A stretch of DNA of 49,594 nt from an uncultured Pseudomonadota bacterium (GTDB lineage Bacteria > Pseudomonadota > Gammaproteobacteria > Burkholderiales > CAIKXV01): assembly GCA_903831455.1 (NCBI GenBank), contig CAIKXV010000074.1, positions 1 to 49,594 on the forward strand, in the 5' to 3' direction. Positions within the stretch are counted from its first letter, which is position 1. Each line of letters opens with the position of its first letter. Below are positions 1 to 49,594 of the stretch, one piece after another. The position numbers were made by a program, and so were the translations under genes. The notes under the pieces are model-generated. The model saw nothing but the letters and a program-made list of their open reading frames with translations, was not told where the DNA came from and made no database searches.

Positions 1-117
1 GCCGCCATGGGGGGAGAGACCCTGTCGGGCACGCCCGACCAGGCGGCCGAGTTCATCCGCAGCGAGTTCGCGCGCTGGGGCAAGCTGATTCGCGAGACCG
101 GCATCCGCGCCGACTGA
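1..117 (+). CDS. Bug-family TTT solute receptor, C-terminal end (partial)
   Basis: Only the last 38 codons of this gene lie in the window, and the frame is open to the left edge. The tail (EFIRSEFARWGKLIRETGIR, then Ala-Asp, stop at 115-117) matches the C-terminal helix of the other Bug receptors here, such as the AGIRAE ending of the receptors at 1604-2623 and 2833-3873. Bug proteins are periplasmic binding proteins of the tripartite tricarboxylate transporter family that bind small carboxylates. The gene converges on the M20 hydrolase at 221-1519, with a hairpin (121-145) between them. The ligand cannot be inferred from this fragment. Confidence 0.85.
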   Translation, partial: AAMGGETLSGTPDQAAEFIRSEFARWGKLIRETGIRAD

Positions 118-120
118 CGG

Positions 121-145
121 CCGGGGCACCCGGAGGTGTCCCCGG
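121..145. terminator. GC-rich hairpin between convergent genes
   Basis: CCGGGG (121-126) pairs with CCCCGG (140-145), and CACC (127-130) pairs with GGTG (135-138) around a CGGA loop with one bulged T. It starts three bases after the stop of the first receptor and lies between that gene and the convergent M20 gene. It has no T-tract, so it is either a weak terminator or an mRNA 3'-end stabiliser. Confidence 0.45.
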
Positions 146-220
146 GAACACCCCGGCGTGCCCGCGTGGGTTCGCCGGCCTGCGCATGCCGTCCGGCGGC
201 GGGCGGACCCGAACGCGGGC

Positions 221-1519
221 TCAGCCGCCCTCGACCCCGCACAGTTCGATGATGGTGGCGGCGTAGACCTTGGTGGCGGCGAGCAGGTCGTCGATGCGCA
301 TCGCCCGGTCCCGCGCCCCGCTGAACGGCTCGACCTGGCGAGGTGGCCCGTAGCACACGGCGGGTATCCCGACCTCGTTGAACACGTTCACATCGCGCCA
401 CATGCTGGTCTCGGCCGCCGGCGGCTGGGGCGGCGCGGAGCCGAACAGCCGGCGGTGGCCCGCCTCGAGCGCCGCGAGCAGCGGCTCGGCGCCCTGGGCG
501 ACATAACCGCGCGAGAACTGGTAGACGCTCGTCCGCGCCTCGATGCCCAGCGCCTGCGCCACGGACGCCACCTCGCGACGGATCGCCTCCGGCTTCTGCC
601 CGGGGAGGATGCGCACATCGAGATACACGTTGCACCAGCCGAGTGCCTCGGAGCCTGCGATCTTCACCACCTGCGCCTTGGGCACGAAGCGCCCGCCCTC
701 GAAATCACGGCTCTGCCGGGCCTGGTAGTCGACCGCCCAGCGCTCCAGCGCCACCACCAGATGGGCTGCCTTCACGAACGCATTGGAGTTCGGCCCCAGT
801 TCGGCCCCGCGTTCGAGGCGCGGCGTGTAGACCCGCTTTCCCGGGACGTGGACCTTGATCGATGCCTCGCCGCACTCGGCGCGAACGATGCCGAAGCCGG
901 AGGTCTCCCCCACCAGGGCGAAGTCGGCCGTCACGCCGCGATCGACCAGCCAGCGCGAACCGAACCCCTCGCCGGGGCAGTCGATGCCCTGCAGCGCATC
1001 GACCGACGGACGCCCGGTCTCGAAGGCCACGCCCGAGAGCCAGAGGTCGCCACGCAACCGCACCCCGGCCCGAACGAGCGCGCGCACCGCGATCATGAAC
1101 GCGCAGAGCTGGCCCTTGTCGTTGATCACGCCCTTGCCGATGATCAGGTCGCCGTCGACCCATGCGCCTTCGATGCGGCGGTCATCGGCGGTCGCCTCCG
1201 GGGCCAGCGCGGGACCGGTATCCAGATGGGCGTTGACGATGAGGCTGTGTCCGCCGGCTCCGGTACCCGGCACATGGCCCACCACGTTGGCGCTGCGATC
1301 GGTGATCGGCTGCAACCACGTCTCGATGCCCGAACGCTCGAGCCATGCACCCACGTGCTCGGCCGCCGGACGCTCGGCCGCATGCGGGCTCGGGAGGTTG
1401 CCCAGTTCGAGGCACAACGCGACGAGATCGTCGCGGCTCGCCTCGATATCGGTCCAGGCCCGATCGATCGCCTGCTCCACGGCAGGCGAACGTCCGGGAC
1501 TATCGGTCGCTTCGGTCAT
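221..1519 (-). CDS. M20-family metallohydrolase (ArgE/DapE-like), divergent active site
   Basis: Predicted 432-residue cytoplasmic amidohydrolase of the M20/ArgE-DapE superfamily, enzymes that use two metals to hydrolyse N-acyl or peptide bonds of small substrates. The start at 1519 is chosen because GGGAGGA precedes it by a few bases; the frame stays open 25 codons further upstream. Visible motifs are NAHLDTGP (His98, Asp100), GKGVINDKGQ (Asp134) and LVGETSG (Glu205). The usual Glu-Glu pair reads FET near residue 167. The final His-x-x-Asp-Glu motif before the conserved IDDL helix reads GARDRAM near residues 401-407, so an expected metal-ligand His is not seen. It lies directly downstream of the Bug receptor at 1604-2623 and probably acts on its ligand or a derivative. 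The substrate is unknown. Confidence 0.85.
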   Translation of the reverse strand: MTEATDSPGRSPAVEQAIDRAWTDIEASRDDLVALCLELGNLPSPHAAERPAAEHVGAWLERSGIETWLQPITDRSANVVGHVPGTGAGGHSLIVNAHLDTGPALAPEATADDRRIEGAWVDGDLIIGKGVINDKGQLCAFMIAVRALVRAGVRLRGDLWLSGVAFETGRPSVDALQGIDCPGEGFGSRWLVDRGVTADFALVGETSGFGIVRAECGEASIKVHVPGKRVYTPRLERGAELGPNSNAFVKAAHLVVALERWAVDYQARQSRDFEGGRFVPKAQVVKIAGSEALGWCNVYLDVRILPGQKPEAIRREVASVAQALGIEARTSVYQFSRGYVAQGAEPLLAALEAGHRRLFGSAPPQPPAAETSMWRDVNVFNEVGIPAVCYGPPRQVEPFSGARDRAMRIDDLLAATKVYAATIIELCGVEGG

Positions 1520-1537
1520 CGGTTCCTCCCGCTCATG

Positions 1538-1562
1538 GCCCCCGCGGGGCTTCGGCGGGGGC
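1538..1562 (-). other. Intercistronic hairpin between Bug receptor and M20 gene
   Basis: GCCCCCGC (1538-1545) pairs perfectly with GCGGGGGC (1555-1562) around a 9-base loop. It lies between the stop of the receptor (1604) and the ribosome binding site of the M20 gene (about 1521-1527), inside what should be a dicistronic minus-strand transcript. Such hairpins often protect the upstream part of a transporter mRNA; that role is inferred here. Confidence 0.55.
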
Positions 1563-1603
1563 TCGCCCGCGCGTGCGGCGACGCCGGCCCCCACCGTTCA
1601 GGG

Positions 1604-2623
1604 TCACTCGGCGCGGATTCCCGCGGCCTTCACCACCTTGCCCCAGCGCGCGATCTCGGCATCGAGGAACGCCGCGAATTCCTTCGGCGTGTTGCCGATC
1701 GGATCCGATCCCGCGGCAATCAGCCGGTCGCGGGTATCGGGCATCGCGAACACCTTCATGATGTCCGAATGCAGCTTGGCGATCACGGCCGGCGGCGTGG
1801 CCCCGGGGGCGAGGATGCCCGCCCAGGTCGAGGCCTCGAAACCCGGCACGCCGGCCTCGCTCATGGTGGGCAGGTCGGGGATGGCCGGCGAGCGCTTGGC
1901 CGAGGCGATCGCCAGGACACGCACCTTGCCGGACTTCGCGTGGGGCAGGACGGCAGGCAGATTGCCGAAGATGAGCGCGATCTGCCCGCCCACGAGGTCA
2001 GCCACCGCAGGGCCGCCCCCCTTGTAGGGGATGTGCACCATGTCCACCTTCGCGAGCAGCTTGAACAGTTCCGCGGCCAGGTGGGTGGAGCCCCCCACCC
2101 CGCCCGACCCGTAGTTGATCTGGCCCGGCCGGGTACGCAGCACCGCGATCAGTTCCTTCACGTTGCGGGCCGGCACGCTGGAGTGGATCGCCAGCACGTT
2201 CGGCGACTCGGCGATGTTCGACACCGGCGTGAAGTCGGAGAGCTGGTACGGAACCTTGGCCTGGAGGCTGAAGTTGACCGGGAAGGCGGAGGTGGCCATC
2301 AGGAGCGTGTAGCCGTCGGGCGCGGCGCGGGCCACCGCCTCGGCGCCGATCATCGTCGAGCCGCCGGGGCGGTTCTCGACCAGTGCGGTCTGCCCCCACA
2401 CGTCGCCGAGTCGCCCGCCGATCAGGCGCGCGATCACGTCGGTGGCTCCCCCCGGGGCCAGCGGCACGATGATGCGCACCGGCTTGACCGGCCACGACTG
2501 CGCGAGCAGCGGCATCGGCAGGCCGCTCGCGACCACGGCCAGCGCCGCGACGATGGCCCGACGCCCGACCCCGCGGACTGGCAACGAACAGGAAGAATCG
2601 GCACGGACTGCATGACCGGACAT
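1604..2623 (-). CDS. Bug-family TTT solute-binding receptor
   Basis: A 339-residue periplasmic binding protein of the Bug (TctC) family. The start at 2623 has GGAGGGG a few bases upstream; the frame is open about 73 codons further. The N-terminus has an extended basic region with GRR, a hydrophobic core and a likely cleavage after LLAQ. Family hallmarks are the first ligand loop VPLAPGGATDVIAR, ENRPGGS, the second loop GSGGVGGSTHLAAELF, and the PYKGGGPA segment. The canonical PGGxxD loop suggests a functional carboxylate receptor. It is followed by the M20 hydrolase gene, probably co-transcribed, and is divergent from the next receptor at 2833. No TctA or TctB membrane subunit is nearby, so it must share a transporter encoded elsewhere. 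Confidence 0.92.
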   Translation of the reverse strand: MSGHAVRADSSCSLPVRGVGRRAIVAALAVVASGLPMPLLAQSWPVKPVRIIVPLAPGGATDVIARLIGGRLGDVWGQTALVENRPGGSTMIGAEAVARAAPDGYTLLMATSAFPVNFSLQAKVPYQLSDFTPVSNIAESPNVLAIHSSVPARNVKELIAVLRTRPGQINYGSGGVGGSTHLAAELFKLLAKVDMVHIPYKGGGPAVADLVGGQIALIFGNLPAVLPHAKSGKVRVLAIASAKRSPAIPDLPTMSEAGVPGFEASTWAGILAPGATPPAVIAKLHSDIMKVFAMPDTRDRLIAAGSDPIGNTPKEFAAFLDAEIARWGKVVKAAGIRAE

Positions 2624-2740
2624 CGGAACCCCTCCGCGTGGACCTGCACTTCGAGCGCGCGGAGTCCCGTGGCTGAAACGCTCCGCACGCGGCACCGTGC
2701 CACCGGCGGCGACCCTCGTCAACCCGTGTGCAGCGCGCGC

Positions 2741-2746
2741 TACACT
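2741..2746 (+). promoter_or_regulatory. Possible -10 element TACACT for the Bug-MaoC-Rid operon
   Basis: TACACT lies 86 bases upstream of the ATG at 2833, in the 209-base divergent gap between two receptors. No convincing TTGACA-like -35 lies 17 bases before it. It resembles the TACAAT, TACCAT and TATACT elements upstream of other genes in this window. Confidence 0.35.
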
Positions 2747-2832
2747 TCGCCCTATCGCAACCCGCACCCCGGTCGATCTCGGCGCGGGCAGACCGTGATC
2801 ACAGCGCGTGACGCGCCCGACGGAGTCCTGCA

Positions 2833-3873
2833 ATGCCTGCAACCGCCCGTGATGCCCTCCCGACGGCCCTGCCGCGCGCAGGCGCCCCCCGCCTCGCGGC
2901 CGCGTGCTCGCTGGTGGCCGCCAGCCTGCTCGCCAGCGCGGTCGGGGCAGCGCAGCCGACCGACGCGGCGAAGCGCTGGCCGGATCGGCCCGTGCGACTG
3001 CTGGTGCCCTACGTGCCGGGCGGGCTCCCCGACACGCTGGCGCGGGTCGTCGGACAGCGGCTCACCGAGACACTGGGCCGCGCGTTCCTCGTCGACAACC
3101 GTCCCGGCGCCGGCGGCGTGATCGGCACCGAACTGGTGGCGCGCGCCCTGCCCGACGGCCATACCCATCTGGTCGCCGACCTCGGCCAGACCGCCATCAC
3201 GCCGGCCATGACGCCGAAGCTGCCCTACGACATCGAGCGCGACTTCGCCCCGGTCAGCCTGCTCGGTACGGCGCCCTTCTTCCTCGCGGTGCATTCGAGC
3301 ACGGGCGTGCAGACGCTGCCGGAACTGGTCGCGTGGGCGAAGGCGCGGGGCGGATCGGCGTCCTACGGCTCCTCGGGCGTGGGCAGCCCGCACCACCTGG
3401 CGATGGAGATCCTGCGCCGCCGGGTCGGCATGGACCTCGTGCACGTACCCTACAAGGGCAGCGGCCAGTCGACGCCGGCACTCGTCTCCGGCGAGGTACC
3501 GATGCTGTTCACGGTGCTGCCGTCCGTGGCGGCGCACGTGAAGGCCGGTACCGTTCGCCTCGTCGCGGTGGCCAGCGCCCAGCGCACGCCCCAGGCTCCC
3601 GAGGTCCCCACCTTCGCCGAACTCGGCGTGAAGGGATTCGTGCTGCTGCCTTCGGTGGCCATGCTGGCGCCAGCCGGGACGCCGCGGGCGATCATCGAGC
3701 GCCTGGCCGCCGAGATCGGACGCGCGGTCCGTCACCCCGAGGCGCAGCAGCGTCTCGCCGCCCTGGGCATCGAGCCGGTCGGCAGCACGCCCGAGGCGTA
3801 TGCGGTCCAGCTAAAAGCCGACATCGCGCTGTTCCGGGCGGCCGTGCAGGCCGCCGGCATCCGGGCCGAATGA
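2833..3873 (+). CDS. Bug-family TTT solute-binding receptor (first gene of operon)
   Basis: A 346-residue periplasmic binding protein of the Bug/TctC family. The signal sequence is long: an N-terminal region with several Arg residues, a hydrophobic core around residues 20-38, and a probable cleavage near AVGAAQ. Mature-domain hallmarks are VPYVPGGLPDTLARVVGQRL, DNRPGAGGVIGTE, YGSSGVGSPHHLAMEIL and HVPYKGSGQS. It starts a plus-strand operon. Its TGA overlaps the ATG of the MaoC gene by four bases, and that gene overlaps a Rid gene in the same way, so receptor and enzymes are likely made together. The ligand is probably a small carboxylic acid handled by these enzymes; its identity cannot be read from the sequence. 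Confidence 0.92.
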   Translation: MPATARDALPTALPRAGAPRLAAACSLVAASLLASAVGAAQPTDAAKRWPDRPVRLLVPYVPGGLPDTLARVVGQRLTETLGRAFLVDNRPGAGGVIGTELVARALPDGHTHLVADLGQTAITPAMTPKLPYDIERDFAPVSLLGTAPFFLAVHSSTGVQTLPELVAWAKARGGSASYGSSGVGSPHHLAMEILRRRVGMDLVHVPYKGSGQSTPALVSGEVPMLFTVLPSVAAHVKAGTVRLVAVASAQRTPQAPEVPTFAELGVKGFVLLPSVAMLAPAGTPRAIIERLAAEIGRAVRHPEAQQRLAALGIEPVGSTPEAYAVQLKADIALFRAAVQAAGIRAE

Positions 3874-4385
3874 GCCGGGACGACGCCATGGCCCCGCACT
3901 CGATCCCCTCGCCGGTCGAACCTGCGGGCCAGCTCTACCTCGAGGATTTCCGGCCCGGCCAGCGGTTCGAAGGACCCACGCGCACGCTCGATCGCGAGGC
4001 CTTCCGGGCCTTCGCGACGCTCACGGGCGACGCGCACCCGATCCACTACGACCCGCAATACGCAGCCCGCAGCCGCTTCGGTCGCCCGGTCGCGCACGGG
4101 CTGCTGCTCGCCGCCTGCGGCGCGCTGGGAGCCACGACGCTGTCCGCTCGGCTGGAGGCCTCGATGATCGCCTTCCTCGAGCAGGGCATGCGATTCCTCG
4201 CCCCGGTGTGCGAGGGCGACACCGTGCGCTGCGAGTTCGAGGTGCAGTCGGCGAGCCCGGGGCGCGACCCGGGCAGGGGCGTGCTACGGCTGGCGGTACG
4301 CCTGCTCGACCCCCTCGGCAAGGTGCTCGCCGAAGGACACCATGCCTACCTGATCGCCACCCGCCCGCGGGAGAATGCCCGATGA
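3870..4385 (+). CDS. MaoC-family hydratase/dehydratase
   Basis: A 171-residue single hot-dog protein of the MaoC/R-specific enoyl-CoA hydratase type, which adds or removes water from acyl-CoA thioesters. The hydratase-2 signature is intact (FATLTGDAHPIHYD), giving the expected catalytic pair Asp54 and His59, followed by the VAHGLLL segment. The start at 3870 is chosen because it forms an ATGA overlap with the receptor stop; a second ATG lies at 3888. Its own stop overlaps the ATG of the Rid gene. It is cytoplasmic and probably acts on a CoA-activated form of the compound captured by the receptor at 2833-3873. No dedicated CoA ligase is in this operon; the CoA-transferase at 8105-9325 could supply the thioester. 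Confidence 0.88.
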   Translation: MSRDDAMAPHSIPSPVEPAGQLYLEDFRPGQRFEGPTRTLDREAFRAFATLTGDAHPIHYDPQYAARSRFGRPVAHGLLLAACGALGATTLSARLEASMIAFLEQGMRFLAPVCEGDTVRCEFEVQSASPGRDPGRGVLRLAVRLLDPLGKVLAEGHHAYLIATRPRENAR

Positions 4386-4792
4386 CCCACCCCTTCACGC
4401 CGGTCACGCCCGCCTCGGGCTGGAACCCGCGCTATACCTTCTCGGCTGCCGTCCGCACCGGCGACCTGCTGTTCATCTCCGGCATGACCGCGGCGGACGA
4501 ACAGGGCCGCATCGTCGGCGAAGGCGACATCGTGCGCCAGACCGAGTACATCTTCGAGAAGATGGGACGGGTGCTGGCGGCCGCGGGACTCGACTTCGGC
4601 CATGTCGTCGAGACCACGGAATACTTCACCACGCTCGACGGCTATGCCCGCACGTCCGAGGTCCGGCGGCGGGTGTTCGGCGCCGGCCCGTATCCCGCCG
4701 CAACCGGCGTGAGGGTGGCCGGACTGATCCGTCCCGGGGCACTCATCGAGATCAAGGCCGTCGCCTGCTACCCGCCGGCCGCGGGACGCTAG
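4382..4792 (+). CDS. Rid-family (YjgF/YER057c/UK114) protein without the RidA arginine
   Basis: A 136-residue member of the Rid superfamily, small trimeric proteins that in classical RidA hydrolyse reactive enamine/imine intermediates. The fold signature is clear: GDLLFISGMTA near residues 27-37 and IEIKAVA near the C-terminus. The family's PAR(S/T)xVxV motif reads PAATGVRV, so Ala107 stands where RidA has its substrate-binding Arg. This places it among the atypical Rid subgroups, often found in degradation operons. It is the third gene of the receptor-MaoC-Rid operon, coupled by an ATGA overlap. Its TAG stop shares bases with the stop of the convergent receptor gene (4789-5763). Confidence 0.88.
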   Translation: MTHPFTPVTPASGWNPRYTFSAAVRTGDLLFISGMTAADEQGRIVGEGDIVRQTEYIFEKMGRVLAAAGLDFGHVVETTEYFTTLDGYARTSEVRRRVFGAGPYPAATGVRVAGLIRPGALIEIKAVACYPPAAGR

Positions 4793-5763
4793 TTGATCGT
4801 CGCACCCGACGCGCGCACGACCTTCTCCCATTTCAGCAGTTCGCGCCGGATCAGTTCGCCCAGGGCTTCGGGCGTACCCGGCTGCGGCTCGTCGATACCC
4901 TGGGCTGCGAGCTGGGTGCGAACCTCGGGCTCGGCCAGCAGCCGACGAAGCTCCGCATTCAGGCGGTCGATGGTCGGGCGCGCAACGCCACCGGTGGTCG
5001 CGATGCCGTACCACGTCGTGGCGACGAATCCCGGGACCCCGCCCTCCTCGACGGTCGGCAGATCGGGCGCGGCCGCGCTGCGCTTCGAACCGGTGACCGC
5101 CAGCGCGCGCACCTTGCCCGCGCGCGCGAGCGGCAGCAGCGTGCCGACGCTGCTCATCACGATCTGGACTTCGCCCGACATCAGGGCGGTGAGGGCCGGC
5201 GGCGCACCCTTGAACGGCACGCGTACCGTCTGGATGCCGGCCAGCGTGTTGAGCAGTTCGGTTGCGAGATGCGTGGGGCTCGAGGTGGCCCCGTAGAACA
5301 GTTCCCCCTTGCGCGCGCGGGCGAGCGCGACCAGCTCCTGCACGCTGCGTACCGGCAACGCGTTGTTGACCGCGAGCAGGTTGGGCGACTCGCCGATCAG
5401 TCCCACCGGCGCGAAGTCGCGGATCGGATCGAAGGGGACGGTGCGATAGAGCGGAGGGTTGATCGCGATGCCCGGCTGCACGAGCAGCAGCGTATGCCCG
5501 TCGGCGGTCGCACGGGCCACCGTCTCCATCGCGATGTTCGCATCCGCACCCGGCCGGTTCTCCACCACGACCGGCTGCCCGAGCAGCGCGCTGTAGCGGG
5601 GCGCGACGATCCGTGCGACCAGATCCACCGGCCCGCCCGGCACGAAGCCGACCACGATGCGCATCGGCCGACTGGGCCAGTTCGGTGCGGGCTGGGCCTG
5701 CGCAGCCGACGCGGCCGCGAGGAGGACGGCGGCGAACGAGGCGGACGGGAAGACAGGTTTCAT
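4789..5763 (-). CDS. Bug-family TTT solute-binding receptor
   Basis: A 324-residue periplasmic Bug/TctC receptor with a compact, clean signal peptide (MKPVFPSASFAAVLLAAASA, cleaved near AQAQ). The start at 5763 has GGAGA upstream. The first ligand loop is VGFVPGGPVDLVARIVAP. The usual NRPGAGGN stretch reads NRPGADAN, and the second loop reads YGATSSPTHLATEL rather than the usual YGSxGxGSxxHLA, so the ligand pocket is probably distinct from its neighbours. It lies 160 bases downstream of another receptor gene on the same strand, with a 7-bp hairpin (5856-5873) between them. It converges on the Rid gene, with the two stop codons sharing CTAG. Confidence 0.92.
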   Translation of the reverse strand: MKPVFPSASFAAVLLAAASAAQAQPAPNWPSRPMRIVVGFVPGGPVDLVARIVAPRYSALLGQPVVVENRPGADANIAMETVARATADGHTLLLVQPGIAINPPLYRTVPFDPIRDFAPVGLIGESPNLLAVNNALPVRSVQELVALARARKGELFYGATSSPTHLATELLNTLAGIQTVRVPFKGAPPALTALMSGEVQIVMSSVGTLLPLARAGKVRALAVTGSKRSAAAPDLPTVEEGGVPGFVATTWYGIATTGGVARPTIDRLNAELRRLLAEPEVRTQLAAQGIDEPQPGTPEALGELIRRELLKWEKVVRASGATIN

Positions 5764-5855
5764 GGGGTTCTCCGGTCGGGAAGACAGGCCACCGTCGACC
5801 GCAGCAAGGCCGCGACGGAGACCGGCAAGGCGAGGGTTCGGCGCGCGCCCGACCA

Positions 5856-5873
5856 CGGCGCAAGCCTGCGCCG
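5856..5873 (-). other. Hairpin between two tandem Bug receptor genes
   Basis: CGGCGCA (5856-5862) pairs with TGCGCCG (5867-5873) around a 4-base loop, in the 160-base gap between the receptor genes at 5924-6943 and 4789-5763. There is no T-tract, so intrinsic termination is not supported. It may be an RNA-processing or stability element, or chance in GC-rich DNA. Confidence 0.35.
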
Positions 5874-5923
5874 GATGCGGGCGATCGCCAGCCGTGCCCA
5901 GGCCTCGGGGGATCGTTCCATTT

Positions 5924-6943
5924 TCAATTGGGCTCGGCGCCCACGCGCGGCACCACCTCCCGCCACAGGGCAATCTCGGTTGCGACGCGTCGGGCGAAGG
6001 CGGCCGGAGGCGTGAGCGGCGAACTCGCGCCCTGCGAGGCGAACAGTTCGCGCGGACGCGGACGCTGCGCCGCCTGCGCGATGACCGCGTGCATGCGCTC
6101 GAGCAGGCTGGCGGGTATGCCCGAGGGGCCGATCAGGCCGAACCAGATCGGCATGTCGTAGTCGGGGAACCCCGACTCGGCGAACGTCGGCACGTCGGGC
6201 AGCAGCGGATTGCGCTCGCGACCGGTGACCGCCAGCGCGCGCATGCGACCGGCTTTCACCGCGTTGACCGCGCTGGCGATGCTGGAGGTGCCGACGTCGA
6301 CACGCCCCGCGACGATCTCGCCGATCGACGCGGCGACACCCTTGAACGGGACGTGGACCATGCGCAGCTTGTTCATGTCGATGAACAGTTCCGCGGCCAG
6401 GTGCGAGGACGTGCCGTTGCCGCCGGTCGCGAAGGTGATCTCCCCCGCCCTCGCCCGGGCAAGGGCGACGAGATCGCGCGGCGAGCGCGCGGGGAAGTCG
6501 TTGCGCGCGAACCACAGCGTGGGCGCCTCGGCCACCAGCGTGACCGGCTGGAAATCGCGCAGGGGATCGAACGGCAGGTTCCGCCGATACAGGGCCGGCG
6601 CGATCGAGAACGAGTTCTCGGTCATCAGCAGGGTATGCCCGTCGGGCGCCGACTTCGCGACCAGCGCCGCGCCGATGGTGGTCCCCGCGCCGGGCCGGTT
6701 GTCGACGATCGCCGGCTGGCCGCTCGCCTCGGTGATCTCCCCGGCCAGTGCGCGCCCGACCACGTCGGTGAACGAGCCCGGCACCACGGGCACGATCACG
6801 CGCATCGGCCGGGTCGGCCATGACGGCTGCGCCGCCGCGACGGTGGCCCCGAGCGCGAGGAAGGCGACGATCGCCCGTCGCGCACCGCGTACGGAGCCTC
6901 GGCGCGCGAGGTCATACAATCGGCACTGCAGCCTTCTGCTCAT
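5924..6943 (-). CDS. Bug-family TTT solute-binding receptor with altered ligand loop
   Basis: A 339-residue periplasmic receptor. Of two possible ATG codons, 6943 is preferred because GGAGGG sits about five bases before it; 6964 is the alternative. The N-terminal region is Arg-rich, followed by a hydrophobic stretch (AIVAFLALGATVAAAQ). The rest is a typical Bug fold: DNRPGAGTTIGAALVAK, ATGGNGTSSHLAAELF and VPFKGVAAS. The first ligand loop is VPVVPGSFTDVVGRALAG, where Ser replaces the second Gly of PGG and Gly replaces the Ala of the DxxAR segment seen in its paralogues. The gene precedes another receptor on the same strand and is divergent from the MaoC-fold gene at 6980. Confidence 0.92.
   Translation of the reverse strand: MSRRLQCRLYDLARRGSVRGARRAIVAFLALGATVAAAQPSWPTRPMRVIVPVVPGSFTDVVGRALAGEITEASGQPAIVDNRPGAGTTIGAALVAKSAPDGHTLLMTENSFSIAPALYRRNLPFDPLRDFQPVTLVAEAPTLWFARNDFPARSPRDLVALARARAGEITFATGGNGTSSHLAAELFIDMNKLRMVHVPFKGVAASIGEIVAGRVDVGTSSIASAVNAVKAGRMRALAVTGRERNPLLPDVPTFAESGFPDYDMPIWFGLIGPSGIPASLLERMHAVIAQAAQRPRPRELFASQGASSPLTPPAAFARRVATEIALWREVVPRVGAEPN
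6915..6920 (+). promoter_or_regulatory. Possible -10 element TACAAT for the MaoC-fold gene at 6980
   Basis: TACAAT lies 59 bases upstream of the ATG at 6980 and inside the 5' end of the divergent receptor gene. No -35 consensus is seen. It belongs to a recurring set of TAnnnT elements upstream of genes in this window. Confidence 0.35.
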
Positions 6944-6979
6944 CGATCCCTCCCCCAACGACAATATCCACCGCCCACC

Positions 6980-7444
6980 ATGTCATCCTACTACGAGGAC
7001 TTCACCGTCGGTGCGCGCTACCCGACCTATGGACGCACGATCACCGAGGGCGACCTCTCGCTCTTCTGCGCGCTGGTGGGCTACCACGTGCCGCTGTTCA
7101 TCGACGAGGAGTTCGCGCGCAGGACCGAGCACGGCGGTCGCATCTGCCCCAGCCACCTGATCATGTCCTACTCGACCGGCATGACCGAGAGCCTGTTCCG
7201 GACCTCGGTGATCGGACTGCTGGGCCTGGACGGTGGACGCTTCTTCCGGCCGGTGCGCATCGGCGACACCATCCGCACCGACGTGGAAGTCCTGTCCAAG
7301 CGCGAGACCTCGAAACCGGATCGCGGGCTCGTGGTGTTCCGCGACCTCGTGTTCAACCAGCGCGACGAACTCGTCTTCCAGATGGACAAGACCGCGCTGA
7401 TCCGCACCCGCGCAAGCCTCGCGCCCTCGCAGACGGCCTGCTGA
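6980..7444 (+). CDS. MaoC-fold protein lacking the hydratase dyad
   Basis: A 154-residue hot-dog protein recognisably of the MaoC family: ITEGDLSLFCALVG, FIDEEFARR, ICPSHLIMSYSTGM, and a C-terminal FQMDKTALIR strand. In the position of the hydratase motif (GDxNPxHxD) it reads GYHVPLFID, so Tyr35 and Phe40 occupy the places of the catalytic Asp and His. Ordinary R-hydratase chemistry is therefore doubtful. It may be a thioesterase-like, binding or partner subunit, or use other residues. It is a single gene on the plus strand, divergent from a Bug receptor and convergent with the cupin gene, about 200 bases away. Confidence 0.82.
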   Translation: MSSYYEDFTVGARYPTYGRTITEGDLSLFCALVGYHVPLFIDEEFARRTEHGGRICPSHLIMSYSTGMTESLFRTSVIGLLGLDGGRFFRPVRIGDTIRTDVEVLSKRETSKPDRGLVVFRDLVFNQRDELVFQMDKTALIRTRASLAPSQTAC

Positions 7445-7647
7445 GCCGCGCCCGTGCGGCAGCCCGTCCGCTGCGCGAGCCGGGCTCGAGGCAGGCGTCG
7501 CCGCAGGGTCCTCCCCGGCCGGGAACGACGCCGCCCCACGAGCGATCGGGTGCGCGCCGAACGCCTTGCCTCGCCCCACCGCGCGCGAGCACGTCGCCTT
7601 GCGCGCGCGATCGAGACCGCAGGCCCCGGGGGATCGTCGTCCTTCGC

Positions 7648-8073
7648 TCAGGCAGGCCGGAACCCGCCCTGCGCCGGTAGCGGCGGGCTGTAGATCACCA
7701 GGACCCGGGCGGGTCCGTCCACCGCCCGCGCCCCGTGCACCAGCCCCGGGGGGATCCGGATCACGCTGCCGGGCGGACAGCGCGTCGGAGCCACACCCGG
7801 CTCGCTGTGTTCGAGCACGCCCTCGAGCACCATCACGATCTGCCATGCGCTGTCGTGCGAATGCGGGTGGGCGGCGCCACCCAGCGCAACGTCGCCGAGC
7901 ACCATCTCGAGACCCGCGCCGAGGCCAGCCTCGACCAGTCGCCGGTTGACCGTGCCGCCATGGCCGGGCGGCGAATACGGCACCCGATCGTCGATGTGCA
8001 CGATCCGCGGGGCCCGGGGATCGCCCGAGGCGTCCGCGGACGGCACGGTTGCCTGCGGCTTTTCGTCGTTCAT
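7648..8073 (-). CDS. Cupin-domain protein
   Basis: A 141-residue single-domain cupin. The metal-site motifs are visible: HPHSHDSAWQIVMVLEG (several His plus a downstream Glu), then PGSVIRIPPGLVHGA containing the second-motif His. Small cupins of this kind act as dioxygenases, isomerases or ligand sensors, and the precise reaction cannot be told here. The start at 8073 gives a normal length; the frame extends upstream into the CoA-transferase region without support. The gene follows the CoA-transferase by 31 bases on the same strand, so the two are probably one operon. A role in carboxylate or dicarbonyl breakdown is inferred from that context only. Confidence 0.8.
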   Translation of the reverse strand: MNDEKPQATVPSADASGDPRAPRIVHIDDRVPYSPPGHGGTVNRRLVEAGLGAGLEMVLGDVALGGAAHPHSHDSAWQIVMVLEGVLEHSEPGVAPTRCPPGSVIRIPPGLVHGARAVDGPARVLVIYSPPLPAQGGFRPA

Positions 8074-8104
8074 TTCCGAGCCGTCCCTGTGGACATGGAG
8101 GCGG

Positions 8105-9325
8105 TCACCCGCGGGCCGAGGCCTCACCGCCGCGGGCTGCGCCGCAGGCCAGCAGCGCGGCGATCGCCTCGACGCTGTAGCCGGCTTCGGCGAGGACCGC
8201 CTCGGTGTGTTCACCCAGCCGGGGGGCGCTGACCGGATGGCGGGCGGGCTCGCCGTCGAAGAAACCGGGCGAGGCGAGCTGGCGTACCGGCCCCAGCCCC
8301 GGTGCGTCCGCCCATGACAAGGCACCGCTGCGCTCGAGCGCAGGGTCGGCCGCCACCTCCGGCAGGCGGGCCACCGGCATTGCCGGCATGCGCAACTCGC
8401 GCGCGAGGGCGATCCACTCGTCGACGGTGCGGGTATGCGCGACCGATTCGATCACGTCGTAGAGTTCGTGGAAGCGCGTGCCTCGAACCGCCGGGTCGGT
8501 GACACGGGGGTCGATGACCATGTCCTCGCGCCCCACCGCGGCGAAGAATCGCGCCCACTGCTCGCTGCTGTACGGGGTCATCGAGACATGGCCATCGCGC
8601 GCGCGGTAGATGCGGCGACCATCGCGGGTGACGCGCGCGTAGCCGACGGGGCCGGTGGCCGGCTGGTAGGTCGCGCCCTGCAGATGCTCGACCAGGCAGA
8701 AGCTGGCAAGCGTGTCGTACATCGGCACGTCGATGACGCCCCCCTCGCCGGTGGCGCGCTGGCGCACCAGCGCCGCCAGCATCGCCGTGGCGAGCGCGAG
8801 GCCCGACACCTTGTCCGCGATCAGGCTGGGTACGAGCCGGGGGGTGCCATCGGCGTCCCCGTTGAGGTCCGCCATGCCCACCGCGCACTGGATCACGTCG
8901 TCGATGGCGGGCGCATCCGCGAGCGGATGCTGCTCGGAGAAGCCGGTCGCCGCGCAGTAGAGGATGCGCGGGTTGAGCGCCCGCACCGCCTCGGGGGAGA
9001 ACCCCAGCCGCGCCATCGGCTCCCGGCGCACGTTGTGCACCAGCAGGTCGGCGCCCCGCAGCAGCGCCTCGAGCGCAGCGCGCCCCTCCGGCTTGCGGAT
9101 GTCGAGCACGACCGACCGCTTGCCGCGGTTCAGGTTCATGAACACCGGCCCCATGCCGCGCTCGGGCGCGGGTCCGGCGTATCGCATGATGTCGCCGTCG
9201 GGCACTTCGACCTTCACGACATCGGCGCCATAGTCGGCGAGGACCTGGGTCGCGTAGGGGCCGAACAGGACCGAGGTCATGTCGATCACCCGCACGCCCG
9301 CCAGCAGTTGCTGCGCAGTGCTCAT
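8105..9325 (-). CDS. Class III CoA-transferase (CaiB/BaiF family)
   Basis: A 406-residue member of the CaiB/BaiF (formyl-CoA transferase type) family, which moves CoA between organic acids through an enzyme-linked anhydride. Typical features are the N-terminal GVRVIDMTSVLFGPYATQVL, DYGADVVKVE, NRGKRSVVLD, and the segment APAIDDVIQCAVG, whose Asp142 aligns with the family's catalytic aspartate. The start at 9325 fits the family's usual beginning; an upstream in-frame extension of 25 codons lacks homologous features. It is first in a probable two-gene operon with the cupin. It may activate acids imported through the Bug receptors in this region, giving CoA esters for the MaoC hydratase; that link is inferred. 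Confidence 0.92.
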   Translation of the reverse strand: MSTAQQLLAGVRVIDMTSVLFGPYATQVLADYGADVVKVEVPDGDIMRYAGPAPERGMGPVFMNLNRGKRSVVLDIRKPEGRAALEALLRGADLLVHNVRREPMARLGFSPEAVRALNPRILYCAATGFSEQHPLADAPAIDDVIQCAVGMADLNGDADGTPRLVPSLIADKVSGLALATAMLAALVRQRATGEGGVIDVPMYDTLASFCLVEHLQGATYQPATGPVGYARVTRDGRRIYRARDGHVSMTPYSSEQWARFFAAVGREDMVIDPRVTDPAVRGTRFHELYDVIESVAHTRTVDEWIALARELRMPAMPVARLPEVAADPALERSGALSWADAPGLGPVRQLASPGFFDGEPARHPVSAPRLGEHTEAVLAEAGYSVEAIAALLACGAARGGEASARG

Positions 9326-9654
9326 GGAATTTCCGCGCCCGCAGGGGAGCGCGCCGTCACGAAGGATCGTCTCGGCGGAATGGTAGCGCAGGCGCCGCAT
9401 GCGGGCCGGCGCGCCGCCGGACCCGCGTGCGGCGCCCGGAGCGGACTGCGCCGCGAGCGGACACCGCCCGGGGGCGCCGCGCGACCCCGATGCCGGCGCG
9501 CAGCGGCCTGGGGACCACGCGGTGCAAGGGCAGGTGCATCGCGGTATCGTCGGGCATCCGCTCGGGCGCTCGCCCGCGGGTACCGCGACGGGCCGGGAGC
9601 ACCGCCACGACCGATCGCATCGCAGCGCCCGAACGCCCTCCGCCTACCCTCCCG
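9326..9654. promoter_or_regulatory. Divergent intergenic region: promoter-like element and nested palindrome
   Basis: No supported gene lies in these 329 bases between the CoA-transferase and the DUF2238 gene. On the minus strand TACCAT at 9380-9385 is a -10 candidate for the CoA-transferase. Nearer the plus-strand gene, GCGGTA (9541-9546) and TACCGC (9591-9596) form the outer arms of a palindrome, with CGGGCG (9573-9578) and CGCCCG (9581-9586) inside it. Confidence 0.45.
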
Positions 9655-10290
9655 ATGCACGCCGACCGCCAGCGCCCCAGCCCGACCGAGATCGCCTGCT
9701 GGATCGCGGTGGCGACCACCTGCCTGTGGTCCACGATCGATCCCCATGATCGGTTGACCTGGTGGCTGGAGGCGCTGCCCTCGGTCGCGGTGCTGGTCCT
9801 GCTGCCCGCGTTGTTCGCGAGGTTCAGGTTCACCCCGCTCGCCACCGTGCTGATCGCCGCCCATGCGATCGTGCTGCTGGTCGGCGCGCACTACACCTAC
9901 GCGGAGGTGCCGCTCGGCAACTGGGCGCGCGACACCTTCGACCTCTCGCGCAACCACTACGACCGGTTCGGCCACGTGATGCAGGGGTTCACCCCGGCGA
10001 TCGTCGCGCGCGAGGTGCTCGCCCGCCGCTCGCCGCTGCACGGCAGTCGATGGCTGCCGTTCCTCGCGATCTGCTTCTGCCTGGCCTTTTCGGCCTTCTA
10101 CGAACTCATCGAGTGGTGGGTGGCGATCTCCACCGGCGACGACGCGGTGGCCTTCCTCGCCACCCAGGGCGACGTCTGGGACACCCAATGGGACATGTTC
10201 CTCGCGCTGGCTGGCGCATGCCTGTCGATCGCACTGTTCTCCCGCCTGCACGACCGCCAGCTCGCGCAACTGGCGCCTCGAGGCGCATAG
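9655..10290 (+). CDS. DUF2238 (YjdF-type) integral membrane protein
   Basis: A 211-residue polytopic inner-membrane protein. Hydrophobic segments occur at about residues 14-26, 40-57, 60-77, 135-155 and 185-200. The stretch [20 protein letters not shown] and the later [11 protein letters not shown] are characteristic of the DUF2238/YjdF family, whose function is not established. Histidine and acidic residues within membrane segments suggest a possible metal or proton role, but that is speculation. The start at 9655 is the first ATG giving a family-like N-terminus; much longer in-frame extensions lack membrane character. A long imperfect hairpin follows the stop. Confidence 0.82.
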
Positions 10291-10298
10291 GACACACC

Positions 10299-10331
10299 GT
10301 GCGCAGGCACCCCGGGGTGGCCTCGGCGCAC
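10299..10331 (+). terminator. Imperfect hairpin after the DUF2238 gene
   Basis: GTGCGC (10299-10304) pairs with GCGCAC (10326-10331), AGGC (10305-10308) pairs with GCCT (10320-10323), and ACCCC faces GGGGT at the tip, with small bulges. It begins nine bases after the stop codon. It lacks a T-run, so it is only a terminator candidate. Confidence 0.4.
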
Positions 10332-10372
10332 GCCGGACGGGAACGACCGCGCCGCCCCCAGGGCATCCGCGC

Positions 10373-10403
10373 GTAGTAACATTACGGGTTTTCCGTCAAC
10401 TAC
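10373..10403 (+). promoter_or_regulatory. AT-rich island with hairpin upstream of lysC
   Basis: This is the only clearly AT-rich patch in the gap before lysC. It contains TAACAT (10377-10382) as a -10 candidate, and it can fold: GTAGT (10373-10377) with ACTAC (10399-10403), and ACGG (10384-10387) with CCGT (10393-10396) around a GTTTT loop. It lies about 80-110 bases before the lysC ATG. The promoter role is inferred. Confidence 0.4.
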
Positions 10404-10480
10404 TTGCCCGCGGCCTGCCGGCACGACGGTCACCGCGCCCCGGGCGCGGCGAGGCACCGGTCCGGCGCGCGCTCCCGAAG

Positions 10481-11710
10481 ATGGCATTGATCGTCCAGAA
10501 GTACGGCGGGACCTCGGTCGGCTCGCCCGAGCGCATCCGCAACGTCGCGCGCCGCGTTGCGCGCTGGAAATCGCAGGGCCACGACCTGGTCGTCGTCGTC
10601 TCGGCCATGTCCGGCGAGACCAACCGGCTGATCGCGCTCGCCCGCGAAGTCCAGGGTGAACCGGACCCGCGCGAACTCGACCAGATGGTGTCCACCGGCG
10701 AGCAGGTCACGATCGGGCTGCTCGCAATGGCGCTGAAGGACATCGGCGTGGACGCCCGCAGCTACACCGGCGGGCAGGTCCGCATCCTCACCGACAACGC
10801 GTACACCAAGGCCCGCATCCTGTCGATCGACGAGCACAACATGCGTGCCGACCTCTCGGCGGGGCGGGTGGTCGTCGTCGCCGGCTTCCAGGGGATCGAC
10901 GCCGCGGGCAACGTCACCACGCTGGGCCGCGGCGGCTCGGATACCACCGGCGTGGCGCTGGCCGCGGCCCTGCGCGCGGACGAGTGCCAGATCTACACCG
11001 ACGTCGATGGCGTCTACACCACCGACCCGCGCATCGTCCCCAATGCCCGGCGCCTGCGGACGGTCACCTTCGAGGAGATGCTGGAGATGGCCAGCCTCGG
11101 CTCGAAGGTGCTGCAGATCCGCTCGGTGGAGTTCGCCGGCAAGTACCGCGTCAAGCTGCGGGTGCTCTCTTCGTTCCAGGACGAGGGCGAGGGCACGCTG
11201 ATCACCTTCGAAGAGGACGAGCACATGGAACAGGCGATCATCTCGGGCATCGCGTTCAACCGCGACGAGGCCAAGATCACGGTGCAGGGGGTCCCCGACC
11301 GGCCGGGCATCGCGTACCAGATCCTCGGCCCGGTGGCCGACGCGAACATCGACGTCGACATGATCGTGCAGAACGCCGGCGTGCACGGCCTGACCGATTT
11401 CTCCTTCACGGTGCCGAGGGGCGACTTCGCCCGCGCCAGCCGGTTGATCGAGGAGGTGCGCCAGCACATCGGCGCGCGCGAGGTCATCGGCGACGAGCGC
11501 ATCGCGAAGGTATCCATCGTCGGCGTGGGCATGCGATCGCACTGCGGCATCGCCAGCAAGGCGTTCCGCGCGCTCTCCGAGGAGGGCATCAACATCCAGA
11601 TGATCTCCACCTCGGAGATCAAGATCTCGGTCGTGCTCGACGAGAAGTACCTCGAACTCGCGGTGCGGGTGCTGCACGACGCGTTCGAACTCGATCGCGA
11701 ACCGGTCTGA
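10481..11710 (+). CDS. lysC: Aspartate kinase
   Basis: A 409-residue aspartokinase that phosphorylates L-aspartate as the first step toward lysine, diaminopimelate, methionine and threonine. The N-terminal kinase domain has [13 protein letters not shown] (from about residue 5), [16 protein letters not shown] and the DGVYTTDPR segment. Two C-terminal ACT domains follow (about 265-335 and 345-409), the usual sites of lysine/threonine feedback control. Length and architecture match the monofunctional, single-chain class. An internal ATG at 11225 is preceded by AGAGGA and could initiate a separate regulatory beta chain, as known for some aspartokinases. The ATG at 10481 has no strong ribosome binding site. 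Confidence 0.97.
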
Positions 11711-11718
11711 CCCGCACC

Positions 11719-11736
11719 GGCTCCGGGCGCGGAGCC
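11719..11736 (+). terminator. Hairpin after lysC
   Basis: GGCTCCG (11719-11725) pairs with CGGAGCC (11730-11736) around a GGCG loop, nine bases after the lysC stop and between it and the convergent receptor gene. It has no T-tract, so it is only a candidate terminator or mRNA-end structure. Confidence 0.4.
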
Positions 11737-11822
11737 CGGCCTGCCGCCCTGGCGGGACGCCAGCCGACGAGCGTCCCGGATGCGCGAGTCGCGCGGGTGT
11801 CGCGAGGGCCGGCCTGCCCGGC

Positions 11823-12812
11823 TCAGTTCACTTCGGCCTTCGCGCCAGACTGCACGATCACCGGCGCCCAGCGCCGGATCTCCTCGCGCAGGAAGCGGCG
11901 GAAGTCGTCCGGCGAGCCCGGCAACGGTTCGCCGCCGACGTTGCGGATGCGCTCGGCCGTCTCGGGCGTCTGCAGCGAGCGAACGGCCTCGGCATTCAGT
12001 CGGGCGACCACCGCCGACGGCGTCCCCGCGGGCACCATGATGCCCCCGAAACCGACCGCCTCGAAGGCCACCCCCTCTTCGCGGAAGGTCGGGATGTTCG
12101 ACAGCGCGCTCGACCGTTTCGCGCTGGCCATCGCCAGCCCGCGGACCTTGCCCGCCTGGATCTGCGCCATCGCCCCGGGGACGTTGCCGAACATCACGTC
12201 GGTCTGCCCGGAGATGAGGCCGGTCAGCGCCTGCGGGCTACCCGGGTAGGGCACGTGGGTCGCGGCGAAGCGGTTCTGGGTGCGGAAGAGTTCCATTGCC
12301 AGGTGCTGCGGGCTACCGATGCCCAGCGAGCCGTAGTTGAAACCACCGGGCCGGCTCCTCGCCTGCTCCAGGAATTCCTTGAGCGAGTTGATCGGCGAGC
12401 GTGCCGACACCAGCAGCACGTTCGGGAACTGGGCATAGAGCGCCACCGGCGCGAAGTCGCGCTCGGTGTCGAACGGCAGCTTGGGTCGCAGGTTCAGATG
12501 GAAGGCGAACGGCGTGCTCACGAACACCACCGTGTAGCCATCGGCCGGGGCCTTGGCGGCCAGTTCGTAGGCGATGAGTCCGCTCGCGCCCGGGCGATTG
12601 TCGTAGACCAGCGGGCGCCCCAGTCCATCGGCCATCCGCTCGCCCACCACGCGCGCGAGGATGTCGGACACCCCTCCCGCGGGGAAATCGATCACCAGGC
12701 GGATCGGCCGGTTCGGATACGCCTGGGCGGCCGCGCCCGTGGCGAAGCCCGCCCACGCAGCGGCGGCGATCAGAAGGCAACGGATCGGCGAACGCAGGAA
12801 CTCGGACACCAT
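11823..12812 (-). CDS. Bug-family TTT solute-binding receptor
   Basis: A 329-residue periplasmic receptor with a clear signal peptide: MVSEFLRSPIRC, then a hydrophobic core, with probable cleavage after GAAAQA. Ligand-loop motifs are IDFPAGGVSDILARVVGER, DNRPGASGLIAYELAAK, YGSLGIGSPQHLAMELF and HVPYPGSPQALTG. The start at 12812 has GGAG upstream; the open frame continues far upstream across the tRNA genes but is not coding there. It converges on lysC and is divergent from a Rid-family gene, repeating the Bug-Rid association seen at 2833-4792. Its ligand is unknown and no transporter membrane subunits are present nearby. Confidence 0.92.
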   Translation of the reverse strand: MVSEFLRSPIRCLLIAAAAWAGFATGAAAQAYPNRPIRLVIDFPAGGVSDILARVVGERMADGLGRPLVYDNRPGASGLIAYELAAKAPADGYTVVFVSTPFAFHLNLRPKLPFDTERDFAPVALYAQFPNVLLVSARSPINSLKEFLEQARSRPGGFNYGSLGIGSPQHLAMELFRTQNRFAATHVPYPGSPQALTGLISGQTDVMFGNVPGAMAQIQAGKVRGLAMASAKRSSALSNIPTFREEGVAFEAVGFGGIMVPAGTPSAVVARLNAEAVRSLQTPETAERIRNVGGEPLPGSPDDFRRFLREEIRRWAPVIVQSGAKAEVN

Positions 12813-12968
12813 GGCAACTCCGGCAGGCGAGGGTGGCCAGCATGATCGCTCCCGGTCCGTTCGGCAAGGAGGTCCCGGCCGCTGTGCTACCGTGACGGCC
12901 CGGGCCGGCGCCCGGCGGGTCGCCAGTCCCGGCCGCTCGCACGACCGGCTTGCACGCACGGAGAGCGC

Positions 12969-13370
12969 ATGAGCACGATCGACAAGCAGTTGATCTTCCC
13001 CGAAGGACTGTCCCGCCCCACCGGCGTCTGGACCACCGTGACGACTGCCCGACCGGGACGCCTCGTGTTCGTGTCGGGCCTCACGGCGAAGGACGCGTCC
13101 GGCGTGGTGGTCGGCAAGGACGACATCCGCGTCCAGACCGTGCAGGTCTGCGAGAACCTCAAGCTCGCGATGCAATCCGCCGGGGGGTCGCTGCGCGACA
13201 TCATGCGGGTGGACGTGTTCATCAAGGACATGGCCCACTTCAAGGTGATCCACGAGGTCCGCGGGCGTTATTTCGACGTCGAACCGCCCGCCTCCACGAT
13301 GGTGGCCGTCTCCGCCTTCACCCACCCGGACATGCTGATCGAGATCAACGCGATCGCCGTGCTTCCCTGA
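12969..13370 (+). CDS. Rid-family protein without the RidA arginine
   Basis: A 133-residue Rid superfamily protein. Fold markers are GRLVFVSGLTAKDASG near residues 30-45 and LIEINAIAVLP at the end. The PAR(S/T) motif of RidA reads PASTMVAV, with Ser109 in the place of the key Arg, so classical imine deaminase activity is not expected. The ATG at 12969 has GGAGAG just upstream. It is divergent from the Bug receptor at 11823-12812 and was probably acquired with it. It is not closely similar to the other Rid protein at 4382-4792. It may process an unstable amino or carbonyl intermediate; the substrate is unknown. Confidence 0.87.
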   Translation: MSTIDKQLIFPEGLSRPTGVWTTVTTARPGRLVFVSGLTAKDASGVVVGKDDIRVQTVQVCENLKLAMQSAGGSLRDIMRVDVFIKDMAHFKVIHEVRGRYFDVEPPASTMVAVSAFTHPDMLIEINAIAVLP

Positions 13371-13572
13371 CCCGCGCCGACAGGACGGGTCGACGCCGCG
13401 ATCGCCCGTTCGGCGCCGCCCGCCCGCCCCCATCACGGGGCGATGCAAGCACCCGGCCGTAGCGCCGGGCGGGCCCGCCGTCCTGCCCGGCCGGCGCCCG
13501 GAGCGGCGGGGTCGTACGCGGCTGCGGGCACGTCCAGCGGGCATGTCCTCGCGCGGGCGACGATCCGGGCGG

Positions 13573-13578
13573 TATACT
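13573..13578 (+). promoter_or_regulatory. -10 element TATACT for tRNA-Ser
   Basis: TATACT ends ten bases before the first base of the mature tRNA-Ser, the spacing expected for a tRNA promoter. No clear -35 box is seen in the GC-rich upstream DNA. Confidence 0.6.
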
Positions 13579-13588
13579 CCGCACCCGT

Positions 13589-13682
13589 GGAGAGATGGCC
13601 GAGAGGTCGAAGGCGCTCCCCTGCTAAGGGAGTATACGGGCCAAAACCTGTATCGAGGGTTCGAATCCCTCTCTCTCCGCCA
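13589..13682 (+). tRNA. tRNA-Ser (anticodon GCU)
   Basis: A 94-nt class II tRNA with acceptor stem GGAGAGA/TCTCTCC, discriminator G and encoded CCA. The anticodon arm CTCCC-CTGCTAA-GGGAG gives anticodon GCT at 13623-13625, reading AGC/AGU serine codons. The long variable arm and the GGTTCGAATCC T-arm are clear. Confidence 0.97.
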
Positions 13683-13691
13683 GTTCGCCTG

Positions 13692-13697
13692 TATACT
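13692..13697 (+). promoter_or_regulatory. -10 element TATACT for tRNA-Arg
   Basis: TATACT ends nine bases before the tRNA-Arg 5' end, in the 24-base gap after tRNA-Ser, suggesting the second tRNA has its own start as well as read-through from the first. Confidence 0.5.
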
Positions 13698-13706
13698 CGG
13701 CGGCAC

Positions 13707-13783
13707 GCGCCTGTAGCTCAGTTGGATAGAGTACTTGGCTACGAACCAAGGGGTCGTGGGTTCAAATCCTGCCAGGCGCGCCA
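13707..13783 (+). tRNA. tRNA-Arg (anticodon ACG)
   Basis: A 77-nt tRNA with acceptor GCGCCTG/CAGGCGC, discriminator G and encoded CCA. The anticodon arm CTTGG-CTACGAA-CCAAG places ACG at 13741-13743; A34 would be edited to inosine to read CGU/CGC/CGA. The T-arm contains GGTTCAAATCC. Confidence 0.97.
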
Positions 13784-13790
13784 GTTCCAG

Positions 13791-13825
13791 CAGCCGGTCG
13801 GCCCTCGAGGCCGGCCGGCTGTTTT
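13791..13825 (+). terminator. Rho-independent terminator after tRNA-Arg
   Basis: A 13-bp stem, CAGCCGGTCGGCC (13791-13803) against GGCCGGCCGGCTG (13809-13821) with one G-U pair, a CTCGA loop, then TTTT (13822-13825). It starts eight bases after the tRNA CCA end. It is the only hairpin in the window with a proper T-tract. Confidence 0.9.
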
Positions 13826-14187
13826 CACTTGCGGGGCATGGTTCGAGCCAGGGCCCGGCCAGCCGCGCCGCCTGATGGGCTCCGCCCCGGCCGGGAAGGC
13901 CTGAACCGCCCTCGGCCGCTTCGCCCCTCCCGTGTGCCATGGCCCGCCGGGCACGGCCGATCGCCGACCGCGCTGCACGGTCGCCCGTCCCTCGGTGTCC
14001 GTGCATTCCGGGGGCGGCGCGTCGCACGCGTCGGTGATAGCCTCGCGGGCCGGGGAGGCGGCCCGGAAACCGGTCCGTCGCCGGGCTGGCGAGCCGGATC
14101 GCCATGGCGGCGCCATCGATCCGGCCTGGCAGCCCACGGCCCCCGCCCCCCCTGCGGTACCCTTGCATCCCGTTCCAGCGATCCCCC
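13826..14187. other. Gap between tRNA operon and tartrate dehydrogenase-like gene
   Basis: These 362 bases contain no supported gene or RNA. The open frames present are GC-bias frames without family features. TACCCT at 14158-14163, 25 bases before the ATG at 14188, is a weak -10 candidate. No repeat of the tRNA-Arg 3' end was noticed by eye. Confidence 0.4.
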
Positions 14188-15246
14188 ATGCGCCACTACA
14201 CCCTCGCGTCGATTCCCGGAGACGGCATCGGCAAGGAAGTCATTCCCGCGGGCGAGCGGGTGCTCGACCACCTCGCGCGCGCCTGCGGCTTCACGATCGA
14301 GTTCCGCCGGTTCGACTGGGGCAGCGACTACTACCGGGCGCATGGAGTGATGATGCCCGCGGACGGACTGGACGCCCTGCGCGGGGTCGATGCCATCTAC
14401 TTCGGCGCGGTGGGAGCTCCCGACATCCCCGACCACCTGACGCTGTGGGGCCTGCGACTGGCCATCTGCCAGCCGTTCGACCAGTACGCGAACGTGCGCC
14501 CTGCCCGCGTGCTGCCCGGCATCCGCAGCCCGCTGGCGGGCCTCGACCCCGCCCAGCTCGACTGGGTCATCGTGCGCGAGAACTCCGAGGGTGAATACTC
14601 GGGCGCCGGCGGGCGTGCGCACCGCGGCCTTCCCGAGGAAGTGGCCACCGACGTGTCGATCTTCACGAGGGCCGGCGTCGAGCGCGTGCTGCGGTTCGCG
14701 TTCACGCTCGCGCGTTCACGCCCGCGCCGCCTGCTCACCGTGGTCACCAAGTCCAATGCCCAGCGACATGGCATGGTGATGTGGGACGAGATCGCGCAGG
14801 AGGTCGCCGCCTCCTTCCCGGACGTGACCTGGGACAAGATGCTGGTCGATGCGATGACCGTCCGCATGGTCACCCGCCCCGGCAGCCTGGACACCATCGT
14901 CGCGACCAACCTGCACGCCGACGTGCTGAGCGACCTCGCCGCCGCCCTGTCGGGCTCGATGGGCGTGGCCCCGACGGCCAACCTCAATCCGGAGCGACGG
15001 TTCCCGTCGATGTTCGAGCCCATCCACGGCTCGGCCTTCGACATCACCGGAATGGGCATCGCCAATCCCGTCGGCACGTTCTGGTCCGCGGTGATGATGC
15101 TCGAGCACCTCGGCGAGGCCGAGGCTGCCGCGCGCCTGATGGCCGCGATCGAACGCACCACCCGCAACACCCGCCTGCACACCCCCGATCTCGGTGGCGA
15201 GGCCTCCACCGAACTGGTGACCCAGGCCGTGATCGACGCCCTCTGA
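14188..15246 (+). CDS. ttuC: Tartrate dehydrogenase/decarboxylase-type (isopropylmalate dehydrogenase family)
   Basis: A 352-residue NAD-dependent beta-decarboxylating dehydrogenase. Motifs are [19 protein letters not shown] at the N-terminus, [11 protein letters not shown], the [12 protein letters not shown] segment and [18 protein letters not shown]. Length and these motifs match the tartrate/D-malate dehydrogenase branch (TtuC/DmlA) better than LeuB or Icd. The family oxidises tartrate, D-malate or related 2-hydroxyacids in the cytoplasm. The start at 14188 gives the typical [17 protein letters not shown] beginning. It is followed 49 bases later by acetoacetyl-CoA synthetase on the same strand. 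The gene name rests on family resemblance; D-malate or isopropylmalate as substrate is not excluded. Confidence 0.87.
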
Positions 15247-15295
15247 TCCGCACCCGCCCCTGTCGGGACACCTCCTGCCGATCCCCGAATCCGCC

Positions 15296-17296
<2,001 letters not shown>

Positions 17297-17342
17297 TTCG
17301 CGCCCCCTTGAACCGCGGCGCGTTCGCCCCGACCGTACCTTC

Positions 17343-19613
17343 ATGAACGCGCAGCCCGAGGGCGAGTCGCGGTTACCGACCGCGCTGCCCGTCGAACCCG
17401 CCCCGCTCGACCTGGACGTGACCGGCATGACCTGCGCGGCCTGCGCCGCGCGCATCCAGGCCGTGCTCGGCAGGCTGCCGGGCGTACGGTCGGCCGAGGT
17501 CAGTTTCGCCACCGGGAGCGCTCGCGTGCGGCTGGACCCGGCGATCACGGGTACCGAGCAGGTCATCGCTGCCGTCGCGCGGGCAGGGTACGGCGCAAGC
17601 CCGGCTTCCGACGACCCGCTGGCGGCGGCCACCGCCCCGGGCAGCCTGGAGGCAGGAAATCATCGGCGGCGCTTCATCTTCGCCGCCGTGTTCACGGTGC
17701 CGCTGCTCGCCCAGATGATCGGCATGGCCCTCGGGCGGCACGACCTGATGCTGCCCGCGGCCGTGCAGTTCCTGCTCGCGACACCGGTCCAGTTCCTCGC
17801 GGCGGCACCGTTCTACCGCGGCGCCTTTGCCGCCCTGCGCGGCGGCGGCGCCAACATGGACGTCCTCGTGGTCCTGGGCACCACGATCGCCTGGGCGTGG
17901 AGCACGGTGGCCTGGCTTTTCGGGGCCCACGACCAGCTGTACTTCGAGTCCTCGGCCACGGTCATCGCGCTGGTGCTGCTCGGCAAGTGGATGGAGGCGC
18001 GCGCACGCGCCCGTACCGGCGAGGCCATCGCGCAGCTGATCGCGCTGCAGCCGCCACGGGCCCGCGTGCTGCGCGACGGACTCGAGCGTGACGAACCGGT
18101 CGACCGCATCGCAGTGGGCGATCGTCTCGCGGTGCGTCCCGGCGAGGCCTTCCCGGTGGACGGCGTGGTGGAATCCGGGGAGTCCTCCGCCGACGAGCGC
18201 ATGCTCACCGGGGAGAGCGTGCCGGTGGGCAAGGGCAGGGGCGACACGGTTCGCGCGGGGACGCTCAACGGAACCGGACACCTGGTCGTGCAGGCCACCG
18301 CCGTCGGTCGGTCGACCGCGCTGGCCGGGATCGTTCGACTGGTCCGCGACGCGCAATCCTCGCGGGCCCCGGTCCAGCGACTGGCCGACCGCGTCTCCGG
18401 GGTGTTCGTGCCCGCCGTGCTGGCGATCGCGACGCTCACCTTTCTCGGCTGGCTCGGCGCCGGTCGCGAGCCCTACGCCGCCCTTCTCCCGGCGCTCGCC
18501 GTCCTCGTGATCGCCTGTCCCTGTGCGCTCGGGCTGGCCACCCCTGCGGCGATGATGGTCGGCATCGGCGAAGGCTCCCGGGCCGGCATCCTGGTGCGCG
18601 ATGCAGCCGCGCTCGAACACGCCCGCGACCTGGATATCCTCGTGGTCGACAAGACCGGGACGCTCACCGAAGGCCGGCCACGCGTGGTCGAAGTGCGGAC
18701 ATTCGAGGGCCTGCCCGAGGAAGACCTGCTGCGCCTGGCCGCCGCGCTCGGGGGTCGGTCGACCCACCCGCTCGCCACCGCCATCGCCGAGCGAGCCTCG
18801 TTGCCCCTGCCCGAGGTAGCCGGCTTCGAGTCGGTCACCGGGGCGGGCCTGCTCGGCACGGTCGAGGGACGGTCCATCGCGCTCGGCCGCACCGACTGGC
18901 TCGCCCAGGGGCGAGCCGTGCTGCCCGAGGGCCGGCAGTGGCCGGGAGCGGATGGACGCTCGTGGGTCGGCGTCGCGGCAGACGGCGTGGCCCTCGGCGC
19001 CATCGCGCTGGCCGACACCCTGCGCGACGATTCGCGCGCAGCCGTCGCCGCGCTCCGGTCCTCCGGCATCGAGGTGGTGATGCTGTCCGGCGACGATCCG
19101 GCGGTCGCCGAGCGCGTCGCGCGCGAGGCCGGCATCGTGCGCTGGCGCGGACGATGCGATCCTGCGGCGAAGGCATCCGAGATACGCGCGCTGCAGGCTG
19201 CAGGTCACCGGGTCGGCATGGTCGGCGATGGCATCAACGACGCCCCCGCGCTGGCCGCGGCCAACGTGGGTTTCGCGATCGGCTCGGGCTCGGGCGTGGC
19301 GCTGGCCTCCGCCGACCTCACGCTGCTCGGCAGCCGCCTGTCGCAAGTCGTCGACGCGATCGACCTGTCGCGCGCCACCATGGCCCGCGTCCGTCAGAAC
19401 CTCGCGTTCGCGTTCGGCTACAACGTGCTGGGCATCCCGCTGGCGGCCGCCGGCCTGCTCAGTCCGGTGATCGCCGGCGCCGCGATGGCGATGAGTTCCG
19501 TGTGCGTGGTGGCCAACGCGCTCGCGCTGCGCCGCTGGTCGCGCCGTCGGCAGCCGGCACGCGCATACTCGACCGGCCGATCCCGCGCGCCCCGACCCGG
19601 AGATGATCGATGA
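17343..19613 (+). CDS. copA: Copper-exporting P1B-type ATPase
   Basis: A 756-residue heavy-metal ATPase that pumps monovalent copper out of the cytoplasm. It has one N-terminal metal-binding domain (GMTCAACAAR, Cys31 and Cys34), membrane helices from about residue 110, the TGES actuator motif (about 289-292), the membrane CPC motif at 392-394, the phosphorylation site DKTGT at 436-440, the HP dipeptide at 475-476, and GDGINDAPAL in the hinge. Late membrane helices carry FGYNVLGIP and MAMSSVCVVAN, as in P1B-1 Cu+ pumps. The start at 17343 lies 46 bases after aacS. The stop overlaps the ATG of the small chaperone gene. No CueR-type regulator is adjacent. Confidence 0.95.
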   Translation: MNAQPEGESRLPTALPVEPAPLDLDVTGMTCAACAARIQAVLGRLPGVRSAEVSFATGSARVRLDPAITGTEQVIAAVARAGYGASPASDDPLAAATAPGSLEAGNHRRRFIFAAVFTVPLLAQMIGMALGRHDLMLPAAVQFLLATPVQFLAAAPFYRGAFAALRGGGANMDVLVVLGTTIAWAWSTVAWLFGAHDQLYFESSATVIALVLLGKWMEARARARTGEAIAQLIALQPPRARVLRDGLERDEPVDRIAVGDRLAVRPGEAFPVDGVVESGESSADERMLTGESVPVGKGRGDTVRAGTLNGTGHLVVQATAVGRSTALAGIVRLVRDAQSSRAPVQRLADRVSGVFVPAVLAIATLTFLGWLGAGREPYAALLPALAVLVIACPCALGLATPAAMMVGIGEGSRAGILVRDAAALEHARDLDILVVDKTGTLTEGRPRVVEVRTFEGLPEEDLLRLAAALGGRSTHPLATAIAERASLPLPEVAGFESVTGAGLLGTVEGRSIALGRTDWLAQGRAVLPEGRQWPGADGRSWVGVAADGVALGAIALADTLRDDSRAAVAALRSSGIEVVMLSGDDPAVAERVAREAGIVRWRGRCDPAAKASEIRALQAAGHRVGMVGDGINDAPALAAANVGFAIGSGSGVALASADLTLLGSRLSQVVDAIDLSRATMARVRQNLAFAFGYNVLGIPLAAAGLLSPVIAGAAMAMSSVCVVANALALRRWSRRRQPARAYSTGRSRAPRPGDDR

Positions 19614-19816
19614 CACTGCACATCCTGCCCATCGAGGGCATGACCTGCCAGGGCTGCGTCGCCAGCCTCACCCGGACCCTGCGGGCGCTGCCCGGGGTGT
19701 CGAGCGTCGAGGTCTCGCTCGAGCGCGCCGAGGCCCGCGTCGAGGCCGATCCGGTCGAGGCGCCGGAGGCCGCGCTTCGCAGTGCCGTGCTGGACGCGGG
19801 GTTCGGCTTGCGCTGA
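19610..19816 (+). CDS. copZ: Small heavy-metal-associated (CopZ-like) chaperone
   Basis: A 68-residue single HMA domain with the metal-binding motif GMTCQGC near residues 10-16, and the beta-alpha-beta-beta-alpha-beta pattern ending in DAGFGLR. Such proteins carry Cu+ in the cytoplasm and deliver it to CopA. It overlaps the copA stop by the four bases ATGA, so translational coupling is expected. It is shorter than most ORF cut-offs but well supported by motif and position. Confidence 0.92.
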   Translation: MTLHILPIEGMTCQGCVASLTRTLRALPGVSSVEVSLERAEARVEADPVEAPEAALRSAVLDAGFGLR

Positions 19817-19854
19817 GCGCGCGCCCGCGGGCAACGGCGCCCAGCGGGCTGGCG

Positions 19855-20748
19855 TCACCAGAACTGCCACCAGCGCCGGGTGTCGCGGGTGATGTCGACC
19901 TTGAAGTACCGGCTATCGGGGAAATTGCGGCGCATCACCCGCTCGGCGTCGTCGCGCAGGTCGACGAGGCCCAGCGCGTCGTAGGCCTTCACCAGGATCA
20001 GCAGCGCCTCCTCGTTGGCCGGCGCCTGCGGATAGGTGGTGAGCGCGGACTGCGCGCGGTTGACCGCTGCGACGAACGCGCCCTTGCGCAGGTAGAAGCG
20101 GGCAACGTGGACCTCGTTGGACGCGAGCGAGTTCACGATGTACTTCAGGCGCGCGGCGGCGTCCGGCGCGTACTTGCTGTCCGGGAATCGAACGACCAGT
20201 TCACGGAAGGCGTCGAAGGCCTCCCGGGCAGCCCGCGGGTCGCGCTCGCTCAGGTCCTGGCGCGACAGCGCCCCGAGGAACCCCATGTCGTCGTTGAAGT
20301 TGATCAGGCCGCGCAGGTACCAGGCGTAATCGGCGCTGGGATGGGTCGGATACAGTTTCTGGAAGCGGTCCAGCGTGGCCAGCGCCGCGGCGTTGTCGCT
20401 GTCCTTCCACTGGGAGTAGGCCGTCTCCAGCATGGCCTGCTGGGAGTGACGACCGTAGGGAAACCGCGCCTCGAGCGCGTTGTAGAGCTTGATCGCGCGC
20501 TCGTAGTTGCGCGCGAGCATCTCCTCGCGGGCCTCCGCGTAGATCTTCGCGGCCGGCCAGCCGCGGGTCTCGTCGTACTCGCCTCGGGTGGCGCAACCCG
20601 AGAGCAGCGCGGCCACGCCGAGCAGCACGACGGCCCCGACCCGGGGCAGTACACTGCGACGGATGCGCGGAAGGACGCCCTCGCCAGGCGCCGCCGTCTC
20701 CGACCGGGCGGGAGCCTTCCCCCCCGAGAGCCTGTTGCACACGAGCAC
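19855..20748 (-). CDS. bamD: Outer membrane protein assembly factor BamD (lipoprotein)
   Basis: BamD is an essential TPR lipoprotein of the beta-barrel assembly machine, anchored on the periplasmic face of the outer membrane. The lipobox LLSGC puts the lipidated Cys at 20593-20595, leaving a 246-residue mature protein with TPR-like repeats (YERAIKLYNALEARFPYG, then AALATLDRFQKLYPTHPSAD, then DFAF/ELVVRFPDSKYAPDA-type repeats). The start is uncertain because no ATG precedes the lipobox in frame nearby. GTG at 20748 has GGAG six bases before it but gives a long leader; GTG at 20742 and a CTG at 20649 (the latter giving a normal 18-residue signal) are alternatives. It is divergent from rluD, a common arrangement in betaproteobacteria. 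Confidence 0.9.
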   Translation of the reverse strand: MLVCNRLSGGKAPARSETAAPGEGVLPRIRRSVLPRVGAVVLLGVAALLSGCATRGEYDETRGWPAAKIYAEAREEMLARNYERAIKLYNALEARFPYGRHSQQAMLETAYSQWKDSDNAAALATLDRFQKLYPTHPSADYAWYLRGLINFNDDMGFLGALSRQDLSERDPRAAREAFDAFRELVVRFPDSKYAPDAAARLKYIVNSLASNEVHVARFYLRKGAFVAAVNRAQSALTTYPQAPANEEALLILVKAYDALGLVDLRDDAERVMRRNFPDSRYFKVDITRDTRRWWQFW

Positions 20749-20764
20749 CCCGCACTCCAAGCGA

Positions 20765-20794
20765 TTGGACCGAATCGACCCCGTGAAGTATAGC
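20765..20794. promoter_or_regulatory. Overlapping divergent promoters for rluD and bamD
   Basis: On the plus strand, TTGGAC (20765-20770) and TATAGC (20789-20794) are 18 bases apart and point toward rluD. On the minus strand, TATACT (20787-20792) points toward bamD and uses the same AT-rich patch. The two polymerases would compete for overlapping DNA. The plus-strand -10 lies only four bases before the annotated rluD ATG. Confidence 0.55.
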
Positions 20795-20797
20795 CCG

Positions 20798-21925
20798 ATG
20801 CCCGCAGCCGCCCGCACCCGCGCCGACGCGATCGAGTCCGACGGGGAGTTCGAAGGCCCGGACCCGGTCGCGCCCCCGGCGACCGGCGAGACCCTCTCGA
20901 CCGTCGTGCCGGCGGCCATGGCGGGCGTGCGGCTCGACCAGGCGCTGGCACGGCTCATCCCCGAGCTGTCGCGCGCGCGACTGCAGCAGTGGATCCGCGA
21001 CGAGCGCATCAGCGTCGACGGCCGCGCCGCGCGAGCCTCTGCCCGCGTGCACGGTGGCGAGGTGCTGCACGTCTCGCCCGACCCCGCCCCCGCGGAACTC
21101 GCAGCCCGTCCGGAGCCGATCCCGCTGCGGATCGTGTACGAGGACGAGTCCATCCTGGTCATCGACAAGCCTGCGGGCCTGGTCGTGCATCCCGGCGCTG
21201 GAAACTGGCAGGGCACGCTGGTCAACGCGCTGCTGCACCATGACGCGCGGGCCGCCGCGCTGCCTCGCGCGGGGCTGGTGCACCGACTGGACAAGGACAC
21301 CAGCGGACTCATGGTGGTGGCGCGCACGCTCGCCGCGCACACCGCGCTGGTGCGAGCGCTGGCGGCCCGCGAGGTCGAACGGGTCTATCAGGCGATCGTC
21401 TGCGGCCGGCTGCCCGCCGCCACGACGGTCGATGCTCCGATCGGCCGCCACCCGGTACAGCGCACGCGGATGGCGGTCGTGCCCGGGGGACGTCCCGCCC
21501 GCACCCACGTGCGACCGCTCGGGCACCTGGAGGCCAGCACCTGGATCGAATGTCGCCTCGAGACCGGTCGAACCCATCAGATTCGCGTGCATCTCGCCTC
21601 GATCGGGCTTCCGTTGCTGGGAGACCCCGCGTACGGGGCGCGCGCGGGCCAGTTGCCGGCGGGCCTGTCGGCGATCGGAAGCGCGCTGGCGCGGCAGGCC
21701 CTGCACGCAGTGAGCCTCGCCTTCGCCCACCCGTCGGACCGGCGCGCGCTGCGCTTCGACTCGCCGCTGCCCGCCGACATCCGGGGCGCGCTCGATGCGC
21801 TGGCGCCGGGGCATGGCCAGCCGGCTGCAGCAGCAGCGCCGGATGTACCGGATCCCGCCATGCGCGAGCCTCGTCGCGGCGGGACGCAACGGCCCGCCAC
21901 CCGCGCGCGTGGCCCGGCATCATGA
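20798..21925 (+). CDS. rluD: 23S rRNA pseudouridine synthase D
   Basis: A 375-residue RluA-family enzyme that makes pseudouridines 1911, 1915 and 1917 in helix 69 of 23S rRNA. An N-terminal S4 RNA-binding domain (about residues 43-90; GVRLDQALARLIPELSRARL) precedes the catalytic domain, with IDKPAGLVVHPG and the motif HRLDKDTSGLMVV, where Asp165 is the catalytic residue. A short extra C-terminal tail is rich in Pro and Arg. The ATG at 20798 gives about 40 extra N-terminal residues. Because the best -10 element sits at 20789-20794, either the message is nearly leaderless or translation begins at the later ATG (20918). It is divergent from bamD, as in many relatives. Confidence 0.94.
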   Translation: MPAAARTRADAIESDGEFEGPDPVAPPATGETLSTVVPAAMAGVRLDQALARLIPELSRARLQQWIRDERISVDGRAARASARVHGGEVLHVSPDPAPAELAARPEPIPLRIVYEDESILVIDKPAGLVVHPGAGNWQGTLVNALLHHDARAAALPRAGLVHRLDKDTSGLMVVARTLAAHTALVRALAAREVERVYQAIVCGRLPAATTVDAPIGRHPVQRTRMAVVPGGRPARTHVRPLGHLEASTWIECRLETGRTHQIRVHLASIGLPLLGDPAYGARAGQLPAGLSAIGSALARQALHAVSLAFAHPSDRRALRFDSPLPADIRGALDALAPGHGQPAAAAAPDVPDPAMREPRRGGTQRPATRARGPAS

Positions 21926-22066
21926 ACCCCGGCTCGATCGGAACGGCCCCACCCTGCCTCGCACAGCCGAACGCATGACGCCTGCGCTGCGCGCTCCTGC
22001 GCAGCCCCGGGCCGCCGCGCCACGCGCTCCCGACCTGCAATCACCGCCTGAACGCCCTGGAACACG

Positions 22067-22861
22067 ATGCTCCCTCGCAATCCCCCCGCCGACGCTCCGG
22101 GCGCCCGGCAAGGCCCGGCAGTCTTGCCGTCCATCACGCCTGCCTGGCCCGCGCCCGCTGCGGTCCGGGCTTTCGTGACCACCCGCGCCGGCGGCGCAGG
22201 CACCGGCCCGTTCGCAAGCTTCAATCTCGGGCTGCGCGCGGGTGATGACCCACGGGCGGTGGCTGCCAACCGGCAACGCCTGCGCGCGATGCTCCCCTCC
22301 GAACCCGCCTGGCTGCACCAGGTGCACGGCACCGCGGTCGTGGACGCGGCCGGCGTATCCGCTGGCGAAGAGCCCCGGGCCGATGCCTCGTGGACCGACC
22401 GGCCAGGGGTGGTGTGCGCGGTGCTCGTGGCCGACTGCATGCCCGTCGTGCTGTGCGCGGAGGACGGGAGCCGCGTGGGCGTCGCGCACGCGGGCTGGCG
22501 GGGACTGGCCGGCGGCGTGGTCGAGCGGACTCTCGAGGCCATGGGCACCGAACCCCGACAAGCCCTCGCCTGGCTCGGGCCGGCGATCGGCCCGACCGCC
22601 TTCGAGGTCGGGGCCGACGTACTCGAGGCCTTCGCCGGCAAGGCTGCCCAGGACGCGGAGGCGTTCGTGCCGATCGCCGGGCGCCCGGACAAGTGGATGG
22701 CCGACCTGTTCACGCTGGCCCGCCTGCGCCTGCGCCGACTGGGCGTGACCCGAATCCATGGCGGAGGCCTCTGCACGCACTCCGATCCCGACCGCTTCTT
22801 CTCCTACCGGCGCGACCGGGTCACCGGCCGCATGGCCGCGCTCGCCTGGATTGCGCCGTGA
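22067..22861 (+). CDS. pgeF: Purine nucleoside phosphorylase/laccase-fold protein PgeF (YfiH)
   Basis: A 264-residue member of the PF02578 family, which includes zinc-dependent purine nucleoside phosphorylase/adenosine deaminase and the peptidoglycan editing factor. Metal-site residues are visible: LHQVHG (His87), VADCMPVVLC (Cys124) and VGVAHAGWRG (His141). The start at 22067 is the first ATG after the rluD stop. The gene overlaps phaC by the bases GTGA (22858-22861), so phaC translation is probably coupled to it. The order rluD-pgeF-phaC is common in Burkholderiales. Confidence 0.92.
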   Translation: MLPRNPPADAPGARQGPAVLPSITPAWPAPAAVRAFVTTRAGGAGTGPFASFNLGLRAGDDPRAVAANRQRLRAMLPSEPAWLHQVHGTAVVDAAGVSAGEEPRADASWTDRPGVVCAVLVADCMPVVLCAEDGSRVGVAHAGWRGLAGGVVERTLEAMGTEPRQALAWLGPAIGPTAFEVGADVLEAFAGKAAQDAEAFVPIAGRPDKWMADLFTLARLRLRRLGVTRIHGGGLCTHSDPDRFFSYRRDRVTGRMAALAWIAP

Positions 22862-24684
22862 TCCCGGAGGGACCCGCCGCCCGCGCATGGACCCGCCTGC
22901 TCGAGGCGCTGGGTCGACGCCCGGACGCCTGGCAGCCGATCCTCGACGACTGGTCGCGCCAGCACCTGGCGTTGTGGCAGCGACTGCTGGGCGAGGGCTC
23001 GCCGCCCGCCACCGCCGACGCCGGATCGGCCGACCCGTCGCGGGCCGATCCGGCCGCGCGCGGCTCCCACGCCGACCGGGTGGCCGGCGCGCCCACCCCC
23101 GGGGCGGCCGGTTCGGGCTCGCCCGTCGCGCTCGATGCGCGGGCGGACGTGGCACTGCCGCCGGTGCTCGATCGCCGCTTCAGCGATCCGGCGTGGTCCG
23201 CGCATCCGTGGTTCGACTACCTGCGGCGCGCCTACCTGCTCGGGGCGGAGTGCGCCCGCCGGCTCGTGGATGCCTCCGGCCTGCCGCCCGATGAGCAGCG
23301 TCGCGCGCACTTCTTCGTCGAACAATGGCTCGATGCCACCGCGCCCTCGAATTACCCGGGCACCAACCCCGAGGTGCTTGCGCGCGCGGCCGGCACCGGG
23401 GGCGAGAGCGTCGCGCGTGGCCTGCAGCGGCTGACCGCCGACCTTGCCCGCGGCGTGCTCACCATGACCGACGAACGGGCGTTCGAGGTCGGGCGCGACC
23501 TCGCCGTCACGCCCGGCGTGGTCATCGACCGCTCCGAGGTGGCCGAACTGATCCACTACCGTCCCGCACGCGCCCAGGTCCACGGCCGCCCGCTGGTCAT
23601 CGTCCCGCCCTTCATCAACCGCTACTACATCCTCGACCTGCAGCCGCACAACTCGTTCGTGCGCTACGCACTCGAGCAGGGCCTGGACGTGTACCTCGTC
23701 TCCTGGCGCAACGTGCCCGAGCCGCTGGGACACCTCGGCTGGGCCGACTACGCGAAGCAGGGGGTGCTGCGGCCGCTGGCGATCGCGAGCGAACTCTCCG
23801 GCGCCGCCCGGGTCAACGCACTCGGCTTCTGCGTCGGCGGCACGCTGCTGGCGACGGCCCTCGCACTGGCGGCCGCGCGCGGCGAGCACCCGGTAGCCAG
23901 CGCGACCCTGCTCACGACGATGCTCGATTTCTCCGATGTCGGCGAGATTGGCGCGTACATCGACGAGGGCTTCGTCGCCGAGTGCGAGCAGCGGCACGCG
24001 CACGGGGGCATCGTGGACGGGCGCAGCCTCGCGCTCACCTTCGCCACGCTGCGCGCGAACGACCTGCTCTGGCGCAACGTCGTCGAGCACTACCTCAAGG
24101 GCCGCGACCCGGAGGCCTTCGACCTGCTGTACTGGAACGCCGACGGCACCAACCTCCCGGGGGTGCTCTACGCGTGGTACCTGCGCAACCTGTACCGCGA
24201 GAACCGCCTGCGCGCGCCCGGGGGACTCACGCTGGATGGCGAGCCGCTCGACCTGCGCTCGATCCGCGCCTCGTGGTACCTCCTCGCCGCCGAGGAGGAC
24301 CATATCGTCCCCTGGCAGAGCGCGTGGCACTCGGCCCGCCTGCTGCGCGGACCCCGCCGGTTCGCGCTGGCGGCGAGCGGACACATCGCGGGGGTCGTCA
24401 ATCCGGCCGCGCGCAAGCGCCGCCACTTCCGCGCGGGCCCGATGGCGGGCACGCAGCCCGGGGACTGGTTCGAGCGGCACGAAGCCCGACCCGGGAGCTG
24501 GTGGGAGGACTGGGCCGCGTGGATGCGCCGCCGCTCGGGCGCACGACGCAACGCGCCGGCCGCCCTCGACGACCCGGCACACCCGGCGCTCGAACCGGCC
24601 CCCGGGCGCTATGTGCGGGAGCGGTCGGTCGCGCCGCCACCGACCGCAGCCACGAACGCCCGGGGCTCGCCGCAGGCCCGGTGA
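22858..24684 (+). CDS. phaC: Class I poly(3-hydroxyalkanoate) synthase
   Basis: A 608-residue polymerase that joins (R)-3-hydroxyacyl-CoA units into polyhydroxybutyrate at the granule surface. The catalytic triad can be placed: Cys325 in the lipase-like box GFCVGG (323-328), Asp481 in AAEEDHIVPW and His509 in ASGHIAGVVNP. These numbers are close to those of the Cupriavidus necator enzyme. LLYWNADGTNLPG and SWRNVPEPLG are further hallmarks. The GTG start at 22858 overlaps the pgeF stop; no ATG gives the full N-terminal domain. Residues about 50-95 are an Ala/Gly/Pro/Asp-rich linker inside the N-terminal domain, longer than usual. The expected next gene, phaA, is missing; phaB follows after a 317-base gap. 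Confidence 0.96.
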   Translation: MIPEGPAARAWTRLLEALGRRPDAWQPILDDWSRQHLALWQRLLGEGSPPATADAGSADPSRADPAARGSHADRVAGAPTPGAAGSGSPVALDARADVALPPVLDRRFSDPAWSAHPWFDYLRRAYLLGAECARRLVDASGLPPDEQRRAHFFVEQWLDATAPSNYPGTNPEVLARAAGTGGESVARGLQRLTADLARGVLTMTDERAFEVGRDLAVTPGVVIDRSEVAELIHYRPARAQVHGRPLVIVPPFINRYYILDLQPHNSFVRYALEQGLDVYLVSWRNVPEPLGHLGWADYAKQGVLRPLAIASELSGAARVNALGFCVGGTLLATALALAAARGEHPVASATLLTTMLDFSDVGEIGAYIDEGFVAECEQRHAHGGIVDGRSLALTFATLRANDLLWRNVVEHYLKGRDPEAFDLLYWNADGTNLPGVLYAWYLRNLYRENRLRAPGGLTLDGEPLDLRSIRASWYLLAAEEDHIVPWQSAWHSARLLRGPRRFALAASGHIAGVVNPAARKRRHFRAGPMAGTQPGDWFERHEARPGSWWEDWAAWMRRRSGARRNAPAALDDPAHPALEPAPGRYVRERSVAPPPTAATNARGSPQAR

Positions 24685-25001
24685 GCCGGGCACGAACCGG
24701 ACGCCCGCCCCGGAGAGTCCGAGCCCCCCTGCCCGCGGACATGCCGCGGCGCCCGCCCGCGACCGGCGGGACGTACCCGGCGACGCGCGGGCTGCCACCC
24801 GGCGCAGCGGGCCGCGCATGCCCCCGGAGCGCGCAACCGGCGGCCGGCCGTGCAGTCGCGGTTCGCCCTGCGCAGCCACATCAGGTTTTCGACGCGGCGC
24901 GGATACGCTCGGCTACCATGTTCGGACGGGGCTCGGATGCCGGCCCCCCGGGGTGCGCCCGGCCGACGGCCGCGCGCGCAAACGAGACTGGAGGGATGCG
25001 C
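24685..25001. other. Gap between phaC and phaB where phaA is usually found
   Basis: These 317 bases hold no thiolase remnant that I can recognise in any frame. TACCAT at 24914-24919 on the plus strand is a -10 candidate 83 bases upstream of the phaB ATG, next to the AT-richer patch at 24883-24888. The ribosome binding site GGAGGG at 24990-24995 precedes phaB. Confidence 0.5.
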
Positions 25002-25745
25002 ATGAGCAGCAGAGTGGCACTGGTGACCGGTGGCATGGGCGGGCTGGGCGAGGCGATCTCGGCCAAGCTCTCGAACATGGGCTACCGCGTGGTGGTGAGT
25101 TACTCCCCAGGCAATGCCAAGGCGGGCGACTGGCTCGCCGACATGAAGGCGCGCGGACACGACTTCCACGCGGTGCAGATCGACGTCGCCGACTTCGATT
25201 CCTGCGCGGCCGGCGTGGAGAAGATCCAGGGCGAGGTGGGACCCGTCGACGTGCTGGTCAACAACGCCGGGATCACCCGCGACATGACCTTCCGCAAGAT
25301 GGGCAAGGTCGACTGGGACGCGGTGCTCAAGACGAACCTGGACAGCGTGTTCAACATGTGCAAGCCGGTCGTCGACGGCATGACCGAGCGCGGGTGGGGC
25401 CGGGTGGTCAACATCTCGTCGGTGAACGGCCAGAAGGGTGCGTTCGGACAGACGAACTACTCCGCGGCCAAGGCGGGCATGCACGGGTTCACCAAGGCGC
25501 TCGCGCTGGAGGTCGCCCGCAAGGGGGTTACCGTCAACACGATCTCCCCGGGCTACATCGGCACCAAGATGGTGATGGCGATCCCGAAGGAGGTGCTCGA
25601 CTCCAAGATCATCCCGCAGATCCCCATGGGCCGCCTGGGCAAGCCCGAGGAAGTCGCGGGCCTGGTCGCCTACCTGTGCTCCGAGGAAGCCGCCTTCGTC
25701 ACGGGATCGAACATCGCGATCAACGGCGGTCAGCACATGTTCTGA
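25002..25745 (+). CDS. phaB: Acetoacetyl-CoA reductase
   Basis: A 247-residue short-chain dehydrogenase that reduces acetoacetyl-CoA to (R)-3-hydroxybutyryl-CoA with NADPH. The nucleotide motif TGGMGGLGEAIS (residues 9-20), NNAG (87-90), and the catalytic Ser140, Tyr153 and Lys157 (NISSVNG, then YSAAK) are present, and the protein ends in the typical INGGQHMF. The ATG at 25002 is preferred over 24996 because GGAGGG lies six bases before it. It probably has its own promoter in the upstream gap. A strong stem-loop begins six bases after the stop, before phaR. Confidence 0.96.
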   Translation: MSSRVALVTGGMGGLGEAISAKLSNMGYRVVVSYSPGNAKAGDWLADMKARGHDFHAVQIDVADFDSCAAGVEKIQGEVGPVDVLVNNAGITRDMTFRKMGKVDWDAVLKTNLDSVFNMCKPVVDGMTERGWGRVVNISSVNGQKGAFGQTNYSAAKAGMHGFTKALALEVARKGVTVNTISPGYIGTKMVMAIPKEVLDSKIIPQIPMGRLGKPEEVAGLVAYLCSEEAAFVTGSNIAINGGQHMF

Positions 25746-25751
25746 CGCAAC

Positions 25752-25780
25752 GGCCGGGCGATGCGCCGCCTCGCCCGGCC
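25752..25780 (+). terminator. Perfect 10-bp inverted repeat between phaB and phaR
   Basis: GGCCGGGCGA (25752-25761) and TCGCCCGGCC (25771-25780) are perfect complements with a 9-base loop, starting six bases after the phaB stop. There is no T-tract. The repeat abuts the TACAAT element of phaR at 25784, so it may serve as an mRNA end, a terminator or an operator. Confidence 0.5.
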
Positions 25781-25783
25781 CAC

Positions 25784-25789
25784 TACAAT
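25784..25789 (+). promoter_or_regulatory. -10 element TACAAT for phaR
   Basis: TACAAT lies 78 bases upstream of the phaR ATG in the sequence ACTACAATCGCGG. The expected -35 position falls inside the inverted repeat at 25752-25780 and has no TTGACA resemblance. PhaR is generally an autoregulated repressor, so an operator may overlap this site. Confidence 0.5.
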
Positions 25790-25867
25790 CGCGGACCCTG
25801 CGGCGGACCCTCGCCGCCCGGATCCGCCCGGTGCCACGCTGCTGGCGCCGTGTGAGGGGGACAGCCC

Positions 25868-26431
25868 ATGAGCGACGCTCCGCGCATCATCAAGAAATAC
25901 CCGAACCGCCGTCTCTACGACACGGCCACCAGCACGTACATCACGCTCGCCAACGTGAAGCAGCTGGTGCTCGACCAGACGCCCTTCCAGGTGGTCGACG
26001 CCAAGAGCAACGACGACATCACGCGCAACATCCTCCTGCAGATCATCCTCGAGGAAGAGAACAGCGATGCGCCCATGTTCTCCTCCGACATGCTGTCCCA
26101 GATCATCCGCTTCTACGGCAATGCGATGCAGGGGATGATGGGCAACTTCCTCGAGAAGAACATCCAGACCTTCATGGCGATCCAGCAGCAGATGCAGGAG
26201 CAGTCGGCGAAGCTCTATGGCGGCAATCCGATGGCCAGCGCCGAGGCCTGGAACCAGATCGTGAAGATGCAGGGTCCGGCCATCCAGAGCCTGATGAGCG
26301 GCTACCTGGAGCAGAGCGCCAGGGTGTTCGTCGACATGCAGCAGCAGATGCAGAAGCAGACGCAGAACCTGTTCAGCGGCTTCCCCTTCCCCGGGTTCCC
26401 GGGCGCGGGCGGCAAGCCCGGCGACAAGTGA
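25868..26431 (+). CDS. phaR: Polyhydroxyalkanoate synthesis repressor PhaR
   Basis: A 187-residue regulator that binds both DNA and PHB granules and represses phasin genes and itself until polymer accumulates. The conserved N-terminal DNA-binding part is visible ([20 protein letters not shown], residues about 7-26), followed by the [19 protein letters not shown] region. The C-terminal half is rich in Gln and Met ([10 protein letters not shown] and [13 protein letters not shown] repeats), likely for granule binding. GAGGGGG precedes the ATG. It follows phaB by 122 bases and precedes rimO by 16 bases, so rimO may be in the same transcript. Confidence 0.95.
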
Positions 26432-26447
26432 CCCGTCCCGGCAGGCG

Positions 26448-27791
26448 ATGAGCGGCCGGTCTCCCACGGCAGCCCCAGCCGTGCCGCGGGTCGGCTTCGT
26501 CTCGCTGGGGTGCCCGAAGGCGCTGGTCGACTCGGAGCGCATCCTCACGCAGCTTCGCGCCGAGGGCTACGCGATCGCGCCCGATTACGCGGGCTCCGAC
26601 CTCGTCATCGTCAACACCTGCGGCTTCATCGACTCGGCGGTCGAGGAGTCGCTCGATGCCATCGGCGAGGCCCTGGCCGAGAACGGCAAGGTCGTGGTCA
26701 CCGGATGCCTGGGGGCGCGCAGCGAGCGGATCACCGAACGGTTTCCGCAACTGCTCGCCGTGACCGGGCCGCACGCCACCGACGAAGTCATGCAGGCGGT
26801 GCATACCCACCTGCCGCGACCGCACGACCCGTTCGTCGACCTCGTGCCACCCCAGGGCGTGAAGCTCACCCCGCGCCACTATGCGTACCTGAAGATCTCC
26901 GAGGGCTGCAACCACCGTTGCACCTTCTGCATCATTCCGTCGATGCGCGGCGACCTGGTCAGCCGGCCGATCGGGGACGTGATGCTCGAGGCCGAACGCC
27001 TCGTGGGTGCCGGCGTGAAGGAACTGCTGGTGATCTCCCAGGACACCAGCGCCTATGGCGTGGACATGCGCTACCGCACCGGCTTCTGGGGAGGCCGGCC
27101 GCTGCGCACCCGCATCACCGAACTGGCGGCCGCGCTGGGCTCGCTCGGCGCGTGGGTGCGACTGCACTACGTGTACCCGTACCCGCACGTGGACGAACTC
27201 ATCCCGCTGATGGCCGAGGGACGGATCCTTCCGTACCTGGACATTCCGTTCCAGCATGCGAGCCCGCGCATCCTTCGACTCATGAAGCGGCCCGGCGACA
27301 TCTCGGGCACGCTCGCCCGCATCCGCGCATGGCGCGAGATCTGCCCCGATCTCACGCTGCGCAGCACCTTCATCGCCGGATTCCCGGGCGAGACCGAGGA
27401 CGACTTCCGGCGCCTGCTCGACTTCCTCGAAGAGGCACAACTCGACCGGGTGGGCTGCTTCGCCTACTCCCCGGTCGAGGGTGCCGCCGCCAACGCCCTG
27501 CCAGAGCCGGTACCGGACGACATCCGCGAGGAGCGACGCGCCCGCTTCATGGAGGTGCAGGCACGCATCAGCACCGCGCGACTGCACCGTCGCATCGGCT
27601 CCACGATGCGGGTGCTGGTCGACGCGGTCGAGGGCACGCGTGCGGTCGGTCGAAGCGCGGCCGATGCGCCGGAGATCGACGGCGTGGTCCACGTCGCCCG
27701 CGCCAGGGGCGTGAAGCCCGGCGATTTCATCGACGTGCGGATCACCCGCAGCGACGAGCACGACCTCTTCGGCCAGCCCGCGAAGGACTGA
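26448..27791 (+). CDS. rimO: Ribosomal protein S12 methylthiotransferase
   Basis: A 447-residue radical-SAM methylthiotransferase that modifies a conserved aspartate of ribosomal protein S12. The N-terminal UPF0004 domain has three cluster cysteines (Cys22 in [12 protein letters not shown], Cys58 and Cys87). The radical-SAM site is [10 protein letters not shown] (Cys154, Cys158, Cys161). A C-terminal TRAM domain follows from about residue 380 ([10 protein letters not shown]). The SLGCPK start motif is typical of RimO rather than MiaB. It is the last gene in the phaR-rimO run and is convergent with the DinG-type helicase. Confidence 0.96.
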
Positions 27792-27840
27792 GGCCGCTCG
27801 CGGAACACGCGCTCGCAACCCTCCGGCCGGGTGCTGCACC

Positions 27841-27853
27841 CCGCCTCAGGCGG
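27841..27853 (-). other. Short hairpin with the helicase stop codon in its loop
   Basis: On the minus strand CCGCC, TGA, GGCGG form a 5-bp stem whose 3-base loop is the stop codon of the DinG-type gene (27846-27848). It is short and could be chance in GC-rich DNA, but it resembles the longer case at the ihfB stop (39345-39367). Confidence 0.3.
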
Positions 27854-30017
27854 CCGGTCGCCTCAGGAACGTGCACGCCTCGGCGATCTCGCGGGTGACC
27901 CGCATCGGCGGCAGGCTCTTCAGCAAGCGACGCCCGTAGCCACGTCCCAGCAGCCGGGGGTCGCCGATCATGAGGACGCCGCGATCGGTTTCGTCGCGGA
28001 TCAGACGCCCTGCCCCCTGCTTGAGCGTGATCGCCGCCTCGGGCAACTGGATGGTCGAGAAGGCGCTGGCGCCGCTGCGGTTGGCCTGCTCGATGCGGGC
28101 GGCCAGCACCGGATCGTCCGGCGGCGCGAAGGGCAGCTTGTCGATCACCACGACCGACAGCGCGTCCCCGCGGACATCCACCCCTTCCCAGAACGAGTGG
28201 CTGGCGACCAGCACCGCATTGCCGCTGTCGCGAAAGCGCCGGAGCAGTTCGCTGCGCGAGGCTTCGCCTTGCAGCATCAGCGGCACGATCAGGCCGCGAC
28301 GGCGCAGGGCCTGGTCGAGCAGTTCATGGACGAGGCGCATGGCGCGCAGGCTGGTACACAGCACGAAGGTACGGCCGCCGGCAGCCTCGATCAGCGGCAA
28401 CGCCGCCTGCACGAGCGAGCGCGCGTACTCGGGCGATGCGGGCTCGGGCATGTCCGGCGGCAGGTAGAGCAGCGACTGGGACGGGTAGTCGTAGGGACTC
28501 GGCCATGTCGCACAGGTGGCCCCCGTCAGTCCCATGGCACCGACGAAATGGCTGAAGTCGCCGTCGATCGCCAGCGTGGCCGACGTGAACACCCAGGCAC
28601 GAGGATGGCCGCCGGCGGCCATCTGCTCGCGAAACACGTGGGCCACGGACAGGGGCGTGGCCTGCAGCGCAACCGAGTGCGCCAGGACTTCGGCCCACAG
28701 CACCCATCCGGCGTCCGAGGCATCGTCCGCGTCGGCGATCGGCGGATCCACCACGCCGACCGTCCCTGCCGCCGCAGCAGCCTCGGGGCGTCCCGGGGGG
28801 GCGACCGCATCGGCCCGCAGCGCCCGCGAACGCCAGCGCGCCAGGGCGCGGTGCAGCGCCTCGGTCCGCTCGACGCAGCGCCCGAGCCCCTCGCTGCGCT
28901 CGGCGTGCTGCGACAGCAGGCGACCGAGTGAGTCCAGTTCGACCAGCACGGCGTCCAGCGCCGAGACGAACGCGGCTCGCGAGCGCAACTGCCCCAGGGT
29001 GAGGCGCCCGGTATCCTCGCGCAGCGCGAGGCGCAGGTCGCGGGCGGCACGGTCGAGCACCGCTGCCGCCCTGGGCAGGGACGGATCGTCGCGCGCGCCC
29101 GCCAGCGCCTCGGCGCGGGTATCCCGCGCGAGGTCGATCAGCTGGTGCGTGGACACCGTCTCGCCGAAGAACAGGCTGGCGGTCTCCGGCAGCGCGTGCG
29201 CCTCGTCGAAGATGACCGCATCGCAGGCCGGCAGCAGTTCCGCGTACCCGGTGTCGCGCAGCACGACATCGGCAAAGAACAGGTGGTGGTTGACCACCAC
29301 GACATCCGCGGCCAGCGCCTCGCGGCGCGCCTGCATCACGAAGCAGTCCTGGAAGTGCGCGCATTCGCTGCCCAGGCAGCTCTCGCGCGTCGAGGTCGCC
29401 AGCGACCACGCGGGCGATTGCTCGGGCACGGCGGACAGCTCCCCGCGATCGCCGCTCGCCGAGCGTTGCGCGAAGCGGGCGATCTCGCGCAGGTCGGCCG
29501 CATCGCGCGGCGACCCGAGGGAAGCCTCGAGCAGGTTGCGCTCGAGATGGTGGCGGCAGACGTAGTTCGATCGCCCCTTGAGCAGCGCGATGGCGACCGG
29601 CAACCCCAACGCCTCGCGTACCCGGGGAAGGTCGCGACTGAACAGCTGGTCCTGCAGCGTCCGCGTGCCGGTGGAGACGATGACCTTGCCGCCCGCGAGC
29701 AGCGCGGGCACGAGGTAGGCAAACGTCTTGCCAGTGCCGGTTCCCGCCTCGGCGACCAGCACGCTGCGCTGTGCGAGCGCCGTGGCGACGGCCTGCGCCA
29801 TTTCGACCTGCCCGGGGCGCGCGCGCCAGCCGGGAACGGCCCGCGCGAGCGGGCCTTCCGGCGAGAATGCGTGGTCGATGGCGGGATCCAGGGCGGGACG
29901 CGTGCGACCGTGGACCGGGGAGGATTCACCGGCGCGCGGTGTACGAGGAGTGTCGAACGGGGTGGGTCGCCCGACCCGCGCGAAGCGGACGGCGAACCGG
30001 CCCGCGGATGATCGCAC
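27846..30017 (-). CDS. DinG/YoaA-type iron-sulfur DNA helicase
   Basis: An XPD-like superfamily 2 helicase that unwinds DNA 5' to 3' and helps resolve replication and transcription obstacles. Motifs are Walker A in AEAGTGTGKTF, an iron-sulfur cysteine set (YVCRHH, then SCLGSECAHFQDC), the DEAH box in IFDEAHALPE, and late motifs including VASHSFWEGVDV and KQGAGRLIRDETDRG. The exact start is unclear. GTG at 30017 is taken, giving 723 residues; the frame is open to an ATG at 30113 that would overlap the divergent helicase gene, and relatives begin closer to the PAIDHAFSPEGPLA segment. It ends 54 bases from the convergent rimO. Confidence 0.88.
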   Translation of the reverse strand: MRSSAGRFAVRFARVGRPTPFDTPRTPRAGESSPVHGRTRPALDPAIDHAFSPEGPLARAVPGWRARPGQVEMAQAVATALAQRSVLVAEAGTGTGKTFAYLVPALLAGGKVIVSTGTRTLQDQLFSRDLPRVREALGLPVAIALLKGRSNYVCRHHLERNLLEASLGSPRDAADLREIARFAQRSASGDRGELSAVPEQSPAWSLATSTRESCLGSECAHFQDCFVMQARREALAADVVVVNHHLFFADVVLRDTGYAELLPACDAVIFDEAHALPETASLFFGETVSTHQLIDLARDTRAEALAGARDDPSLPRAAAVLDRAARDLRLALREDTGRLTLGQLRSRAAFVSALDAVLVELDSLGRLLSQHAERSEGLGRCVERTEALHRALARWRSRALRADAVAPPGRPEAAAAAGTVGVVDPPIADADDASDAGWVLWAEVLAHSVALQATPLSVAHVFREQMAAGGHPRAWVFTSATLAIDGDFSHFVGAMGLTGATCATWPSPYDYPSQSLLYLPPDMPEPASPEYARSLVQAALPLIEAAGGRTFVLCTSLRAMRLVHELLDQALRRRGLIVPLMLQGEASRSELLRRFRDSGNAVLVASHSFWEGVDVRGDALSVVVIDKLPFAPPDDPVLAARIEQANRSGASAFSTIQLPEAAITLKQGAGRLIRDETDRGVLMIGDPRLLGRGYGRRLLKSLPPMRVTREIAEACTFLRRPAA

Positions 30018-30091
30018 GGGCGCAGGCCGAGGCGCGCATGGCGCGGGGTGGCTGGACAGGCGGCCACCGAGGATGTCGGCCCCGGGCGTGC

Positions 30092-30097
30092 TATTCT
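30092..30097 (+). promoter_or_regulatory. Possible -10 element TATTCT for the RhlE-type helicase
   Basis: TATTCT ends only eight bases before the ATG at 30106, so transcription from it would give a leaderless or nearly leaderless message. No -35 consensus is seen. Confidence 0.35.
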
Positions 30098-30105
30098 CTC
30101 GAGTT

Positions 30106-31581
30106 ATGTCCATATCCGACCCGTCCGAGACCCTCGCCGTCCAGCAGGAAACACCGTCCGCCCCGCCCCCTGCCGAGCCGTCCTTCCACGATCTCGGCCT
30201 GGCCCCCGAAGTGCTGCGGGCGCTCGACGAACTCGGCTACCGTCGCCCGACGCCGATCCAGTCGCAGGCCATCCACCACGTGATGCGCGGGGTCGATCTC
30301 CTCGGCGGCGCGCAGACCGGCACCGGCAAGACGGCGGCGTTCTCGCTGCCCATGCTGCAGCGGCTGCGGCGGCATGCCAACAACAGCGTGTCTCCGGCGC
30401 GGCACCCGGTGCGCGCACTCATCCTGGCGCCCACTCGCGAACTCGCCGCCCAGGTCGAGGAGAGCGTGCGCGCCTACGCGAAGTACACGCAACTGCGCGC
30501 CACCTGCATCTTCGGCGGCGTCTCGATCGACCCGCAGATCGCCGCGCTGCGCGCAGGCTGCGAGATCGTCGTCGCCACGCCGGGGCGGCTGCTCGACCAC
30601 GTGCAGCAGAAGACCATCGCGCTCAACCAGGTCGAGTTCCTGGTGCTCGACGAGGCCGATCGGATGCTGGACATGGGCTTCATGCCCGACATCCGTCGCA
30701 TCCTCGGCCTGCTGCAGGAGCAACGCCAGAGCCTGCTGTTCTCGGCGACCTTTCCCGACGAGGTCAAGCGCCTTTCGGAACAGTTGCTCAAGAACCCGAT
30801 CCGCATCGAGGTCGCGCGGCCGAACGCCACGGCCGACACCGTCACCCACACCATCCACCGCTGCGAGGAGGCCCAGAAGCGCCGCCTCCTCACCCACCTG
30901 GTGCGCAGCCGCGAGTTGAAGCAGGTGCTGGTGTTCACACGGACCCGCCTGTCGGCGAGGCGGCTGGCCCGCTACCTGCAGGAGGAGGGACTGTCCTGCG
31001 CGGAGATCCACAGCGACAAGACGCAGGCCGAGCGCATGCAGGCGCTCGCCGACTTCAAGTCGAATGCGATCACGCTGCTCGTGGCCACCGACATCGCTGC
31101 GCGCGGACTGGACATCACCCAGTTGCCGCATGTGATCAACTTCGAACTGCCGCAGTCGGCCGAGGACTACGTCCACCGCATCGGTCGCACCGGCAGGGCC
31201 GGCCAGTCCGGCGAGGCCATATCCCTGGTGTCGCCGGAAGAGGACGAGATGCTCGCGAGCATCGAGCGCCTCATCAAGCGCAAGCTCCCGGTCACCGAGG
31301 TGCCCGACTGGCAACCCTCGGCACGCGCCGACCGCGATGCCGGCTCGCGTCGCCCCAGGAGCGAAGCCAGCCGGGGCGATCGTCGGCGCGACGAGCCCCG
31401 CCCCCGGACGGAGCCGCCCCGCCGCCCCGCGGCGCCGCAGGACCCGCTTTTCACCTCGGCCTACGTGCCGCGGGACGACGGGGCCGCCCTGCCCGAAAAG
31501 GCGCGCCCGGCCGCGCCTGCACGCTCGCGTCGCGGACCGGTACCGGCGCTCCTGATGCGCGTGCCGGACCCCGCCAGCTAG
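30106..31581 (+). CDS. rhlE: DEAD-box RNA helicase, RhlE type
   Basis: A 491-residue ATP-dependent RNA helicase involved in ribosome assembly and RNA turnover. Motifs in order are the Q motif (FHDLGLAPEVLRAL, then PTPIQSQAI), motif I AQTGTGKTAAF (69-79), PTRELAAQ (109-116), the DEAD box LDEADRMLDMGF (181-192), SAT (213-215), and HRIGRTGRAGQSGEA. The last 100 residues are a basic, disordered tail rich in Arg, Pro and Asp, probably RNA-binding. The ATG at 30106 starts directly after an AT-rich patch with no ribosome binding site. It is divergent from the DinG-type helicase. Confidence 0.93.
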   Translation: MSISDPSETLAVQQETPSAPPPAEPSFHDLGLAPEVLRALDELGYRRPTPIQSQAIHHVMRGVDLLGGAQTGTGKTAAFSLPMLQRLRRHANNSVSPARHPVRALILAPTRELAAQVEESVRAYAKYTQLRATCIFGGVSIDPQIAALRAGCEIVVATPGRLLDHVQQKTIALNQVEFLVLDEADRMLDMGFMPDIRRILGLLQEQRQSLLFSATFPDEVKRLSEQLLKNPIRIEVARPNATADTVTHTIHRCEEAQKRRLLTHLVRSRELKQVLVFTRTRLSARRLARYLQEEGLSCAEIHSDKTQAERMQALADFKSNAITLLVATDIAARGLDITQLPHVINFELPQSAEDYVHRIGRTGRAGQSGEAISLVSPEEDEMLASIERLIKRKLPVTEVPDWQPSARADRDAGSRRPRSEASRGDRRRDEPRPRTEPPRRPAAPQDPLFTSAYVPRDDGAALPEKARPAAPARSRRGPVPALLMRVPDPAS

Positions 31582-31762
31582 CAGGCATGCCGGGGAGCGG
31601 TTGCGTGGGCAGGCCTGGCCGGACACGCGCAGGCAACAGCCATCGGCGGTCGCAGGGGCGATCGCCTTCCCGGTGGCCCTTGCAGCCCGGGGTCCGGATC
31701 CCGGATGGCTCGTTCGCCGGGACCGGTGAAGGGTCCGCTGCGGCGAACCGACGCACTGAACC

Positions 31763-33493
31763 ATGATCCCGGCCGACGGCGTCACTCGCCGCGGGGCGCT
31801 CGGGCGCCTCGGCGCGCTCGTCGCCGGACCGGTGTTCGCGCCCGGCGCGGGTGCTGCAGCGGCTCCCACCCGCGAGGGCATCGCCAGCGCCCACCCGCTC
31901 GCCACCGAGGCCGGCCTGCGTATCCTGGCCGAGGGTGGCAACGCGGCCGATGCCGCGGTCGCGGTGGCCGCTGCGCTCGCCGTGGTCGAGCCCTTCGCCT
32001 CCGGTATCGGGGGCGGCGGATTCTTCCTGCTGCGTCGGGCGTCCGATGTCCGCGGCGTGATGGTCGACGCCCGGGAGACGGCTCCCCAGCGCGCGCATAC
32101 CCGGATGTATCTCGATGGCGACGGTTTTCCGCTGCCGCGTGCCTCGCTCGACGGTGCGCTGGCCGCCGCCATTCCGGGACTACCGGCCGGCCTCGCGCAT
32201 GTCGCCCGGGTATACGGCACCCTGCCGCTCGGGCAGTTGCTCGCACCGGCCATCCGGCTCGCATCCGACGGGTTTCCGGTCGACTCGAGGCTCAACGCGA
32301 TCATCACGCTTGCCGAACGACGCCTGTCCCGCGATGCCGGGATCGCGGCGATCTTCCTGCCGGACGGGCGCCCGCCGGTGGTCGGCGAGCGCATCCGCCA
32401 GCCAGCCCTGGCCGAGACGCTGGCCCGCATCGCGGCCGACGATGCGCGCGGCTTCTATCGGGGGGCACTCGCCTCCGAACTCGTGCGCGCCGTGCGTTCG
32501 TCCGGGGGCCTGTGGACCGATGCCGACCTGTCCGGCTACCAGGTGGTCGAACGGGTGCCGCAATCCTTCCGCTACCGGGGATCGCGGGTCACGACGGCCT
32601 CGCTGCCCTCGGCGGGCGGCGTCGTGCTCGCGCAGTCGCTCACCATGCTCCAGGCCCTGCCGCCTGCGACCCCCGGCTCACCGGAGGAGGCGCATCTGGT
32701 GGCCGAGGTGCTCCGGCGCGCGTTCCAGGATCGCGCGCGCCACCTGGGGGACCCCGCGTTCCACGCCGCCCCGCTCGACATGCTGCTGTCGCGCGACTAC
32801 CTGCGCAAGCGAGCCGCCAGCGTACGCATGGATCGCATCACCGCAAGCGAGGCGCTCACGCGCGAGGTCGCGGGGCTGCCGGGCAGTGATGTCGCGCCGC
32901 GCGAGAGCGGCAACACCACCCACCTGTCGGTGGTCGACCGCGAGGGCAACCAGGTCGCGGCCACGCTCACGATCAACACCCTGTTCGGGGCCGGCATCGT
33001 CGCCGGCTCCAGCGGCATCGTACTCAACAACGAGATGGACGACTTCGCGATGCCCGGCTCGCTGCCCAATGCGTACGGGCTGACCGGCGGCGGCGCCAAT
33101 CGCATCGAGCCCGGGAAGCGGCCGCTGTCGAGCATGTCGCCCACCCTCCTGGATACCCCGCGGGGCACCTGGGTCCTCGGCACGCCCGGCGGATCGCGCA
33201 TCATGAGCATGCTGCTGCTGGCGACCATGGACATCGTGCACCGACCCGGCATCACGCCCCAGGAGGTCGTGGCGCGCCCGCGTCTGCACCACCAGTATCG
33301 CCCCGACCGGCTCGACATCGAACCGGGCGTGTTCAGCCCCGACTGGCTCGCCTCGCTGGAGTCCCGCGGACATCGCATCCAGCCCGCGGCGCGCCCCTGG
33401 GGAAACATGCAGCTGGTCTTCGTCGATCGCTCGAGCGGACAGACCCTCGCGGCCAACGACCCGCGGGGGCGGACCGGCATCGCCTGGTTCTGA
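31763..33493 (+). CDS. ggt: Gamma-glutamyltransferase (gamma-glutamyltranspeptidase)
   Basis: A 576-residue exported Ntn-hydrolase that cleaves gamma-glutamyl bonds, such as in glutathione, or transfers the glutamyl group. The precursor cleaves itself before Thr385 in GNTTHLSVVD, matching the nucleophile of the family. The large-subunit motif GIGGGGFFLLRR and small-subunit GSSGIVLNNEMDDFA are present. The N-terminus has TRRGALGRLGALVAGPVFA, a twin-arginine-like motif before a short hydrophobic core, suggesting Tat export to the periplasm. It stands alone on the plus strand, 181 bases after the helicase gene and convergent with hldD. Confidence 0.95.
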   Translation: MIPADGVTRRGALGRLGALVAGPVFAPGAGAAAAPTREGIASAHPLATEAGLRILAEGGNAADAAVAVAAALAVVEPFASGIGGGGFFLLRRASDVRGVMVDARETAPQRAHTRMYLDGDGFPLPRASLDGALAAAIPGLPAGLAHVARVYGTLPLGQLLAPAIRLASDGFPVDSRLNAIITLAERRLSRDAGIAAIFLPDGRPPVVGERIRQPALAETLARIAADDARGFYRGALASELVRAVRSSGGLWTDADLSGYQVVERVPQSFRYRGSRVTTASLPSAGGVVLAQSLTMLQALPPATPGSPEEAHLVAEVLRRAFQDRARHLGDPAFHAAPLDMLLSRDYLRKRAASVRMDRITASEALTREVAGLPGSDVAPRESGNTTHLSVVDREGNQVAATLTINTLFGAGIVAGSSGIVLNNEMDDFAMPGSLPNAYGLTGGGANRIEPGKRPLSSMSPTLLDTPRGTWVLGTPGGSRIMSMLLLATMDIVHRPGITPQEVVARPRLHHQYRPDRLDIEPGVFSPDWLASLESRGHRIQPAARPWGNMQLVFVDRSSGQTLAANDPRGRTGIAWF

Positions 33494-33742
33494 CGGTCGA
33501 GCGTCGCCGACAGCCGGCCACGGATGCATCCCCTCCCGGTGGGCGGCGCCGCGGCCGCAGGCCTGGCTTGCGTGGGTACGGCTCGTCGAGGGCCGTCGCC
33601 GCCGGTGGTCCCGGCCGAAGCAGGGGGGCGGACACCGTGCAGACCCCCGGGTGGGGCAGCCCGGACCCGCGCCTCACCGGCCGCGCCGGGCGGCATGTTC
33701 GCGACGGCCTCGGCCGTCGCGGGTCGATCACACCGCGCAGGG

Positions 33743-34744
33743 TCAGTCCGCCTCGCGCATCGCGGCCACGTACCGCGGGACCGCCTCGGCCACGGTGGAG
33801 AACCGATGGACGCAGCCCGCCTTGCGCAGGCGGGCGAGATCCGCCTCGGTATAGCTCTGGTACTTGCGCTCGAGGTCGGTCGGCATCGGGAAGTACTCGA
33901 CGAGCCCGGCGGCACGCATCGCCTCCAGTTCCAGCGCCGGCTGTTGCCCGGCGGCTCGGCAGGCGTTGATCACCGCGACCGCCACGGCATTGAAACTCTC
34001 GGCCTGTCCGGTCCCGCAGTTGTAGACGCCGCTGGAGTCCTCGGCGCCGAGGAAGTGCAGGTTGACCGCCACCACGTCCTCGACGGCGATGAAGTCGCGC
34101 CGCTGCTCTCCGTCGGCATAGCCCGCCGAGCCGGCGAACAGGCGGACCCGGCCATTGGCCCGGTACTGGTCGAAGAAGTGCATCGCCACCGAAGCCATGC
34201 GCCCCTTGTGCCGCTCACCCGGACCGTAGACGTTGAAGTAGCGCAGGCCGACCACCGGCGCCGTGCGATCGGGCAGCAACCGGCGGACGACCTGGTCGAA
34301 CAGGAATTTCGAGTAGCCGTAGACGTTGAGCGGCCGTTCGCATTCGCGCGATTCGCGGAACGCACCGGTGCCGCCATAGACGGCGGCCGAGGACGCGTAC
34401 ACCAGCGGCACCTCCTCGGCCTGGCACCAGTCGAGCAGTTGTGCGGACCAGCGGTAGTTGTTGTCGAGCATGTAGCGGCCGTCGGCCTCGACCGTGTCCG
34501 AGCACGCCCCCTGGTGCAGCACCGCTTCGACCGCGCCGTCGAATCGCCCGGAGGCCAGCATCTCGAGGAATTCGCGCTTGTCGAAGTAGTCGGCAATCTC
34601 GCAGTCGACGAGGTTGCGGAACTTGTCGCCCCGCTCCAGGTTGTCGACTGCGATGATGTCGCGCTCGCCGCGGGCGTTGAGCGCACGCACGACGTTCGAG
34701 CCGATGAATCCGGCCGCGCCGGTCACGATGAAGTATCCAGACAT
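33743..34744 (-). CDS. hldD: ADP-L-glycero-D-manno-heptose 6-epimerase
   Basis: A 333-residue NADP-dependent epimerase of the extended SDR family that makes ADP-L-glycero-D-manno-heptose, the donor for the LPS inner core. GAAGFIGSN (9-17) binds the cofactor, and the catalytic pair is Tyr142 and Lys146 in VYGYSK. The segments [14 protein letters not shown] and HQGACSDT are typical of HldD. It is the last gene of the long minus-strand operon, 39 bases after hldA. Loss of this pathway gives deep-rough LPS. It converges on ggt across a 249-base gap. Confidence 0.96.
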
Positions 34745-34783
34745 GGGAGAAGCCTCGCGCGAAGGCGCCCGGTGCGGCCGACC

Positions 34784-35731
34784 TCAACCGCCCGCGGCCA
34801 GGAGTTCCTCGGGTTGAACCACGGCGGTGCCGAGCTTGCCGACCACCACGCCGGCGGCGAGGTTGGCCGCCCGCACCGCATCGAGCAGGTCCGCACCGGC
34901 CGCGAGCATCACCGCCAGCGTGGCGATCACGGTGTCGCCGGCGCCGCTGACATCGTAGACCTCGCGCGCCCGGGTGGGTTCGTGGTGATCGCCGCCCGCG
35001 TGGAAGAGGCTCATGCCTTCCTCGCTGCGGGTCACCAGCAGGGCGTCGAGATCCAGCGACTCGCGCATCGCGTGGGCGCGCGCCGACAGATCGGCCTCGT
35101 CGGACCACGCGCCCGCCACCTGCCGAAACTCGCCGCGGTTGGGCGTGAGCAACGTGGCACCGCGATAGCGGGCGTAGTCGTCCCCCTTGGGGTCGACCAG
35201 TACGGGGCGTCCCGCCTCGCGGGCAAGGTCGATCATCCGCCGGATGTGCGCGAGCCCGCCCTTGCCGTAATCGGAGAGCACCACGACATCGCAGTCCGCT
35301 ACCGCGCGCTCGAAGGCGGCGAGTTTCGCGGCGAGGATCTCGTGCGCGGGGGCATCCTCGAAATCGATGCGCAGCAACTGCTGCTGGCGCCCCACCACGC
35401 GCAGCTTGACGGTCGTGGCGATGGAGGGATCGAGATGCAGGTCGACGCTGACCCGCTCCCGTTCGAGCAGGCCCGCGAGCGTGCGCCCCGCCTCGTCATC
35501 GCCGCATACGCACAGCAGCCGCGTGGCGGCCCCCAGGCTGGCCACGTTGCGCGCTACGTTCGCGGCCCCGCCGGGACGTTCTTCGCTGCGCTCGATGCGC
35601 ACCACGGGCACGGGGGCCTCGGGCGAGATGCGCTCGACCGCGCCGAACCAGTAGCGATCCAGCATGACATCGCCAACGACCAGCACGCGCCCGAGCGATG
35701 CACGCGCGGGGTCGTAACCGTGGAGACTCAC
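34784..35731 (-). CDS. hldA: D-glycero-beta-D-manno-heptose-7-phosphate kinase
   Basis: A 315-residue ribokinase-family (PfkB) kinase, equal to domain I of HldE/RfaE, that phosphorylates heptose 7-phosphate at C1 for LPS core synthesis. Motifs are [31 protein letters not shown], and the catalytic loop [15 protein letters not shown]. No cytidylyltransferase domain follows, so the adenylyltransferase (HldC) must be encoded elsewhere. The GTG start at 35731 overlaps the ugd stop by GTGA. The order ugd-hldA-hldD places heptose and uronic acid supply under the same operon as the LPS-control genes lapA-lapB. Confidence 0.95.
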
Positions 35732-37086
35732 GCGCCGCCTCCGGACGACTTCGACGGCGTGCCCTGGGCGCGGCCGATCGGGTAGTACTCGAGCCCGGCC
35801 GCGGCGACCCGTGCCGGCTCGTACAGGTTGCGCCCGTCGAACACCACCGGCGACCTGAGCACGGACAGGATCGCGGCGAAATCCGGGCTGCGGAACTCCT
35901 TCCACTCGGTGACGATCACCAGCGCGTCGCAGTCGCGCAGCACCGCCATCGCGCCCTCCGCGAATTCGACGCGCGGCTCGTGGGCATAGGTCGCACGGGC
36001 GTTCCCGATCGCCACCGGGTCGTATGCGCACACGCGGGCCCCGCGCTCGAGCAGTCCGTCGATCACGACGGTGCTGGCCGCCTCGCGCATGTCGTCGGTC
36101 TCGGGCTTGAAGGCGAGCCCCCAGAGCGCAAAGCGACGACCCTCCAGCCGTTCACCGAAGCGGGCGACGACCTTCCCGACCAGAACGGACTTCTGCCGCT
36201 CGTTGACTTCGTGCACCGCATGCAGGATGCGCATCGGCACGCCGGCGTCGGCCGCGGTGCGCTCCAGCGCGCGGACGTCCTTGGGAAAGCACGATCCACC
36301 GTAGCCCGCGCCGGCATACAGGAAGTGGTAGCCGATGCGCGCATCCGAGCCGATGCCCTTTCGCACCTGCTCGATGTCGGCCCCCACCCGCTCGGCGAGG
36401 TTCGCCAGTTCGTTCATGAACGAGATGCGCGTGGCCAGCATTGCGTTGGCGGCGTACTTGGTCAGTTCGGCGGAGCGCACGTCCATCACGATCATCCGCT
36501 CGTGGTTGCGCATGACCGGCTCGTAGACCGCCTTCATGATCTCCAGCGCCCGCGCGTCGTCGGCCCCCACCACGATCCGGTCGGGACGCATGAAGTCGGC
36601 GACGGCGGCCCCCTCCTTCAGGAACTCCGGGTTGGAGACCACGCTGAACGGCAGGGACACCCCCCTGGCATCCAGTTCCGACCGTATCGCCGCGCGCACC
36701 CGGTCGGCCGTGCCCACCGGCACGGTCGACTTGTCGACGATCACGCAGTACTCGCGCATGTGCCGACCGATCGCGCGCGCGGCCGCCACCACGTACTGGA
36801 GGTCGGCGGACCCATCCTCGCCCGGCGGGGTGCCGACGGCGAGGAACTGCACGCTGCCATGGGCGCCCGCCTCGGCCGGGTCGGTGGTGAACCGCAGCCG
36901 CCCGGCCCGCACGTTGCGCTCGACGACCGGCGCGAGCCCCGGCTCGTGGATCGGAATGCCGCCAGCGCGCAGCAGCGCGACCTTCGCCTCGTCGACATCG
37001 AGACACAGCACGTCGTTGCCGAGATCGGCGAGACAGGCGCCCGAGACCAGCCCGACATAGCCGGTACCCACGACCGTGATCTTCAT
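35728..37086 (-). CDS. ugd: UDP-glucose 6-dehydrogenase
   Basis: A 452-residue enzyme that oxidises UDP-glucose twice to UDP-glucuronate, with NAD, for LPS, capsule or 4-aminoarabinose synthesis. The nucleotide fold begins [20 protein letters not shown]. The catalytic thiol is Cys266 in [20 protein letters not shown] and [11 protein letters not shown] are family marks. The start at 37086 overlaps the pyrF stop by ATGA, and its own stop overlaps hldA, so translation is coupled on both sides. Confidence 0.97.
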
Positions 37087-37805
37087 CGCCCGGCCACCTC
37101 CGCGTTGATCGCCTCGAGGGCCGCGCAGGGATCGGCCGCCTGCGTGATCGGGCGCCCCACGACGAGGTAGTGCGCACCCTCGGCAATCGCGCGTGCGGGC
37201 GTGGCGATGCGGACCTGGTCATCGACCGAGGCGCTCGCCGGGCGGACGCCCGGGGTCACCAGCACGAAGCCCTCGCCGCATTCGGCGCGCAGCAGCGCGG
37301 CCTCGCGCGGCGAGCAGACCACCCCGTCCAGCCCGCTGTCGCGCGCCAGGCGTGCGAGCCGCAGCACCTGCTCCTCGGGGGTACCCGGGACGCCGATCTC
37401 CGCGAGATCGGCGGCCTCCATCGAGGTGAGCACGGTGACCCCGACCAGCAACGGTCGATCGGGGCAGGATTCGATCGCCTCGCGGGCAGCCGCCATCATT
37501 CTCCGACCGCCGCCGGCATGCACGTCGATCATCCAGGCCCCGTCGCTCGCCGCGGCCCGGCAGGCCGCCGCCACCGTGTTCGGAATGTCGTGGAACTTGA
37601 GATCCACGAAGACCTCGTAGCCGAGGGCGCGCAACCGGGCGACGAGCAGCGGTCCGCCGCTGGTGAACAGTTCCTTGCCGACCTTGACCCGGCAACGGGT
37701 GGGGTCCAGGCGGCGCGCCATCTCGAGTGCGGCATCGGCCCCGGGGAAATCGAGGGCGACGATCACGCGCGGCCCCGCGGGCACGTGCGCTGGCAAGGTG
37801 GTCAT
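37083..37805 (-). CDS. pyrF: Orotidine 5'-phosphate decarboxylase (type 1)
   Basis: A 240-residue TIM-barrel enzyme that decarboxylates OMP to UMP, the last step of pyrimidine synthesis. The catalytic set is visible in [11 protein letters not shown] (Asp68, Lys70, Asp73), as in the E. coli type. VTVLTSM, VTPGVRP and the final [13 protein letters not shown] bind the phosphate. It overlaps lapB by ATGA at its start and ugd by ATGA at its end. The lapA-lapB-pyrF order is shared with enterobacteria, so the grouping appears old. Confidence 0.97.
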
Positions 37806-38977
37806 GCGGAGAGCTCCCGTTCCTCGGTACGCCGCGGGGCGTAGGTTTCCCAGCCGCGGCAGGCCGGACAGTGCCAGTAGAACTGGCGGGCGCGGAAGCC
37901 GCACTGGTCGCACAGGTACATGGCGAGTGTGCGACTGTGTTGTTGCACGATGTCGCGCACCAGCTCGAATTCGGCGCGCTCGTCGTCGGCGGCCAGCGCG
38001 ATGCGCGCCTCGAGCAGCCGGGCCAGGCCGTTCAGCGTCGGGTTGCGCCTGACCTCGTCGGCCACCAGGCGATGCGCGTCGGCCGCCCCCTGGCGGGCCA
38101 TCGTCTCGCGGAACACCACCGCAAGCAGGTCGAGCGACGGATGGTTGGCGAGGTAGTACTGCAGGAGGCTCAGGCCCACTTCGGGCTTCTCGATCGACCG
38201 GTAGGCCTCGAGCAGGCGATCGGCCACCATGGACAGGTACGCGGGGTTCTGCGACTCGATGCGCTTCCAGGCCTCGATGGCCGCTTCGACCTGCCCATCG
38301 GCACGTTCGATGTCGCCCAGCAGGATGCTCGCGCGCACGCTCTTGCGATGGCTCGCCAGGGCGCGCCCGAGCAGTTCGCGGGCCTGCGCGGGGCGGGCAT
38401 GCGCCAGTTCGTTGGCCGCCAGTTCGCAGCAGTAGTGGGCGATGTCCATCTGGAAGGACCGCCCGGTGCGTTCCTCGGCTCGACGGGCGGTCTCGATCGC
38501 CCTCTCCCACTCCCGCTCCTGCTCGTAGATTTCCAGCAGCGCCTGGGAGGCGGCATCCTCGCGGGGCGTGCCCTCGAGGCGGCGGAACAGTTCCTCGGCG
38601 CGGTCGAGCAGCCCGGCCTTCAGGTAATCCTGGGCCAGCTCGTAGATCGCATCGAGCCGCTGCCCGGTGGCGAGATCCGCGCGTTCGACCAGCGCCTGGT
38701 GCATGCGGATCGCGCGCTCCACCTCGCCGCGGCGGCGGAACAGGCTGCCCAGCGCGAAATGCAGCTCGACGGTCTGCGGATCGACCTTCACCACCTCGGT
38801 GAACGCCTCGATCGCCTTGTCCTGCTGCTCGTTGACCAGGAAATTGATGCCGCGAAAGTACGACTCCGGCAACGCGCGCGACTCGGTCACCAGGGTACGG
38901 ATGTCCACCCTCGCCGCGATCCAGCCCAGCCCGAAGAACAGCGGCAAGGCGATCAGCCACCAGTATTCAAACTCCAT
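37802..38977 (-). CDS. lapB: LPS assembly regulator LapB (YciM)
   Basis: A 391-residue inner-membrane protein that helps FtsH degrade LpxC and so sets the rate of LPS synthesis. A single N-terminal membrane helix ([19 protein letters not shown], about residues 4-22) anchors a cytoplasmic TPR array ([20 protein letters not shown] and following repeats). A C-terminal rubredoxin-like metal site has [18 protein letters not shown]. The ATG at 38977 lies inside the end of lapA (11-base overlap), and the stop overlaps pyrF. Length and all three regions match the family. Confidence 0.95.
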
Positions 38978-39326
38978 GGCCGCCCCCGGGCGGTTCCCCG
39001 TGCCCGGCCGACCGCGCCGGAGGGAGTCCGGACGCCCTCGCCAGGACATCGGCCTCGGCCTGCAGGGCACGCCGGCGCAGTTTCAGCGCGTGTCCGGACA
39101 TCGCCAGCACGCCGAGCAGCGCGCCCACGCACAGCGCCCCCACCAGTGCGAGGGCGAGCGACGTGGACCACTCCTGGCCCGGCAGCAGGCGCAGGGTCAC
39201 CGGCTCGTTGTTGCGCAGGGCGAAGGCGAACACGAGGACGAACAGTCCGACCTTGAAGGCGAACCCGATCCAGCCCGCGAGGCGCGAGAACGCCCCGGAG
39301 CGTCGTTCCGGGTCGGCGACGGGCAT
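38967..39326 (-). CDS. lapA: LPS assembly protein LapA (DUF1049)
   Basis: A 119-residue inner-membrane protein with two membrane segments (about residues 21-38 and 56-77) around the family motif ALRNNEPVTLRLLPG, and a charged C-terminal tail. LapA cooperates with LapB in controlling LPS assembly. The start at 39326 is chosen over the upstream ATG at 39371 because the earlier one lies inside the ihfB coding region and the strong hairpin. It overlaps lapB by 11 bases. Confidence 0.9.
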   Translation of the reverse strand: MPVADPERRSGAFSRLAGWIGFAFKVGLFVLVFAFALRNNEPVTLRLLPGQEWSTSLALALVGALCVGALLGVLAMSGHALKLRRRALQAEADVLARASGLPPARSAGHGEPPGGGHGV

Positions 39327-39344
39327 GCCCACCGTGCCGCGACG

Positions 39345-39367
39345 CCCTGGCGCCTCAGGCGCCAGGG
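39345..39367 (-). other. Perfect 10-bp hairpin with the ihfB stop codon as its loop
   Basis: On the minus strand CCCTGGCGCC, TGA and GGCGCCAGGG form a perfect 10-bp stem, and the 3-base loop is exactly the ihfB stop codon (39355-39357). No T-tract follows, and lapA starts about 20 bases downstream. It may define an mRNA end, slow terminating ribosomes or limit flow into lapA. Confidence 0.6.
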
Positions 39368-39642
39368 GCATCCACCCGCTCCCGCAGTTCCTTTCCGGCC
39401 TTGAAGTGGGGCACGTGCTTGGCGGGCACGTGCACCTTCTCGCCGGACTTCGGATTGCGGCCGACCCTTGGGGGCCGGTAGTTCAGGGAGAAACTGCCGA
39501 ACCCCCGGATCTCGATGCGCTGCCCGTCCGCGAGGCTCTGTGCCATCGCGTCGAGGATCATCTTGACCGAGAGTTCGGCGTCCTTGGCGACCAGTTGCGT
39601 ATGACGCGCCGCAAGATTGGCGATCAGCTGCGACTTGGTCAT
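39355..39642 (-). CDS. ihfB: Integration host factor subunit beta
   Basis: A 95-residue HU/IHF-family DNA-bending protein that pairs with IhfA. It has [12 protein letters not shown] at the start, [11 protein letters not shown], and the arm [15 protein letters not shown] with the DNA-intercalating Pro. It follows rpsA by eight bases, a conserved pair in proteobacteria. The stop codon is in the loop of a perfect hairpin. Confidence 0.96.
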
Positions 39643-39650
39643 GGCGACGC

Positions 39651-41378
<1,728 letters not shown>

Positions 41379-41421
41379 GAGGGGGATGACCTGTGGTGTG
41401 GATGGACCGGGTTCGCTCCGG

Positions 41422-41498
41422 GGCCGGAGGTGGGGATGGAAGACCCCCGGCCGCACCCGGTGCGCGCCGGACGCGGCGAACTCGCGTCCGTGCACCGG
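41422..41498 (-). promoter_or_regulatory. Structured rpsA leader: two hairpins
   Basis: In the 223-base gap before rpsA, CCGGTGC (41457-41463) pairs with GCACCGG (41492-41498), and CGGACGCG (41468-41475) pairs with CGCGTCCG (41483-41490), making a 15-bp stem with one asymmetric internal loop. A second stem pairs GGCCG (41422-41426) with CGGCC (41448-41452) and GGGG with CCCC inside it. Both lie 44-120 bases before the SD-less ATG, as expected for S1 autoregulation. Confidence 0.55.
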
Positions 41499-41601
41499 GG
41501 ACGCGTCCCGGGCGACATTCCGGGTCGACCGAGGGCTCCGTCGGCAGGCGCCGCGGGCGCCCGCTGGCGACCGGATTGCCACCCGGCAAGACGGCCGGGC
41601 G

Positions 41602-42273
41602 CTACTGCAGGGCCCGCCGATACCGATCCAGCACGATGGCGACGACCTCTTCGATCGTCCGACCCTCGGAGTCCAGCACCGCTTCGGGCGTGAGTGCCCG
41701 CAGGGGTGCGACCGCGCGGCGGGTATCTCTGTCGTCGCGCGTCCTCAGATCCTGCAGGATCGCGGCGAGACTAACAGACAAACCCTTTCCCATCAACTGC
41801 TTATATCGGCGTTCGGCACGAACTTCCGCGCTGGCCGTCAGGAACACCTTGAGCACGGCATCGGGGAACACGACCGAGGCCATGTCGCGCCCGTCCGCCA
41901 CCAGGCCGGGTGACTCGCGGAAAGCCCGCTGACGTTCGAGCAGGGCCTCGCGCACCGGCGGCAGCGCCGCCACGACCGAGGCCGCCGCGGACATCGCCTC
42001 GCTGCGGATCTCGTCGGTCACGTCATCGCCGGCAAGGAAGACGCGCTCCCCGGCGAAGGCCAGTGGCAGGCGGCGGGCCAGGTTCGCGACGGCCTCGCCA
42101 TCGCGAAGGTCGGCGCCCGCTCGCCGCGCAGCCAGCGCGGCGACCCGGTAGATCGCACCGCTGTCGAGGTAGTGGAACCCCAGGCTCGCGGCCACGCGCT
42201 GCGCGATCGTGCCCTTGCCGGAGGCCGAGGGGCCGTCGATCGCGATCACCGGCACCGCGCGCGGGTCGGCCAT
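41602..42273 (-). CDS. cmk: Cytidylate kinase
   Basis: A 223-residue kinase that converts CMP and dCMP to the diphosphates. The P-loop is [11 protein letters not shown] near the N-terminus; [22 protein letters not shown] and [12 protein letters not shown] are family marks. AGGAGGG lies just before the ATG at 42273, within the end of aroA, whose stop is one base upstream. It precedes rpsA, the usual proteobacterial order. Confidence 0.96.
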
Positions 42274-42274
42274 C

Positions 42275-43597
42275 TCAGCCCTCCTGCCGGCGGGTGACCG
42301 ACGCGTAGGCGTCGAAGTACCCGGGGAAGGTCTTGGCCACGCACATCGGGTCGTTGATCCGCACCGGGACACCGGCCAGGGCGACCAGCGAGAAGCACAT
42401 CGCCATCCGATGGTCGTCGTAGGTGTCGATCGCCACGTCGGGGCGGGGTCGGACGGGGCCGTCGACCCGCAGCCAGTCCGGCCCCGATTCGACCTGCGCA
42501 CCCAGCCGCTGGAGTTCGGTGGCCATCGCGTGGATGCGATCGGTCTCCTTCACCCGCCAGCTGCCGATGTTGCGCAGGACGGTCGCACCGCGCGCGAACA
42601 GGCCGAGCACCGCCAGCGTCATCGCCGCATCCGGGATCTCGAGGCAGTCGGCCTCGATGCCGCGTAAACCGTCGGCCGGGGCCGCAGCCGAGATCCAGTT
42701 CTCGCCCTGCTCGATCCGCGCACCCATGCGCTCGAGTTGCGCGGCAAACGCCACGTCGCCCTGGATGCTGTCGCGACCGACGCCCTCCACGCGCACCGGT
42801 CCGCCCCCGATCGCGCCGGCGGCCAGGAAATAGGACGCGGCCGAAGCATCCCCCTCGACGTGAAGGCGGCCGGGGGAGCGATAGCGCGCTCCCGGTACCG
42901 GTCGAAAGCGCGCCCAGCCCTCCTGCTCGACGTCGACGCCGAAGCGCCGCATCAGCGCCAGGGTGAGCGCGATGTAGGGGCGGGAGATGAGGTCTCCGTC
43001 CACCTCGATCACTGCACCGCCCTCGACCAGCGGCGCGGCCATCAGCAGCGCGGTCAGGAACTGGCTGGACACGTTGCCGCGAACCCTGACGGGCGCGCGG
43101 GAGCCGAGCCGCGCCGGATGGATCTCCAGCGGCGGATAACCGGGCTGGCCGAGATAGTCGATCCGCGCCCCCATCGCGCGCAGGCTGTCCACCAGGTCGC
43201 CGATCGGACGCTCGTGCATCCTCGGCACGCCGGAGAGCCGGTAGTGGCCACCCGCGGCGGCCAGCACCGCGGTCAGCGGCCGGAAGGCGGTGCCTGCATT
43301 GCCGAGGAACAGGTCGGCTTCCTTCACCGGCGGCGCGCCGTCGCACCCCTCGACCTCGGCCACCAGTCCCCCGGCGCCGTCCTCCTCGCAGTGCAGTGCC
43401 ACGCCGAGCGCGGCCAGCGCCTCGCGCATGCGCTCGGTGTCGTCCGACTGCAGCAGGTCGAGCAGTCGCGTGCGTCCGCGGGCCAGGGCCGCGAGCAGCA
43501 GCGTGCGGTTGGAGATGCTCTTCGACCCCGGCAGCCGAACGCGACCACCGGCACCGGCCAGCGGCGCGAGATCGAGATGCGTCGGCCGCGCGCTCAC
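42275..43597 (-). CDS. aroA: 3-phosphoshikimate 1-carboxyvinyltransferase (EPSP synthase)
   Basis: A 440-residue shikimate-pathway enzyme that transfers enolpyruvate from PEP to shikimate 3-phosphate. Motifs are [49 protein letters not shown] and [14 protein letters not shown]. The GTG start at 43597 overlaps the tyrA stop by GTGA. It sits in the block serC-pheA-hisC-tyrA-aroA that makes serine, phenylalanine and tyrosine. The N-terminal PGSKS and GNAGTAFRP sequences suggest class I type. Confidence 0.96.
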
Positions 43598-44508
43598 CGC
43601 GCGGCCTCGTTCGCCAGGCGCCGACCCAGCGCCTCGCGCGCCTCGCGCGCCTGCGAGAACTCTCGCTCGAGCGCGGCGCCGTCGCCCCGGGCGATGGCCT
43701 CGCGCAGCACGGCGAGACGCGCCGCATAGCCGTCGATCTCGGCGCAGAGCAGGTCGCGATTGGAGACACAGATGTCGCGCCACATCTCGGGGCTGCTCGC
43801 GGCGATACGGGTGAAGTCGCGAAAGCCGCCGCCGGTCAGCTCGAGCATCGCCTCCGCGTCCGGCCGCTCGGCGAGCGCGTTCATCATCGCGAAGGCAAGG
43901 ACATGGGGCAGGTGGCTGGTGGCGGCGAGCGCCCGGTCGTGGGCCTCGGCCTCCATCCTCATCACCCGGGCGCCGGTCGCCTGCCACAGCGCATGCACCC
44001 GGTCCGCCGCGTCGGCGGCGGTCTCGCGGATCGGCGTGAGCACGACCGGCCGGCCCTCGAACAGGCCGGCGCGGGCGGCATCGGGACCGCTCTTCTCGGC
44101 CCCTGCGATCGGATGCGCGGGCACGAACCGCGGCAACGCTGCGCCGAGCAAGGCTCGCGCGCAGTCGATCACGTCGCGCTTGGTGCTGCCGCCATCGGTG
44201 ACCAGCGCCCGTGGCGACAGGTGGCGCGACAGGGCCTGCATCACGCCAGGCAACTGCCCGACCGGGGTGGCCAGCAGCACGAGATCGCAGCGCGCGAGCC
44301 CGGCGAGGCTCCCGGCCGCCTCGTCGATCACGCCCAGTTCCACCGCGCGGTGCAGCGTGCTCTCCGTACGGCCGAACCCCAGCACCCGGCGCACCACCCC
44401 CGCCCGCCTGAGCGACAGCGCGAACGAGCCGCCGATCAACCCGACGCCGACCACGCCGAGGCAGTCGATCGGCGGCGGGGCTCCCGTCGGGGATGCCGGC
44501 GAACTCAC
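43594..44508 (-). CDS. tyrA: Prephenate dehydrogenase
   Basis: A 304-residue NAD-dependent dehydrogenase that oxidises and decarboxylates prephenate (or arogenate) toward tyrosine. The nucleotide fold is [17 protein letters not shown], with ATPVGQLPG and the substrate motif [14 protein letters not shown] carrying the conserved His. No chorismate mutase or ACT domain is attached. The GTG start at 44508 overlaps the hisC stop, and its own stop overlaps aroA, in both cases by GTGA. Confidence 0.94.
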
Positions 44509-45644
44509 CGCGCCGAGCCCGGCTGGCGCCGCGGCACGCCCGGCACCGCCCCGATCACGGTGCCCAGCGCCTCGAGGAAGCGCCGATTCTCCGCCTCGGT
44601 GCCGATGGACACGCGCAGGTACTCGGGCAGCCCGTAGCCGGCCACCGGACGCACGATCACGCCCGCCCGCAGCAGCCGCTGGAACACCTCGGCCGCAGGT
44701 CCGACGCGAACGGTCACGAAATTGGCGAAAGACGGGATCCACTCGAGGCCGAGGGCGGCAAGCCCGGCGGTGACCTGGGCCATGCCCGCACGGTTCACCT
44801 CGCAGCTGCGCCGCAGGAACTCGAGATCGTCGAGCACGGCGATGGCGCCCGCCTGCGCGATGCTGTTCACGTTGAACGGCTGGCGCACGCGGTCGAGCAG
44901 GTCCACCACCGACGGCGCGGCGAGCCCGAAGCCCACGCGCAGGCCGGCCAGCCCGTAGGCCTTGGCCAGCGTGCGCGAGACCAGCAGGTTGGGAAAGCGC
45001 CCGAGCCAGCCGACGCTGTCGTAGCGCAGCGCTTCGGGCAGGTAGTCGGTGTAGGCCTCGTCCAGCACCACCAGCACATCCTCGGGCACCGCGGCGATGA
45101 AGCGCTCCAGCGCCGCGCCTTCGATGAAGGTGCCGGTGGGGTTGTTCGGGTTGGCGATGAACACCACCCGGGTGTCGGGGCCGATCGCCGCCAGCATCGC
45201 GGGAAGGTCGTGCCCGAAGTCGCGCGCGGGGACCTCGATGCCGCGCGCCCCGATCGCCTGGACGACCAGCGGATACACCGCAAACGCGTGCCGGGAATAG
45301 ACGGCCGAGTCGGCCGCCGTGAGGAAGGCGCGCGCCGCGATCTCCAGTACGTCGTTCGATCCGTTGCCGAGCACGACCTGCGCCGGCTGCACCCCGAAAC
45401 GGCGGGAGATCGCCGCCTTGAGCTCGAAGGCACTGCCGTCCGGATAGCGGGTGACATCGGCGAGCGCGCGGGTCATTGCCGCGAGCGCAGGCTCGCTCAC
45501 CCCCAGCGGATTTTCGTTGGACGCCAGCTTGACGATGCTCGCCTCGTCCAGCCCGAGTTCGCGTGCGAGTTCGGAGATCGGCTTGCCGGGCTGGTAGGGG
45601 GCGATCGCCCGCACATGCGCGGGCGCGCGGTCGGTGAGGCTCAT
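44505..45644 (-). CDS. hisC: Histidinol-phosphate/aromatic aminotransferase
   Basis: A 379-residue PLP aminotransferase of the HisC family. Motifs are [56 protein letters not shown] and [18 protein letters not shown] with the PLP lysine. Placed between pheA and tyrA, it most likely transaminates aromatic keto acids, though many such enzymes also serve histidine synthesis. The start overlaps the pheA stop by ATGA. Confidence 0.93.
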
Positions 45645-46774
45645 CGGAAGGCTCCGCTGTGTTCGCGCGCGGCCGGGTAGGCCCCCAGCCGCTTGATGAA
45701 CAGCGCGCGCTCCTCGAGCTGCGCGAGCGCGCGGGCGACATGGGGCTCGGTCGGATGCCCCTCGATGTCGATGAAGAACAGGTATTCCCAGCGCCCGGTG
45801 CGCGCCGGACGCGACTCGAAGCGGGTCATGCTCACGCCGTTGTCGGCCAGCGGCGCGAGCAGCGAGTGCACGGCGCCGGGCTGGTTGCGCGCCGAGAGCA
45901 CGAGCGAGGTCTTGTCGCGCCCGGAGGCGTTGGGCACCGCCCCGCCGATCACGAGGAACCGGGTCGTGTTGTCCGCCTCGTCCTCGATGTTCTCGGCCAG
46001 CAGGTGGAGTCCGTAGCGCGCAGCCGCCGCCCGGCCGGCGATGGCCGCGGCGCCCGGCTCGGCCGCGGCAAGCCGCGCGGCCTCGGCATTGCTGGCCACC
46101 GCGATGCGCTCGACCCCGGGCAGTCGCGCGTTGAGCCAGCGCACGCACTGGCCCAGGCTCTGGGCGTGCGAATACAGGCGGGTGATGCCGGCGATCCCGC
46201 TCGCCGCGCCCATCAGGTTGTGGTGCACGGGCAGCAGCACCTCGCCGGTGACCGGGACCGAGGTGGCGAGCAGCAGGTCCAGCGTACGCCCCACGGCCCC
46301 CTCGGTGGAGTTCTCCACCGGCACCAGTCCGAACTGGGCACGACCGCTCTCGACCTCGCGAAAGACCTCGTCGAAACTCGCGCACGCACGGCGTTCGACC
46401 AGGCCGCCGAACTGCCGGATCACGGCCTCCTCGCTGTAGGTGCCGGCCGGGCCCAGGAAAGCCACCGCGGTCGGCGCCTCGAGCGACCGGCAGGCCCCCA
46501 TGATCTCGACGAACACCTGTCGCAGGTGGCTGGCGGGCAAGGGTCCGGCGCTGGCTCCCACGACCCGATCGATCACCTGCGCCTCGCGCTCCGGACGATA
46601 GACCGCGGCCCCGCCCTTCACGTGCCCGATCTCCTGGGCGACGCGCGCGCGGGCGTTGAGCAGTTCGACCAGCTGGTCGTCGATCGCGTCGACGCGGGCG
46701 CGAAGTTCGGCCAGCCGCGCGGTGTTCTCGCCGCCGGAGCCGCCTTGCCCGTCGGGCTTGCCCATGTCGCTCAT
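45641..46774 (-). CDS. pheA: Chorismate mutase/prephenate dehydratase (P-protein)
   Basis: A 377-residue bifunctional enzyme for phenylalanine synthesis. The chorismate mutase domain occupies about residues 20-105 (LRARVDAIDDQLVELLNAR), the prephenate dehydratase domain about 108-290 (FLGPAGTYSEEAV and the catalytic NTTRFLVIG), and an ACT domain from about 295 (LAPLADNGVSMTRFESRP), the likely phenylalanine feedback site. GAGGG precedes the ATG at 46774. It follows serC by 63 bases and overlaps hisC. Confidence 0.97.
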   Translation of the reverse strand: MSDMGKPDGQGGSGGENTARLAELRARVDAIDDQLVELLNARARVAQEIGHVKGGAAVYRPEREAQVIDRVVGASAGPLPASHLRQVFVEIMGACRSLEAPTAVAFLGPAGTYSEEAVIRQFGGLVERRACASFDEVFREVESGRAQFGLVPVENSTEGAVGRTLDLLLATSVPVTGEVLLPVHHNLMGAASGIAGITRLYSHAQSLGQCVRWLNARLPGVERIAVASNAEAARLAAAEPGAAAIAGRAAAARYGLHLLAENIEDEADNTTRFLVIGGAVPNASGRDKTSLVLSARNQPGAVHSLLAPLADNGVSMTRFESRPARTGRWEYLFFIDIEGHPTEPHVARALAQLEERALFIKRLGAYPAAREHSGAFR

Positions 46775-46837
46775 CGCATCCCTCGTCGCATCGCCCTCTC
46801 CGCGCGCGCTGCCCTCGTCCGCCGGGCCGCGGCCACC

Positions 46838-47923
46838 CTAGCCATGGGTCCGCTCGAACTCCCGCATGTAGTCCACGAGCGCACGCACGCCCTTGATCGG
46901 CATCGCGTTGTAGAGCGACGCACGCATGCCGCCCACCGAGCGGTGGCCCTGCAACTGCGCCAGGCCGGCCGCCTCGGCGCCGGCGAGGAACCGGGCATCG
47001 AGCGCCGCATCGCGCAGCGTGAACGGCACGTTCATCAGCGAGCGGTCGGCCGTGGAAACCGGGCAGCGGTAGAACTCGGTGGCGTCCAGCGCCGCGTACA
47101 GCACGTCGGCCTTCTCGCGGTTGAGCCGCAGCATCGCCGCGAGGCCGCCCTGCCCGGCGATCCAGTCGAAGACCAGCCCCGCCACGTAGATCGCCCAGGT
47201 CGGGGGCGTGTTGTACATCGACCCGGATGCGGCCTGGACCTTGTAGTCGAGCATGGCCGCGGTGCCGGCCGGCGCCCGCCCGAGCAGGTCCTCGCGGACG
47301 ATGACCACGGTGAGGCCCGCGGGCCCGATGTTCTTCTGGGCACCCGCGTAGATCAGCCCGAACCGCGACACGTCGATCGGCTTCGACAGGATGTCCGAGG
47401 ACATGTCGCACACCAGCGGGACGGCGCCCGAATCGGGGACATCCGCGAACTGGACCCCGCCGATCGTCTCGTTCGAGGTGTAGTGGAGGTAGGCGGCGGA
47501 CGGGTCGCAGTCCCACTGGTCGCGCGGGGGGATCGCCGTGTACCGCGCGGCCTCGCCGGAGGCCACCACGCGCACCGCGCCGCCGCGACGGGCTTCCTCG
47601 ATCGCCTTGGCCGACCACTGCCCGGTCAGCACGTAGTCGGCGCTCGCGCCGGCCGCGCGCAGGTTGAGCGGCACCATCGCGAACTGCAGCGTCGCCCCGC
47701 CCTGCAGGAACAGCACCCGGTAGGGGTCAGGGATGCCCATCAGCGCGCGCAGCGAGGCCTCGGCCCGCTGCGCGATGTCGATGAACTCCGCGCCGCGGTG
47801 GCTCATCTCCATCACCGACAGCCCGCGCCCTTGCCAGGAGAGCATCTCCGCGGCGGCACGCTCGAGCACCGGAACGGGCATCACGCCCGGACCGGCACTG
47901 AAATTGTAGATGCGGCCGCTCAC
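46838..47923 (-). CDS. serC: Phosphoserine aminotransferase
   Basis: A 361-residue PLP enzyme for serine and pyridoxine synthesis. It begins RIYNFSAGPGVMPVPVLE, has the PLP lysine in IYAGAQKNIGPAG, and NTPPTWAIYVAG and RASLYNAMP near the C-terminus. The start is a GTG at 47923 that overlaps the gyrA stop by GTGA, so expression appears coupled to DNA gyrase. The gyrA-serC-pheA order is common in betaproteobacteria. Confidence 0.97.
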   Translation of the reverse strand: MSGRIYNFSAGPGVMPVPVLERAAAEMLSWQGRGLSVMEMSHRGAEFIDIAQRAEASLRALMGIPDPYRVLFLQGGATLQFAMVPLNLRAAGASADYVLTGQWSAKAIEEARRGGAVRVVASGEAARYTAIPPRDQWDCDPSAAYLHYTSNETIGGVQFADVPDSGAVPLVCDMSSDILSKPIDVSRFGLIYAGAQKNIGPAGLTVVIVREDLLGRAPAGTAAMLDYKVQAASGSMYNTPPTWAIYVAGLVFDWIAGQGGLAAMLRLNREKADVLYAALDATEFYRCPVSTADRSLMNVPFTLRDAALDARFLAGAEAAGLAQLQGHRSVGGMRASLYNAMPIKGVRALVDYMREFERTHG

Positions 47924-49594
47924 GACCCCGTTGCCCCGCCGTCCCCGCCGGTGGCCCCGGCCTCATCCCCGGACGCACCGGGCGTCTCGTCGCCGTCGGC
48001 GGACTCGGGCTCCTCGGACTCGACCACGGTCTCCACCCCGACCAGCCGTTCGCCCGCGTCGAGCGCGATCAGCGTCACGCCCTGGGTGGCCCGACCCATC
48101 TCGCGGATCTCGGCCACGCGGGTGCGGATCAGCACCCCGCCGGTGGTGATCATGATGATCTCGTCGGTGGGGGCGACCAGCCGCGCCGACACCACCGCGC
48201 CATTGCGCTCGCTGGGCTGGATCGCGAAGATGCCCTGCGTGCCGCGCCCGTGCCGGGTGTATTCGGCGACCGGCGTGCGCTTGCCGTAGCCGTTTTCGGT
48301 GGCCACCAGCACGGACTGCGTGCCCGACCCATCGGCCACCAGCAGCGCGATCACGCGCTGTCCGGCCGCGAGCCTCATGCCGCGCACGCCACGGGCGGTT
48401 CGGCCCATGGGCCGCACGTCGGACTCCTCGAAGCGCACCGCCTTCGACCCGTCGGAGAACAGCATCACGTCCTGCGTGCCGTCGGTCAGCGCCACGCCGA
48501 CGAGGTAGTCGTCGGGATCGAGGTCGATCGCGATGATGCCGGCCGAGCGCGGACGGGAGAATTCGGACAGCGCGGTCTTCTTCACCGTGCCGTCGGCGGT
48601 CGCCATGATCACGAACCGGTGGTCGTCGAAGGTACGCACCGGCAGGATGGCGTTGATCTTCTCGCCCTCGGCCAGCGGGAGCACGTTGACGATCGGGCGG
48701 CCGCGGCTCGTGCGGGTGCCCTGGGGCACGTTGTAGACCTTGATCCAGTACACCCGCCCACGGCTGGAGAAGCACAGCACGTAGTCGTGGGAGTGGGCCA
48801 CGAACATCTTCTCGATGAAGTCCTCGTCCTTGGTCCCCGCCGCCTGGCGGCCGCGGCCGCCCCGGCGCTGCGACTGGTAGTCGGCCACCGGTTGCGCCTT
48901 GATGTAGCCGCCGTGGGACAGGGTGACCACCATGTTCTCGGGCGTGATCAGGTCCTCGATGTTCACGTCCCCGGCGTGCTGGACCACCTCGCTGCGCCGC
49001 TCGTCGCCATACTGGGCGACCAGGGCGGCGAGCTCGTCGGCGATGATGCGGGTGACGCGCTCGGGGCGCGCCAGGATGTCCAGCAGGTCGGCGATGCGCG
49101 CCATCACGTCCTGGTACTCGCCGGTGATCCGGTCCTGCTCCAGCGCGGTCAGGCGCTGCAGGCGCATGTCGAGGATGGCCTGGGCCTGGGTGTCGGACAG
49201 CCGGTAGCCGTCGGGGTGCAGCCCCAGGACCGCGTCGAGTTCCTCGGGCCGCGACAGCGCAGCCCCGGCGCCGGCGCGGGCGAGCATCTCCTCGACCACC
49301 GGCGAGCGCCAGGCGCGCGCCATCAGCGCGGTCTTCGCCTCGGCGGGCGACGCGGCGGCCTTGATGAGGGCGATGACCTCGTCGATGTTGGACATCGCCA
49401 CCGCCAGGCCCTCGAGCACGTGCCCGCGCTCGCGCGCCCGGCGCAGGTCGAACACCGAGCGTCGCACCACCACCTCGCGCCGATGGCGCAGGAAGGCCTG
49501 CAGCATCTGCTTGAGGTCGAGCAGGCGGGGCTGGCCATCGACCAGCGCCACCATGTTCACGCCGAAGCTGTCCTGGAGCTGGGTTTCCTTGAAC
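47920..49594 (-). CDS. gyrA: DNA gyrase subunit A, C-terminal part (5' end outside window)
   Basis: The visible 557 codons cover part of the breakage-reunion/coiled-coil region (FKETQLQDSFGVNMVALVDG at the right edge, then LDMRLQRLTALEQDRI) and the C-terminal DNA-wrapping domain. The GyrA box is present as SQRRGGRGRQ, followed by beta-propeller repeats (FSSRGRVYWIKVYNVPQ, then TADGTVKKTALSEFSRPR). The protein ends in an acidic Gly/Asp/Glu tail of about 35 residues. GyrA introduces negative supercoils with GyrB. The frame is open through the window end; the ATG at 49560 is internal. The stop overlaps serC. Confidence 0.97.
   Translation of the reverse strand, partial: FKETQLQDSFGVNMVALVDGQPRLLDLKQMLQAFLRHRREVVVRRSVFDLRRARERGHVLEGLAVAMSNIDEVIALIKAAASPAEAKTALMARAWRSPVVEEMLARAGAGAALSRPEELDAVLGLHPDGYRLSDTQAQAILDMRLQRLTALEQDRITGEYQDVMARIADLLDILARPERVTRIIADELAALVAQYGDERRSEVVQHAGDVNIEDLITPENMVVTLSHGGYIKAQPVADYQSQRRGGRGRQAAGTKDEDFIEKMFVAHSHDYVLCFSSRGRVYWIKVYNVPQGTRTSRGRPIVNVLPLAEGEKINAILPVRTFDDHRFVIMATADGTVKKTALSEFSRPRSAGIIAIDLDPDDYLVGVALTDGTQDVMLFSDGSKAVRFEESDVRPMGRTARGVRGMRLAAGQRVIALLVADGSGTQSVLVATENGYGKRTPVAEYTRHGRGTQGIFAIQPSERNGAVVSARLVAPTDEIIMITTGGVLIRTRVAEIREMGRATQGVTLIALDAGERLVGVETVVESEEPESADGDETPGASGDEAGATGGDGGATGS

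Follow-up and report, generated by a model that had tools for sequence, protein, structure and literature searches.

The window, that is, the whole stretch of 49,594 nucleotides that was analysed, may contain one catabolic unit for an organic acid, with a core made of a MaoC-type hydratase (MaoC1) and a Rid-family protein (Rid1), often joined by a second MaoC-like protein (MaoC2) and a CoA-activating enzyme; from the sequence, the chances that this reading is correct seem about even. The MaoC-Rid pair looks like a deep association and the conserved core of a pathway of organic-acid breakdown. More tentatively, and with distinctly less than even weight, the arginine-less Rid clade to which Rid1 belongs may be a new type of enzyme acting on CoA thioesters, coupled to a hydratase with catalytic and inert MaoC subunits the two together making up a common core of an as yet undescribed pathway for organic acids, found in Proteobacteria and in other phyla as judged by contig titles.

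Gene order, overlaps and Bug receptors

The features of the window that bear on this reading are:

Bug1, 2833..3873, plus strand: TctC-type periplasmic receptor of 346 aa (Pfam TctC, PF03401, 213.6 bits, above cut-off)
MaoC1, 3870..4385, plus strand: hotdog hydratase of 171 aa with the dyad Asp54/His59 in GDAHPIH (Pfam MaoC_dehydratas, PF01575, 69.6 bits, above cut-off)
Rid1, 4382..4792, plus strand: Rid-fold protein of 136 aa with Ala107 at the Arg105 position and Glu123 kept (Pfam Ribonuc_L-PSP, PF01042, 83.5 bits, above cut-off)
Bug1/MaoC1 overlap, 3870..3873, plus strand: ATGA stop/start
MaoC1/Rid1 overlap, 4382..4385, plus strand: ATGA stop/start
BugB, 4789..5763, minus strand: TctC receptor whose gene converges on Rid1; basis includes synteny, start codon inferred
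BugC, 5924..6964, minus strand: TctC receptor adjoining MaoC2 (TctC 206.9 bits); basis includes synteny
MaoC2, 6980..7444, plus strand: MaoC-like subunit of 154 aa with Tyr35/Phe40 in place of the dyad
Cupin, 7648..8076, minus strand: small cupin; start codon inferred
CaiB, 8105..9325, minus strand: CaiB-type class III CoA transferase (CoA_transf_3 341.7 bits); start codon inferred, basis includes synteny
Bug divergent from Rid2, minus strand, ending at 11823: ORF with a TctC domain
Rid2, 12969..13370, plus strand: second Rid gene

The two ATGA overlaps that join the first three ORFs are real, as the initial annotation had it, but its term "fused" is a misnomer, for the genes overlap and remain separate ORFs. 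MaoC2, the CaiB transferase and the cupin, all absent from that annotation, are members of the conserved Bug1-MaoC1-Rid1 cluster; the cupin adjoins CaiB at eight loci of the genus (L032-L038 and L042) and also lies within the cluster at L103, L105 and L122. A scan of positions 2500-9500, of little use in GC-rich DNA, found no promoters or terminators.

The proposed search of genomes for adjacent Bug, MaoC and Rid genes found the triad outside the strain of the window: the order is present in 9 of 11 genomes of the genus, and the triad is therefore more than a product of chance. An orthologue of Bug1 lies upstream of MaoC1 in all eight other genomes of the genus that possess MaoC1. Retention of the overlaps, which was to be counted in the same search, is high at the Bug/MaoC junction (8 of 9 triad loci of the genus) but not at the MaoC/Rid junction (just 3 of 9), where five loci have an 11-nt gap with AGGAG and one has a 63-nt gap. 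We infer translational coupling of the Bug1, MaoC1 and Rid1 genes.

Bug1, which has a hydrophobic N-terminus (judged by eye) and matches the structure of Bug27 (7.7e-57), looks like a replaceable, lineage-specific uptake part, because the genome encodes at least 150 Bugs and because other transport genes flank MaoC-Rid elsewhere. These vary by lineage, comprising Bug, TctB/TctA, DctM with an NMT1-like protein, Peripla_BP_6 with BPD_transp_2, and SBP_bac_5. In the set of 81 loci, only the genus and L097 combine a MaoC, a Rid and a co-directional Bug immediately preceding the MaoC, contrary to the earlier picture of the receptor as a fixed member of the unit. Two MaoC relatives without a Rid match (L046 and L050) have a Bug directly upstream, with a 4-nt overlap in L050 as in the window, so Bug-MaoC coupling is independent of Rid.

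The Bug-Rid pair at 11823-13370 had been taken as a repeat of the association. The pair itself is real, with its genes divergent, and the divergent Bug is retained in three of the four other genomes of the genus that have a Rid2 orthologue. That it duplicates the unit was ruled out, since Rid2 falls outside the module Rid clade in a tree and the genome is rich in Bugs; the repeat is weak evidence in a genome where, besides the number of Bugs, 6 of the 13 other Rid regions retrieved have a Bug no more than about 0.6 kb from the Rid (one of the 13 being without Rid by the model).

Association of MaoC and Rid genes across genomes

Searches of 399 and 385 genomes with a Rid profile (41 rows, built from the window plus Rid-bearing MaoC-selected loci), in which at most ten candidates per genome were scored, found MaoC adjoining every one of the 17 places that belong to one Rid clade. 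In the order search, Rids of this clade scored at least 177 bits and the next Rid at most 121 bits, and MaoC was beside the clade Rid at 15 of 15 places (14 loci plus L051, a second place in G064); in the second-class search the count was two of two. Fifteen of the 17 places were already known from MaoC-seeded searches, the new ones being in G212 (L164) and G1103 (L185). Lower-scoring Rids have MaoC within 1.5 kb at 2 of 38 places, in a control set of 39 loci (L165-L183 and L186-L205, with L186 and L204 forming one array) that excludes some low-scoring matches and the lowest-scoring Rids of the searched genomes.

This difference bears on whether the overlaps are ordinary operon compaction among three proteins without a common pathway. 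Four-base overlaps of the ATGA type occur widely in compact bacterial operons, the sheer number of Bugs leads one to expect some as neighbours by chance, and in L050 a Bug overlaps the gene of a MaoC relative that has no Rid match; nevertheless this explanation is very improbable, as MaoC-Rid adjacency holds throughout the clade, and hardly in the control, while gene order and neighbours vary.

Seen from the hydratase side, Rid is within 10 kb at 48 of 80 MaoC-selected loci, these being the best 80 of 257 MaoC relatives found with ten query rows that all came from Rid-bearing loci. Among 37 close co-directional MaoC-Rid pairs, 16 have a 4-nt overlap; gene starts were set heuristically, with those of MaoC1 mis-set at L058 and L106, the latter outside the 37 pairs. 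All locus counts are raw and uncorrected for kinship between loci.

Several lineages have the MaoC-Rid pair in the company of CoA-activating enzymes and transport genes, in varying order and with varying neighbours. A CoA transferase or ligase is within 8 kb at 44 of the 49 module loci, the window being one of them, and at 9 of 32 MaoC loci without Rid, as counted with ligase models built from the same loci; such enzymes are frequent in catabolic gene regions generally. By the titles of the records, carriers of the module include Microvirga flocculans, Pigmentiphaga kullae and Ramlibacter, so that some lineages are in culture, and extend beyond Proteobacteria to Rokubacteria, Thermodesulfobacteriota and Chloroflexota. 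Plasmid records, consulted for catabolic substrates with a name, contained no close relatives of the triad, MaoC2 or Rid1, the best identity being below 60% for MaoC2 and Rid1.

Residues of the Rid and MaoC proteins

The AF2 model of Rid1 (pLDDT 93.7) has the Rid fold, with Foldseek matches to RidA and RutC (TM 0.88 to RutC). Its Ala107 aligns with the arginine of 1xrg that is equivalent to Arg105; across 48 module Rids this position is Ala in 24, Ser in 23 and unreadable (X) in one, and Glu123, the equivalent of Glu120, is present in all 48. A tree places the 48 module rows on one side of a branch with support 100/99, apart from 14 further Rids encoded in the genome of the window. In RidA, as described in PMC4433059, imine hydrolysis requires this arginine, which binds the carboxylate of the substrate. 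The clean-up of an imine-like product that had been proposed for Rid1 is therefore unlikely, since 47 of the 48 module Rids are without the arginine and the last cannot be read at the position. The same residue counts against Rid1 being an ordinary enamine/imine deaminase that clears a nitrogen-containing intermediate of the pathway, which is improbable despite the Rid fold, the invariant Glu123, the ORF of an ammonium transporter that precedes MaoC1 by about 1 kb in L105, and the service of the Rid deaminases RutC and AmnE in catabolic pathways, as presented in PMC8113886 and PMC6742747.

The lack of Arg with retention of Glu is also the pattern of Rid4-Rid7, but a non-specific one, for other Rids of the genome lack the arginine too. 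Of the 18 other Rid stretches from that genome that align across the position, just 3 have it, and it is absent from all 21 other Rid stretches aligned in the control comparison. A CoA-ester substrate would fit with its loss because a thioester has no free carboxylate at that end; the loss, being common in other Rids, says little about such a substrate in particular.

Loss of the catalytic arginine and the tight coupling to MaoC1 would also suit a Rid1 that is a non-enzymatic structural or regulatory partner, stabilising the MaoC hydratase or sensing an acyl-CoA of the pathway; a parallel is the DUF35 domain of ChsH1-ChsH2-Ltp2, which PMC11321319 describes as serving partner association and not activity. 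This role is rather unlikely, however: across 41 relatives of Rid1 the polar residues Thr36, Gln53, Tyr88, Arg95, Arg117 and Glu123 vary little or not at all, which points to a conserved active cleft.

The Asp-His dyad of MaoC1 is present in 80 of 80 relatives, partly by construction, as one of the two search patterns contains it. MaoC2 has Tyr and Phe instead in all 33 relatives, and was found at 33 of the 80 MaoC-selected loci, always together with MaoC1 and Rid. The other 15 of the 48 Rid-bearing loci have no detected MaoC2 (two are short contigs), and four of these encode a different small MaoC-like ORF that retains a GDxxxIH motif; therefore the inert partner is not universal, and an inert MaoC in every module was ruled out. 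Pfam detects no DUF35 domain in MaoC1 or MaoC2.

Proposed pathway and comparison with known systems

In the proposed catabolic unit, Bug1, or an unrelated transport system in other lineages, would bind the acid outside the cytoplasm, and the CaiB transferase, or a CoA ligase elsewhere, would form the CoA thioester. MaoC1 and MaoC2 would together constitute a heteromeric enoyl-CoA hydratase, to which MaoC1 would contribute the Asp-His dyad and the dyad-less MaoC2 the other half of the groove that holds the active site. Rid1 would act on the hydration product or its tautomer while this is still a CoA ester, and in using it up could pull an unfavourable hydration forward. What the sequences show directly is the order and overlap of the genes, the identity of their domains, the states of the key residues, the co-occurrence of the genes and the Rid clade; the subunit pairing, the order of steps and any reaction of Rid1 are what we infer. 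One ligand-specific pathway of uptake, CoA-ester hydration and Rid action had been suggested by the initial annotation; it survives in the recurrence of the pair with CoA-activating and transport genes, and loses its fixed Bug and its imine clean-up. The acyl chain could carry a free carboxylate at another position, and CoA may not fit into the cleft of the Rid protein.

The unit might instead belong to an itaconate- or mesaconate-type C5 dicarboxylate pathway, consisting of a CoA transferase, a MaoC hydratase and a lyase. MaoC2 has RipB/Ich as its best NCBIfam match (61.3 bits) and matches the beta-methylmalyl-CoA dehydratase structure 8hgn, and CaiB matches succinyl-CoA:mesaconate CoA-transferase (178.4 bits), yet these NCBIfam scores are far under the curated cut-offs of 340 and 700, respectively, and MaoC1 reaches only 31.6 bits against the RipB/Ich cut-off. 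No CitE/HpcH-type lyase was among the module genes scanned, in a scan not aimed at that family, and the itaconate and mesaconate pathways are not known to include a Rid. Such a pathway is quite improbable, and was set aside as not supported by scores so far below cut-off. The RipABC itaconate and mesaconate pathways resemble the module in their CoA transferase and MaoC hydratase, to which the module adds a Rid and an inert MaoC.

Judged from listings, no description of a MaoC-Rid module was found in the open-licence literature searched. The TctC/Bug orphan receptors of betaproteobacteria, as outlined in PMC5994714, are of the same family as Bug1 and likewise have many copies per genome, but the Bug1 gene overlaps a hydratase gene in the genus. 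ChsH1-ChsH2 (with Ltp2) and HadAB/HadBC resemble the module in that a dyad-bearing MaoC is encoded near a dyad-less one, as are MaoC1 and MaoC2 at the 33 loci. According to PMC11321319, one subunit of the heteromeric MaoC hydratase ChsH1-ChsH2 lacks the dyad, and its partner aldolase pulls the hydration; in contrast, the companion in the module is a Rid and not an aldolase, and DUF35 is missing. RidA, RutC and AmnE have the fold in common with Rid1 and provide precedent for a Rid in a catabolic cluster, but with the catalytic arginine that Rid1 lacks. Rid4-Rid7, which PMC4433059 says "remain mysterious", are like Rid1 in having the Rid fold and the glutamate and not the imine-hydrolysing arginine, and Rid1 differs from them in its Ala/Ser at the arginine position, a conserved stretch at about Gly109-Arg117, and its tie to MaoC. 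The module may point to an undescribed route of acid degradation across several lineages, some of them in culture, and an arginine-less Rid clade locked to a CoA-ester hydratase gives the question of Rid4-Rid7 a concrete, testable context.

Gene order in the window and its genus

The initial annotation placed three reading frames and two ATGA overlaps correctly, although it called the genes fused; they overlap, and no fusion is present. Translational coupling of the triad is inferred from the gene layout.

Features of the triad, its cluster and the second Bug-Rid pair in the window
2833-3873, + strand: Bug1, TctC/Bug receptor (ORF, Pfam over cut-off)
3870-3873, + strand: ATGA overlap, Bug1/MaoC1
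3870-4385, + strand: MaoC1, MaoC protein (ORF, Pfam over cut-off)
4382-4385, + strand: ATGA overlap, MaoC1/Rid1
4382-4792, + strand: Rid1, Rid protein (ORF, Pfam over cut-off)
6980-7444: MaoC2, second MaoC
7648-8076: small cupin
8105-9325: CaiB-type class III CoA transferase
14189-11823, - strand: ORF with TctC domain
12969-13370, + strand: Rid2

A close orthologue of MaoC1 (57-69% identity) is present in nine of the 11 genus genomes, counting that of the window, and absent from G002 and G007 (completeness 84% and 83%, respectively), the former of which has a MaoC2 orthologue close to a contig end. Adjacency of Bug1, MaoC1 and Rid1, in this order on a single strand, held in all nine MaoC1-bearing genomes. 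The Bug1/MaoC1 overlap is retained in eight of the nine loci and the MaoC1/Rid1 overlap in only three, the others having an 11-nt gap containing AGGAG (five loci) or a 63-nt gap (one locus); so only the first overlap is stable in the genus. The Bug1 orthologue of G005 (L032:8416-9331) is split across two frames, which may reflect a broken gene or a misassembly.

In the genus, the triad shares a cluster with two further TctC receptors (BugB and BugC), MaoC2, the small cupin and the CaiB-type transferase. The last two lie on the Bug1 side in seven loci (L032-L038) and on the MaoC2 side in the window and G001 (L042), so gene content is kept while order changes. Of the two MaoC proteins, MaoC2 is the more conserved: across aligned genus loci it shares 82-89% identity with the window copy, against 57-63% for MaoC1. 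Outside the genus, three loci (L103, L105, L122) carry MaoC1, Rid, CaiB, MaoC2, cupin and Bug in line on one strand. On the minus strand of the window, an M20-type peptidase ORF and another receptor, BugA, adjoin the cluster (221-2842); the peptidase query had no match in the genus loci searched.

MaoC-Rid association beyond the genus

A scan of the MaoC1 alignment against a one-genome-per-species collection gave 257 relatives, and the best 80 loci were analysed. Among these 80 of 257, a Rid gene lies within 10 kb of MaoC in 48, and MaoC2 lies within 10 kb in 33, every one of which also has Rid; close co-directional MaoC-Rid pairs number 37, with a 4-nt overlap in 16. These are raw counts in which related loci are each counted, and the selection favours the association, since every one of the ten query rows was taken from a Rid-bearing locus. 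Record titles assign the Rid-bearing loci to, among others, Beta- and Alphaproteobacteria, Rokubacteria, Thermodesulfobacteriota and Chloroflexota; some are metagenome bins with doubtful names (e.g. Bordetella parapertussis, Akkermansia). No Rid match accompanies the MaoC relatives at the other 32 loci, many of which belong to Rokubacteria and Bradyrhizobium.

Genomes were also searched from the Rid side with A5, a profile of 41 Rids from MaoC1-Rid loci (modules), at most ten candidates being scored per genome. In the order (399 genomes), scores of at least 177 bits came from 15 places spread over 14 genomes, nine of them in the genus, and the next score was at most 121 bits; MaoC adjoins Rid at all 15 (14 loci plus a second place in G064, L051). 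Among 385 genomes of another class, two places in two genomes of one genus reached the clade score level, both with MaoC1, MaoC2 and a PaaK-like ligase adjoining Rid, and 398 genomes spread over the phylum gave no clade member except the window's own. Fifteen of these 17 places had been found by MaoC-seeded searches (G212 and G1103 are new); the Rid-side searches contribute the absence of any clade Rid without MaoC among the 17. Among the lower-scoring Rids examined, MaoC lies within 1.5 kb at two of 38 places (39 loci), both by triple Rid arrays (L172, L186/L204), and the arrays of L172 and L186 perhaps represent a second Rid-MaoC type. Arrays of three Rid domains occur in the window's genome and elsewhere (L149:2987-4252, L146:2946-4151, L172:1501-2628, L186:733-1884).

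In a maximum-likelihood tree, a branch with 100/99 support separates the 48 module rows from 14 further Rids encoded in the window's genome. Rid2 is one of these 14, many of which are long branches. The second Bug-Rid pair reported at 11823-13370 does exist, as divergent genes with non-overlapping domains, and is retained in three of the four other genus genomes with a Rid2 orthologue.

Transport and CoA-activating partners

Transport genes beside the MaoC-Rid pair vary by lineage, with Bug in some: Microvirga (L082) has TctB and TctA, Rokubacteria (L088) a DctM-type protein with an NMT1-like receptor, Caldovatus (L060) a Peripla_BP_6 receptor with a BPD_transp_2 permease, and a bin of a marine alphaproteobacterium (L096) SBP_bac_5. 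A same-strand Bug gene just upstream of MaoC1 and Rid was found in the genus and at one other locus (L097), where it encodes a TctC protein with a best match other than Bug1. Two MaoC1 relatives without a Rid match have Bug directly upstream (L046, 1504-2873; L050, 554-1947), in L050 with the same 4-nt ATGA overlap, which speaks against Rid-specific Bug coupling. Given these and the varied transport genes, Bug looks like an interchangeable uptake part of the module. At least 150 TctC genes are present in the window's genome: of 371 candidates from a first look, 150 were scored, and every one exceeded the cut-off. With so many copies, many genes should have a Bug as neighbour; TctC/Bug expansions of this kind are already known (PMC5994714). 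In the window itself, five TctC/Bug genes occupy about 12.6 kb (1604-14189), amid extreme receptor expansion genome-wide.

Of 49 module loci, the window included, 44 encode an enzyme for CoA activation within 8 kb of MaoC1 (a CaiB transferase, a PaaK-like ligase, or an acyl-CoA synthetase of the AMP-forming or NDP-forming type), versus nine of 32 MaoC loci without Rid, as counted with models built on ORFs from the same loci. Some modules (L082:13043-18214, L104:5603-7333, L109:13906-17129) have a TPP enzyme, which in L104, where tested, is of NCBIfam PRK08327 type, and an aldehyde dehydrogenase (tested in L082), possibly for a later decarboxylation step. In seven alphaproteobacterial-type modules a class II aldolase/adducin protein (family F29) is encoded upstream of MaoC1 (e.g. 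L095:8599-9399), and in six of the seven a TauE-type exporter (F36) downstream.

Active-site residues and a proposed pathway

The initial annotation suggested that Rid1 cleans up a reactive enol/imine-like product; imine clean-up is now disfavoured. In RidA enzymes Arg105 holds the substrate carboxylate, and its mutation leaves almost no imine hydrolysis; Rid4-Rid7 are without this arginine and are described as having no known function (PMC4433059; PMC8113886). The corresponding residue of Rid1, aligned to the arginine of 1xrg, is Ala107; the 48 module Rids have either Ala (24) or Ser (23) at this position, one being unreadable, which argues against imine hydrolysis. About 10% of RidA proteins nevertheless have Ser for this arginine, their activity being left open (PMC4433059). 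Loss of Arg105 is not peculiar to module Rids: Rid2 has Ser, the other Rid stretches aligned from the window's genome have Arg in just three, and non-clade Rids aligned from the Rid searches have Ser, Thr, Ala, Asp, Cys or Val. The loss alone is therefore no pointer to CoA esters, although the missing carboxylate-binding arginine would be compatible with a thioester substrate. Glu123, Arg117 and Tyr88 are retained in 48 of 48 module Rids, and Rid1 is modelled with confidence (pLDDT 93.7) as a Rid fold closest to RidA and RutC structures. A structural role for Rid1 is possible.

The Asp-His dyad of MaoC1 is present in all of the best 80 of 257 relatives, partly by construction since one search pattern contains it; MaoC2 has Tyr and Phe at the dyad positions in 33 of 33, which is not by construction. 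No MaoC2 was found at 15 Rid-bearing loci; in four of these (L063, L082, L110, L127), a different small MaoC-like ORF with GDxxxIH retained lies just upstream.

Taken together, the chances that the module forms one acid-catabolic unit appear about even, and lower for the chemistry proposed here. An organic acid would be taken up and converted to its CoA ester, which MaoC1 would hydrate with MaoC2 as the inert half; Rid1 may then take on the product and so pull hydration forward. The protein families are all known individually, and searches of open-licence papers gave no description of MaoC and Rid as a fixed unit combining an arginine-less Rid clade with an inert MaoC. The model for the hydratase is ChsH1-ChsH2, in which one subunit carries the dyad and the other, without it, binds substrate (PMC11321319), as MaoC1 and MaoC2 may do judging by sequence. 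There, a downstream aldolase is required against the unfavourable hydration equilibrium (PMC11321319); in the module, the proposed pulling partner is Rid1.
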